Below the pieces are notes generated by a model, which saw only the letters and a list, made by a program, of their open reading frames with translations, was not told the origin of the DNA and made no database searches. This document shows positions 1-64,000 of a stretch of 64,000 nucleotides of DNA, piece by piece. Both the position numbers and the translations under genes were made by a program. The first letter of the stretch is position 1. Every line of letters begins with the position of its first letter. The DNA is from Astropecten irregularis (taxonomy: Eukaryota; Echinodermata; Asteroidea; Paxillosida; Astropectinidae), in the NCBI GenBank assembly GCA_963971285.1, contig OZ020248.1, positions 6,882,001 to 6,946,000 on the forward strand, in the 5' to 3' direction.

Positions 1-1060
1 ATTGTTTTAAGTAGCCTACATCAGGTAGAATATTGTTCATGTAATTATGGTCGAGCAAATTTTTAATGAAACCAGAGAGTTCTGATTTTTCATATTCCCT
101 ACCTGCTATATAGTATCACCATGGGATGTCCCAGCTCCATGGTGATACCAGTAAGTTGTCATGGAGATAACATGCCACGTTTTCATTCCGCATAGCCGGC
201 GTAGCAAAATAAACAGCGCTGTAAATATTCTCCATTCCTTGGCAGAATCAACTCTCTATAATTATTCAAGTCCGATGGCAACTATCAATTCAGACTTTTC
301 CGAAATAAAACGAAAAGAAACATCAAAATATTACATTTTATTCACTTAGCTAGGTGAGTGCTGCAAGACGATGGCAAATTGGGATTATTTATGTTGATCT
401 TTATTAGTAAGTGTTCTTTTTGATGTGCATTATAAGATAATATATATATTTTTTTGGTCATAAAACATAAAAAAACACCATAATATAGGACTTGTGAATT
501 CTGGTAGAATTGATTAGTGGTAATTTGGTATATTGGGCAGCGCACCAGGTTTTGATATTGTAACTTGTAATTTGTGAAAACATACAATGTAATATGTAAT
601 GAATTTCTTGAATGGTAATGAGCATAGCAGTGGTGTCTTGATGTTTAGCTTTAATAGTTATAATTGTTTTCTAAATGTGAATATGCAATGGATTACGTGC
701 CTTTTATCATAAAGATTAGAAATAAGAGAATATATTATCAGACTTTGCGAATGCATAGAAATGATTGGTGGCGGTAATAAGAAATCATGAAATCATCAAA
801 CTACAATGGAACGAGAGTTTTAAGTCATGAAAGGGTGAACAAAGGAAATAAACTGAGGTGGCCTTCAAATTTGAAACCTTAAGTTAATTATTCTGGTGAT
901 TGCAGGTTTAAACTTCATTAAATAATATTCTTTACACACCTTTTACAAGAAGCAAATTAGAACCCAAAACAAAATATAATTTGTATAAATGTAATCATTT
1001 CTAAGAAAAAGAACAAAATGATCATCCGAGTATCATTTTGATTTTACATCTTTTTCTTCA
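1..1060 (+). repeat. Dispersed ~1-kb repeat, copy 1
   Basis: This stretch is repeated in the same orientation, with moderate divergence, at 19490-20560, and in part at 14190-14830 and 20640-21490. Shared landmarks are a pair of facing 'CACCATGG' segments near 118-150, the 'GGGCAGCGCACCAGG' block near 534, and a tRNA-B-box-like 'TTGCAGGTTT' block near 900. The short reading frames inside it are not conserved between copies, so I see no gene. Family unknown; probably a non-autonomous element or degraded retroelement tail. Confidence 0.7.
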
Positions 1061-1080
1061 CAATTAATGTATACTAATCC

Positions 1081-3478
1081 AATTATTCTTAGACGACACA
1101 CAAAACACAACTTGAAACAAGGGTTTGACTTTTGGGCAGAGCTCATCGCACCGCTTATCTTTCTTTTATTTCAGCTTTTCAAACAACCAATTTTTGGTTT
1201 ACTTGCTTTACAAAATGGGGCACGTCTGCCCCAATACTTGCCACGCTTGGCATAAAATGGCCATGGGGCACGCTTGCCCAAATACTTGCCACGCTTGGCA
1301 TCTCCTGGCAGCTTGCCAAATACTTGCCACGCTTGGCATCTCCTGGCAGCTTGCCAAATACTTGCCACGCTTGGCATTTAAACTATCCCCATCTGAACAA
1401 ATGGGTGTATAGTCACAATGTAAATAATAATGATAATGAACTTACGCCGATTTTTTCCACCGTTGGCACATACGGTTGGAATGGGAAGCCCCGCCAGAAC
1501 AAGCGGGTGCTTGGCGTAGAGTTGTAACGAATGAACACGAATTAATTTGTTAACACTTTAAAGGTAAATTCAAAGTCTTCTTATGAACTATTTGTTCATT
1601 AATTTGAATTGAGGCACTGTTGCCCGTCGCTCCCAGACAATTCCTGTTTCACTTCCTTAAATGGAGGCGAAGGGGAGGTGGCGGGTTTATTTACGTGTAG
1701 CGGCAACGAAGAGCTATGCCAAAGTGACTGCTGGCGGCAATAGTAGCGCGTGACCTTGCTTCTTCATTTCTGTATGAATTTCAATGGTGACCTGAATTAT
1801 TTGCAAATGTATACATTGTATTAAATTTGTGCCAAAAAGGAGGAGGTGGCCAGGTGTCCTTACTGGGATCACTGTTGTTTACGTCTTTGCCTGAATTGTT
1901 GGCAACTGGCACCATGACCACATATATTAACTTAGCATGCATAAGGTGTGTGTCTGCTAACTAGAATAATGAATTTTATCTTGAAGTGATAAAATGAATT
2001 ATTCTTAGACGACACACAAAACACAACTTGAAACAAGGGTTTGACTTTTGGGCAGAGCTCATCGCACCGCTTATCTTTCTTTTATTTCAGCATTTCAAAC
2101 AACCAATTTTTGGTTTACTTGCTTTACAAAATGGGGCACGTCTGCCCCAATACTTGCCACGCTTGGCATAAAATGGCCATGGGGCACGCTTGCCCAAATA
2201 CTTGCCACGCTTGGCATCTCCTGGCAGCTTGCCAAATACTTGCCACGCTTGGCATCTCCTGGCAGCTTGCCAAATACTTGCCACGCTTGGCATTTAAACT
2301 ATCCCCATCTGAACAAATGGGTGTATAGTCACAATGTAAATAATAATGATAATGAACTTACGCCGATTTTTTCCACCGTTGGCACATACGGTTGGAATGG
2401 GAAGCCCCGCCAGAACAAGCGGGTGCTTGGCGTAGAGTTGTAACGAATGAACACGAATTAATTTGTTAACACTTTAAAGGTAAATTCAAAGTCTTCTTAT
2501 GAACTATTTGTTCATTAATTTGAATTGAGGCACTGTTGCCCGTCGCTCCCAGACAATTCCTGTTTCACTTCCTTAAATGGAGGCGAAGGGGAGGTGGCGG
2601 GTTTATTTACGTGTAGCGGCAACGAAGAGCTATGCCAAAGTGACTGCTGGCGGCAATAGTAGCGCGTGACCTTGCTTCTTCATTTCTGTATGAATTTCAA
2701 TGGTGACCTGAATTATTTGCAAATGTATACATTGTATTAAATTTGTGCCAAAAAGGAGGAGGTGGCCAGGTGTCCTTGCTGGGATCACTGTTGTTTACGT
2801 CTTTGCCTGAATTGTTGGCAACTGGCACCATGACCACATATATTAACTTAGCATGCATAAGGTGTGTGTCTGCTAACTAGAATAATGAATTTTATCTTGA
2901 AGTGATAAAATGAATTATTCTTAGACGACACACAAAACACAACTTGAAACAAGGGTTTGACTTTTGGGCAGAGCTCATCGCACCGCTTATCTTTCTTTTA
3001 TTTCAGCATTTCAAACAACCAATTTTTGGTTTACTTGCTTTACAAAATGGGGCACGTCTGCCCCAATACTTGCCACGCTTGGCATAAAATGGCCATGGGG
3101 CACGCTTGCCCAAATACTTGCCACGCTTGGCATCTCCTGGCAGCTTGCCAAATACTTGCCACGCTTGGCATCTCCTGGCAGCTTGCCAAATACTTGCCAC
3201 GCTTGGCATTTAAACTATCCCCATCTGAACAAATGGGTGTATAGTCACAATGTAAATAATAATGATAATGAACTTACGCCGATTTTTTCCACCGTTGGCA
3301 CATACGGTTGGAATGGGAAGCCCCGCCAGAACAAGCGGGTGCTTGGCGTAGAGTTGTAACGAATGAACACGAATTAATTTGTTAACACTTTAAAGGTAAA
3401 TTCAAAGTCTTCTTATGAACTATTTGTTCATTAATTTGAATTGAGGCACTGTTGCCCGTCGCTCCCAGACAATTCCTG
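1081..3478 (+). repeat. Tandem array, 916-bp unit, 2.6 copies
   Basis: Units start at 1081, 1997 and 2913, exactly 916 bp apart, and are nearly identical. The third stops at about 3478, where unrelated sequence begins. The near identity implies very recent tandem amplification or ongoing homogenisation. Each unit can be read as overlapping frames of 131, 95 and 68 codons that repeat only because the DNA repeats. These frames are dominated by the internal minisatellite and I do not call them genes. Parts of the unit recur at 9903-9965 and 13931-14190. Confidence 0.9.
1214..1378 (+). repeat. 38-bp minisatellite inside the 916-bp unit
   Basis: Two and a half copies of a 38-bp unit built on 'CTTGCCACGCTTGGCAT' plus 'CTCCTGGCAGC'. 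The same block recurs at 2130-2294 and 3046-3210 in the other two large units. 'TTGCCA' and 'TGGCA' occur on facing strands, so the tract can fold into several short hairpins. Confidence 0.8.
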
Positions 3479-3609
3479 CCAAACGCGCTGGGCGCGCCCC
3501 AACTGGGACGACAGGCAGCACGCCCTAGGAAAAACCTGAAAACAAGAACCACAACAAACATGTCTGCATCAACATCAATGTGACATGCACATGTGCTGCG
3601 CAACATTTG

Positions 3610-3975
3610 TTAAACATTAAGAAAATGATTGGCAATGGGCTTAGCACAGCACTCACACCCTGTCCAACCCAGCCGCGTGCATGATACAATAAACCTGTGA
3701 AAATCTGAGCTCAATCGGAAATCTGAGTCATGAGAAACAGCGAAAACCCGACTCGACTCCTCAGATTCATTAAAAAGAATGTTCTGATCAAAATACCCCG
3801 CGATCAAAACTGTTTTGGTCTTTATTTTACAACCTTCTGGATAAATACACCATTTCAGGCGGAAGCAGTATGATTTTTCCAGCACCATCTTCATACCCTG
3901 GCAGTGTTACGTAAATCTGACACCTTCCGTATGAAATGGGCATGTTTGTTACCAATCGTGTACTGTTCCTTTAAC
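3610..3975 (-). mobile_element. Diverged copy of the 'AAAGGTAGTATCATAC' MITE family
   Basis: The right half matches the other copies in this window closely ('GGATAAATACACCATTTCAGG', then 'ACCATCTTCATACCCTG'). The left part, starting 'GGCACAGCACTCACACCCTG' in spirit, is shared only with the copy at 23535-23905. These two therefore form a subfamily that carries a different internal segment. No coding capacity. Confidence 0.65.
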
Positions 3976-4092
3976 CAAGAGCAGCGTCAATACAAGGGCG
4001 AGGGGACGGAGACGGGCGACCCCTTGCACCGCCTTAGGGCCTGATTGTTTAACGCACAGGATCCGATATTTTGGGATCCACCTCCTATGCAG

Positions 4093-5219
4093 GGTATGCT
4101 AAAATGGGATCCGGATCCGCAGGATTCGTCATAAACAAACAGACCCTTGATCTCATTAGAAACGACATTGTCCGGCACAAATACTTCCTTGGCAAGGGTT
4201 TGTCTAATGTTCGTTCGCCGATGGTCTCCGTCCCATACAGTTGCAATTATCCAAGACAATAATGCGCACTGTATTGATCAACAGTGTGGAATGTGCCCTT
4301 GATGTATATAACCAGCTGCCCGGTCCAACAAGACGAGCCGACCCAGCTTCGACTCAGCCTTAGTTATTCCCAATGTTGGACTAGTGAAGAAAAATCTTTA
4401 GAGAAAAAAAAAAAAAAAAAAAATCACACCAAACTTCGAGTTGCCTGGCATAGAGCCATGGAATAAAATATTTACTGATTGAATTCGAACTTCGCTTGCC
4501 ATGTACATGACCCTTAACTCCTTCCCTGTGTAAGTTTTAATGGCAATTTACTTCTAAATGTTTTCTTTCCTTGTTTGGATAAACCATTAATTTCACCATT
4601 TAGCACTGTTTTCGGCAGAAACCGTTGTGCAAGCATTTGGTATTCTGTCCTCTGTCTTCATTGCAAAACGAGAATGGACTCGAGAAATCAAGAACTTGAT
4701 AAACACAGCCTGGAAAAACCCCAAATTGGCCCACTGGTGCTTTAATATGTGCAGGTAAGGCAATTCATAGTACATTTGCTGCACAATCAAAAACAAAATG
4801 GTCCTTGGTGACTCCTTGCAATGTAGAGACAGAGCTAATTGTTAGTAATTTAACCTGAACCTGCCAATTCTGTGAAAAAATGCCGAGTCCCTACTGGACC
4901 AGGGTCCCCGAATCTAGTATGAAACTTGGGAGCTTATCATGGGCGTAGATCACGGGGGCTGGGGGGGGGGGGGGGGGGGAGTTGCAACCCCCCCCCCCCC
5001 CCCCCCCCAGGTTTTCACTTTTGATATATATAAAAATGATTTTGTAAACAAACGTATATGGAAGTACAACCCAGCTACAAGATCAACCCCCAGGTCTGAG
5101 GACGTGTATAGACTACTGGAGCTTATTAAAGTAGCTTACAAGACCAACAAAACTGTTAAACGGACCCCAGCATCCGGGCAAACACCACATTATTGTACAC
5201 AATCAGTACTTGAAACGAG
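4093..5219 (+). CDS. Unidentified gene, three internal exons
   Basis: Three exon-like blocks join in one open frame. Exon a is 4093 (or 4123)-4197, exon b 4604-4754, exon c 5094-5219. Exon a ends in phase 1 at a GTTTGT donor. Exon b runs from a 'CCATTTAG' acceptor to a 'GTAAGG' donor and ends in phase 2. Exon c follows 'CAACCCCCAG' and ends at 'GTAAAT' in phase 2. The joined peptide, about 125 residues, includes 'TLDLIRNDIVRHKYFLGK', 'KREWTREIKNLINTAWK' and 'SEDVYRLLELIKVAYKT'. It is mixed, charged and helix-like, with no signal peptide or membrane segment. Matching phases across two introns make chance unlikely. I do not recognise the family. First and last exons were not found, so the gene may be partial. 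A G/C-homopolymer insertion sits in the intron just before exon c. Confidence 0.55.
4935..5012. repeat. Facing poly-G / poly-C tract
   Basis: About 20 G then, after 'AGTTGCAA', about 21 C, preceded by 'ATGGGCGTAGATCACGGGGG'. It resembles the G/C-tract ends of the hAT-like MITEs at 51791, 53212 and 56776, but no target duplication or clear terminal repeats were found. It can form a strong hairpin, and tract lengths are likely unreliable in the assembly. Confidence 0.6.
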
Positions 5220-8200
5220 GTAAATAATTTACAGAAATACCATTCGATCATTCGATTAGCAACATATGGTAAACTACCAAGTGGAATATCAAGTGCATGA
5301 AACATTTATAAGCCAACAGTTGAAATAATGACAGCATGTATTAGCCTTGAATAATGTAGCGTATAACCCTGACACCTTGGAGTGTTCACCTCGAAGGATA
5401 AAAAGGTTGGTTCTGAGCGCAAAGTGCAAAGCAAAATGGTGTGGGGTCAGGGAAAATTTGATTCAATTCTGAGGTACGTACTACAACAATTTCTGGCCAC
5501 ATTCTTCGACCGTTTTCGAGAAAAAGTTTTGAAGAGATTAAAAAGACAACCATTTATTTAGCGCAAAAGTACTAAACATTACTTTAATTAACAGATTATT
5601 ACCTCAAATTCCTCTATTTGCAAAGCTTCAATTTCCAGTTACTGCTCTGGGTGGCTTAATAGTGTTAAGATGGGAGCAAATGTTTTAATCTGGGGTGTTA
5701 AGGTATTTACAAACATTCATCAATTCCTCATTTTGATTTGTTAATTTAATTTATTCTATTTATTCTATTTAATTCAATTCATTGCAATTATTTCATTCAT
5801 TTTAAAACTAAATAGGTAATTATTGGGTAGGCAACGAGACCAGGTTTTAATTGTTAAGGTTTGACAATAGAATGGGCTTATCTTCCTTCGCTCGACATTA
5901 GCTCGACATGACAACCCGTCTCCTTCCTCAGCCGCTGCAGGTTCTTCGTGCAGCTGGAGAGCGCCGTTTTTTCACTAAATTGCAGAGAAAATCAAGAGAG
6001 AAATATGTAATCAGCACAAAGTATTGATATATGCCAAATAATACAGTAAATCTAAGCATACGCGAGCAAAACACAATCCGTAACAGATGGACCTGAAACA
6101 TCCTTGCAATTCCAAGGAGGAAAAACAGCAGCTTCCGTGTTACACGGCACATAACGTAATGTAGCGTACCCGTGCATAATGTTGGCTGGCTACCGAAGCA
6201 TTAGCCCCGCGGCCGTCACACGGCAAATCACGGTAAGGTAAAATCACGATGAGGCAATTAAGTGTCAACAATTGCGATTCCAAACTCACTGTATGCCTGA
6301 TAAAAAACATTAAGGTGTGAGTCTTGAGAGAGAGAAATTTGTCTTGGGAAACCAGCCTAGCTACAAAATGGGGCACGTTATCTTCTGCAATTTTCCCATT
6401 GAGGCCCTAAATAAAATGGGCCGATAATGCACAACAAAGATTTCAAACGCCCAGCCTGCTATTACCTACAAAAATTAATTATTAAGGACAATGTCTTGTC
6501 TACCGTTTCATGCAACCCTAAGAGTACATACTTTTATAGGCAATTGAATAAAATTTGTAAGTAGTCGCCTAATTGTCACAAACCCGGGTCAACCCGCTTG
6601 TGAAACCCAAATGAAAACTAGTTCACATCATTTTAAGACAAGAAAATCTCTATTCGTAGGCCATTTTTATATTTACAAATAAAACAAGATTTGATTTATT
6701 TACAATCACCCTGAAAATGGCCAGGACAATGTTTAAAGAAAAGTTAATTGCCCACAACATGCCGTGTCGAGGAAAAGGGGCACAATTTTCTTCCCAATGT
6801 TGAAAAGTAGCAATGAGTGATTTTTGGTTACATGTAGGCCTACTGATGTATGTAGTTCCGCCGCTTTGAATCCTGCCTAAACCTATGATTATGCGATAGG
6901 GGCCTACAGGATTTCAGCCGAATGCCAATAAGTCATTTTATCAATAATTGATAAAATGTTTTATTCGCAGAATTTCCCCTTACTGGCAGTTTCTGAACTG
7001 CCAGTGCAAGGATGTGTGTATGTGCTCAATGTAACAGTGTTTTGTACATGCACACACATGGGTAATTACTGTGTACACATACTATGGCAAGCAAGTATCT
7101 CAGCAAGATCCAGGTCAGCCAATAGGCTGCAGGATTGCCTTATTGCTTCATGCATATTCACTACTGTGTGATGTTGTTTGTTGTTTACTTTGCAACAGGA
7201 ATTGTGGGGCAACTTGTGTACAGGAAAATGCAAATTAATTGATACAAAATAAGCCCTTGTTGTTAGTTCATTTTAGAAGAAGTGCTATTCATGTAGCAAT
7301 GTTTAGAGCAGGAAATTATAGGTTGTAAACACAGGATTTTGGAACAAAATCAAGGAAGATACTGGTTCCTGAACAGTATCAGTTGCTGTGGTTTGTAATT
7401 TGTTAATATTTATCTAGGGAATGTGTTTTGTGTTTTCTGGTCAAAGTTTAGGAGAATTTAGGTTGTTTGTTTGGGCATATAATACCAATTTGAATGACGC
7501 AACAAACACAGCATTACAAACAGGATCCACTCATGAATATTCATATGCAGTGGAGCAGAAGGAGGGCCAATCAATGCCTGGTAAATGGTCCAATGGGAGC
7601 AGAAGTTGGTTAAACTTCTAGCCAATGGCTGAGCTCCAAAAGTTCACTGCTGCCTAGGAGTTATGAGTTCAGTGGGTCAGGCTGCACTTTGTCACAGCCT
7701 TCTGTTGTGTCACATACAGATAAAGTATGTGAATTGGAAATTTTATCCCACCTCCACCCCTTCACCACCATAGGTGGAGTAGTGGGTTGGGCTTTGAAAC
7801 CTGGGCTTACTTCATGCATTCAGTTTTTCTGTATTTTACATGTAAGTTGCTATGTCCATTTTGTTGATTTCTTCCGTGCCCTGAATGTTCATCAGGGACG
7901 TTCCTCCCATCAGTTCAGTTGGGGGACTATCTTGTGTAACATGGTTTTATTTACATGTCAATGCCAATGGTTCCATGTTTAGGTTTTGAGTCATTTATAA
8001 TTTAAAGACCTATTACTCAAAGCATTTTCTGGCGGGAATTTGACAGACAAAGCAAACTTTTTATCAGGGGTCTAGAATATCAGCCAATTATAAGCTTAAC
8101 TTTCATCTGTAATTGTTCCCATTGCATTTTCTAAATATTATTACAAGTGATTATATTTGCTGTGGCAGGCACTGGAATAGCTCCCTGGAGGTTCACCAGG

Positions 8201-8337
8201 GGCCATTCCTCCCGTATGTTCAAACGGGGGAACATCCTGTGCCGGTCTGGTTTAACTGTTCGTTAATGGTGTTCCATTTCAAATGTTATTAGTACATGTT
8301 TAGGTGTTGCATTAATGTTCTATCATGGGGCTATTAC
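5220..8337. other. No gene seen
   Basis: Continuation exons of the gene at 4.1-5.2 kb would be expected here, but none could be supported. Longest frames are under 100 codons and lack splice borders with matching phase. A somewhat GC-richer patch at 5880-6250 and two gene-free AT-rich stretches (5690-5830, 6400-6960) are the only compositional changes. Confidence 0.5.
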
Positions 8338-8622
8338 CCAAAGTGGGGGCTATTGTGCCCTATTTGGCTGGGTCCTGTAACCCAGAGTGGGGGCTATTGT
8401 GCCCTATGTGACTGGGTCCTGTAACCCAGAGTGGGGGCTATTGTGCCCTATGTGACTGGGTCCTGTAACCCAGAGTGGGGGCTATTGTGCCCTATTTGAC
8501 TGGGTCCTGTAACCCAGAGTGGGGGCTTTTGTGCCCTATTTGGCTGGGTCCTGTAACCCAGAGTGGGGGCTATTGTGCCCTATTTGGCTGGGTCCTGTAA
8601 CCCAGAGTGGGGGCATAACTGT
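8338..8622 (+). repeat. 44-bp minisatellite, about 6.5 copies
   Basis: A 44-bp unit of the form 'CCCAGAGTGGGGGCTATTGT' then 'GCCCTATTTGGCTGGGTCCT'. Copies differ at only a few sites (TTTGGC versus GTGAC variants). The variants alternate along the array, so unit types can be followed. No coding frame is conserved. Confidence 0.9.
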
Positions 8623-9188
8623 GTGCCCTAATATTTTATCTTGTTAATGTTATCTGGCCAGCTTGCCCATAACTTCCGGTATCTGGCAATTTGTTAATTG
8701 AAAATAAAAAATGTCAAGCTGTGGCATTATGTCATAATGAATTCAGTTTGTTTGTGTGTTCTCAATCTGAGTAGTCTGAGAATAAATTATCTCTCCATCA
8801 TGTCCATAAGACTGAGAGATCGGTCGTTATTTACGTCATAATTGTAGGTCAAGAAACCTGTACTGTAGCGCAAGTAACTTCCTTGAGTTGAACAGCTAGG
8901 TTAAAATTGATGGACATTGCTTTCCGCAAAGAAGGCACTTGTTACCAAATTTTGGTTGTCATCTGCTGTGAAGTTCATGAGAATAAAACTTTAAAGTAGG
9001 CCTAAGCCCCCTATCCGTATGTCTGCGTTAATGCAATGAAACGTTATAGACAAGTGGCAACTGTGATGTCAATCATTATGTTCAACCATGGAGCTTTATA
9101 CTATAGCTCCATGGTCTAACATGAAGCCTGCAACATTTCCTTCATCTTCAAACTCAAAAATCACCAGAAAAATTCGAATCTGAATTAC
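8623..9188. other. No gene seen
   Basis: Unique-looking AT-rich sequence. A short inverted pair, 'CCATGGAGCTTTATA' and 'TATAGCTCCATGG' at 9088-9117, can form a tight hairpin. Nothing else was recognised. Confidence 0.4.
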
Positions 9189-9419
9189 TTGGTAAATGGT
9201 ACTTAACTTGCTCAAGTCTAGGATAACGTTATAGGCTTCTTGACTCCATCGCACGCCTGGTCGTGTAATTCCCAGCTCTGGTAGGTCTAACTGTCGAGAA
9301 GGTGTCACGTATTTTAGTGCGAGTCCTGCAATCCCCGACTACGAAGCCGTCACAACGCTTGTCCCCGTGGGGAATGATGCGTCGTTGCCCGGCGTGTTGC
9401 TCAGGGCAGCTGCGCTCAT
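9189..9419 (-). CDS. Possible 5' exon of an unidentified gene
   Basis: A CpG-rich block on the minus strand reads from an ATG at 9419 as 'MSAAALSNTPGNDASFPTG', continues to a single TAG at 9341-9339, and is then open for 50 codons ('LKYVTPSRQLDLPELG', 'WSQEAYNVILDLSKLS') to a possible 'CAA|GTAATT' donor at 9189. Both sides of the TAG look protein-like in the same frame, which is why it is listed. No partner exon was found and no family recognised. It may be a broken exon, a promoter-proximal CpG island, or chance. Confidence 0.22.
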
Positions 9420-9966
9420 GGTGGTGCATTCCCGTCATGTCCGTTGGCCGGCTGCAGCAGCAGAGACGATCGAATATTATCAAAATGGCGAAGGCATCCC
9501 GGTCCACGCCGGCGTTCAAAATGTATTGTTAGGTGGAGTTGACTGCCACCGACATGAATACTGCCTCCTCTGACATATGACATCTTGGAATGGAAAGCAA
9601 ATTCCTGTAGCTAGTATAATCTGCATGCTAGGCGCGGATAGCCAAGTTAGTACTAGAGGCCGACTAACGTTAGTGCAAGCGGGAAGTTAGGCCTTTTCCT
9701 CGTTACGGTAGGCCTACGTTTCCGTGTATACTGCCGCACAACATTTGTAGAATTCTTCGTGCCAAAACCCTAGACAAAACTGGGGTGAGATTGACGAAAT
9801 GGGGTTGCTGCCGCACTCCCATAGATAACAGTTAACACTTCCAGAAATATCCAAGAGTTGGAACACCGGTAATGGTTTAAAAAAACACAGCTTTTCTGGA
9901 AACAGATTTATTTACGTGTAGCGGCAACGAAGAGCTATGCCAAAGTGACTGCTGGCGGCAATAGTA

Positions 9967-12900
9967 CACGTACTCACGCGCGTCGAATTTAGTTTGCGCA
10001 TGCTCAGATTTCAATGGCCGCAATGCCCTAATTATCTGGCTATGAATATTCATGTTTACTGGCCGGTGATCGTATCCACCAATTGGAAAGACTCCTTACC
10101 CTATCTTATGTTTAATTCATATGTTCTTTGACCCCGGGAAACGAAAATGTTGTCCTCGAGCTACAATTTGCCCCCAAAAGCATCGTTGTAATGCATTTTA
10201 CTCAAAAGTTACGAATCATCAAATTTTGGGTCTGCTTTCAACGCAAATAACGTATTTTTTTAAAATCATCCGAATTGATCAATTATATTATTAAAACCCC
10301 AATTTTTATGGGAAAATGACAATCATATGTCGAAACTTGGAGTCTCGAAGTTTGTTTTGGTCGTCGTGACTTCCGAGCTACTTTTTTTTTAAGCGACAAA
10401 AAGGTAGGTATGAATATGGCTTTTTCACGCATTTTGGGTGTCTGAATAGCAGTATAATACGGGAAATAGTGCATAGCGTATATGAGAGAGTGCCACTTTT
10501 GTACAATCGCCATTAAAAATGTGGAATTCAGTCGTTTTAGACAGTCTAGGGGCCCCATATCATGTCGTCCTCGGCAGTAGTATACATGGTAGACGTCTTA
10601 GTATGTGACATGCAGGGCCAACGAGGTCAAGCCTCCGACAAGGAGATGAAAACAATGGGGGAAAAAATGTTTCACGCTATTGATGCAACGTTAATTCCCA
10701 TAGACTTTCGCGTGCTACAACCTGTTGACTAGGGAGGTTATGTAAGTTTTGGATGAGGAGGAGTGACTGATGGGGCTCATTAATTCTTACTTGCATTACC
10801 AATACCATCAGTACTCATAACCAATGTCATGAAATAAAAAAGGGGGAATAGTCTTCTTAAACTCTACATACATACATTACACCCTTTTTTTATAGATTCA
10901 AAATGAATTTAAAAAAAATGTATTCGACAGGTAGGGCCTACTTGTGTATTAAGTGCGGAGCTTTGTTTAAAGAATGAAAATGAGAGCACCTTTATTTTTC
11001 AATACAGAATAATCAATTAGGCCTACCGCCTACATATGTACATCTTACATGTAAAAAGAAAACGTTGCCGATCATGTTCAAGTCGGTTTATGTTTGGGTT
11101 TTGCCATTTTGTTTTGTATCATGAATATAGTTGATCTCCTTCTCAAAATGTCCACACCTCTTGCCGTACTTAACCAAACAAAATCAAGCTTTAAAAAACT
11201 GACTGATTTGCTTTGCTTCTCATTTCCAGGTCTTGCAAGATTGCCAGTCAGATTGGTAGCAGAAAGCTTCAGCTCATCAATCTGTTGTAGCACCAATGCT
11301 GAGTGGACCATGGTCCTGTCAAGAATCTTGACGCGAATTTGGAGGGATCGGCGTCACTTCTTCTCCGAGGCTGGGGAACACGGAGAGTTATATAAGACAC
11401 TGTACTTAGTTCACAAACTGTATACATCACCACAAAGTCACATATTATGACAGTGTTATCCTTAAAAGTGGGCATGTGGGCCAAGAAGTAATTTCTGAGC
11501 CAGGAGTTCCGAAGCGCACTGCGATGCCATGACAACATGATCAAGTGTATGCAAGGTGTTTTCCCTTCAGTGCACGGACAAGAAAATGGATGCAGTGGTT
11601 ACATGCACGTTAACTCGTCAGTGTCTCAAACTGAAAGGCAAAGGCCCTAGAGATTCCGGCGGGAATTTTTTTACTGTTAAATGCTGCCTTTAGGCAGGTA
11701 CATCTACATGTACTCTGTTTAGTATAAGGCAGTCTAATTATGACTTTTAATGAACGAAAAAGGACGATTGCAAGGTTATTTTGAGCTCAATTCCGTGGCA
11801 CTGCTGAATGCACCGGTTATTATTATCCTCATTCTCCAACTCTCCACCTACGAGTGCTATCCGAGTAAGCGATAAATCCTAAGTTTTGTGAACTGCACTC
11901 AGGTACATTTGAAAATTACTCATCCATAAAATAGGTTCTTGAAGGACAAAATTGTTTGCTTCCGAATTAGTGATTGTTCTGCATTTACGATACGCAGAGG
12001 CAGAGCCATAAAAATTTGGCCTAGGTCTCGGACTTTCATATGCAAACAAGTTACAAAAGTTTGAACGGTTTAGTGTGTTTTATCATTAGTCATGTACAAT
12101 TGTTTTGGGGAAGAAAAAGCAGTCGTTCCAATGCATAGGCTTATATCATTGAACAAAACAAAATATTTCATCAAAATTATTTCCATTGTTCCATAAAGAA
12201 CAATGATGTGTGTTGTTATTCAAGACCAAATACATTTTCCGATTGCAACAATTTGGACCAGGGGCCGATTTCATTATAAACGCTTTGCGATCATCACTAA
12301 AGACCAAATCCATCGCCACACGGAAAATTGCTTGGCAAAGTAGCGATCGATTTTCCGTTTAGCGATGGATTTGGGCTTTAGCGATGATCGCAAAGCGTTA
12401 GTGATATGCCGCGGCCCCTTGTTGACCTGGGACCGATTTCACTAACGCTTTGCGAGCCCAAATCCATCGCTAAACGGAAAATCGATCGCTACTTCGTGTA
12501 GTAATTTTCGGTGTAGCGATGGATTTGGGCTTTAGCGATGATCGCAAAGCGTTAGTGAAAATGACCTGGTAACAAGTTGAACTTGGATCAAGTTGACATT
12601 GGAACCTATTGACATTGACCTGAAATGTTGCCATGATCTTGACCGTTGCTTGCACTGGCTTGGCTAAACTTTATAACGCCCCGCCAAGCCTACATAACTA
12701 CTCTATTAGATTTTGGAGCTTCCCATAATTCCATTTCGGTAATCTGTATCTGAGGATTGAGAAAATAAATAAAGATGAAATGATTTATTACATGAACGCT
12801 GAATACATGTATTTTTGTGCATTTGAATTACATTAATTGTGGTCCATATTTGGGTATCAATATAAAGATTTAAGAGTTCATGTGTCTTGGATAGGTTTTG

Positions 12901-13928
12901 ATTGAGCGTAGGCTGTCTATACTTCGAATTATTGTCCAGCACTTGTCAGAGCAAATAATAGAAATACTAGAGTAGTGATGGGCCTAGCCTAAACACGGGT
13001 TTCACTGAAGAAAATTTGTTAACATAGTTTTTAAACCCAGTTTTTAAAGTCTCCTTATAATTGTAATGAATTTCTAACCTGATTTTATATACAATTTAGC
13101 CCATTAATCATGGATGTAGGCTTTACGGCTATAATTAGGGATTGCTGGTTATTGAATAGAGACTGAATAAGTGAATAATAACACCTAATACGAGGTGATA
13201 TAGTGCAGGTTTCTGGCTATACTATCACACCCGCAGTTCAAATTCACTCCGCGCGTTCATCTCGCGCTTCACCGAAAATCTAGCACAGTGTGTGCCGTGT
13301 ATCAGCCGTTGCGTACGGCACATCTACACTGACGAACACGGTACATGCACGCGCGCCGTGTTCTTACGTGGCAAAGCTCCGTTTGATTTCAGAAATATAA
13401 CAACGAGAATTGCATTAAAATGCCCGCAAAAAAAAGTAGCTCATTATCCACGAATACCCTCCGACAGAGTGAAGCCTGGGCATTCTAGTTTTGTTAAACT
13501 CGAAAACGAGAAAAATCGGAAAGACATCGTAATTTGAGGAATTTTCAAGGCTTTTTATGCTCCGTTATAAACCTCCTTAAAAATACAGTTTCAAAGAATT
13601 AATCGGACCACCTCTCCGGTTCGGCTTTGTCACGTCGACAAATCCAGTCTGTCATCCACATGGATGATCTGATTTGAAACGTGAGGTATTCATGTCCATA
13701 TTTCTGAGAGAAATTAGGTCGTGTGATTCTTCCTTCGCGGCGAAATCAGCGGTTAATTTCGTTCATTTTTGAAAAAGAAAATCAAAAATGGCTGCAACTT
13801 CACATCGTTCAATCGAATGGGGGCGCTGTTCTGCATGAAAATCACGCAGATCACCGCGCGAATACGATATCCGTGTTGTACGCATGCTCAAACTAAATTC
13901 TGCAGGGTCCAAGCTGAATGAACGTACG
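9967..13928. mobile_element. ~4-kb insertion with imperfect inverted ends
   Basis: The segment lies between two halves of a once-continuous repeat. Its left end reads 'CACGTACTCACGCG' and its right end, reverse-complemented, 'CACGTACGTTCATTC'. Both ends also share 'GAATTTAGTTTG' followed by 'GCATGC'. 'AGT' flanks both sides, consistent with a 3-bp target duplication. No transposase was recognised; the longest frames (81 codons at 13292, 118 at 11094) match nothing I know. It is probably a non-autonomous DNA transposon carrying further insertions. Confidence 0.5.
12261..12565. mobile_element. Two foldback elements in a row (GCTAAAGCCCAAATCC family)
   Basis: 12261-12420 and 12430-12565 each begin near 'CCGATTTCA', run through 'CGCTTTGCGATCATC' and 'AAATCCATCGC', and return as the reverse complement ('GCGATGGATTTGGGCTTTAG'). 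Other copies lie at 38270-38415 and 40500-40685. No coding capacity. They are palindromic, so extruded hairpins are expected. Confidence 0.75.
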
Positions 13929-14189
13929 TGAGTAGCGCGTGACCTTGCTTCTTCATTTCTGTATGAATTTCAATGGTGACCTGAATTATTTGCAAATGTA
14001 TACATTGTATTAAATTTGTGCCAAAAAGGAGGAGGTGGCCAGGTGTCCTTGCTGGGATCACTGTTGTTTACGTCTTTGCCTGAATTGTTGGCAACTGGCA
14101 CCATGACCACATATATTAACTTAGCATGCATAAGGTGTGTGTCTGCTAACTAGAATAATGAATTTTATCTTGAAGTGATAAAATGAATT

Positions 14190-14830
14190 ATTATAGTAAT
14201 CCAATTGTAGCAGAATTGGTATTAATAATGCCATTATGAGCATAGTAGTGGTGTCTTGATATTTAGCTGGAATTTTTAAGTTTTCTTTGAAAGTCAAAAT
14301 AACACAAAGCCAACTTTAAGTATGAATGACTTGGCTTTAAATGTCAAATTTTATGGCGTGCAATAATTATATGAACAAATCATTTTAGTGTTAGTAAATA
14401 TGATAAATATGAAAAATAATTGTACTTCTTTGTAAAACGTTATGACCATAAATACTGAAATCATTAAGATAATAATCTACATTGGAAAGCGAATTTTAAG
14501 TCATTAAAGGCTGGACAAAGGAAATAAACTGAGGTGGGTTTGAAACTTGAAACCTAAAGTTAATTATTCTGGTGGTTGCAGGTTTGAATCTCACTTCATT
14601 ATTTTTTTTCTCCTTTAAGGAAACAAAAAATTAACTTAACACCCAAACCCAAATATCATTTGCATCAATGTAATCATTTCTGAGAAATAATAAATCACAG
14701 TATAACATTGATCAGTATAGATTTCTCTTTTATTACAAAATATGTCGTTTTCATTCGTAGGGATCCATAAGATCCAAGGACATAAAATATACAAAGAATA
14801 AACTTGTAACAAAATAATTCACATTGAATA
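14190..14830 (+). repeat. Dispersed ~1-kb repeat, partial copy
   Basis: Matches roughly 600-1060 of the first copy, including 'GTGGTGTCTTGATATTTAGC' and the 'GGTTGCAGGTTTGAATC' block near 14572. No gene. Confidence 0.6.
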
Positions 14831-15978
14831 AAACCTATTGTAAGGAGGATAAAACCATCAATATTGTCAATAAGTCTTCTATAACAAGCAGGTCTCTTTT
14901 TTTTGCTGAGTGACGTGGATCACCGAGTAGATTTCCCAGCGGTAATTGCGCCCTCTGTCTTAAATTGTGCGTCAGCAGCTATGCATCTTAATAATTTTCA
15001 TCCAGTATAGTTTTGTTATGATAATGACTGTAATCTGAATTGCAGGACAACTCGGATGTACCTCTTGATGTCTGGCAACGCCACAAATGCCTTATGTCAA
15101 TTAAGGTAGATTAAAGTCAAATCAGGGGCCGATTATATACATATGATAGTTCTCGACACAGACTGTTGCCGCTTTTTGGGGGACACCCTGCACATGAAGG
15201 TAGAATATTTTGATGGGGCGAGCAGCGGCCTTGATGAGCACTAAAAAAAGAGTTCTCTACGTACTTGTATGAGTGACAATGTCGAATCTGTAGGGCGTCT
15301 CAAGGTAAGGGGAAGACGGAAGGGTTCTCGGTATGTAAGGAGTTCTCCCGGTGACAGTCAAGCAACACGGCCATGAGACATGTTCGTTGAGCTCTAGTAG
15401 GTATGGGTAACTTAGACGACATAAACTATGGCCTCATGATCCGGAGACTCGGATCAAATTCAGTTACCTGATACAATTATTTTGGTATAGCGCCTCTATG
15501 GTATTAAATCTGACGGTCGCAGGTTCAAATCCTGCTTCAGTCAGTTGTCTTCATTTCGTCCTCCCCTCCTTACTTGATTACTTTCTCGTTGAATGATTCA
15601 AATTGAAGAAAAAACGGGCGAAGAGAACGAAATAAAGATTGGTCACGTACTGGAAATAACAGGAGCGACTCATTCAAGGCGACCATAGCACGTAGAGCCT
15701 ACCGATGAAACAGACATAGGAACGTCGCGTGTTTGAAATTAGAGAGTATCACGAGTCAGCGAATGAAGGCAACCGCTGGTTACTAACAGCCACTGGAACC
15801 TATATAAGCCCATCAAGGCCAGTAGAATAGGCAGGTATCTGCTAGGATGGTAAAAATGTATCGTGATGATAGACAATCATGCTGGAATGGAAAAATCTGG
15901 AGGATGCATCTGATCGATCGATGATCACGTGATGGAGCACACATTCCATCCTCAGTTTGCATCGGTAGTTTCACCAAG
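14831..15978. other. Upstream region of the lectin gene
   Basis: No coding sequence. A tRNA-B-box-like 'GCAGGTTCAAATCCTGC' at 15520-15540, followed by a pyrimidine-rich tail, looks like a SINE fragment. 'CTATATAAGCCC' at 15799-15810 is a good TATA-box candidate 170 bp ahead of the lectin start codon. Confidence 0.45.
15799..15806 (+). promoter_or_regulatory. Candidate TATA box of the lectin gene
   Basis: 'TATATAAG' about 170 bp upstream of the ATG at 15979. The transcription start would then fall near 15830, leaving a 5' leader of about 150 bases. Inferred from the motif and distance only. Confidence 0.35.
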
Positions 15979-18736
15979 ATGGTTCTTGATATGGGAACGA
16001 TGCCAGGCAAACAAAATACCATGTTGATGATATTTTTGTTTTTGCTTACAACTTGTAGCTTGTGTTCGTCTGCAAGGAGCGCAGATCTCGTGGGTAAGTG
16101 CTGATGCAGTATTATGTACTATGATATTTTGGTAGTATACTGAAATAGAAATCTTCACAGATTTACCTATAACTTACAGGGTATAAAAATGATGTTGTAG
16201 AAACATACCGTTAAAAAGTTTCTGCCTGAAATGCTGTATTTATCCAGAAAAGAGTAAAACCAAAGACAAAACACAATTTTGATCATCTGATAAAAAATAA
16301 CGGTGACAACATTTTTTTAAATACTGTGGACGTTTTATCACTGTTTCCTCAAAAAGTGGGCACCGTACTTGGGACTGAAAATTTCACACATGACTATTAT
16401 TGTATCTCCTTAATATTTTTTGTCGATGAATCTTCATTTCTTACACAAAAACCAAAGTATGATATTACCTTTATCTCCACAATGACGAGGTTTTTGCCTA
16501 TCATCTCTGTAAGTGTCGTAGTTACGTGTAATAATGGTTAATCCAATCATGACAAACTACAGACAATGTGTTATTCTTTAAAACAAATATAAATTGCAGT
16601 GCATACCATGTTTTTATGTTGAAGATTGAGCAAAGGTGTTTGCAAACATGTGCACACTGCACAGTATCTGTCTTACTGTGATTTTCAAAAATGAGACAAA
16701 ATGTTTACGCTATTGTGGAACATAATACATGTAACACATAATGAAATAGTATTACTCAAATTAAATAACATTCTCGTGGTTTATGTTTGACCTTGATTCC
16801 CAGGCCTGTCTCTACTTGGCAAACCGACATCCCAGTCATCTACATATACAGGGTCAGTGAGAGCAGATGCAGAATTAGCCGTAGATGGTGATTCTACGAC
16901 GGACTTTCTGAGCGAGACATGCACTCACACTGGTAAGTATGATTCATTATTTTGGTTGAAATTAGGGGCACAATGTGTAAGGACACTATTATCTGGTCAA
17001 TTATAATCAGTCAGAAGAAAAAGATGCCGGTCAAAATAAATATAAAAAGCTTTAGATATGTCAGTTCTAGATCCATTGTACAGATTAAGGCAGGCAACAT
17101 CTTGTAATATGCCAACGACTGCCCTTGATTTCCACGAGGAATTATTTCTATTTGTCTAATTTAGTTTGGATGAAAATTCTGCGGACCATTCAGTACTTGG
17201 CCTCAACATCCAGGAAAAAAATGGCTAATATACATGTAAATTTGTTTTGTTGTTTCATTTTCCTTAACCTACAGTTACACTCTAATCCCTCTTGCGTTTT
17301 GTACTTCACCTATTTCTCCATCTTTCCTAATCATATTGCCTTCCCCCATCCCCATTCTTCTCCTCGCATTTGTTTTTGAAACCTTTGATCTTGCCTTCCC
17401 CTGACCTCTCTTTGTCTGACCACACTTATCTACCCCCCCTCATATTTGTCCTGACGCTATCATCCATTTATGTTTATATATACTGGCATGTTGTTGTCCT
17501 CTTGCCATCGAAACGCGACAGGCTCTCCTAACTCCAAACATTTAATATACTTCAGGTCATTTATGATTGATGAGCAGTTTGCAACAGTTTATTACTAGTA
17601 TTTTATTTTTGGTCTTATTCCTCTTCCAATTTATCTTCATTTTCTCAATAATGAGGATATGAAGTGCACCCCTGGTGGATAGTGGACCTTGAGACGACCC
17701 ATTACCTTGGTAATATCACTCTTGTCAACAGAGGAGACTGCTGCCGTGAGTACTCATAATCATTGCAATACGAATTAGAAAGCTCTGTCTAAATACAATT
17801 CAACTGCACCATTCATTAAATCAACATAGGCCTACCTCGAGTCTGGAAATAGAAAAACGGACTTCTTGTCACCTTTGGCGTCAGTGTTAATACATTTAGA
17901 CACGATTTTATTATATTTAGTCTTGTCTTCATCAAATAATGTGCAACTTATCTTCTCTATAATTGTTCAGTTGATTTACACTAAATTCTATTCTAAATTC
18001 TCAATACGTTTTGTCTGTGTGGTCTTATCCCACTACTCAGCCGAGCGACTTACCGGTGCCACCGTGCGTGTAGGTTTGAATGCCAACTATCACCAGAATG
18101 AAGTCTGTGGATCACCGGTTACTGAGGCTCAAGCATCAATCCCCGGGGGAAATGTGTCCTTCATGTGCGACCCGCCCGTTGCTGCCCGTTACGTCAGTGT
18201 CTACATTGATCCAAGCCAACCTGGTGTGGTGTATGTTAAGGGAGGGCTGGTCGTAACACTTTGCGAAGTGCTTGTGCATGAGGTTCCGATGGCACAGATG
18301 AAGACTAAAGGTAAGTACACACGTTCTTTAATGACATAGAACAAGACACTCCTTCACTCAAGTGTTATTTCCCATCGTTCCCATCAAATGCTGTAAATTT
18401 CTTCAATACTTTGCAACTAACCTGCTAAACTTTTTCTTTGCATGCACAGAAATCCGGACCTCGTGTGGCTTCAAGTTGCTCAAAGATGGCGCCTGTGTGA
18501 ACAACCCACGCCCTCTATTGACCACTGTCACCAAGTCGCTCATGCCGTGCACATTCGAGTGCAAACGGAATGCCGACTGTTGGTCCTTCGACTACGCACC
18601 GACTACCGGTCGCTGCAGGCTATTTCGTAAGGGGGAAGAAGACTTGGTACCAGACTCTGAGCTGGGCTGTTTCGTATATGCTGTTGTCGGCTGCAGTGTG
18701 ACTGCAGTTGAGGACATGCGTACTGGTTCGGCATAA
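15979..18736 (+). CDS. Secreted F-type lectin with C-terminal PAN/apple domain
   Basis: Five exons: 15979-16093, 16804-16932, 17665-17745, 18041-18310, 18450-18736, giving 293 residues. All four introns are phase 1, typical of shuffled extracellular modules. Residues 1-35 hold a hydrophobic signal peptide ('MLMIFLFLLTTCSLC'); Met1, Met5, Met8 or Met15 could start it. Residues 40-195 form an F-type lectin (fucolectin) domain: 'GKPTSQSSTY' at 44-53, 'AVDGDS' at 64-69, 'HPWWIVDLE' at 83-91, and 'RGDCCPERLTGATVRVG' from 104. Arg104, Asp106 and Arg111 fit the RxDx4R fucose-binding motif. His80 precedes Arg104 by 23 intervening residues, slightly shorter than usual. Residues 199-285 are a PAN/apple-like domain with six or more cysteines ('PCTFECKRNADCWSFDY'). 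Members of this family bind fucosylated glycans, often in innate defence. The stop lies at a MITE border, so the true C-terminus is uncertain. Confidence 0.85.
16105..16485 (+). mobile_element. MITE copy in lectin intron 1
   Basis: Member of the family with ends 'AAAGGTAGTATCATAC' and 'GTATGATACTACCTTT'. The left end is degraded; the right end reads 'CAAAGTATGATATTACCTTT'. The body keeps the usual landmarks ('ACATACCGTTAAAAAG', 'CTCAAAAAGTGGGCACCGTA'). No coding capacity. Confidence 0.75.
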
Positions 18737-19095
18737 AGGTAATATCATACTTATATCAAAGAAATGCAGATTCATGGGCAAAAATTATTTTCAATGAATA
18801 TACAGCAACATGCAGTCATCTGTGAAATTTTCAGTCCGATACGGTGCCCACTTTTTGAGAAAACACGGCAGTGAAAACGCCTGCATTATTTTCAAAATCT
18901 TTTCACCATTATTTTTCATCTTTGAAAAATCAAACTTGTTTTGGTCATTGGTTTCACTATTTTTCTGGATAACTACGGCATTTCATGCACACACAAAAAT
19001 CACGGTAAGTTTCTACCATTACCGGCATATACTAAGTATTAATTCTGTGACAATTTCTGTTTCGGTATGTTACAAAACCATGGTATTACATTTAA
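18735..19095 (-). mobile_element. MITE copy abutting the lectin stop codon
   Basis: Starts 'AAAGGTAATATCATAC' directly after the last lectin codons and runs to 'CATGGTATTACATTTAA'. It keeps the family body in reverse orientation ('GTGCCCACTTTTTGAGAAAA'). The TAA stop of the lectin frame at 18734-18736 overlaps the first bases of the element or its target site. Confidence 0.75.
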
Positions 19096-19489
19096 GAGGT
19101 CGGCCAAGATCCTATGTCAACCAAAACAACTGAACAGCATGTTTATAATGCCTTCATTTTCATCTTGAAATAAACTGAACCAGCAGTTTGGAATTAGAAT
19201 CTGCTAGTACTTACTTATTGACTGGTTAAATCAAGCGTTATTTTGTTTGGTGTGGTAGGGGAGCTTTTGCAAATCACAAAGATGATATTTCCAACAGTTT
19301 TCAGGTAGAATCTCCCATGTAAATATCGTAAACACCTATGAAAATGCAGAGCGCTCTGAATTTTCATATTCTTTGTCTATTATAGTATCACAATAGGGTG
19401 TCCGAGCTTCATAGTAATTATTTAAAATATATTGTGTGGTTGACTAGTTACTTTACGCATTATTTAATTGGTGTTATAAGGGAGATGTT

Positions 19490-20560
19490 GCAGAGCCCTA
19501 CGATTGTTTGAAGTATCCTACATCAGGTAGAATTGTTCAAATGGTCGAGCGAATATTTAAAGAAACCAGAGAGTTCTGATTGTTCATATTCCCTACCTGC
19601 TACTTAGTATCACCATGGAATGTCTAAGCTCCATGGTGATACCAGGAAGTTGTCATGCCATGTTTTCAATCCTCTTAGCCGGTGTAGCAAAATAAACAGC
19701 GCTTGAAATATTCTCCATTCCTTGGCAGAATCAACTCTCTATAATTATTCAAGTCCGATGGCAACTATCAATTCAGAGTTTTCCGAACATTTTATTCAAA
19801 TAGCTTGGTGATCGATTACTGCAAAACGAAAGCAAATCGGCATTATTTATGCTGATTTTTATTAGTTAGTGTTTATTTTATGTGAATTATAAAATATTAT
19901 TTTTACAAAATTATTGAAATTTTTTTTACATTTTTAAAAAGACAACATAATGTTAGACTTGTGAATTTGGGTAAAATTGATTGGTTGTATTTAGTATATT
20001 GGGCAGCGCACCAGGTTTTGATATTGTAACTTGTAGTTTGTGAAAACATACAATGTAATATGTAATGAATTAGTTGACTGGTAATGAGCATAGCAGTGGT
20101 GTCTTGATATTTAGCTCGAATAGTTATAATTCTATTCTTAATGTGAATATGCACTGGATAACGTGCCTTTTATCATAAAGATTAGAAAGAAGAGAATATA
20201 TTATCAGACTTTGCAAATGCAGAGAAATAATTGGTGGCGGTAATAAGAAATAATGAAATCATCAAACTACAATGGAACGAGAGTTTTAAGTCATGAAAGG
20301 GTGAACAAAGGAAATAAACTCAGGTGGCATTCAAACTTAAAACCTAAAGTTCGTTTTTCTGGGGGTGGCAGGTGTAAATCCCACTTCATTAAATCATTTT
20401 CTTTATACACCTTTAAAGATTTTACAAGAAGGAAATTAAAACCCAAAATAAAATATAATTTGTATAAATGTAATCATTTCTAAGAAAAGTTACAAATTAA
20501 TCATCCGAGTATCATTTTGATTATACATTTCTTTTTCTTCACAAAATGTGTCGTTACCAT
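19490..20560 (+). repeat. Dispersed ~1-kb repeat, copy 2
   Basis: Aligns collinearly with 1-1060, with several small indels. No gene. Followed at once by another, more diverged partial copy (20640-21490), so the family has a local tandem arrangement. Confidence 0.75.
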
Positions 20561-20639
20561 TAGTAGGGACAATATTCATAGGCCAATGAAATTCAAGGGT
20601 TATATAAAATATACCAAGAACAAACTTGTAAAAAAATTA

Positions 20640-21490
20640 ATGAAGGATTATTTATGCCGATTGTATTAGTTTTAGTGTTCTTTTAATGTGAGTATACACG
20701 GAATTATGTGCCTGTTATCTTAAAATTGATAAAATGTAGAAATTAATAACAATGTAAAGTATAGCAAGACTTTTTTAATTTGGATAGAATTGATTGGTAG
20801 CATACAGTAATAATTTGGTATATTGGGCAGTGCACCGGGTTTTGATATTGTGACTGGCAGTTGGTCAAAATATTAAAGTTTTGTTTCACTCAAAAGTCTA
20901 TTGTCTGGAACTAAAAATTATACAAACTTTAGGTATGAATGACTTGGCTTTAAATTCCAAATCTAATTAGTTCTTTTTGTGACGTGCAATTTCTTGTTAT
21001 ATAAAATGGATACATTAATTCAGTGTTGTTAATTTATTATCGTGAATAAGAAAAACAATGATAATATTTCGATACATAAGGATGTCAAAATAAGAACAAA
21101 TGAAATCATCAAATCATCTACAAAGGAAAGTGTGCAGAAGAATTTTAAGGGTGAACAAAGAAATTGACTGTGGCGGGATTCAAACCTGAGACCTCATTTT
21201 CGTTAACAGAATTGTCGCAGGTTTGAATCCCATTTCATTGAATTTTCTTTATTCACCTTCAAGAAAACAAGGAGAAACATTTAAAACCCAAACAATGTCA
21301 TTTGTATCAATGAGAATTAATAAAATGATGATAATGAGTATAATATTCATTGCCTTTCTCTTTTTTTTTACAAAATGTGTGTGGTAACTATGAGTAGGGA
21401 GAAAATTAATGTATTTATCAATAGAAGTCAAAGGGTATAAAATAATGTTATGCCAAGAATAAACTTGTCACAAAATATTTCACATTGAAG
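20640..21490 (+). repeat. Dispersed ~1-kb repeat, diverged copy
   Basis: Shares 'GGGCAGTGCACCGGGTTTTG' near 20825 and the B-box-like 'TCGCAGGTTTGAATCCCA' near 21214, as well as the AT-rich tail, with the other copies. Confidence 0.6.
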
Positions 21491-21804
21491 AAAGACACCC
21501 CCAAACTCTCTGAGTGGTCATAATACAAGGACATTGTAACTATTGTTCTTTGGAGGGCCTTATTATGCCAAAAGTGTTAAAGAAGCTTTTGTTTGTTTGT
21601 CTGTCTTTTGAGGTTGTCGGTCTGTCGGTTAATCAGGCATCTGGCTGTTTGTCTCTGTCAGACTGCATGTCCGTCTGTTTGGTTAATAATTTATCCATCA
21701 AATCTGTTTGTCTGAACACACCAACTAAGACTTGATGCGAACATGCGATGATTCTCCATCTAACATACACTTTCTCACCGAAATGACACAGTATGAGGCG
21801 AGTT

Positions 21805-22140
21805 AAAGGTAGTATCATACTTTGGTAAGAAACCAAAACAGAAATCATTCACAGATTTACATATAACTTACAAGGTATGAAGATGGTGGTGGTAGAAACA
21901 TACCGTTAAATTGTTTTCGTCTGAAATGGTGTATTTATCCAGAAATTAGTAAAACAACGACCGAAAATCTTTTTGATCTTTTAAAAGATCAAAAATAAAA
22001 GAGAAAAGACTTAAGAAATACTGTGGCCGTTTTTCACTGTTTTCTCAAAATGTGGGCAGCATATGGGACTGAAATTTTCGCAGATGACTGTTAAAATGAC
22101 TGTTTCACTGTAGGCCTCAGGCTAAATAATACTTAAATAC
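21805..22140 (+). mobile_element. MITE copy, right end missing
   Basis: Left end 'TTAAAGGTAGTATCATAC' at 21803 is intact and the body matches the family through 'TGGGACTGAAATTTTCGCAG'. The usual 'GATACTACCTTT' right end is not found before unrelated sequence. Confidence 0.7.
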
Positions 22141-22169
22141 CACGTTTAAAACTCCTTGCTTCGTGTTTG

Positions 22170-22403
22170 TTTTTACCAAATGGAATTATAGTATTACAAG
22201 GTACAATAATTCAGCAACCGTGGATTTCTATATTATGTTGTAAATTAGCCACTGAAATACACAGTCTGTCATATCTCCCCAACTTGTTTTTACCAAATGG
22301 AATTATAGTATTACAAGGTACAATAATTCAGCAACCGTGGATTTCTATATTATGTTGTAAATTAGCCACTGAAATACACAGTCTGTCATATCTCCCCAAC
22401 TTT
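22170..22403 (+). repeat. 117-bp perfect tandem duplication
   Basis: Two copies of a 117-bp unit ('TTTTTACCAAATGGAATTAT' to 'CATATCTCCCCAACTT'), apparently identical. 117 is divisible by three, so the duplication keeps an open frame of 87 codons, but nothing suggests that this is translated. Confidence 0.85.
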
Positions 22404-22409
22404 CGCCCA

Positions 22410-23530
22410 GTCACATCGTCGAAATTTTAACCAAAAGGCACGTATACAGTACCATACTATTGTGTAACTTCACGGGGTGCCTTGTTTACGTGTATGCACG
22501 TTCGTGAGCAGAAAATGTGGGCAGCGCCCGACTTTAGATGCAACGCATGCACAGTGTGTTTCCCCCCGATTTCGGGGGGAGATTTTACACGATTCCCAAG
22601 ACTGTATTAGTGATAGTTCGATCCGTGCGTACGTGTGTGCGGATACCTGTACGTACACACGTATGGTCAGTGCGGTTCGAGTATCCACACCAATACAGTC
22701 TTGAACTAAGACTAAATTCTTCCATGAAACAAGTGTCAGATTATAGCCTACTATGTTATCATGCCAGCATCTGACAAAGGTTCAAAGATCAACTAGTACA
22801 TATGTATATTGACTGTAATAGTCTGACAGGCATGGCATTGCAGAGTCAAAACAGTACTTTGAACGGGTGCAGCAGTTTATTATCGCCTACGTACATACGT
22901 GTGTATATGTTGTACCCGGCGCAGTGTTAAATTTCCTTAGTTGCACCCATATACATCAAGTCAACGCCGGTTAGTTTCAACACTGTCTGTTGATGTCTCT
23001 GTAAGTATTGATTTGTTAAAACGGCTAATTACATGTACATGTACGTACGGCACTGCATGCAGTTTTTTTTTTTTTTTTGATTTTGAACTTCTTGTGTACA
23101 GTCACGTTGGTAAAAGTACAAAACAAGTGCAAGTTGTATTCTAAGTGCCTGACATTGCTATTTTACTTGTGACAAAGTACGATTCCCAAAATATCTAAAT
23201 TTTAACAGGCTTGGAATTTCCCACATTTCCCACGTACTTTTGATAATGCTACTATGTCAAGAGACATTTGATTAAGCCAATGCCTACTCAGTCACCATGA
23301 ACATATTATCCCCTCCAGGCCATTCTATCCAACATGGCAGTCCTTAGCTCCTCAGTGTTGTCTGTAATGCCAGTGTCCCTGGCATGCTAATGTGGTTTGT
23401 TTGCTTTCTATCACGTTTCATTGTTCCTTTGCGTGGTTCCAAATAAATTAATACTGTACTTGCCAGTAGTTCTGGATGATGACAAATGCTGTGTCCTGCT
23501 AATGTCAAACCTTTCCCACATTTAAACGGT
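22410..23530. other. No gene seen; CpG-richer patch
   Basis: 22460-22700 is richer in CpG and has 'CAAGACTGTATT' facing 'AATACAGTCTTG' (22597 and 22692) and alternating ACGTAC runs. Frames on both strands overlap there, a sign of composition rather than coding. The remainder is unremarkable. Confidence 0.4.
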
Positions 23531-23534
23531 TTTA

Positions 23535-23905
23535 AAGGTATAATACATGATTGGTAAACTTAAAGGTCACAGAACAGCACTCACACTTTGTGTGATCCAG
23601 CCTGTACATGAAATGATAAACCTGTGAGAATTTGAGCTCAATCGGACATCTGAATCACAAGAAAATAGCAAAAAAAACAATTTAATTTTTTTTATAAAAC
23701 AAATGGTTTTGATTTTGGCACTAAGATCAATGAACTGTTTTCGGTCTTTTTTTTAAACTAATTTCTGGATAAATACACCATTTCAGGCAGAAATATTTTA
23801 ACAGTATGTTTCTACCAGCACCATCTTCATACCCTGGAAGTTATACGTAAATCTGTGAAAATTTCTGTTTGGATATGTTACCAATCCTGTACTGTACTTG
23901 CATAT
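23535..23905 (-). mobile_element. MITE subfamily copy, like 3610-3975
   Basis: Shares with 3610-3975 the segment around 'AACAGCACTCACAC' and 'TTTGAGCTCAATCGGA' that other copies lack, then the common right part with 'ACCATCTTCATACCCTGG'. Confidence 0.65.
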
Positions 23906-23937
23906 AAAATGTTCTGCTATGCTTTGTGTCTTCACAG

Positions 23938-23990
23938 ATTGGATGACTGACATGTCCCTTCCAGAAACGAAGCCGGGGAATTTCAAGTAA
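23938..23990 (+). CDS. Possible alternative last exon of the lectin gene
   Basis: A strong acceptor ('TTTGTGTCTTCACAG') precedes a short open tail reading 'WMTDMSLPETKPGNFK' and stop, in phase 1 like every lectin intron. A weak GTACTG donor after 'VEDM' in the last lectin exon (near 18722) would join in frame and remove the MITE-derived stop. Supported only by phase and acceptor quality. Confidence 0.2.
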
Positions 23991-23999
23991 TACATACAG

Positions 24000-25580
24000 A
24001 GTTGACAATCAGTCTTTGATCCTCATCACCTGTGGATTATTACTTTCATCATATTGTGACCTTCAAAGGAATTAACCAATCTTGGATTATTGTCACCTCG
24101 ACAATTCACCGTGTGTCGTGGCTTCCTAACTAAAAGATGCTCATTCAGTGTTGTGTATGAATATTAGATGGATTCTGAGTGAGTGAGACTTCAAAAAGTT
24201 TAATATGGAATTGGTAAGTATATACCTTTATTTTGTTTACAAACATTGACTGGTGGTTGGAAAAACTTGGCATTGGGCAGCCAAAAGTTGCAAATCATTA
24301 CGTCTTCTTGAAGGACTGCGTAACCAAAAGCTAAATTTTTGCAAACTTTATATAGCTGTACCACAATCATTTATTGTGCTGTTTCCCTTACAGTCAGTAA
24401 TTATTTCAATGTTTATGAAAAGTTGTGTACAAAATGGGTACAAATTGTGGTTATTTATTATGCCTGGGTTTGACAGCTCGCCATAGTTTCCGCCATCTTC
24501 TTGGTTGGCAAAAACTCAGGCTGTGAATGTGACATAGCAAAAGAAAGGTCTATATAATTTATCTGTTGTCTTACAATGGTACAATGCTAATGAGGATATA
24601 TTAATTTTATCAAAATCATTTACCTTCCAGTGCATGCTTCTACTTAATTCGGAAAATATAGTTCTTTTCATATCTAGGCCTATGTACAGATGTACATGTA
24701 CATGCACATGAAATTTTTTGTGTATCCTGCCCATAATTTCAATTTTGTCTGCGCAGATGTTACATGTATCTATAGGTAGGCCTACTTTATCCCTAAATCT
24801 TGAAACAATTTCAAAAAGTATTCCAGTCTCTTAAAATTATTGTTGCATTCATGTCATTTATGCAATATAACAATTTAACTGTAAATATTTACTTGTAAAT
24901 ATATACACAGGGAAAATTTTATTCAAATGCAGTAATTAGTGTTATTGTCTAGGGATCTTTACACAAAAGATCACTAATTATTAGGCCCCTATATGTAAGG
25001 GCCTTTTAAATGTTGTATTATACTATATTGCAGACATGTAGGCCCTACATTATAGGTTGCCTTTGTGTAGACAGATCAGGATTTGCACAGTATAAATTAG
25101 ATCATTGTGAATTGGACCACGCCTACTGACCAGAGTCCAAAGTACCACAGTCCTCATAAGCATACACCCTAACTGATATTGTGACAAACGGGTCCACTTC
25201 AATACATGTAGTGTACATATATGGGCAATTCTCCATGGGAGAGGAAAAAATGTCAAAAATAAATCTGTACATATTGAACCTTTTTTGTACTTTTTCCAGA
25301 ACACAATTAAATGGGGAATTCAGATCAAAAAACGAAAATGCCAACAAATGTAAATTTGGGGTAAAAACAGTGATTTTTGCAATTTATGATTAAAAACGTG
25401 CAGATTTGGTAAAAAAATTTTTTTTGGAGTATATTTACCTTCTGAGTTACAGGGAAAAGGTTTGATTTATTTTATAATGTTACAGGTTAGCAACATTACT
25501 GGGGGTCATAAAAATATATATTATAAATATATATATATTTATATATATAGTGTATGCCTCAATTTAAAACTATCTATTTT
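24000..25580. other. No gene seen
   Basis: AT-rich. Contains a TA-rich microsatellite at 25495-25550 ('TATAAATATATATATATTTA') and nothing else that I recognise. Confidence 0.4.
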
Positions 25581-25584
25581 AGCA

Positions 25585-27440
25585 CGTAATTCCGTTACCG
25601 AAAAAATGGCAAAAGTTACTTATCTCACAGACTTTCTGGATTTTTTTTCTTGAAATCATGGATGTTAAGAAGGGCCCTACTATAAACATGAATGAAAAAT
25701 GAAAACTTAAAAAAAATAATTTCTTGGCATTTTTCCAAGTGGTAACGGAATTACAAAACGGTAACGGAATTACGGTAACGGAATTACGCATGCACAAAGT
25801 ATATACATTTCCATATACATATCACACAATTTAAGTATATGTGGCCAAAGCATGAAGATGTTGAATGTTATTGTGACAGCAACCATCACATTGATCCTAC
25901 CTGAACCCCAGATGGATCTAGACACATCTCTCAATCTACAACATCCAGTAACCATGGTAACTGGTGTTTTTATCCACAGATTGGTACAGTCTTGTTACAT
26001 TTTCCTTTTCAGAGATGCCAACCAGTACAGTTTGAATGTATTTTGCACGTTGAGCTATTGCAATTTTTCAGAGTAAAGTATGATTTCTAGTGGAAAAACA
26101 CATTTATACTATAAGTATGACTCTTTAATATGTTCTAAATTGCACAGTTTAGAGCATTTCCCATGTGTACAACTATTCCAAGTACACTTTTCTCTCTCAA
26201 TTCAGCTGCATTTTCAGGTAAATACTATTTTTGCTTCGGAAAAATACTGTTACTCTGTCGGGTACATGTACACTGTAGGCCTACTCTTTTTGTGGGCATA
26301 CTGTAGGTTGCCATCTCTGATTGCTGATCCATTTGAAATTTTTAGAATTCTATGCTGTTTTCTGAATGAAGTATAAATTAAGCAAATCCTTAACTAAGCT
26401 TGAAACATACTACTTCATGCATTGTTTCCATTTGCGTGATTATTAATTATTAAAACTATAATACATTTTTTAACATGGAACAAACCAGAGAGTCAAAAGA
26501 GACCAAGAACCTAGCAAATTAGAAACATATGCAGTTCATGCATTTGAAATATTTCCATTTAGGGCCAGGACACATTAGAGGCAGTCTTATTTGACAATTT
26601 TGTTTTCTTTTGCAAGATTACAACAGATCAATCCATTAAGCCCGTCCTTATATTAGGCGTAATGCTACCAAAAGTCAGCCAGGGTAAAATTCTCAAACTT
26701 GTATAGTGGTGATGTAGGCAATCCTGTGATTGGTCAATATGTAAAGAGTGGGGCTCAGTGTATTAGTCTATTAATTGGGTAACATTTGTACCAGCAATTG
26801 TACCAGCAATGCAGTCATCACCTGACTGCATTTCACCTTGACCTTTGACCTACAAAACAAAGCCTAGACATGTTTAGGCCGAAAATTACATTTTGATCTG
26901 TTAATTTTCACCTAGCCTATTATGTACATGTAGCTTTCCCCAGTGCCATTTTATAAACTTCTAAAATTTGTATTGTGATGAGTTCATGTTGAATTTAATG
27001 TTATGTATTGCGTTTACTGTATAAACACTATGGCGTAATTCCGTTACCGCCCAGCCGTAATTCCGTTACCGTGATTAAAATGCAAATTATGAAAAGAGTG
27101 ATTATTTTTTCAACTTTGCTCTGCATTGTAGTTAACAACACCCCTGAACTCTACAAATAACAGGTAGTGTCCAATTTTAAAATTTCAGAACTTCAGAGAG
27201 TTTTATCAATTTATGCAAGAACTCAAATATGCTTGTCCTCGGTCCGTAATTCCGTTACCGATATTAAGCTCCGCCCCTTAAAGGGTAATCTTTTGGGAAT
27301 TTTTTTTTTGTAGTGGTCTATCAATTCTATTGGTCCTTGGCTCCCTTTCCATGTTTAGATTAGTTGTCTAGCATAGAACATATTTTCTTTGGAAAGAATA
27401 ATCCCTGACAAAGTGACAAATGGGCGTAATTCCGTTACCG
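25585..27440. repeat. Cluster of eight 14-16-bp dyad motifs
   Basis: The motif CGTAATTCCGTTACCG occurs at 25585-25600, 27034-27049, 27056-27071, 27245-27260 and 27425-27440 on the plus strand. It occurs inverted at 25759-25774 and 25773-25788 (overlapping by 2 bp), and as a 14-bp core at 25741-25754. The motif has near-dyad symmetry (GTAA...TTAC), like a dimer-binding site. It is CG-ended in an AT-rich setting, and the sequence between the sites is not repeated. I found it nowhere else in the window. No gene lies between the sites. Confidence 0.85.
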
Positions 27441-27855
27441 AAGAATCGCCCATATATGAAAAATTGCTTTTCTTTTTATGATGGCATATAAATTCCCCGG
27501 GTTTTCCCCAGTAAATACCAATTCCATTTGAGCTAGAATGTGATTTGGAACATTTTGAATGGGCACCTGAAGGCTATGATCAAGGGCACCGAGGCAAATA
27601 AATGCCAACAAATAGATTTTAATTGTACGTGTATTAAGAAATTCTATTGAATTTGAATTGTCATGTCCATATGATTATATTTAATGGGAACAACAGAGTC
27701 AAATCAAATAGGATTTCAAGGTAACCACTAAATACTGCACCTGCATGTTTTGTACATTTGCACTGTGAATTTATTCCAAATCTCCAGGTGTAAAGATTAC
27801 ATCATAATCTTGCACATTGTTGGAATTTGTTGAACTCTTTGGAAAGCTCGGATAT

Positions 27856-28243
27856 TAAAGGTAGTATCATACTTTGGTAAGAAACCAAAATAGAAATGTT
27901 CACAGATTTACGTATAACTTACAGGGTATGAAACTTGGTGGTGGTAGAAACATACCGTTAAAATGTTTCCGCCTGAAATGGTGTATTTATCCAGAAATTA
28001 GTAAAACAACGACCGAAAATCTTTTTGATCTTTTAAAAGATAAAAGATAAAAGAGAAAAGACTTAAGAAATACTGTGGCTGTTTTTCACTGTTTTCTCAA
28101 AATGTGGGCAACGTATAGGGACTGAAATTTTCACAGATGACTGTTAAAATAAAATAAAATTGTTACTGTAGATCTGTCTTGGTATTTTTACCCATGAATC
28201 TGTATTTCTTTGATAAAAACCAAAGTATGATACTACCTTTTAA
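27856..28243 (+). mobile_element. MITE copy, both ends intact
   Basis: Begins 'TTAAAGGTAGTATCATAC' and ends 'AGTATGATACTACCTTTTAA'. Contains the internal palindrome 'GATCTTTTAAAAGAT'. No coding capacity. Good reference copy for the family. Confidence 0.85.
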
Positions 28244-28539
28244 TTTAAACAACAAGATGGCAGCTGTAAAATGCTTGTAAACTACTCATAAAAACACGGA
28301 GTAAGGAACAGAACTCCATGGTAAAACTGATCAGGGAGCTACATGTAGTACCAATGGCAACAGTCATCCGTGTCCCTTTTAATTATTTGCTTAAAATCAG
28401 ATCTTCCCATCTGCCATCCATCGTTCTTGCATCTATGAAAAAGCTCACACACAAGACTGGCAAAGAGATCCATGTATTGATCCATAGTACTGTTGCTTAC
28501 TCTGACTTTTGGCTAAGATCTTGTTAAGGTACAGTACTA

Positions 28540-28930
28540 TGCATACAAGATACGTGCTAAAGAATTATCACACTTCGGTTTTTGTCAAAGAAATACAGAT
28601 TCATCATGGCCAAAAATATCAAGGAAGATAATAACAGTCATCTGTGAAAACAGTCATCTGTGCCCATAGGTGCCCACTTTTTGAGAAAATGGGGAAAATG
28701 GCCACAGTTTTTCTTTTAGTCTTTTCTCTTTTATTTTTGATCTTTAAAATATCGAAAATAATGTTAGTGTCTGGTTTCACTCTTTCTGAATAAATACAGC
28801 ATTTCAGGTAGAACCATTTTAACAGTATGTTTCTATACCATCACCATCTTTATTCCCTGTAAGTTATAGGTAAATCTGTGAAGATTTATGTTTTGGTATA
28901 TGCTACCAAAGTATGATACTACCTTTAAAA
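28540..28930 (-). mobile_element. MITE copy in reverse orientation
   Basis: Right end 'AAGTATGATACTACCTTTAA' intact, left end degraded. Separated from the opposite-facing copy at 27856 by about 300 bp, so the pair forms a large inverted repeat. The 69-codon frame at 28318 between them has no support. Confidence 0.75.
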
Positions 28931-29869
28931 CCATGGTGAAAGGGGCTAAATGCACAATTTAATTGACACCAATGGCATGAATCAGATTTATATTAATCAG
29001 CGTACCATATACAGCTTTCTTTTAATCAACTTCAACACTTTGAAAAAAGCTGCTCTCTCATAAACCTTTCAAAGAAATTCCAGCACCTAAATAACAGGAC
29101 TGTGTAATCTTTGTTGGTGACTCAGCTTTACCATGGAGATAGCTCCATGTTTTACCCACCTGCAGTATGGGTTCCTATTTCGTTTCAAGTATAGAAACAC
29201 CCCTGGAGATAAAGTTTCAGTCAGTTTGAATAGGGTTGAATCTGGTATTGAAATGGATTTAATGTAATGAGGTTTTGCTTAAGTGCCCATGCACACATAC
29301 ATGTATTATAAACTGAATCATTAATTATATGCCCATGTTTACACACAATGGTAATTAACTGGTAGTCAAGTTAAGGCAATTTATCTATAGGAACAATAAC
29401 TCATCTCTCAATTGTCAATTAACTGTGGGAATTCTTAGACCCCCCAAATAAAACCCACCTATTGTGCCACCAAAGTTTTCCTTTTTGCATGCGCATACTT
29501 GGTATTGGATTACAGTGCTTGGCTTTCATACAGACATTAGGGCCCTTTTACTATATAGTTATAGGGATTTTTTGTTACAAAGTGTAGCATAGACCCACAT
29601 AACTGTATAACTCTACAGTTGTAAAATAGCGTAGGATGATAACGTGTAGGCCTATGTCACATAGAATTGAAGGGTATTTACATTGTGTTTCTGGCTTAAA
29701 TATCCTCATAATCTCTCATATTTAGGATTAAATTTAGTCTGTGTAAAGTTTTATGTACCTTATCAAAGGCACACAAAAAATTGTACACATTTAGTCATTT
29801 GTTGAATTTAAATGCGAGTAAGTGTGCACACTTCCATGAATATATTAACAAGAAAAACAATCTATGCAA
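28931..29869. other. No gene seen
   Basis: AT-rich unique-looking sequence with no supported frames or repeats. Confidence 0.4.
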
Positions 29870-30205
29870 ATGAGGCTTGCCCTTCACTGACGTCGATGAG
29901 CACTGTATACTCAGTGCTTGTGAGAGCACGTGAAAAAAAAATCACATGCTTGCTCAGGTGGGATTCGAACCCACGACCTCCTGCTTACTAGTGCAGATGC
30001 CTTTACCTGAAGCCACCGAGCTAGCTGGGGTCTGCAGGGTGAATCGAATCCAATATCGCGACGGGCATCTGCACTAGTTAGTTAGCAGGAGGTCGTGGGT
30101 TCGAATCCCACCTGAGCAAGCATATATGTGATTTTTTTCACGTGCTCGCAAAAGCACTGAGTATACAGTGCTCATCCACGTCGGTGAAGGGCAAGCCTAA
30201 TTTGT
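29870..30205. mobile_element. Foldback element with a tRNA-like B box in each arm
   Basis: Arms 29870-30008 and 30062-30205 are near-perfect inverted repeats. Each arm holds a tRNA-type B box ('GTGGGTTCGAATCCCACC'), and 'GAGCTAGCTGGG' in the short loop recalls a D-arm. Outer arm sequence includes 'TGAGCACTGTATACTCAGTG' and 'CTTGCCCTTCACTGACGTCG'. A one-arm fragment recurs at 43040-43130. Looks like a tRNA-derived SINE turned into a palindrome rather than a working tRNA gene, since no complete cloverleaf with an anticodon arm was found. Confidence 0.75.
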
Positions 30206-30669
30206 ATATTATCTATATCCCGACCAAAATCATTTAATATTCATGGAAAAAAAATCTAGTCAGTCACTACAAGTAATAAACTGCTGCAAACTAGTCATCA
30301 ACTAAAATAATGATCTGAAATTTTAAAAAATGCTTTGAGTTACGAGGGCCTGTCGACATATTAACACGGCCAACTCTCCCCCTCCTAGCTCAAGCATTCA
30401 GAAAAAAATAGAAGTAGGCCTAATAAATCAAAGTTGCCCACTGAACAGTCTTTTTGAAACAGTATGTCAACTGTGTACATGGACCATTCATTCAAAATAC
30501 ATGTTCAATATAGCAACAATCTGTTCAATACTGTTATACCATTACATTTGTTGTATATGATTGTGGACCATGTGTGATTGGGTACAGTGCATTTTATTGT
30601 GCTCGATCTTCATGCAGTGCCGCATATCGATGAACAAATAATTTGCATCAATTGGCAAAACTTTCCTTA
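30206..30669. other. No gene; degraded hairpin-family fragment
   Basis: 30265-30360 is a reverse copy of the interspersed family with 'GTAATAAACTGCTGCAAACT' and 'GAGGGCCTG' seen better at 59085-59367. The remainder is unassigned. Confidence 0.5.
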
Positions 30670-31035
30670 AAGGTAATATCATACATTGGTTTTTGTCAAA
30701 GAAATACAGATTCATGGGCATAATTATCAAGGAAGATACAGTAACAGTCATCTGTGAAAATTTCAGTCCCATATATACGGTGTCCATTTTGTAAGGAAAC
30801 AATAAAAAACGGCAACAGTATTTCTTCTTTTCTCTTATGTTTTTATCTTAAAAGATCAAAAATAATTTTGGTCACTGGTTTTACTCTTTTCTGGATAAAT
30901 TCAACATTTCAGGCAGAAACATTTTAACGGTATGTTTGTACCATCACCATCTTTATTTTATACCCTGTAAGTTACAGGTAAATCTGAGGATGTCTGTTTC
31001 GGTGTGCTACCAAAGTATGATACTACCTTTAATTT
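30670..31035 (-). mobile_element. MITE copy just upstream of the first myosin-region exon
   Basis: Left 'TTAAAGGTAATATCATACAT', right 'AGTATGATACTACCTTTAA'. It ends about 45 bp before the acceptor of the exon at 31080 and so leaves little room for the polypyrimidine tract and branch point. Confidence 0.8.
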
Positions 31036-31079
31036 CCCAGTTGTTGATCTAATGACCAATAACACTGTTATATATACAG

Positions 31080-31672
31080 GGTACTCCAATTTGGTTTGAT
31101 GCTGGTGGGGAGTATCCCCTTCCCGGTAGGGTGACTGAGACGTATGGAGGAGACGCAGGTGGAGTTAAGGTGCAGTGTGTCCTGGATGAAAAGGTTAGTA
31201 CGATACGATATGCTACGCATCATTCGCAATACGTGCACCACCATGAGAGGCCGCTAGACTGGTTAAACAGAACTTATGCAGAAGAGGTAGATACCTTTTA
31301 AGTACGTGTTCATTCACGTGATAATTCCACCTTTTTCGAGTGCCTCACAACACTTCTAACTTCAGTTTTGAAAAAATTTTTCCAACATCACAACTTTAAT
31401 ACTAGGATGCATTCGTTAAGCTCCCTGGGTCTACACCAGTCAACCTCGTCCCCATTCTCTCCCTTGTTTTGTGCAGTTTAGCACGACCAATCCCAGTAAG
31501 GTCTGACCCGTGTTAGCTAAACAAATGCACCCATAAGGTTATGATTTTTACAACTTTGGTTGTTGTTCCGGTTTATTTGCCAGATGTATACAATAGAGGA
31601 TCCCACCAAGGAAATCAGGATGCGACACGATGCACTGGAGATTCAGCACATCAATGATATGATTTAACTCAG
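31080..31672 (+). CDS. Two exons upstream of the myosin SH3 exon
   Basis: Exon 31080-31193 (38 codons, phase 0 at both ends) reads 'GTPIWFDAGGEYPLPG' onward and has acceptor 'ATATATACAG' and donor 'GTTAGT'. Exon 31584-31672 reads 'MYTIEDPTKEIRMRHDALEI' and, after 'HINDMI', meets an in-frame TAA at 31665-31667, five bases before a perfect CAG|GTAAGA donor. A donor right after a stop suggests that the stop is a lesion or a one-base assembly error. Assigned to the class XV myosin by strand, position and phase; I do not recognise these residues with certainty. The first half of the SH3 domain should follow before 34818 but was not found. Confidence 0.45.
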
Positions 31673-33612
31673 GTAAGAATTTCATGATTTATAAGATCAT
31701 TTGACCAGGGCCTAGTGGAATGCTAAGCATGAAGTTATAAGAAGATTACAGCCAAAGCATGGACATTTAGTTTTATATCAAAATAACCAAAATAATCGCA
31801 TAGAAACCTCAATAAGAGTAGTAAACTACTACAAGGTACCTAAATATTATTACCTGAAATATACAATGCTCAGTGTTGGGATCCTCGTTTTCGATCCTTG
31901 CAGGAGCTTTCTCAAAAGCTTTCTCTAAGGCTATTTCAAAAACTTACAAGGCCAAATCTCAAAGGCTAAAATAATACGAAATTTGAAAACTAAAAAAGTT
32001 AAATAAACCATAAACTGTATAAAACCTCTTGCAAACATTGACCGAGTTCTAAGTTCATGTGCTTGGGATTAAGTTCAGGAACTCATAAATTGTGATCTTT
32101 TTATTTTTAGTATCCCACATTTTATACCCAAGTTAAACGGAAGTCAAAAAGTTATTGCCAATGTTCAGCAGCATCTTAAAGATCAGGACAAACAAGTGGG
32201 GAATTGTATTGTTACCCTTAATTAAAAGAAACTTTTGTTCACTTTAACTATAGGGTTTAGGTAGGGTGTTCAATATTTCATTATATTATATTATATTATT
32301 AATGGTTTATTAAAACATATATACGGCAGTTAAAAACTGAATTGCACATGTGAACAACAGTAAAAAAAAAAATAATAAAAAAAGAAGAAGAAATTAACCA
32401 TTAAGGACACATTAAACAAATACGTTTAAAATACTGACATAGGCCTAGGAATTGACTTGACGATACAATTAAAATCCAAACAAAAATTGAAATCTATTGT
32501 TGGATCGGATTATAACACACATAGATATGAACAGTATAAAAGAAACGTTTTTAAAAAAAAAATGGATAAAAAAAAAAAAATTTAACATGAAGATTTCTCT
32601 ATTTACTCAAGTCCTGTATCTAGGCCCACATACCTGCTTAGGTATACATGCCATTTGGATGCGCTAAAAATTGATTCTGTTATTCGTTGATCAAATTTGG
32701 ACATACAATATGCAACTCTGTTGCCCTACGTTATTTTCCCTTGTGCGTATTCCATTAAAAAAAAACACTTGACATTGTCAAAGAAAGGGATGACAGGTGT
32801 TACATGGATGGCACTTAGAATTGCTATAGAGTGTTTATTACATCATGCAGCCACGTTGCTACTTACTCATTCTGCTGCTAAGCAACCGCATCGGAGGAAA
32901 TTAGCACCAGTGGCTGCATGAGATGCCTCCAGGCAATGCTGGCTTGTTATATTTTATTAAATATAATAGTTATCGTCGATTCATATGCTTAAGTGCAGTC
33001 AGTTTGTTGTTAGATTTAAATATGTAATAGGCACCAGACTAGACAAGTATAATCATTTCATTACATGAAGGGAAAATAACTCTTGCACTACAGGGCTCGA
33101 AATATCCACTGTATATATAGTGATTTCAGTGTCGGTCTAGTAAAGTGTGTACACTACTCTGGCTGACGGTTTTCCTTGCACAATTAAAATGCTGCCTAAA
33201 TTGATGATTTTTGACACAATATTGCATACAATTACTGTTTTCCTAAGTACATGAATGCCACAGGTCTAGTGAACAAAGTTCAGGTCTAGTAAAATGCTTC
33301 AGCTACTAGACCTGCCGTCCAGTGCTTTTTTCATGAAATTCGTGCCCGCACTACAAATTTAGATTTTAGCAATGGTTGAGCTACATAAAATGTCAGTATG
33401 CCTGTAGCAGAGGTATAGGGGCAGTTTGCATATTTATTATCACATTTCTATAAATTATATCATCAGTGCAAATAAATTAACTCACATGTGTAAACATTGA
33501 TATAACTTAGTACATGTACAGTATGTTCTTTTCATTAATTTACCACCGATATAGTTCAGATTATCGTTATTATTCTGTAAGAAATTGATTCAAAAGTTCT
33601 CTTTCCTTTAAA

Positions 33613-33965
33613 GGTACTGTAATATTATACTTTGGTAGCCTACCGAAACAGCAATCTAAACAGATTTACCTATAACTTACAGGGTATAAAGATAGTTAGG
33701 GTAGAAACAAACTGTTAAAGTTTTTCTGCTTGAAATGCTGTATTTATCCAGAAAAGAGTAAAACCAATGACCAAAAACAATTTTGATCTTTTGAAAATCT
33801 CAAAATCAAAAATCCTGTGAAAAGATTTTATAATACCAACATTGTTGGTGTTTTCACTGTGTTTTTTTTTCCAAAAAGTAGGCACTGTATGGGACTGGGA
33901 ATTTCACAGATGACCGTTACTATATCTTTCTTGATATTTTTGCCAATGAATCTGCTTAGTGTTTG
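33613..33965 (+). mobile_element. MITE copy in myosin intron
   Basis: Left end 'TTTAAAGGTACTGTAATATT', body with 'GATCTTTTGAAAATC' and 'GTAGGCACTGTATGGGACTG'; right end lost after 'GCCAATGAATCTG'. Confidence 0.7.
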
Positions 33966-34439
33966 GTGAAATCCAGCCCTGTGGTTGTTGTAGAAATAAA
34001 ATCTGATCTAAACTGAGATCTATTTCCTATCTGTGACAGAATGAAACCTAAATTTAATTTTTTTTTTCATCATCATCATTATATTTGTGACAGCAAGGTT
34101 TGGCACCATGGTTCTCTTTCTACTTCAATTGTCAGCAGGATGTTGTTCCACTACAAATGTTAATGTCATCACTTCTCTCTGCTTGGCTTCCTCTTGCTCT
34201 TGTACCTTCCTTCCATGATGTTGGGAGTGCTCCTGCCCCTAAGGACATGCCCAGCATACATGTAGCTTAACTTTCCCTGTATTTAAAGATTTGACACCAA
34301 TGATCTCACTCATTCAATCATAATGAATATCTGTGAAGATGCAATCCATACTTGTGATGTTAAAATGTGTATGAATAGTTTTCTTTTATTTGAAAAGGCT
34401 ATTTGCTTAACTCTCCAACCAAGGTGGAAACATTAGTTT

Positions 34440-34700
34440 GTGCTTTATCAAGATCTTAACACACCCCTTGGTCCCCTTTCCCTGACCTTGCTTGCCCTAC
34501 TGTTTCCTCTCTTTTGTGGCCTCAGTCATTACATGCTTCACTATTTCCCTGGTCATTCTGCATTTTCCTTTGTTCTGACCCTGTTATCCATTTATCTGTA
34601 TCTTTACTGGCACGTTCTTGTCCTCTTGTCATTTAGCCTTTGATAAAGATCCTGCTAGGATCCAAACATCAGCTAGCTCTCCTATTAAACTGCAAGATCT
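34440..34700 (+). mobile_element. Hairpin-family retroelement tail
   Basis: Contains 'TTATCCATTTATCTGTATCT', 'GTTCTTGTCCTCTTGTCATT' and 'AAGATCCTGCTAGGATCC'. Related pieces lie at 17340-17600, 45195-45310, 49430-49540, 59085-59367 and 60900-61020. The GATCCT-GCT-AGGATC hairpin is followed by GAAAC in several copies. Possibly the 3' end of a Penelope-like or other retroelement; no reverse transcriptase is present. Confidence 0.5.
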
Positions 34701-34817
34701 TTATATGATATGTCATGTTTGAAGTTCATCCCTAAGTTTGGCAGAAGTGCACACATTAAATCTGGCCCATGAAGGGACAGCAAAGATTCATTGCTCTATT
34801 TTGGTTTGTTTGGTTAG

Positions 34818-34912
34818 ATTGGTTGTTTGGTATGTTGGATGGACGTACAGGATTCTTCCCGAAGGACACGGTCATCCCAGCCCCGGGTCCAGAGACTAGG
34901 ACTAATCTTCTG
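34818..34912 (+). CDS. MYO15: Myosin XV exon: end of the SH3 domain
   Basis: Enters in phase 1 and leaves in phase 0. Reads 'WLFGMLDGRTGFFPKDTV', the typical SH3 C-terminal half (W, then G-x-GFFP before the last strand), matching the 'FGTIHGRVGRFPSELV' region of MYO15A. Acceptor 'TTTGGTTAG', donor 'GTAAGT'. Confidence 0.85.
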
Positions 34913-35227
34913 GTAAGTATTTTTCAACTTTTTCCCCCTCCAAAAAAATATCTTATCATAGATGATAGGTCAGAATTATTAACGTAACAGAAATTCCATA
35001 CTTTGTACACTGAAATCAACCCTCTCTTGTTTCCCATGTTTTTTGAAACCCAAGCTGAGCCAAACTATAAAAGAAAGTTTATCAGACCACCAGGATTGAA
35101 AAAGAAAAAGTTTGCGGCACTAAAATTCCTTCTAGGTAAGAAGTAGGTAAAAAAAATAGTAGGAGGACACCAAAATGTGGCCCTAATGTGTTTTGTTGCC
35201 CTAAATGAGTTTTTGAAAGTCATTGAA

Positions 35228-35325
35228 AGTTGAATAGACAAAAATTGACTGGAGCGGGATTTGAACCTGCGACTTCCGGAACACTATACCGATCAACTAT
35301 AAACTGAGCTACCCAGCCTATATGT
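35228..35325 (-). mobile_element. tRNA-derived SINE
   Basis: On the minus strand: 'GGCTGGGTAGCTCAGTTTAT' with an A-box-like 'TAGCTCAGTT', then 'CGCAGGTTCAAATCCCG' as B box, then a 'CCAGTCAATTTTTGTC' tail. The same tail follows B boxes at 50490, 60840 and 21215, which defines a local SINE family. Confidence 0.7.
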
Positions 35326-35409
35326 TGGCAGCATTCCACAGTTATCTTTCTTTGTTTGCATTTAAACCTCATTATTGAATGATTACCCAGTATATTTTGA
35401 CTTTCTCAG

Positions 35410-36104
35410 GTACGCCGAGGAATCACAGCGGATTTGAGAGTGAGCAACCCTGAAGAAATCAGGAAACAGGTGAGCAAACTGAGCATTCTTCTTATTCCCA
35501 ATGAATTTCACATCCATGACAATCCACAATTTAAGACGGACATAAACAGGCATCACAGATGCGACTGTACGGTCATATGACTAGATTCCCTGCGAGTGAT
35601 CCTGCCAGGCGAATTCTCTCTTTGAGAGATTGAGAGAACCTACTGGTAGGACTCGCCCGGTAGGGCGCCCACATGACACGTGGTTGAGTCAGATGGATCG
35701 TTGTTTTGCTGAGATGGGGATGGATGGGTCGCATGGCTGCCTGGGGGATGGCCATCTGGAGACCGAAGGAGTACCGCTTGAAGGTAGATGCAGCAACGCG
35801 CTGTCGCGGCATGCCATCCCACTGATTGATTGTTTTATGTAACACGTAATAGGACTATTGTCTATAAAAGTTAATTTGTAGTTTGGAGCCCAGTTCATTT
35901 ATGAAGTTGAAATGATTGATGAATTTTGAGTGTAACTCCTCAAGTACAAATATTTGCTTAAATTTTCTAATTTGGTCGTCTCTGCGCAGAAGCAAGAGGC
36001 AGCTGCATCCATTGCCAGGGACCCTGAGCCACAGCCTAGCCAAGAGGAACTAACCAAGTACTCCATGGTGGATTTTGCCTTCAAGTACTTCAGAGACAAC
36101 CACA
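35410..36104 (+). CDS. MYO15: Myosin XV exons: SH3-MyTH4 linker and start of MyTH4
   Basis: Exon 35410-35469 (20 codons) reads 'RRGITADLRVSNPEEIRKQ'. Exon 35990-36104 continues 'KQEAAASIARDPEPQPSQ' and 'YSMVDFAFKYFRDNH', the first MyTH4 helix (compare 'YTMLEFAQKYFRD' in MYO15A). The second exon must leave in phase 1 to fit the next one, which requires the GC donor 'CACA|GCAAGT' rather than the GT three bases later. Confidence 0.85.
35555..35840 (+). mobile_element. LINE fragment, 3' end of the reverse-transcriptase ORF
   Basis: Reads 'RLYGHMTRFPASDPARRIL', then after a frameshift 'REPTGRTRPVGRPHDTWLSQ' and 'MDRCFAEMGM'. This is the conserved region after the RT domain in many non-LTR elements ('GRPR.TWL.QVD..'). 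Truncated at the 5' side. A second fragment of the same element, more decayed, lies at 45440-45710. It sits between two myosin exons. Confidence 0.75.
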
Positions 36105-36168
36105 GCAAGTCAGTTTTTAGGTTTCTTTGTACCAAGTTGTAGTACTATCATAGTAGATTCCGCATGAT

Positions 36169-37147
36169 CAGAGATGCAACTTTTCCGATTTTAATCGGAA
36201 ATCAGACTTTTTTCTATTTTCCACACCATTTCAGATTTTTTTCAGCATCAGGCTACTCTCGTAAAATGCTTTGAATTGTACAATTTATTTTGAAAAAAAC
36301 TAAAGATCGCAACCAAACTATCATGCACGCACGACCTGCACTGCGCGAATGAGTATTAAATCTCGCGCGTAGTCGCCATTCCAGTGTTAACGTCAGTCGT
36401 ACAGGGTAATTGCGGTATGAAATACGAAGGCCGGTGTTTTGTGGAGCCGTCAGTGACTGGAAATACGTTTATATATTGACCTTTGACACAAGTAATTGAC
36501 CAATAGCGCGTCTCGATCTCATGCGATGCACACAACGAATGCATGCACATAACAGCACATATTTACATGTAGGCCTACTCTGTATGTTGTTTCGTGCACG
36601 TGGGATTTATGCTGCTGATTCATTTGCGCTGTCACTTTTCGTTCGTATCAAATCAACAGGCCTACACATTTACAGAATGCAACATCTAATTGTCGACAGA
36701 AAAAAAAGATCTTTGTGGTATCGAAAAAGATGTCAAAGGCAAATTACAATGAAGAAACGGCTTGAAGAAAAGGAAGTTAAGTTTTAGGCCTAACGCAACG
36801 TCAGGCCTTCCTTCCTCCATTGTCATGGGCCTAGCTACCACGTAAGAAAACTTCGTTTGTCAGGCATGCCAGGTAGGACGCTGCCTTAGTTCTAGGGCTG
36901 AAAAGTTTGTCACGTACGTTTGTAATTCTTGAGTAAAATGTAACTCATGCTGCAACTCATCATAATTGTGAAAGACCAGTGAATATCGATAAACTTTCGT
37001 CTCCATATCCTAGCCGACTGCACAGCGTGTAAATTCACTCCCTTGGGTTGTGCCGTATGTCTACACACACGCCGCGGCACAGCGCACAAAATATTCATAC
37101 TCGCGGTCATTTTCCGATTTTTTTGGCATAGGTCAGTTGCATCTCTG
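36169..37147. mobile_element. 979-bp DNA transposon with 6-bp target duplication
   Basis: Ends are inverted 'CAGAGATGCAAC' (36169) and 'GTTGCATCTCTG' (37147), extended by a shared 'TTCCGATTTT' stretch. Flanked by 'CATGAT' at 36163-36168 and 37148-37153. CAGAGATG-type ends recall hAT elements, though 6 bp is short for a hAT target duplication. The interior is CpG-richer, with no transposase frame, so it is non-autonomous. Lies in the GC-AG intron of the myosin gene. Confidence 0.75.
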
Positions 37148-37352
37148 CATGATAACTTTGAGACCTCATGATCTTTTAGGTAGCAAATTATAAGGATAGA
37201 TTTTCAATGCTTTAAATATTTTTTTGGGGTAAGATAAAGAGATTGAGAGGAAGAGAAAATACTGAAGGTTCTAGAAGAATGCGTCTGAGAAATCTGATAA
37301 TAATGTGAGGGTTAAGAGTGACAGCATTGGTGTCATTGTCTGTGTGATTCAG

Positions 37353-40135
37353 GTACGTCATGCAAAGGAAGGAACGAAGACGGATCCATCCGAGGTTCTC
37401 TCAAATTCATGGGCAACCTGTCCAGATCACGCAAGAAGAACGGTAAGTACACAAACTCCGGACAGTATGGATATACCATTCACCCATTTCATGCATCTTA
37501 AAGGTACAGTACAGGATTGGTAACATACCCCAACAAAAATTTTCACAGATTTTTGTATAACTTTCAGGGTATGAAGATGGTGCTAGTAGAAATACACGTC
37601 TTTGCAGAAGCCTGCAGATTCTTCCTTCAGTACTTTCAGTACCTTTATTATTCAAACAATAAAATTTCTAATTTCTAATTTATCTGCTGCCGTCATCTTT
37701 GTTGGTGTCAGACAGCTTAGGCTTGTCATCAGAAGACATTTCTTTGTCATCTGCAATCATACTCTGAACTGGAATGTGGGGTGTCTGACAAATACATATA
37801 GCCCTTCTGCAATATCTGACATCCAATATCGATCCTTCTTTTCAGGCACGAAGAAGCCCAGTCAAGATGAGGAGCAGGACTTGTCTGAGTACCTGGATGC
37901 CGTGTCCTTCACCAACTCCCCCATCCAGGTATCCCTCCTACAGTACCCCTCAGCTGCCATCAATAAACTGGCCCTGGAATGCTTCCTCGGTAAGCTCAAA
38001 TAGTCAATACGTACAGTTCAAACAATGCGTTCATCACCACAAGAGGGCGCTGTAGGATGGCGCAGTCCGTTAAACAATTGAATCAGACCGAAATGAAACG
38101 ATCTGATATAAATCATCAGGGGTCGATTTCATGAAGCCCTACGAGCGATAGTAACTTGGATTATGACGGATAACTCTTTCTTTCCTACGTAGGGTTGCAA
38201 TTATGCACCATATAACTCCTATGATCAAGTTACGATGAGTTTGGTGAAATAGACCCCTGGGACAGATTTTACTAACGCTTTACGATCATCGCTAAAGCCC
38301 AAATCCATTGCTAAACGGAAAATGGCTACGCAAAGTATAAGAGATCAATTTTCCGTTTAGCGATGGATTTGGGCTTTAGCGATGATCGCAAAGGTTTAGT
38401 AGATCGGCCCCAGATCATAAATCAACACGATGAATGCTCATTTTCTCAGTTGTTCACTCTCTCCTGTGAATGAACCACAGTGTATAGCCAGACATTAAAA
38501 TCTGTTCATACTTGTGATAAATATGATAAACTAATATTATAAAGCCCATATCACAATTAAGAAAGTAAAAGTCACTATTTGCTGGCTGGTATAATTAATT
38601 CTGGAAATTTGGTTACATTTACATTCCTGAAACCATCCCAGCTCCCTGGGGAGAACAAAATTGAACGCGAAAGTATGGAATTCCAATTTGATTTTTTTTA
38701 TCCAGCTCTGATGCAAATCATGGGAGATTATCCTTTGAATGCGAATGCATCGACATCACCGCAGGAGGCACTAAATGGCAGGATGAGCTTCATCTTGAAG
38801 GTAGGTATACACCGCTTCGACGGCACGATATACTGTCCGCCATTACTGCAGTGTCCCCGTTTTACTTTTGTCCGGCAACAAAAGAATTTACGCTCCGCCA
38901 CACTCTATAACTGCAGGGTGTATAATTCCCATGTTTAGGGGACGTACACCCTGCAATATAGAGTATGGTGGATGTAAATTCTTTCGTTACCGGACAAAAG
39001 GCAGGCGGGGACACTGCAGTAATGGCAGGTGTTTCCTACCTCCATGGTCGCGCCGTCGGATCGGATGTACATGTACAGGCCCAAATATCCACTCCCACCA
39101 TCTCATCAGGTACTCATCTGACAGAATTTCACATTTTAATGCACATCGATGGTGCTTCATTCATGGTTCAGATTTCACACAACATTAAGGGACAGAAACT
39201 TTACTACTGGCTGGACCAGCCACTGAAAAGTCAGGCCAGGAGTGGGCTTTGCCTGGGGTCTTTGGCTTCTATAATCCCCAGCCTTGAACTAATAACCTCA
39301 AGCCTCTGCTGTTGTGGATCAGCGTTGGCATAAACCTGATTGACAGACTGAGTCCACATTGATCATGGACTATCCACTATCCAAAAGCCTGGCTTTATTG
39401 ATTTGGAGCAGCTCTGTTGTAGTGAAGTTCAGGGCTGACAAGAGGAGGATTTCATCAGGCCCCTTAGCCTAGGTCCAGTCAAGCTATTCAGTGGCTGAGA
39501 CGACCGAGTATTAAGTTGTTAGTGACTGTCTTAATTCTTCAAAGGTTTGCTTCGGTCACCGTGAGATATGTGATGAAATCTACTGCCAAGTCATCAAGCT
39601 GACAACCAGAAACAGGAGCTCTAAGAAGTGAGTAAATAGTCATTGAAAGTTGAAGAAAGAAAAATAACCAAAGTGGGGTTTGAACCTGCGACCTCCAGAA
39701 TACCATTCCAGTTGCTCTTCCAATGACCAACAGCTATCCAGTGCTATGTTGAATGCATCCCAAATTGTCAATTATCTTTGTTCATCAACCAAAATAATGA
39801 TCTAAACTATATGATGCTTAGAGTTTGGAAGGCCTGATATGTCAGTCCTCTTAGCTTTTTTCTGAATGATCCGTTACTTGAGGGAAATCTCCTCTCATTT
39901 CAATTCCAGATTGAGTCTTCAAAATGGCTGGCGTTTCTTCGCCCTCCTGACTGCCATCTTCCAGTGTTCACCCATCCTGAAGCTCTACCTCTTCCAGTAT
40001 CTGACCATGGTCGCCCACACGGCCGACTTCAAGTTTGGTGGCATGGCCGGCGTATGTCTGTATAATCTACGCAAGACGTTCAGGTTTGGTGGAAGGCGCT
40101 TGATGCCTGGACCTGAGGAAGTAGAGCATCTATTG
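37353..40135 (+). CDS. MYO15: Myosin XV exons: MyTH4 domain
   Basis: Five exons: 37353-37442, 37846-37989, 38706-38800, 39545-39627 and 39910-40135. They read through 'EYLDAVSFTNSPIQVSLL', 'KLALECFLALMQIMGDYPL', 'CDEIYCQVIKLTTRN', 'LQNGWRFFALLTAIFQCS' and 'NLRKTFRFGGRRLMPGPEE'. These align block by block with MYO15A ('FTKTPLQESLIELS', 'ATDMFLAVMRFMGD', 'RDECYCQVVKQITDN', 'CQRGWRLLYIVTAYHSCS', 'NLQKTLRFGGR'). MyTH4 domains bind microtubules and tail cargo. All borders are GT-AG with consistent phases, and there are no lesions in this part. Confidence 0.9.
37500..37600 (+). mobile_element. MITE fragment (left end only)
   Basis: 'TTAAAGGTACAGTACAGGAT' then 'TTTCAGGGTATGAAGATGGT'. Breaks off after 'TAGTAGAAATACA'. 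Confidence 0.6.
38115..38415. mobile_element. Two foldback elements back to back
   Basis: 38120-38265 ('GGGGTCGATTTCATGAAG' facing 'GGTGAAATAGACCCC') and 38270-38415 ('ACTAACGCTTTACGATCATC' facing 'GATGATCGCAAAGG'). The second belongs to the same family as 12261-12565. Confidence 0.75.
38810..39065. mobile_element. Foldback element, CCGACGGC family
   Basis: Arms face each other around 'CCCATGTTTAGGGGACGTAC'. Outer arm 'GACGGCACGATATACTGTCC', inner arm 'TTTGTCCGGCAACAAAAG' and 'ACTCTATAACTGCAGGGTGT'. A second copy is at 43728-43985. Both lie in myosin introns and have no coding capacity. Confidence 0.8.
39640..39735 (-). mobile_element. tRNA-derived SINE fragment
   Basis: Minus strand shows 'CGCAGGTTCAAACCCC' (B box) followed by an A-rich tail, as at 35228. 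Begins 13 bases after the exon that ends at 39627. Confidence 0.55.
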
Positions 40136-40499
40136 GTAAGGATTCCTCCTGTATAAATGCTTGTCTCCATTTGGGTCAATTATTTCTATACAAGGACAAA
40201 GAAATTAAGACACTGGCGTCAGTTTCGCATGTGATACCTCCCTCGATAACGAGGACCACACTGTGGATAATTCTGCATGCATGTACTTGCTCCAGCCCGT
40301 GGCAAAAAGTGAAGCGCAACAAAACTTGCTTTATCCATGAAAACCCGCTCTCCGTGTAAAGCCAGAGCATGGTTTATGCACAATAGATGTAAATACATAT
40401 CCATTTGATTATTTACACGTTACAGAACACGTACGAATATATAAGTTAAAATGATGTGACTTGTCACCTTGCCATTATTGTTTGCTATGAAATTATAGC

Positions 40500-40685
40500 T
40501 TTGCGGGCACTAAATGGTCATCGCAAGATATTCGTCGCTAAGTGGACCTATGTGATGAGAAATTCATCGCAAATTTTTAGTGAAATCCGTCTTTTAAATC
40601 TATCGCTACTTTGCGATCGATGTTCCGTTTAGCGATGGATTTGGGCTTCAGCGATGATCGTAAAGCATTAGTGAAATCGACCCCA
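40500..40685. mobile_element. Foldback element, GCTAAAGCCC family, diverged
   Basis: Right arm 'GCGATGGATTTGGGCTTCAG' and 'GTGAAATCGACCCC' is well kept; the left arm is degraded. Confidence 0.6.
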
Positions 40686-40766
40686 GGCTTTAATTTTGAC
40701 ACTACCAAGAGAGTCCAACTAAAGTTGGACATGTATCAAGGTATTGCGTGACCATTATCCCCCTAG

Positions 40767-43700
40767 GCCGGCCGTATGACGCGACGCCAAAACGTCCATC
40801 TACCTGGCAACTTGCAGACAATTGTCAAGGTATCAGCCAGTACAGTAGTGACATCCTGGAAGAGGTATGCAGCGAGATGAACATACAACAGCCTGCAGCT
40901 ATTGAGGAGTTTAATCTCTTTGGACTGGTGCCTGCAAGTAAGTGCCAGCTTAGAATGTTGGAGACAAATTTGTACGGGCATTTTAGCCTTTGAGAGAGAC
41001 CCTACGCACCTTTGAGGAAGACCCTGCTGGGATCAAAATGTCAGGCCCTCCTAACCCTGAGCAATTTGTACGCACGTTTAGGCTCTCTGAGAGATCCTGT
41101 CTGGATTGAAAGGTCAAACCTAGCCCCTAACTCTAAGCTTCTTTCAGAAAGATCCTGCTGAGATTGAAACATTATGCCCTCCTAACTCTAAGCATCTTTG
41201 AGAAAGATCCTGCTAAAGATTGAAACATCAGGCCCTCCTAACAAGCAACTTTGAGAAAAATCCTGCTAGAATTGAAACATCAGGCCCTCCTAACAAGCAT
41301 CTTTGAGAAAGATCCTCCTAGGATTGAAACATCAGGCCCTCCTAATTCTACGCAAGATTTGAGAAAATCCTGCTAGAATTCAAACATCAGGCCATCCTAA
41401 CTCTAAGCATCTTTGAGAAAGATCCTGCTAAAGATTGAAACATCAGGCCCTCCTAACAAGCATCTTTGAGAAAGATCCTGCAAGGACTGAAACATCAGGC
41501 CCTCCTAATTCTAAGCAAAATGTGAGATAAATCCTGCTAGAATTGAAACATCAGGCCCTCCTAATTCTAAGCATCTTTGAGAAAGATCCTGCTAGGATTA
41601 AAACATCAGGCCCTCCTAACTCTAAGCATCTTTGAGAAAGATCCTGCTAGGATTGAAACATCAGACCCTCCTAACTCTAAGCATCTTTGAGAAAGATCCT
41701 GCTAGGATTAAAACACCAGGCCCTCCTAACTCTAAGCATCTTTGAGAAAGATCCTGCTAGGATTGAAACATCAGGCCCTCCTAACTCTAAGCATCTTTGA
41801 GAAAGATCCTGCCAGAATTGAAACACCAGGCCCTCCTCACTCTAAGCATCTTTGAGAAAGATCCTACTAGGATTGAAACATCAGGCTATCCTAACTCTAA
41901 GAATCTTTGAGAAAGATCCTGCTGGGTTCAAAGTGAATTTTTTCACAGACTCTTTTCAACACAACTCTTTTCAAACATTGATTGTTTGTGTCCATGTGTT
42001 ACTTAGAGAACAGAGTGGTCAGCTTGCAGCATACAGATTATTTGATGGACGCCATGACCCACTTCAACAACCAAGGATGCCAGTGCGCTCTCCTCTTCAA
42101 GAAAGTCTTGTGGTACCAGCCCATGCATATTACCAACAGCTTGCATGCAGCTGTCATCTATAATCAGGTACTGCTTGAATATCAGTCACTTCATGTTTCA
42201 TGTTTGTGTCCAGCTTTCCTTCATAGCTGATCCTCCTGTGCGGCATATCGACCTCTCTCTTGAGAACTAACCAGAGCACATTGGCTGGAACGTAGAGTTA
42301 ATACTCGAGGTTCTTTTATTATTATTTAATTCATTTTATTTATTTATTTCTGGTAATGACACCAAGGATTCCTCAAAAGCTCTCTAGGCACTGTAGCTTG
42401 AAAGCCTGATGAAGCCTTTTTTTATGGAAAATGATGAGAAGAAGATACAGTTTTAGAGGTGGGAGGAAAACCCCAGAGTACTATTCTGGGTATAATCCCA
42501 CAGAATCAGGTAGGGACTGAAAACCCAATCCACTTGTGGACCAAGCCGGACTTAGATCCGGTCCACAGAAGTGAAAGGCGAGGAAAGAACCGCTAAGCCA
42601 ACCTGACTCCCCAGTCACTTCTTTCCAAAAGAATATAACGGTATATCCGCAAGTCTTCTATCTGAGAATCCTAATTGATGAGCTTTTGGTAATTTTTTGG
42701 TCTATGCAGGTCCTGCCGGATTACCAGAGTGGTCATCTGATTGTCATGGAGGGTAACACACTGAGTGACCAGCAGCAAGCTAAGATCGTTACACTGGCCA
42801 TACTGCAGCACAGAGCGGCTGATAAAATCCAAATACCTACACTGTGAGTATTAAACAATATGATATTACTGGGTAGAAATCTGTATAATAGTACATTTAT
42901 TAATACATGTATTGCATAATTATCAGTCATTCTCCGGCCAGGGGCGGATCCAGGGGAGTGTGGGGATGCCGTTTAATGATGGATTTGAGCTATAGCGATC
43001 GATGGTCGTATAAAGCGTTAGTGAAATTCAAAAAGCAAGCGCATGATTTTTTTCATGTGCACTCAACAAGCACTGAGTATGTGCTCATCCGCGTTGGTGA
43101 AGGGCGAGCCTAATTTGCATATAATCTCAATCATGTGACCTAACAGGAAGGACCTTGCCTAGCTGGTACCGCCTACCCTCATCCACCACATGAATCAACA
43201 GCAGTGGTTGAATCTAATCCATGCTGAGCTTCCATTGCAGGAATCCACCACTCCACAAGAAGCTCAGACACAGTTTATCAACACAGTCACCAGCTGGCCG
43301 CTCTTTGGATCCACTTTCTTCGACATCGCCGTGAGTATTAAATTATACGGTGGATTAAAGGCACTGGGCTCTCACCAATGTGGCCGGGGTTCGAACCTGG
43401 ATGATCTACTTTCTTTGACATTGTGAGTATTCAGGATATATGAATTATAGGGTGGAAGTAAGGCACTAGCTGGCCCATCACCAATGTTTCCAGGGTTCGA
43501 ACCCAACCTGGGTCATTATGTGAGTAGGCTTTTGCGTATGTTCTCAAGCTCTGTGCTCCATGCTATTATTTTTGTATGCATCGTGTCAGAGTTCAACATC
43601 CTCGGATCCATATAGTACAGTTTCCAAGCGAGACATTTGCGTCTCGTTCTTTGCAGTTTTAGGATGAACAAGTGAAACGCTCATTGATCTCCTCCTAGTA

Positions 43701-44794
43701 ATAATTGTTAGGAATGCAATGCAAGTATAGACCGATCCGACGGCACGATATACTGTCCACCATTACTGCAGTGTCCCCGCCTGCCTTTTGACCAGCAACA
43801 AAGAATTTACGCTCTGCCGCACTCTATAATTGCAGGGTGTATATGTCCCATGATTAGGGGACGTACACCCTGCAGTATAGAGTGCGGTGGTTGTAAATTC
43901 TTTTGTTGCCGGACAAAATACGGGTGGGGACACACCAGTAATGGCAGGTGTTTTCTACCTCCATGGCCGTGCCGTCGGATTGTGGTGTATAGGGCATACG
44001 AGGGAGATATGACTGGTCTACTTAGGCCTTTCTTCGTTTGGTTGACTGAACATACATCATGATGATTCGATCCCAACATCAGCACTGGTGCAGTGAACAT
44101 CTCAACCTTTTAACAATACCTACTGATTGCTTAGCCATAATAAACTGAGCTAAGTTCATTACAAACACCAATAAAACATTTATCACGGAATGCTCTTTTT
44201 TTGTTCTTTCGTTGTCGTCTTTCAGCACGTATCTGATTCTCATGTCGGTGGAGGATGTCTGCTTGCCATCAATAAGGCTGGAATATTCTTCTTACATCCA
44301 CAGTCTCACGTACGTATCCCTCGGATATTTTTATAATTCCAAACCTCTAAAGATGTACGGGCCAATATGAATATTTTGATATTTACCAAGGCATTAGCAT
44401 TGAGGAATTTCATTGGTCAAAACCAATGCTTGGGTATACGAGACAAAATGCAACAAGAAAGTGATGTACATCCCAGAGAAATGTGATGTACAATTTGTAT
44501 TCTTCCCACTGACAACACAGAAAATGGAACCCAATCAATATGATCAGAGTACATGACTCACAATTGAGTATCAACAGGCAAGACCAGGCACCCGTATACC
44601 CGAATCTTTATCATCTTCACAATATTACTCTAGACAATTTTGATGATTGAATTTTGCAGGAGGTCTTGGTGACTCACAGCTTTGAAGAGGTGGTCTCCTC
44701 GCGCTACCTGAAAGGGAACGACGGCAGGGAGTATGTGGATCTGAAATGTGGTAACCTGATGGTGCAGAGAGTTACCAGGCTACAGACCAAACAA
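40767..44794 (+). CDS. MYO15: Myosin XV exons: FERM domain, two lesions
   Basis: Six exons: 40767-40937, 42007-42167, 42710-42843, 43147-43330, 44226-44309, 44660-44794. The first starts 'AGRMTRRQNVHLPGNLQTIV' (MYO15A 'AGRSSKRQLFLLPGGLERHL'). It then shifts frame near 40848 to 'DILEEVCSEMNIQQPAAIEE'; its length is a multiple of three where the flanking phases need one base more. Later blocks: 'LLFKKVLWYQPMHI', 'QHRAADKIQIPTL', 'HMNQQQWLNLIHAEL', 'SWPLFGSTFFDIA', 'CLLAINKAGIFFLHPQSHE'. In exon 43147-43330 the codon after 'LKDLA' is TAG. The end of that exon, including its donor, is duplicated just downstream (43405-43500). Confidence 0.85.
40990..41935 (+). repeat. 55-bp minisatellite built from the hairpin family
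   Basis: About 17-18 diverged units of 'TCTAAGCATCTTTGAGAAAG' + 'ATCCTGCTAGGATTGAAACA' + 'TCAGGCCCTCCTAAC'. Each unit carries a possible GATCCT/AGGATT stem followed by GAAAC. It lies inside a FERM-domain intron of the myosin, 53 bp after a splice donor. The unit matches the end of the interspersed element seen at 34440, 49430 and 59085, so the array grew from one inserted copy. Confidence 0.9.
42300..42610. repeat. Degraded SINE-like element
   Basis: Contains 'GGTGGGAGGAAAACCCCAGA', 'CCACTTGTGGACCAAGCCGG' and 'AAGTGAAAGGCGAGGAAAG' ending 'GCTAAGCCAACCTGACTCCC'. This arrangement recurs in invertebrate SINE-like tails as I recall them; there is no B box with full consensus. Confidence 0.4.
43040..43130 (+). 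mobile_element. Fragment of the tRNA-like foldback element
   Basis: 'CAAGCACTGAGTATGTGCTC' and 'GTTGGTGAAGGGCGAGCCTA' match the outer right arm at 30140-30205. It ends about 20 bp before the acceptor of the exon at 43147. Confidence 0.65.
43311..43510 (+). repeat. ~95-bp tandem duplication of an exon end
   Basis: 43311-43400 and 43405-43510 both contain 'CTTTCTT(C/T)GACAT', a 'GTGAGTATT' donor, 'AAAGGCACTGGG' or 'TAAGGCACTAGC', 'CACCAATGT' and a B-box-like 'GGGTTCGAACC'. The second is a diverged copy of the last codons and 5' splice site of the FERM exon ending at 43330, so a decoy donor is present at about 43421. Confidence 0.75.
43728..43985. mobile_element. Foldback element, CCGACGGC family, copy 2
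   Basis: 'CCGACGGCACGATATACTGT' at 43738, returning as 'CCATGGCCGTGCCGTCGG' at 43962-43979. Matches 38810-39065 along its length. Confidence 0.8.
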
Positions 44795-45194
44795 GTGAGG
44801 ACAGATTGATTTATTATAACTCAACTTCAGAAAGCACCTCGGTCTATAGCATCAAGTTCAATCAATTTAGAGTCATCAGACGAGAGGCTATACAGAGCAG
44901 AAGCAGGCTTCTTTATAGTCAGTTATCCTATTTTATTTTAAAACTTATCAGCTCTGTTATTTCAATCCTAAATATGGCTCTGCGTTTGTGACGTCACATT
45001 CAAATGTTCGGACAAATAAGTCGCACGTTGCCCAATTAACTTACACGTAAACATTGTGAATGTTGGCCAGAACATCCGGGTAAAAAGGGCGTATTCTATA
45101 AATAGCTTTAGTGCAGAGCCCTATTGCAGACAAATTTACATTTTGTCTGTGAAATGTGAAGTATGTAGTTAACCAGTTTTTAGCCGTCGGTTGA

Positions 45195-45310
45195 GAAAGC
45201 TAGGATCCTGCTAGAATCGGAATGCCAGGCCCTCTTTACACCATTTTGTATTTCAGTGTCATTAGTTTGGTTGATGAGCAGTTTGCGGCAAACTGTTACT
45301 TGTATTCACC
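45195..45310 (+). mobile_element. Hairpin-family fragment
   Basis: 'GGATCCTGCTAGAATCGGAA', 'CAGGCCCTC' and 'TTGATGAGCAGTTTGCGGC' match the family at 34440 and 49430. Confidence 0.55.
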
Positions 45311-45439
45311 TGTTTATGAAATGGACATCATTTGAGTGATGTGGTAGAATATCTGCCCAGATTCTTGGAGGCAGGTTTTGTAACACTCAATGGCGGCACT
45401 GCCCACAGATGAGACCTATTAGCTGCATGATACGTGAGC

Positions 45440-45710
45440 GCCAGATGCTACTGTACACGGTGTGGCTAGATTCACTTTGAGCGATCCTGCCAGGCGAATT
45501 CTCTCTATGAGAGAACCTACTGGTAGGACTCTCCTAGTAGGGCGTCCACATGACAAGCGGTTGCGTCAGGTGGATCTTTATTTTGCTGAGATGGGGATGG
45601 GTCGTGTAGCTGCCTAGGGGATGGCTATCAGAAGACCGAAGGAGTACCCCTCGAAGGTAGATGTGGCAATGCACTGCTGCGGCGCATGCTTCCACAGATT
45701 TATTGATTGA
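45440..45710 (+). mobile_element. LINE fragment, second copy
   Basis: DNA is collinear with 35555-35840 ('GCGATCCTGCCAGGCGAATT', 'GAACCTACTGGTAGGACT', 'TTTTGCTGAGATGGGGATGG') but its frame is broken several times. 5'-truncated, like the other copy. Confidence 0.7.
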
Positions 45711-45845
45711 TTGCCCACACATACAGATATTCCGTCAAATGCGTCATCATGTTGTACTCATATGCACTAGATAGAGGGATTAGTTTGAGGCCTGCTACGT
45801 TTCAGTTCATTCTTGCAGTTATTCTTGTTTTCGTTGACATTTCAG

Positions 45846-46562
45846 AGCACTGAGATTATCAGCCTGATCGGCCAGCACATCCAGTCCCAGATAACCAGCA
45901 AGTACAAGCCTGAACAGGCAGAGAGCATCACCGACTACAACCACGTCAACGGCAGCGTTTACCCTCCCGGTGGCAGTCATCAAGGCCAGGAGAGCCCCAG
46001 CAGCCCTGCCAAGCGTTGGGGCGGGGTAGCCACCCCGATCCAAGAGGCATCTAGACAAGTTGCACGATCCCCAAGCAGAATCTTCATTCAGAATCGACCT
46101 GGTGGCATCCCTGAGATGAAATCCTTTAAACCTCCCTCGCCTCGAACAGGCCAAGATGTCTCTGTTTCGAAAAACCAAGGCTTGCCGCATCGGCATCAAG
46201 GAGCATCAACATCCACCGAGCCTCCCTTCATGAATTCGGCCAATGCTCGGCAGCTGGACTCCAACTGGATCTTAGCTCCTAAGCCCGAGACGGGACACAC
46301 CCGGCAACCCTCATGGGATGGAGCATCTCCTGGCACCAACAACGCCATCCAGGAACGGGGAGCCAAAGGCCATCCTTCCCCTTCAAGGCCCTCCAATGAG
46401 AACATCCTGAAGATGGGAAATCCACGATCTGCAGCTACAAGACAGAGTGCAGCCCTCCCCGCAACCAGAACGGGGCAAGTTGCAAACGGTAACATTCAGA
46501 CCAGTCCGAGCGGAAGGAGAATGGCCCCGTCCCCACCTGGGTTCTATGCTGGACGAAAGTAA
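45846..46562 (+). CDS. MYO15: Myosin XV last exon: FERM end and Ser/Pro-rich tail
   Basis: Opens 'STEIISLIGQHIQSQITSKY', the last FERM (PH-like) helix, then runs for about 200 residues of low-complexity Ser, Pro, Gly, Gln and Arg ('SPSSPAKRWGGVATP', 'APKPETGHTRQPSWDG') to TAA at 46560. Vertebrate MYO15A ends soon after the FERM domain, so this extension is unusual. It does not end in the ITLL-type PDZ ligand of the vertebrate protein but in 'PPGFYAGRK'. The exon is open along its whole length despite the lesions upstream, which argues for recent inactivation or for assembly errors. Acceptor 'TTGACATTTCAG'. Confidence 0.8.
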   Translation, partial: STEIISLIGQHIQSQITSKYKPEQAESITDYNHVNGSVYPPGGSHQGQESPSSPAKRWGGVATPIQEASRQVARSPSRIFIQNRPGGIPEMKSFKPPSPRTGQDVSVSKNQGLPHRHQGASTSTEPPFMNSANARQLDSNWILAPKPETGHTRQPSWDGASPGTNNAIQERGAKGHPSPSRPSNENILKMGNPRSAATRQSAALPATRTGQVANGNIQTSPSGRRMAPSPPGFYAGRK

Positions 46563-49500
46563 GACTCTACAATCAGACCATGCTAATCAAAAACAAGTCA
46601 CAATGACTTGTCAGAGAGACTGCAAGCATCCACAGAGATATATTTCAAACTGAGCAAATCTATTTATTGCTATATAAGTATTAATTAAGATACTGATAGA
46701 TTTGAGGCTTTGCATGGTGACAATCGGTATGTGAATCGGTTTGCGGAAACACCATGTAAGAATCGTTTGTACTTTTCTTCTATTTTGTTCGCACTTCTCA
46801 TAAGGTCTCAGCGTTTCAACTTTCCTGCTCTAGTCCTCATCAGGAGTCTCTGGAAGGATTCTTACCTGGTGTTTCTGCAAACCGATTAACATGAGATACT
46901 TATAATTCGGAATTAAACTCTGAAAGACATAATTCTTAAAAAAAATGATAAAAATGAAAACATCTTAGCATCCATAACCGGGGGTATGCCTGCCAATCTG
47001 TATATAATTTTTAAAAAAGACTGGACAGCTCATTAGCCATTAGTCCATCATAGGTCCATTCTTACAAATTTGATACTGCTGCACAACGGCCCATGGAATG
47101 TTACTGTCAAGTCACTTGTTCCAGCATTGTGAAGTTGTGTACTTAGTTGAATTTTATGTCCGTACGTAGTATGCACTCACCGCCAGCCCTAGCAACATTC
47201 TGTTTCCCAGCGTGCTTTTTGGCTATCTTCGATAAGGTCCATGAGAGCCTTGTCAGCTTTTGTGCCTTGGAGACAGATTCAGTTTGTTGTAAATCTATAG
47301 GTCTCCTGATCGACTTCTGTATTCAAAGCCACTCTGATCATGGTTGTATTAAGTATTCTGCATATTGTATTCTAATTCTTAATAGAAGGTAAACCTTTGG
47401 GATATAATGATGTAATCAACTCAGTTTCAGTTCCAAAGGTTGCAAATTCAAATCCCATTGGCCTATTTTCCTTTATTCATCTTTCCAAATGACTTAAAAT
47501 CAATGCAGTCGTTTTCCCATGTGGTTATTTGATGATTGTTTTAAGTTACATTTCTGTTTGAAATAAAACTCTTACCTAGACAAAGGCATTTGTTAATGCC
47601 ATTGTTATAAACTGATTTTAACATTGGAGAAATGTTATATTTTGTTTTGATTCACTTTTGGACGGGCAAAAAGTCAGATGTATATTTCCCACTCAAGAGA
47701 GAATTTTTAACATAATGGAGTTAAGTTATTGATAGTCGGTCCAATCACGTTGCCAACGAAACTGTATTATATTGCAGGAAAATTTGTATAAATTTTCATT
47801 ATAATTTAAACCATGAAACTCATAGATTTTTACTCCAAAATTGTATCACCAATTGCTGAAAATTGATAAATTTGATATATTTTTTTGTGTTGTCACTTAA
47901 ACTATTTTGGGTTTTGGCTCCATGAAACTGCCATATCTATTAATCAGATGTTTATTTGTTAGCTTATTACTTAAATGTTTTTGTTTTAAATTGAATCTTC
48001 ACATGTTTTCAAGATAAGTAGGTTGCATGGTCTCTTGCAGTTATAGGAATTATGTGACCGTGCTTTGTTCAAAATGACGTGAAGATTTATAAAAAAAAAA
48101 TAATACATAGGCATACAAATTAATCTGAAACAAAGTTTCAATTTTTTTGTCAAATTGAATTGTATTCATTGAATTTGATTTTCTTTATGAAATAATTTCA
48201 GATTTTGTGGGGGGAAAATCAGATGAAAAATGTTTTTAAAATCATTCTGACTTGCTGTAGAAGTATGGTTTATATGTGCATTGTGCTACGCACTGATTTC
48301 AGTTGCATTTGATGATTCATTGCTTTATGTGTTTAGGAATATTTAGTCTGCAAAAACACTCTGATTTAAAGAACATGTTGCCATTTTAGAACTACAGTGT
48401 AGTTGTAATAATTTTAATTTTGTAAAAGTGGAATAATTATAATAATCGCTAGCATAATGATACATTGAATTTATCTTCATTTGACCGTAAAAAAAGGATT
48501 CAGTAATGTTTATGTTCTAACGATGATCTTAGCCGTTTTCAAGTGAAATTTTGTGTTCTGTGTTTAATTTTGTTTACAGAAAAAGTTGTAGATCAATGTA
48601 CTTCCGAGTTCCAGTTAATGCATCAAAGCTATGTAGCTTCTAGCCTTCTACGTTGTGCCTTTAACTTTAATTCTGTGCCTTAATATTTAGTTTAGTGTTT
48701 CCATCACTTCATGAGTCATGAATGCTCAGTTGCAGGTTATGAAAATGATGTAATTTAAACCCTTGACTGAAATTCAAATTAATTCGAGCCATTTTGATAA
48801 ATTCATGCAATTAAATAAACAGATGTTGAATTATAAATTATATTGTATATTTTACTCAGAAAAAGGAGAATCTATATTTTAGAGTGTATAATGGTAACAA
48901 ATATTTCTTGTTTTTTGTTTTCTTATATAGAAGATATATTAAGAGTTATGTATTAAGATCTATGTAATTCATATTTTACCAAACAAAATCACTTCATAAT
49001 GATTCCGTGAGAAAGAGATTTTGAAATGTGTCCTCATATGCAGATTTTGAAAACATGAATTGTGTGCCGCCGGAACCTTGTCACATTCGAGTGCTGTTTT
49101 ATAGTTCTGTTCTGTCACATAAAGACACTTTGTAACTGCCATTTTTGTCAGTTTTTGGTTTGCTAAGTGCCAACATCTTTGGGCCTGTTTGTTTCAGGCA
49201 CGAAGAGATAAGTTATCCTTCTGATCCAGATCCAATTTTATGATTTTAGCGTATCCTGTATCTGGGTCTGCAAGATCACTGACCATGTGTCGAAAGAAAC
49301 AGGCCCTTTATTTCAATCCTCTTAACTTCCATTTCAGTTTGGACCCAATTTTTTTAGATGAATATGATAAGTTTGAATATCTATAAATGAAAAATAGTTT
49401 CAGGAATATTTTGTGTTGTCATGTATATCAGGATCGAAACACGTCAGGCCCTCCTTACTCCAAGCATTGTATACATTTCAGGTCATTATTTTGGCTGATG

Positions 49501-50345
49501 AGCAGTTTGCAGCAGTTTATTACTTATATAGGCCTAAAATCATTTTAACATCAAGTGGACGGTAAGAATGGAGCCTGTATCAAATATGCAATAATACTGC
49601 CAATACTGAGCCATTTCAAGCTGGTGCAGTTTGATGCCAAGGGCTTGTTTTAAACATTGGCTTTGGCCTGGGCTTCTGATGCACTTCTGATAAGACCAGA
49701 AATTTGCGTTTAGGGTATATGAGAAATGCTCTGTGGAACAATTTGGGCTTAAATTTTGTTCACAAAATTCCATGGCCAAGCTAATCCACACAGAGGTGAC
49801 ACAATAGAGGCATCAGATTATGGCTTTGAAGTAAATTATCTGCTTTGAACAAGGAAATAGAGTTTCAGTTATAGTGGAAAGCCACAGCCTTTTGGATGAC
49901 TAAGACAAAGCCAGAGCCAAAGCCAAGATTTCAAAAAGGCTCTAAGTAATTACATGTTTTTCAGGAAACTTCTGCCACATTGATGTCAATATACATAATT
50001 TATAGCTCATGTTCATCAATGCATCTATCTTGTGTATTACCAAGATCTTGTTTTCCTCAGATTACGTTTCTTAGCTCGCACTGAGGTGTGATTCAGCTCT
50101 AGTATCTGCATGTGCCAAATGAAATTTGATTTTTGTACATTCAAATATTTTTGCAATGAAAGTCATATTAAATAATCCCTGTAATGATTGTGTCAGTGAC
50201 TGTGGCAGTTCCTTAGATGTATTTTAATTTTTTTTTTTAAATTAAGAGAAATTCATAATAATTCCTACCTTCACTCGTTGTTTTTGATGCTCTCATTCAG
50301 AAAATGAACACAAATAATTGAACCTACTGACACCTGGCCAGGTCA
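46563..50345. other. Myosin 3' region; no further gene seen
   Basis: AT-rich, gene-free. AATAAA signals lie at 47562 and 48815, with others nearby; either could end the myosin transcript. A hairpin-family fragment lies at 49430-49540. No minus-strand exon of the downstream receptor gene was found here, and its stop codon is at 53026. Confidence 0.45.
49430..49540 (+). mobile_element. Hairpin-family retroelement tail
   Basis: 'AGGATCGAAACACGTCAGGC' followed by 'TGGCTGATGAGCAGTTTGCA'. It shows both a GATC-GAAAC segment and a CTGATGAG segment in one copy. Confidence 0.6.
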
Positions 50346-50349
50346 GACA

Positions 50350-50535
50350 AAAACAAATTACTGGAGTGGGATTCGAATCTGTGACCTCCATAAGCTTTCT
50401 GAGTGGGAAATGAACAAAAATAATGGACAATTTGGGACAATACCTTGTAAACTCAGTTTCTGGAGCACAGGTATGATAATCTGAAGCCTGCATGCAGGTT
50501 CGAATCCCACTCTAGTTAATTTTCTTTGTTCACGT
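50350..50535. mobile_element. SINE arms facing each other
   Basis: Left arm has 'GAGTGGGATTCGAATCTGTG' (B box on minus), right arm 'CAGGTTCGAATCCCACTCTA' (B box on plus), with 'TTAATTTTCTTTGTTCACG' after it. Forms a foldback like the one at 29870 but from a different SINE. Confidence 0.6.
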
Positions 50536-50566
50536 TGCAATGATTTTATTTCGTTCATGACAGTTG

Positions 50567-51740
50567 AGGGTCTGTCAAGGCCAGTCAAGTTGGTTGAGTT
50601 GCTCGAGTTGGTCAAGACAGTAGCATCTGTGAAGGCAAGTTGAGTTGGTCAAGTCGGTCAAGTTGGTCAAGATAGTCGAGTTAGTGAAGGCATGTCAAGA
50701 TGGTTGAGTTGGTCAAGTTGGTCAAGACAGTCAAGTTGGTCAAGACTCAAGACAGTCGAGTCAGTGAAGGCATGTCAAGTTGGTTGAGTTGGTCAAGTCG
50801 GTCAAGACAGTCGAGTCAGTGAAGGCATGTCAAGTTGGTTGAGTTGGTCAAGTTGGTCAAGACAGTCGAGTCAGTGAAGGCATGTCAAGTTGGTTGAGTT
50901 GGTCAAGTTGGTCAAGACAGTCGAGTCAGTGAAGGCATGTCAAGTTGGTTGAGTTGGTCAAGTTGGTCAAGACAGTCGAGTCAGTGAAGGCATGTCAAGT
51001 TGGTTGAGTTGGTCAAGTTGGTCAAGACAGTCGAGTCAGGGAAGGCATGTCAAGTTGGTTGAGTTGGTCAAGTTGGTCAAGTTGGTCAAGACAGTCGAGT
51101 CAGTGAAGGCATGTCAAGTTGGTTGAGTTGGTCAAGACAGTCGAGTCAGTGAAGGCATGCCAAGTTGGTTTAGTTGCTCGAGTCGGTCAAGACAGTCGAG
51201 TCAGTGAAGGCAAGTCAAGTTGGTTGAGTCGGTCAAGTTGGTCGAGACAGTCGAGTCAGTGAAGGCAAGTCAAGTTGGTTGAGATGGTCAAGTTGGTCAA
51301 GACAGTCGAGTCAGTGAAGGCATGTCAAGTTGGTTTAGTTGCTCGAGTCGGTCAAGACAGTCGAGTCAGTGAAGGCAAGTCAATTAAGTTGGTTGAGATG
51401 GTCAAAACAGTCGAGTCAGTGAAGGCAAGTCAAGTTGGTTGATTTGGTCAAGACAGTCGAGTCAGTGAAGGCAAGTCAAGTTGGTTGAGTTGGTCGAGTC
51501 GGTCAAGGCATAGTCAAGTTAGTCGAGTTGGTCAAGACAGTCAAGTCGGTTAAGGCATAGTCAAGTTAGTCATGTTGGTCAAGACAGTCGAGTTGGTCAA
51601 GTCTGTCAAGGCATAGTCAAGTTAGTCAAGTCGGTCAAGACAGTCGAGTCAGTTATTAGGCATAGTCAAGTTAGTCGAGTTGGTCAAGTCTGTCAAGGCA
51701 AGTTAAGTTGGTTGAGTTGGTCGAGTCAGTCAGGGTAAGT
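50567..51740 (+). repeat. 1.2-kb minisatellite, 55-bp unit
   Basis: The core unit is 'GTCAAGTTGGTTGAGTTGGT' + 'CAAGTTGGTCAAGACAGTCG' + 'AGTCAGTGAAGGCAT'. Central units (50770-51110) are almost identical, while the flanks lose or gain 10-11-bp 'GTCAAGTTGG' steps, the usual gradient for an array expanding from its middle. One strand is G/T-rich with almost no C outside GTC. Confidence 0.9.
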
Positions 51741-51790
51741 CAGCTGTGGTACATGCACACACTGACAATCTGCTAAGAACCACCAGACAG

Positions 51791-52091
51791 TAGGTGCGGT
51801 TCTACGGGGGGGGGGGGGGGGGGGCTGTAGCCCCCCAAAAATTTTGTCTAGCCCCCCAAAAAAGATGCAAGTGAAAAAAAAAGTCTTAAAAATACTGGAT
51901 TTTTTCAGTTATTAAGCGCCAATTACATAAAAAACGCGTTGTGTGGCCTATAATGTGCATGTTTTTCGACACCTAATAAGACATAGCAGAAGCGAGTGTT
52001 AGAAGAACCCAAAATATTGGGTCTTCTAGCCCCCCCAAAAAATAATGCCTCTTCTAGCCCCCCAAAAATGTTGGCTCTAGAACCGCGCCTG
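51791..52091. mobile_element. hAT-like MITE, 301 bp, 8-bp target duplication
   Basis: Ends 'TAGGTGCGGTTCTA' and 'TAGAACCGCGCCTG' are inverted repeats. 'CCAGACAG' flanks it at 51783-51790 and 52092-52099. A poly-G tract of 20 follows the left end, and 'TAGCCCCCCAAAAA' is repeated four times inside. No coding capacity. Confidence 0.9.
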
Positions 52092-52656
52092 CCAGACAGT
52101 AGACTGGCATCCAGTAACCTCTGGCACAGACGTCTTATTTTCCTTTTTTTTTCTCCAAAAAATGATGAAACATCATTTGGGGAGTAGTACTTGTCCTCTC
52201 ATCTAAACTTGAAGATGGTCTTATACAAGGACACATGCTTAAAGGCATTGCATATGTTTGGTAATGACTCTAAAAATTTATGGCAATAAAAACTTACTTG
52301 GTGAGAAGTACAGCTGCTTTGGATAGTATAATGCATATTGAGAAACGTTCAATTCGAAGTACCGCGGTTATGGAAAAATATGTCACTTTTTATCTCCAAA
52401 AATTATGAATCTGAGAAGCGTTATGGCCGTAACGCTTCTCAGCTATTGACTTACTGTTCTCTGGCGTGAAATAACCGCTCTAGTTTGTCGCCAAAATCTC
52501 AAAAACGCTACCACCTTTTGAATTGAAACTTTCACAGGTAAGTTTTATGGTATATATAAACAATTATATTGGTTTGAAACAAACATTAGGCTCAAATTAC
52601 CAAACGTATGCAATCCCTTTAATTGACTGATCATTATGTTTCCTCTGGTATTAATA

Positions 52657-52845
52657 GGGAGCTTTAGATTTTCACGTCGACTGATACGTGATTGCATCAT
52701 GCCGAGTCTTTGCGCATGCGTCAAGTCGTCACCAACGTTGTCCCAGTGAGTCAAGGACGCACAAAGTATGGTTTTGACGTTCAGCACGACGTTGTGGTCG
52801 ACGTGAGCGAGGTCCACTCCACGTTCGCACCAATCTAAAGCTCCC
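52657..52845. mobile_element. 189-bp MITE with TA target duplication
   Basis: Inverted ends 'GGGAGCTTTAGATT' and 'AATCTAAAGCTCCC', flanked by TA. The interior is CpG-rich ('CGTCGACTGATACGTGATTG') with further inverted pairs around 'GTTTTGACGTTCAGCACGAC'. No gene. Confidence 0.85.
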
Positions 52846-53025
52846 TAATGTAGAAATTCTGTTTTTTATGTTTGAAAATGGGGATGAATTAAGTCTAAGG
52901 GTTGCATGAGCTAAGATTCTAAACAGACATATGACTCAAGTAATAAAGAAACTCAGGATACATATGATAAAAGCTCAAGTGATTTGTTTAATTCAAATCT
53001 CTCAAAATGCACTCAGGCACAGTTC

Positions 53026-56000
53026 CTATGGACCATAATTTATTGGTTGCATTGGATGGGTCTCTGCTGGTGCCTCGGTGTCCTGCTGACCGTGGGGAAG
53101 TTCTAGTATGAAAAGAAATGAAAACATTCTTTTTGTTAACAATCAAAAGGGGATAAGGCAAAAAATATCAAAAGTCATGTATACATGTGAGAACAGATTG
53201 AGGCCTGCATGCAGTGGCGTCACCAAGGGGGGGCCAGGGGGGGGCACGTGCCCCCCCTGGAAAACCTCGTACCCCCCCCCCCCCCTCGTGCCCCCCCATT
53301 TGAGATTTGGGTTGGTGAAAAAAAATATAATATATAAAAAGTTTGCCCCCCCCCCCCCAACAATTGCTAGTGCCCCCCTTGTGGCCCCCAGACTCAAAAG
53401 TCTGGTGACGCCACTGCCTGCATGTGGTGCTGTGATTATTTACTATTAATTTAATTTCCATGTACTTTAGACATAAAAATTACTCACGGTTTTCCACAGG
53501 TTTCTTCAATTTTTTTAACATCCACCGCACCACAAGCAAAACGAGAATCGTTGCCACAACACCGAATGCTACTACAAGGCCTGTTTTAAAAAGACAGACA
53601 AAAGTATAGATTTACATGCCTAAAGAAAATGTTTCACAATACGCCATTATAAAGATACCATTTTTATACTAGTGATGACAAATGGGTTCACATATGATGG
53701 CCAACAAAAAAAGGGGATAACCTATGTGGAATTGTATGGACTAGGGCCAATTTCATGGAGCTGCTAAGCACAAAAAAAATTGCTCAGCACAAAAATGTCT
53801 TGCCCAATAAAACAAACCTCCATTAAAGAATTCATTTGATATTCATGGTCATCGAAAAACGGCCAAAGAACAATCTCAAGTGATACATTTACACAACACA
53901 TGGAAATCTAGTTGTTCATCCTGTTTTTATTAAGAAAGAAATTTCATGGTTGGCAATATTTTTGTGTGCTAAGCAGGGCCATGAAATTGGCCCCAGCTGG
54001 CTTGCCAAAGGAATCTTTTTGGCTTATTTTCTAATTCAACATACCCATTAAAACTTAAATAGTTTTAGATTCACACCATAAATGTGAACTTTTTCTTAGT
54101 AATTTGGATGAATCTTTCTGTTCAAAAAGCCCACATGTAGAAAAGGGAAACTGTTCAGGCAAATGACCCATCTCTGTAGGATTTATTGACTTTTGTACAA
54201 ATAAATAAATAATAGTAAGGCTACAAACAGTACAAAGAACAAATGTTGGCTTAAAAACAGGCAGGACCAAAACTGGTACAAGAATTCAATTTAAGCTTAT
54301 TCCTACCAATTATTATGCCATTATTTCCCTCAGGCGATACAGGTGTCATCGGGTCTGTCACCATCTCCGGGGTTTGGGTTGGCACTGATGGTGAAGTGAG
54401 ATCAGGATGTGCTTGATCTGTGGTTCCCAACTGTGCACAATCCAGGATCCTATAAACTGTAAGAAACAAATCATGAAATATGGTTTTGGTTTTGGTTTGC
54501 TTTCTTTTGTCATGAGATCTGATGCCAACATGATGCATGTAGGATCAAGCTGCATTGACACCGCTCACTGACTCGGATAAGTCAACTTATGTCAAAACAG
54601 CTTTTCACACTACGGTACAGTTTTACCTTGTCCACCCCACGTAAACTCTTCCAAATTTCAACATGGGTCAATCATTCTGTATTCACACTACACAACACAA
54701 AAATAACTCAATTAAAACATGTCAACATTTTCAACAGGGGTCATCAACTGCTCTTGGCCCACCTCACAACCAGGGTTAGTTTCAACACAGGTCGAGCATT
54801 TCATTTTCATCGACGCCATGTTGAAATCTAGCATTATGAACATTGTCAATCATTTTAAAGGTACACTTTGGTAATACACCAAAACACAAATGTTCACAGA
54901 TTTATGTATAACTTACAGGGTATAAAGATGGGGGTGGTAGAAACATACCGTTAACATTTTTCCAGAAATTAGTAAAACAACGACCGGAAATCGTTTTGAT
55001 CTTTTAAAAGATAACAAAATAAAAGAGAAAAGACAATTAAGAAATACTGTGGCTGTTTTTCACTGTTTTCTCAAAAAGTGGGCACCGTATGGGACTGAAA
55101 TTTTTCACAGATGACTATTACTGTACCTTTCTTGACATTTTTGCCCATGAATCTGTATTTCTTTGACATAAACCAATTGATATTACCTTTAACACACGCA
55201 AGACTCATGCACAACCTGGGGCCGATTTCACAAAGCACTAAGATTATTGATCTTAAGTGTTTGAATTCATCTTAATTGCTAAGCAACATGTGATGTCACA
55301 ATACAAATCACTATGGTGAACAACTCATCTTAAAGATCAATCATAGTTCTTTGTGAAATCCAGCCCTGGAGATGTTTTGTAGTGTGAAAAGGCCTACATG
55401 TTTTGATGACCTTTCACTCAACTTGAGTCTCTGAAATGTTTTGACTTGGAGTCCCCCCCCAACCCACCCACATCCCCACCCCTGCAATATTCAGTTACTG
55501 TATCAGTGGTGTCCAAAATCAATCATCTTAATACTTGAATAGTATGACATAGAAGCCAATTAGAAACCAACACACTTCATGCATTACATTGTATATTTAA
55601 GGAAATTATCATTATCATGCACTTTTATATGCAAACCTAAGAAATGGTATTCCACGAATTGCACAAAAATGCATGCTGTCTAAACAATGTCTCATTATAT
55701 TGGTTGAATTAATACACTTATTACAAATCGGCCCCAGGTTTTGAGAAGTGAGTATGATTCAAAATGGGCTCTTGCTTACTATCAAATTAACAGACAAATT
55801 AATAGAAATGAAATATGGATATGATTGAAGAGTCATGTTTAGTGTGAAACCCGACCATGTTGTGACTAATAACACATGTCTCAGCCACAAAGTGAATTTT
55901 TTTTTTAAATTGCTCAGTGCCATTGTGGACAACCATATACCATTGTGTAGCAATCAATTCATATTTATTCAAATCCTGAACCTGTGGGCACTATGAGCCC

Positions 56001-56900
56001 ATCAGGGCCCAATTTCATAAAACTGTTAAGCACAAAAATTTGCTTAGCACAAAAATGTTTCGCCCAATAAAACAAACCACCATAATGCAAATTCCATTTG
56101 ATATTCATGGTCAGCGAACAGCAGCCACTTTAAGAACAATCACAAGTAATCCACAACACTTGGAATTTTGGTTGCTAACCCTGTTTTTATTAAGACAGAA
56201 ATGTCATGCTTAGCAAATTCGTGCTTAACAGTTTTATGAAATTGGCCCCAGCCTGCACAAAAGAGGCCGAGTGCCACAATCATCAGTGAATTAGCTTCAA
56301 CATGCAGGGCCTAGCAGAGAGGTGCAATGAGTACCGTACCAGTACTCAAATTCCATTCATCAGTGTTGGACAAAAGGACCCTAATGCTGCACTCTCCATG
56401 TACAACGGCACTCCATCATACTTCTATAAATAGCCCAAAATTATGATGTCATGAATGCAGGGCTTAGCAGAGAGGTGCAATGACTACCGTACCAGTACTC
56501 AAATTCCATTCATCAGTGTTGGACAAAAGGACCCTAATGCTGCACTCTCCATGTACAACGGCACTCCATCATACTTCTATAAATAGCCCAAAATTATGAT
56601 GTCATGAATGCAGGGCCTAGCAGAGAGGTGCAATGACTACCGTACCAGTACTCAAATTCCATTCATCAGTGTTGGACAAAAGGACCCTAATGCTGCACTC
56701 TCCACGTACAGCGGCACTCCATCTTCTATAAATAGCCCAAAATTATGATGTCATGAATGTTCATTACCCAGAAATCACCGGCGCACCCAGGATTTTGTCT
56801 TGGGGGGGGCTCAAAGAAAATTTTTCTCCCACAAAACATTTTGTGACTCCCCCCCCTTCCTCCTCTCCCTTTCCCTCTCCCCCCCCCCTTTTTTTCGTTT

Positions 56901-56932
<32 letters not shown>

Positions 56933-59900
56933 CAGGGACCCTCTTGGGGGGGGGTTCAAGCCCCCCGAGCCCCCCCCCCCTGGGTGCGCCACTGCCAGAA
57001 ATCCATCAAAGAGTGCCACGTTGGCATCTTTACAAAATAGCCAATAACTATGTGTTCTTGGCCATTTAAGGGTATGATCTAAACACGTATTCACAACTGT
57101 GTAAAAACAGAAGACATGAGTATAACAGAACGTTTGAATTTCTTCTTATTCTTCTTCTTCTGCAGTTATCAACCCCAGTTTTAAGTTTAATTTGTGAATA
57201 TGATTTTTTTTTTTTTAATACGTCCTGTGGTAGTGCTATAGAGGCTGGTCAAAATTGCAAAAAAATATGCATTCAGGCAAAATATTATAAATATTCAAAA
57301 TTTATGTCATAATTGTTTAGAGTTGTTTTAAAGCAGGGCAGCCGGAATGCAACTTTGATACAGACTTTATCACTCATTACTGGACAACACTTAATTTCTC
57401 AGAGATCTTTTTGAGTAAAGGTACGTAGTATCATATTTTTGTTATTGTCAAAGAAAATGCAGATTCATGGGCAAAAATATCAAGGCACGGATACAGTAAT
57501 AGACATCTGTGAAAATTTCAGTCCCATACAGTGCCCACTTTTTGAGAAAACAGTAATAACACCCACAAGTATTTATTAAGTCTTTTCACTTTTATTTTTG
57601 ATCTTTTAAAAGATCAAAAAGATTTTCGGCCATTGTTTCACTAATTTCTGGATAATACACCATTTCAGGCAGAAACATTTTAACGGTATGTTTCTACCAC
57701 CACCATCTTCATACCATGTAGGTTATACGTAAATCTGTGAACATTTCTGTGTTGGTTTCTTACAAATATATGATACTACCTTTAAGGAAATTAAATGGCT
57801 CTATCATGCACTTTATGCAAACCAAAGAAACTGCATTCCACAAATTGCACAAATGCATGTTGTCTAAACAATGTTCAACTCCCATGCTATACAAAGGGAA
57901 ATGTGACTCATTATATTGGTTGAATTAATACACTTATTACAAATGGGCCCCAGGTTTTGAGAAGTGAGTATGATTCAAAATGGGCTCTTGCTTACTATCA
58001 AATAGCGTTCCGCACTAATAATGACGTCACACCATGCATGCACGTGCACCCATACAGCTCAGCTCACCACACGTTTGCATGGCCAGTTGCAATGTTTGTC
58101 TGAGGTTCGGTGCTATTTTTAGCGCAAGTGCGCAGTGCTATTAACAGACACCCAAGCCGACGATGTGTCAACAATTAAGAAAAAGGGATAGAAATGAAAT
58201 ATGGATATGATTGAAGAGTCATGTTTAGTGTGAAACCTGACCATGGAGTTGTGACTATTAACACATGTCTCAGCCACAAAGTTAATTTTTTTTTTAATTG
58301 CTCAGTGCCATTGTGGACAACCATATACCATTGTGTAGCAATCAATTCATATTTATTCAAATCCTGAACCTGGGCACTATGAGCCCATCAGGGCCCAATT
58401 TCATAAAACTGTTTTAAAGCACAAAAATTTGCTTAGCACAAAAATGTTTCGCCCAATAAAAGAAACCACCATTGCAAATTCCATTTGATATTCATGGTCA
58501 GCGAACAGCAGCCACTTTAAGAACAATCACAAGTAATCCACAACACTTGGAATTTTGGCTGTTAACCCTGTTTTTATTAAGACAGAAATGTCATGCTTAG
58601 CAAATTGTTGTGCTTAACAGTTTTATGACGTTGGCCCCAGCCTGCACAAAAGAGGCCGAGTGCCATAATCATCAGTGAATTAGCTTCAACATGCAGGGCC
58701 TAGCAGAGAGATGCAATGAGCACCGTACCAGTACTCAAATTTTATTCATCAGTGTTGGACAAAAGGACCCTTATGCTGCACTCTCCACGTACAGCAGCAC
58801 TCCATCATACTTCTATAAATAGCCCAAAATTATGATGTCATGAATGTTCATTACCCAGAAATCCATCAAAGAGTGCCACGTTGGCATCTTTACAAATAGC
58901 CAATAACTATGTGTTCTTGGCCATTTAAGGGTATGATCTAAACACGTATTCACAACTGTGTAAAAACAGAAGACATGAGTATAAGAGAACGTTTGAATTT
59001 CTTCTTATTCTTCTTCTTCTGCAGTTATCAACCCCAGTTTTAAGTTCAATTTGTGAATATGATTTTTTTTTTATTTTAAAATACAAGTAATAAACTGCTG
59101 CAAACTGCTCATCAGCCAAAATGACCTGAAATATATCAAATGCTTTTAGTTAGGAGGGCCTGACGCGTTTCGATCCTAGCAGGATCTTTCTCAAAGGCTA
59201 TATGACAAAAAAACACAAACATGCAAGTGAAGGAAGCATACATAAAATGGATCAGAGGGTATGGACAAAGGGAAGGGGTGGTATGAGAGTCAGGGTGGGT
59301 AAGATAGGTCAGACAAAGGGTTGGGGTCCCGTAGGCAAGATCAAAGGTAACAGGTCCTGTGGTATTTAATAGGTCCTGTGGTAGTGCTATAGAGGCTGGT
59401 CAAAATTGCAAAAAAATATGCATTCAGGCAAAATATTATATTCTCACTTAAATTCTCACAGATCTTTTTGAGTAAAGGTAGTATCATACTTTTGTTATTG
59501 TCAAAGAAAATGCAGATTCATGGGCAAAAATATCAAGACAGATACAGAAAAAGTCATCTCTGAAATTCCCAGTCCCATATGGGGCCGATTTGTTTAGTAA
59601 ACAGTGAAAAACACCCATAAAATTTATTGAATCTTTTCGCCGTTCTTTTTTATCTTTTAAAGATCAAACATATTGCCGGTCGTTGTTTTACTAATTTCTC
59701 GATAAGTACACCATGTCAGGCAGAACAGTTTTCTGTATGTTTCTTCGCTCACCATCTTTGTACTCTTAGATATAGGTAAATCTGTGAACATTTCTGTTTT
59801 GGTTTATTACCAAAGTATGATACTACCTTTAACTGATTCTAATTCAACTCAGGAAACTGTATACAGTATTTGAATATTCAGTAAAATTTCTCCTGCCAGG

Positions 59901-61987
59901 GTCTTTTCACATGCTGCTATGATGCAACAGTCATATTAGTAATCATATATATCTTCATGCATTCAACCCTTGTTATTTGTAAGAATTGGTATTAGTTTGT
60001 TATAACCACACAAACAAGAAAATTAAGTCCTTTAATTATGTTTAATTTGATGCTTATTTGCCATCCACCATTATTTTATGTTGTGATTATTCAAAACTAC
60101 TGCAACCATTGGATCTCATTCACAATTGAAGAAAACAAGAAATAAAAATGAACAAAATAAATAATACAAAATGTGCTTGAGGCCATGTCTGTGGCCCATC
60201 TACTTGGCATGCTGCCTTTCAGAATTACTGAAAAAAAATGTACTCACACTAAATAGTCCACCTTTTCATGGAATTGTTTGAAAAGTAGAAATTAAAATAC
60301 ATGTAAGCTTGAGCCATTATGGTTGTCACTCCAAAGACAGAATTTCTCCCCAACTGAGACCTCCCTAACTAACACCAGCTGTGTTGAAAACTGGATTGGA
60401 AAGTGGAAACCATTCCTTTTGAATCTGACCAAGCTTGATTCAGGTTATGTGTGTATAATTATACACCCATTAATTGCTATAATTAATGTTAAATAAACAC
60501 ATAAACCTTCGTCACAACCACCCCAACCCGATCCCCCGCCCCCAAAATTTGTCTTTTTCAATAATAATGAAAAGGATGAATATTTAAATAGTGCCTGCTA
60601 TTTATAGGAAATAGTTGAACATCATGGGTTTTCTTTTTAGTTACTTCCAAAGTGAAAGAACTTGTATTATCTCCAATTTATGCCATCATTGCCTGCTTTC
60701 TGCAATTTTCATTTTGCATAACAAATTATCAGTGGTGATTTTGTTCTTCTTTTGTTTTAAGTCATGAAAAAACCCGCAATGAATTCAGACAGTTTCCCTT
60801 ACGGCTACCTGATAATGGTGTTTTGCTTTTGAAAGTCGCTGGTTCAAATCCTGCCCCAGTCAATTTTTCTTTGTTCACTTTTCAATGACTTAAACAACAG
60901 TAACATGATTAATTCTCTCATCCATTTATGTGTATCTTTACTTGCATATTCTTGTCCTCTTTTCATTTAGCCTTCGATCAAAAATAGATCCTGCTAGGAT
61001 CAGAACTTCAGGCCCTCCTAACCATTGACCAAGCATTTCATAAAATTAATCCAGTCAGTTTCCCTAGTGGTTATTCACTGCTAATATTTTTCTTTAGAGT
61101 TAAAGATCTCCTTTTCCCCTACATGGAAGTGCTTAATAGTTGTTTTTCCGCTGACAACGCTAAAAAAAAAACAATTTTCTCAGATTTTATTTTTTTTAAT
61201 GGTCAATTCATTCTCACATTCTTGATAACTCTTTAAATGTACTGACACCATGAATCATTATTTAACTTACCAATGCATTTCAGACAATGTGGGTCTTGAT
61301 AGTCACAGCCACAGGAGGTGCAAGACACACAGACACCGCCACCGGCGCTAGCATCCCATACATATTGGGGTCCTTTCTGATCTTGACATATTTTGTCATT
61401 TTCTGGAATTTCTGTAGAAAAATGCAACTTGGTTAATAATTTGTTACTTTCAGTAAACATTTTATTTTACATTCACGGACATTGGCTTGATCTTAGCAGC
61501 GACACAAATTTAGAGTGCCATGATTGATGTTGTGGATGTAGTAATTATAAATCAAAAAACCACCATTAACAGACATGCAGTTTCAGTAATTGTCAAACCG
61601 TCGGGTTTCTTTCATTTTCTTCTGTTAATAAAATAAAAACTTCTTTTTTTTCAACCACAAATGAAGACTCTGAAAAAGAAATCTGTTGTCAAGAAAAAAC
61701 AAAGATCACATTATGTTCGCTTCCTAAGGCCTATGGTAAAAACACAGAAATGCTAGACACATTTAATAAAAATGTGAAATATCTAACAACATGACTTTTT
61801 CCAACTGAAATATTAACATACATCTACAAAGCAAACCAAACTACAAAAGAACAAGGTCAAAGGTACAAACCTAAATCCTGCTGAACCGTTCCATTACCTC
61901 CTCCGGCCACGGCCACAGGCACAGCCTTTGACACTGCATAGGTGCAGCACAGGACCAAAGCCAAATAAGCTTTGGAAGTAATTCGAT
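53026..61987 (-). CDS. TNF-receptor-like type I membrane protein (Fn14 type)
   Basis: Five exons on the minus strand, all introns phase 1: 61987-61871, 61411-61271, 54456-54307, 53580-53488, 53102-53026 (stop TAG). They encode about 192 residues. A hydrophobic leader ('AYLALVLCCTYAVSKA') is followed by one cysteine-rich domain: first Cys in 'KICQDQ', a Trp, then C-x2-C-x2-C-x-C, then 'HCLKCI'. This spacing is close to that of TNFRSF12A (Fn14), with one extra Cys. Next come a Thr/Ser/Pro-rich stalk, a transmembrane helix ('GLVVAFGVVATILVLLVV') with a basic stop-transfer 'RWMLKKLKK', and a 30-residue cytoplasmic tail. The tail holds 'PMQPIN', similar to but not matching the PxQxxD TRAF-binding motif. 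Function as a TNF-family receptor is inferred. The start codon was not placed: a candidate first exon at 63217-63158 is one base out of phase. Confidence 0.72.
53212..53416. mobile_element. hAT-like MITE, 205 bp, 8-bp target duplication
   Basis: Inverted ends 'CAGTGGCGTCACCA' and 'TGGTGACGCCACTG'; flanked by 'CCTGCATG' at 53204-53211 and 53417-53424. G and C homopolymers line the arms. CAGTGGCG ends with 8-bp duplications are typical of the hAT superfamily. It lies in the last intron of the receptor gene, 110 bp from the last exon. Confidence 0.92.
53749..53997. mobile_element. Foldback/MITE, GGGCCAATTTCATG family
   Basis: 'GGGCCAATTTCATGGAGCTG' facing 'GCCATGAAATTGGCCCC'. Body shared with 56007-56252 and 58391-58637 ('GCCCAATAAAACAAACC', 'TTGATATTCATGGTCA'). 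Confidence 0.85.
54857..55195 (+). mobile_element. MITE copy in receptor intron
   Basis: Left 'TTTAAAGGTACACTTTGGTA', palindrome 'GATCTTTTAAAAGAT', right 'AACCAATTGATATTACCTTT'. About 60 bp shorter in the middle than 27856-28243. Confidence 0.8.
55216..55372. mobile_element. Short foldback, GGGGCCGATTTCAC ends
   Basis: 'GGGGCCGATTTCACAAAG' facing 'CTTTGTGAAATCCAGCCCT', with 'AAGATTATTGATCTTAAG' and 'CTTAAAGATCAATCA' as inner arms. Confidence 0.7.
56302..56757 (+). repeat. 153-bp unit, three tandem copies
   Basis: Units start at 56302, 56455 and 56608 with few differences ('ATGCAGGGCCTAGCAGAGAG' to 'AAATTATGATGTCATGA'). The third lacks four bases near 'CTCCATC'. In copy B of the larger duplication the unit occurs once (58694-58845). 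Confidence 0.9.
56776..56994. mobile_element. hAT-like MITE, 219 bp, with an empty-site paralogue
   Basis: Ends 'CACCGGCGCACCCAGG' and 'CCTGGGTGCGCCACTG'. Flanked by 'CCAGAAAT' at 56768-56775 and 56995-57002. In copy B the site is uninterrupted, with a single 'CCAGAAAT' at 58855-58862. The interior is poly-C, CT-rich and a 22-base T run. Confidence 0.93.
57781..59829. repeat. 2.1-kb tandem duplication, copy B
   Basis: Matches copy A but carries two segments that A lacks. One is a CpG-richer piece at about 58002-58180 with a perfect 'TGACGTCA' CRE palindrome at 58023. The other is a reverse hairpin-family fragment at about 59085-59367, flanked by 'AGGTCCTGTGGTA' repeats. It ends in a reverse MITE (59477-59833). 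Confidence 0.85.
59085..59367 (-). mobile_element. Hairpin-family retroelement tail inserted in copy B
   Basis: Reverse orientation: 'GTAATAAACTGCTGCAAACT', 'CTCATCAG', 'GTTTCGATCCTAGCAGGATC'. Absent from the matching place in copy A (near 57216). 'AGGTCCTGTGGTA' occurs at its distal edge and again in the flank. Confidence 0.7.
59834..61270. other. Receptor intron; SINE and hairpin-family fragments
   Basis: 60826-60895 is a SINE 3' part with B box 'GCTGGTTCAAATCCTGCC' and tail 'TTTTTCTTTGTTCACTTTTC'. 60900-61020 is a hairpin-family fragment ('TAGATCCTGCTAGGATCAGA'). Nothing else was recognised. Confidence 0.5.
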
Positions 61988-63157
61988 CTAGAAACGAATA
62001 CAAGACAAATAGCTATAATATCAACAAAAACAAAAGTTAAATCTTACTTTGAGTCGGTGCTGTATTATTATGTGGGCACAAAAGGGGGTAATCCTGGGTT
62101 TTAGGTGGCCAAATTATTTTGGTCGCTAACTTCAGCCAATGCATCACAGAGTAGCGGACTGTTGTATGGAGGGCCAAAATGACAAAATCTGATTGTCAGA
62201 TTTTTTTCTTTTTTGGCGAGCTGCAGTGAAGCATGCAGTGCGAGTCTATGTAATGCCGATAAATTTCCGTCCGTCCGTAAGTGTTTTTTATTTTGGGGGG
62301 GGGGGGGGGGGTTGGTTTTGTCTTAAAATCAATTACCGGTATTTCACCGGAATAAAGTTGTTCTTTAAAAGTTCTTTTCTTCCCGTCCTTTTTCCTTCTC
62401 ACCACGACCCTCTCCCATCCCTATACCCTTTTTCCAAACCCCCCCCCCCTCCCCCTCCCCCCCCCACCTTCCACCATCTAAAGAACTATACTATGCCTCT
62501 TGAAGTTTTTTTTTAGCTCGATCACACTAATATAAGCTCTTTAAACTTCTAAGAGAGCAGTCCGGTTTTTCCTTTTTCTGAGCTATCATGGAGGTAGAAA
62601 TAGAAAACCAAGATGACTCTATAACTTTGTATGTGTCTGTCATTTTGTTGGCATTGTGGTAAGACCATTTGGGTCCACTCTCCTGATTTGTGAAACACGG
62701 CTACATGTATGATTTTGCCTTTCCCTCCACACACACAATGAGCTTAAATATGACCATGGAGGAATAAAACACAGGAGTTACAACGAAACAGGGATCAAAC
62801 GAAAAACGTCTGGTACCGCTGGTAATAAAACAGCAGTCGCTTATTGATGGTCCAACCGCAAGCGACAGGCTGTCTGGAGATGCGCGCGTGCGCAGTACTC
62901 GCCTTCTGTAGTAAATGATTACGTCATACATGTACACGTACACATGCGTTTCCGATTTTCATCCGCCTCTAAACGAAATGCTCCATGCCGCTCCACACAC
63001 AGAGTCCCACAAATGGCTTAACAAAGCCACCATGCATACACACTTCGATTTTCAGCTGGCCAAATTCGGCCCAAACTTACTAAAATCATAAAAATATCCG
63101 ACCATATTTTCAACATTTTGTCATAAATCGTAATATCGAAATATGGGCATAACTTAC
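61988..63157. other. Receptor first-intron region
   Basis: Contains the left inverted arm (62075-62345), a G-run (62296-62314) and C-runs (62440-62466). A CpG-richer stretch starts at about 62860. No coding exon was found between 61988 and 63157. Confidence 0.5.
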
Positions 63158-63960
63158 CGTCAGAAAGTCGGATTTTAGCGGAAGAAACACCGGCGAATTC
63201 GGAATCTTCATGCGCATCGAACGGAACAATTTGCCAACGTGTACAAGCTATAGGAAGGTACTGCGCTTGCCAAAAGTGTTTTCAGTCGTTTGTTCGTGAA
63301 CTGAAAGTATTAGCATTTCGTTTCTCCACTGAGTGGTCAACAGTCTCAACACGGTACCAAACCGTGTGGTCAAAGAGATCTTATCGCGGTCGTTAATCTG
63401 TCGCGCAGCGGGAGGCCTCCATTCCTTTACCATTGGCCAGCCTGGGTCGTTAATTGGTCAGTAAACAACCTCAAGGGGCTTGGCGGGTCGTTCAAACTCC
63501 TTGTGTTATTCCTCCATGATATGACCTTTGATTACATGTAAAACCAAAACAACAGCAAAGCTGTCATGGCTAGCTGCGGCCTTACGTGGAATTACAAACA
63601 CGGATAGCAAATAAAAAAAAAAATATAAAAAAAATTATTGTCTTTCCAGATTGAAATACCGGTAATTAATTTTAAGACAAAACCAACCCCCCCCCCCCAA
63701 AAAAAAAAAAAAAAACTTAAACATTTCACGCGGACGGCCGGCCCGACGGACGGACGGAAATTTATCGGCATTACATAGACTCGCACTGCATGCTTCACTG
63801 CAGCTCGCCAAAAATGAAAAAAATCTGACAATCAAATTTTGTCATTTTGGCCCTCCATACAACAGTCCGCTACGCTGTGATGCATTGGCTGAAGTTAGAG
63901 ACCAAAATAATTTGGCCACCTAAAACCCAGGATTACCCAAAAGGGTGCACATACAACCAT
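62075..63960. repeat. Long inverted repeat enclosing the receptor 5' region
   Basis: 62075-62345 returns as the reverse complement at 63650-63960. Shared blocks: 'GGTAATCCTGGGTTTTAGGT', 'TCAGCCAATGCATCACAG', 'GGAGGGCCAAAATGACAAAA', 'GTGCGAGTCTATGTAATGCC', 'GATAAATTTCCGTCCGTCCG', then a G-run. Arms are about 270-310 bp and the spacer about 1.3 kb. The spacer holds the candidate first exon and a CpG-rich stretch, so the arms are two opposed copies of one repeat around a host promoter rather than the ends of one transposon. Confidence 0.8.
63158..63217 (-). CDS. Candidate first exon of the receptor gene (phase conflict)
   Basis: From an ATG at 63217 the frame reads 'MRMKIPNSPVFLPLKSDFLT' to a strong GTAAGT donor at 63158. 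It leaves in phase 0, whereas the next exon (61987-61871) must be entered in phase 1. In the phase that fits, the same DNA reads 'DAHEDSEFAGVSSAKIRLS' but has no ATG before an upstream stop. Either this is a leader exon, one base is missing in the assembly, or the real first exon is elsewhere. Surrounding sequence is CpG-rich, as expected for a promoter. Confidence 0.3.
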
Positions 63961-64000
63961 AGTCCCCTCATATGGGCTCATAAAACCCCCGGAGAATGAA

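Follow-up and report, generated by a model that had tools for sequence, protein, structure and literature searches.

An array of eight near-exact 16-bp sites in the starfish Astropecten irregularis, best read as docking sites for a putative DNA-binding protein

We analysed a 64-kb stretch of the Astropecten irregularis genome (contig OZ020248.1, positions 6,882,001 to 6,946,000; hereafter the window), in which a cluster of short repeated sites lies between two coding features. By Pfam, a PAN exon accompanied by a weak, below-cut-off F5/8-type-C match occupies 17.8-18.7 kb and a MyTH4 exon occupies 39866-40153, both on the plus strand; against the PDB, the MyTH4 exon gave no match at 0.001. Fourteen ORFs of at least 90 aa are listed between the two exons. 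Eleven of these, including the two within the cluster, were scanned and none reaches the Pfam cut-off, from which we infer that the array is intergenic or intronic; weak sub-cut-off matches occur in two scanned ORFs outside the cluster. A coding repeat is ruled out, as neither ORF of the cluster has a Pfam match. A 55-bp minisatellite of 14.6 copies follows the MyTH4 exon on its downstream side, at a distance of about 1 kb (41126-41923).

A scan of the window for the 16-mer CGTAATTCCGTTACCG at up to three mismatches returned eight matches, five on the plus and three on the minus strand, all within 25585-27440 (Table 1) and in the same numbers as given by the first-pass annotation of this DNA. 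The chance level at this tolerance is a mean of 0.19 and a maximum of 1 (100 dinucleotide shuffles); the cluster is real and uncommon. Identity is 16/16 in seven of the eight copies, and the 14-bp core GTAATTCCGTTACC is common to all of them. Copy 2, previously described as a core only, differs from CGTAATTCCGTTACCG by just two changes, C to T at position 1 and G to A at position 16, which are the transitions expected from deamination of methylated cytosine in the outer CpGs. The 2-bp overlap described alongside it was also found, between copies 3 and 4. Loosening the scan to four mismatches adds just two matches, at 25765 (a self-overlap) and at 12724, so that the motif has almost no halo of degenerate copies; its reported absence from the rest of the window holds at up to three mismatches, but not at four.

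Each of the eight copies of the 16-mer contains the dyad word GTAAY-N3-RTTAC once, and the word is found nowhere else in the window. The near-dyad form GTAA..TTAC that had been proposed is thus present, although by inspection it is partial, with 8 of 13 positions symmetric. Resemblances to what we take to be Myb (TAACGG), NFI (TGCCAA) and PAR-bZIP half-site (GTAAY) sequences were considered and are not claimed. The copies form two groups, at 25.59-25.79 kb and 27.03-27.44 kb, in which start-to-start spacings of 14, 19 and 22 bp separate neighbouring copies. Previously these groups were suggested as possible inverted and direct halves of an element; the right group is indeed all direct, with four sense copies, but the left is mixed, with one sense copy followed by three antisense.

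Table 1. Positions in the window of the sites, the second motif, the candidate transposon frame and the MITE-like copies.
Feature	Position	Strand	Source and remarks
Copy 1, CGTAATTCCGTTACCG	25585..25600	+	Motif scan; exact
Copy 2, TGTAATTCCGTTACCA	25740..25755	-	Motif scan, column comparison; core exact, outer CpGs lost by transitions
Copy 3	25759..25774	-	Motif scan; exact; 2 bp (one CpG) in common with copy 4
Copy 4	25773..25788	-	Motif scan; exact
Copy 5	27034..27049	+	Motif scan; exact
Copy 6	27056..27071	+	Motif scan; exact
Copy 7	27245..27260	+	Motif scan; exact
Copy 8	27425..27440	+	Motif scan, TIR/TSD search; exact; 10 bp inside candidate right terminus
Second motif, AAATGCCAACAAAT	25336..25349	+	Motif scan; modest significance
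Second motif, AAATGCCAAGAAAT	25719..25732	-	Motif scan; 1 mismatch; beside copy 2
Second motif, AAATGCCAACAAAT	27600..27613	+	Motif scan; outside candidate element
Candidate left TSD, CATATATG	25216..25223		TIR/TSD search; weak
Candidate left TIR, GGCAATTCT	25224..25232	+	TIR/TSD search; weak
Candidate right TIR, AGAATCGCC	27442..27450	-	TIR/TSD search; weak; 8/9 complementary to left
Candidate right TSD, CATATATG	27451..27458		TIR/TSD search; weak
MITE-like copies	27855-28240, 28566-28928, 21803-22097, 16116-16472, 18735-19095		Self-BLAST
MITE-like copies, continued (the family also has fragments)	30669-31040, 33619-33954, 54865-55190, 57425-57785, 59474-59832		Self-BLAST

Conservation stops sharply at the edges of the motif. 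Within the 16-mer, each column is conserved in seven or eight of the eight copies, and no column up to 12 bp outside it exceeds five of eight. The mean pairwise flank identity of the CGTAATTCCGTTACCG copies is 0.26; among the 219 14-mers with at least five exact copies in the window, the three 14-mers of the motif rank lowest, followed by two homopolymers (0.31 and 0.32) and the remainder at 0.35 or above, in agreement with the earlier description of the intervening DNA as unrelated. Self-BLAST of 24000-29500 aligns nothing between the site groups beyond single motifs, extended by a few adjacent bases, and pairs of motifs aligned together. Self-BLAST and flank identity together rule out a longer interspersed repeat within the window as the source of the copies, a case that had been raised for those on the plus strand. 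That the cluster is neither a tandem repeat nor part of the MITEs is likewise borne out: Tandem Repeats Finder reports just the overlap, a 2.2-copy 14-bp piece at 25758-25788, and the nearest MITE-like copy by self-BLAST starts at about 27850, with no overlap. A structured RNA is ruled out at Rfam gathering thresholds, which yield one match in the window, a tRNA at 29950-30022. The RNA fold of 25575-25800 has a z score of -2.84, with 4 of 200 shuffles folding equally well or better, and the inverted copies alone could account for this score.

The clean edges bear on a quite unlikely origin for the array, in which a short, functionless unit was recently scattered locally by template switching, micro-duplication or gene conversion and is exact through youth. 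Copies 3 and 4 overlap as a 14-bp-period tandem, which together with the close spacing of neighbours means that some copies may be local duplications. Yet distant copies have no recognisable likeness outside the 16 bp, copies lie in both orientations and up to 1.8 kb apart, copy 2 has lost both outer CpGs with its 14-bp core intact, and no mechanism known to us would move 16 bp so cleanly.

The sites keep their CpGs amid CpG-poor DNA. Observed/expected CpG is 0.60 for the whole window and 0.197 for the non-motif DNA of 25585-27440 (10 CpGs in 1,730 nt), and 21 of the 31 CpGs of this span come from motif copies; the non-motif DNA of 25223-27451 has 13 CpG against 305 TpG+CpA. Counted per copy, the motif retains 22 CpGs of 24 and has lost two (Fisher p about 1e-23, to be taken as no more than a guide, the copies being non-independent); since copies 3 and 4 have one CpG in common, the distinct count is 21 of 23. 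Across the neighbourhood at 23.4-29.7 kb, most 300-bp bins carry one to four CpGs, the richer bins being those at 25501 (9), 27001 (12), 27301 (6) and 27901 (6). The exactness of the motif and its CpG retention mean either that selection holds the sites or that they are of recent origin. Given the sharp edges, the unrelated flanks and the CpGs kept, the CGTAATTCCGTTACCG copies are discrete sites, maintained or recent, and not a longer repeat.

The eight copies are best read as docking sites for a putative DNA-binding protein, whether it belongs to the host or to a mobile element. This reading follows from the excess over the chance level, the sharp edges, the lowest flank identity and the CpG retention; as a class of explanation, an array of recognition sites for one putative protein has good support. 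Binding sites had been suggested from the outset; the isolated, near-exact units in both orientations agree with that suggestion, and the binding itself is putative.

If the protein belongs to a mobile element, the cluster would be the inside of a 2,227-bp non-autonomous DNA transposon and the 16-mers subterminal sites for a transposase or accessory protein, an explanation that we regard as possible but do not prefer. The candidate frame (25224-27450) encloses all eight sites between 9-bp inverted repeats, GGCRATTCT with one mismatch, which are flanked by a perfect 8-bp direct repeat, CATATATG; this TSD is palindromic, which makes the point where it gives way to the TIR ambiguous. Copy 8 sits very near the right end, but the left 361 bp of the frame are without any site. 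Comparable frames were sought up to 600 bp either side under four criteria, in 300 shuffles and in 139 real stretches that were shifted and partly overlap. The strictest (TIR 10 with one mismatch, TSD of at least 6) is reached by 6/300 shuffles and 4/139 controls, whereas chance reaches the others more often: 14/300 and 11/139 for the same TIR with a TSD of at least 5, 16/300 and 5/139 for TIR 12 with two mismatches and TSD 6, and 32/300 and 12/139 for the latter TIR with TSD 5. Depending on the criterion, a comparable frame thus turns up in 2-11% of the shuffles and in 3-9% of the shifted controls.

A first search (12-bp TIR, up to two mismatches, TSD of at least 3) gave 16 hits, where 12 shifted controls gave 0-4; of the 16, three are phases of the candidate frame and two use the 16-mer itself. 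A wider search, covering 2.8 kb either side with 12 controls and four settings, gave 4 hits against 0-5 (TSD of at least 7, 10-bp TIR), 5 against 1-8, 21 against 1-17 and 38 against 14-49, so that the count lies inside the control range for three of the four settings; many hits are pairings between parts of MITE-like copies. The frame is weakly above chance and, as several search settings were tried, suggestive and not proof. Elsewhere in the window, no second copy of the 2.2-kb block or of GGCRATTCT was found.

hAT elements have an 8-bp target-site duplication of the form nTnnnnAn, and their terminal inverted repeats begin CA/TA. The candidate TSD, if a true duplication, would have the 8-bp length of hAT but does not match the nTnnnnAn form, and the candidate ends are GGC...GCC in place of the CA/TA type. 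By Pfam, hAT transposase is absent from the two cluster ORFs, which counts against a transposon, although non-autonomous copies may lack one. The arrangement of the sites bears some resemblance to that of hAT ends: in excerpts of the Hermes (PMC10368747) and Kat1 (PMC4763223) studies, subterminal repeats are, as here, short sites in both orientations with a left/right polarity. At the Hermes left end, STR2-7 are all antisense and STR1 is not, and right-end STR1-5 are sense (PMC10368747, in the part describing the ends), a pattern that the orientations of our sites resemble. The hAT repeats in these excerpts are of 4 bp (AAGT/AAGC) and 6 bp (AATTCA), those of Hermes being concentrated near the tips, unlike our 16-bp sites with their site-free left end.

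Two other element structures were set aside. The motif itself could serve as TIR with a TSD of AAG at 25740/27440, but a 3-bp duplication arises by chance in about 1/64 pairs and 12 motif pairs qualify. For ISL2EU (PHIS) transposons, an excerpt of PMC4482050 gives an AT duplication within A/AT/T, whereas a border at GGGC leaves flanks of T/AT/element/AT/A, which depart from that rule. Should the 16-mers prove to be transposon-end sites, they would define a family of elements whose subterminal sites are unusually long.

Searches of sequence collections bear on a further source, an integrated DNA virus whose origin or latent maintenance the sites would serve, which we consider highly improbable. 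Exact iterated sites in two groups do recall viral origin-binding-site arrays. However, direct pairs of the 13-mer core 0-30 bp apart are absent from viral and genome contigs, as are pairs 160-190 bp apart from viral contigs; prokaryotic or viral arrays of the motif are thus rejected at the direct-pair spacings scanned. The 14-mers by themselves are present in at least 120 stretches of viral contigs, with one occurrence in each of the 80 listed, and the ORFs inside the cluster lack a Pfam match. In the PMC library searched, the 13-mer has no match on either strand, four 12-mers match a single paper, by its title on salmon nutrition, and four 10-mers match 244 papers; the titles of the 40 listed did not seem relevant, and one of these papers, PMC6559805 (Arabidopsis meiosis), contains all four. 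We found no description of the CGTAATTCCGTTACCG motif there, which for the 10-mers applies among the matches listed.

Between the two kinds of protein, we lean, short of demonstration and with slightly less than even confidence, towards an array of sites for a host factor over transposon-end sites. A second motif of 13-14 bp, AAATGCCAA[C/G]AAAT, occurs three times over about the same span as the 16-mer cluster and counts for a host array; its third copy falls to the right of the candidate element, a position that speaks against the transposon and slightly in favour of a host array of wider extent. None of 30 shuffles of 25200-27700, with the main motif removed, made any 14-mer with three copies at one mismatch. 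Likewise, 14 of 25 real 2.5-kb bins lack such a 14-mer, and in nearly all the other bins that have them they are tandem or interspersed repeats, although the bin at 20001 also carries a dispersed three-copy word. Against this, the second motif is unremarkable window-wide at two mismatches (5 found against 2.39 expected). Clusters of factor sites are usually degenerate, unlike the seven exact 16-mers here with almost no intermediate copies; moreover, exactness and CpG retention would also follow from recent origin, and the weak transposon frame encloses all eight sites.

The array has the form of a homotypic cluster, with one site repeated many times over about 2 kb and spacers that are unrelated. 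Its nearest printed precedent in form, to judge from an excerpt of PMC2615030, is the YY1-site cluster CSE2 of the mammalian Peg3 imprinting control region, which in about 2.5 kb likewise holds many copies of one short CpG-bearing site with no obvious spacing pattern. The Peg3 sites have an 11-bp core, GGCGCCATCTT, and lie in a single orientation in a CpG island and first intron (PMC2615030, same excerpt), whereas the 16-mer array has 14-16-bp sites for a putative protein in CpG-poor, AT-rich DNA and in two orientations, the latter a point against a host array. In C. elegans, according to an excerpt of PMC3820632, clusters of short motifs at pairing centres recruit the zinc-finger proteins HIM-8/ZIM, and an inserted cluster suffices to restore pairing. 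The clustering of short motifs is similar, but the HIM-8/ZIM motifs are enriched at pairing centres on certain nematode chromosomes and ours form one local cluster in one window.

Under the favoured host-factor explanation, the 14-16-bp word would be the recognition site of one putative sequence-specific DNA-binding protein, and the eight sites in two groups would act together as a multivalent landing platform. Such a platform would most likely be a regulatory or chromatin element of the host, placed in the non-coding DNA that separates a PAN-domain gene from a MyTH4-domain gene. The protein presumed to bind the CGTAATTCCGTTACCG sites would tolerate little variation, for example as a dimer on the GTAAY/RTTAC half-dyad or as a multi-finger protein, and would act in either site orientation, with selection keeping each site. 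A bolder version, which we think unlikely, is an undescribed animal protein that needs an essentially exact 14-16-bp site and recognises it in two-group multivalent arrays marking insulator, imprinting-like, pairing or silencing places, the CpGs of the site making binding methylation-sensitive. If the array is indeed of the host, its exact, searchable site offers a route to the factor and its target loci.

The window holds several other repeats. Full copies of the MITE-like family measure about 330-390 bp and carry the ends AAAGGTAGTATCATACTTTGGT; ten that exceed 290 bp match the 27855 copy at 70-94%, and this copy has TTAA at or adjoining both ends. A foldback-like block at 12279-12553 contains AACGCTTTGCGA and CCAAATCCATCGC four times each in alternating orientation, and CCAAATCCATCGC is present also at 38360 and 40632. 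Three near-identical copies with 916-bp spacing, each with a 38-bp minisatellite, occupy 1116-3359, and a 117-bp unit forms two perfect, presumably very recent tandem copies at 22167-22402. Lastly, a long array with strong GC skew spans 50571-51742, in which a GTCAAGTCA-like 9-bp word is arranged in 55-bp and other higher units.
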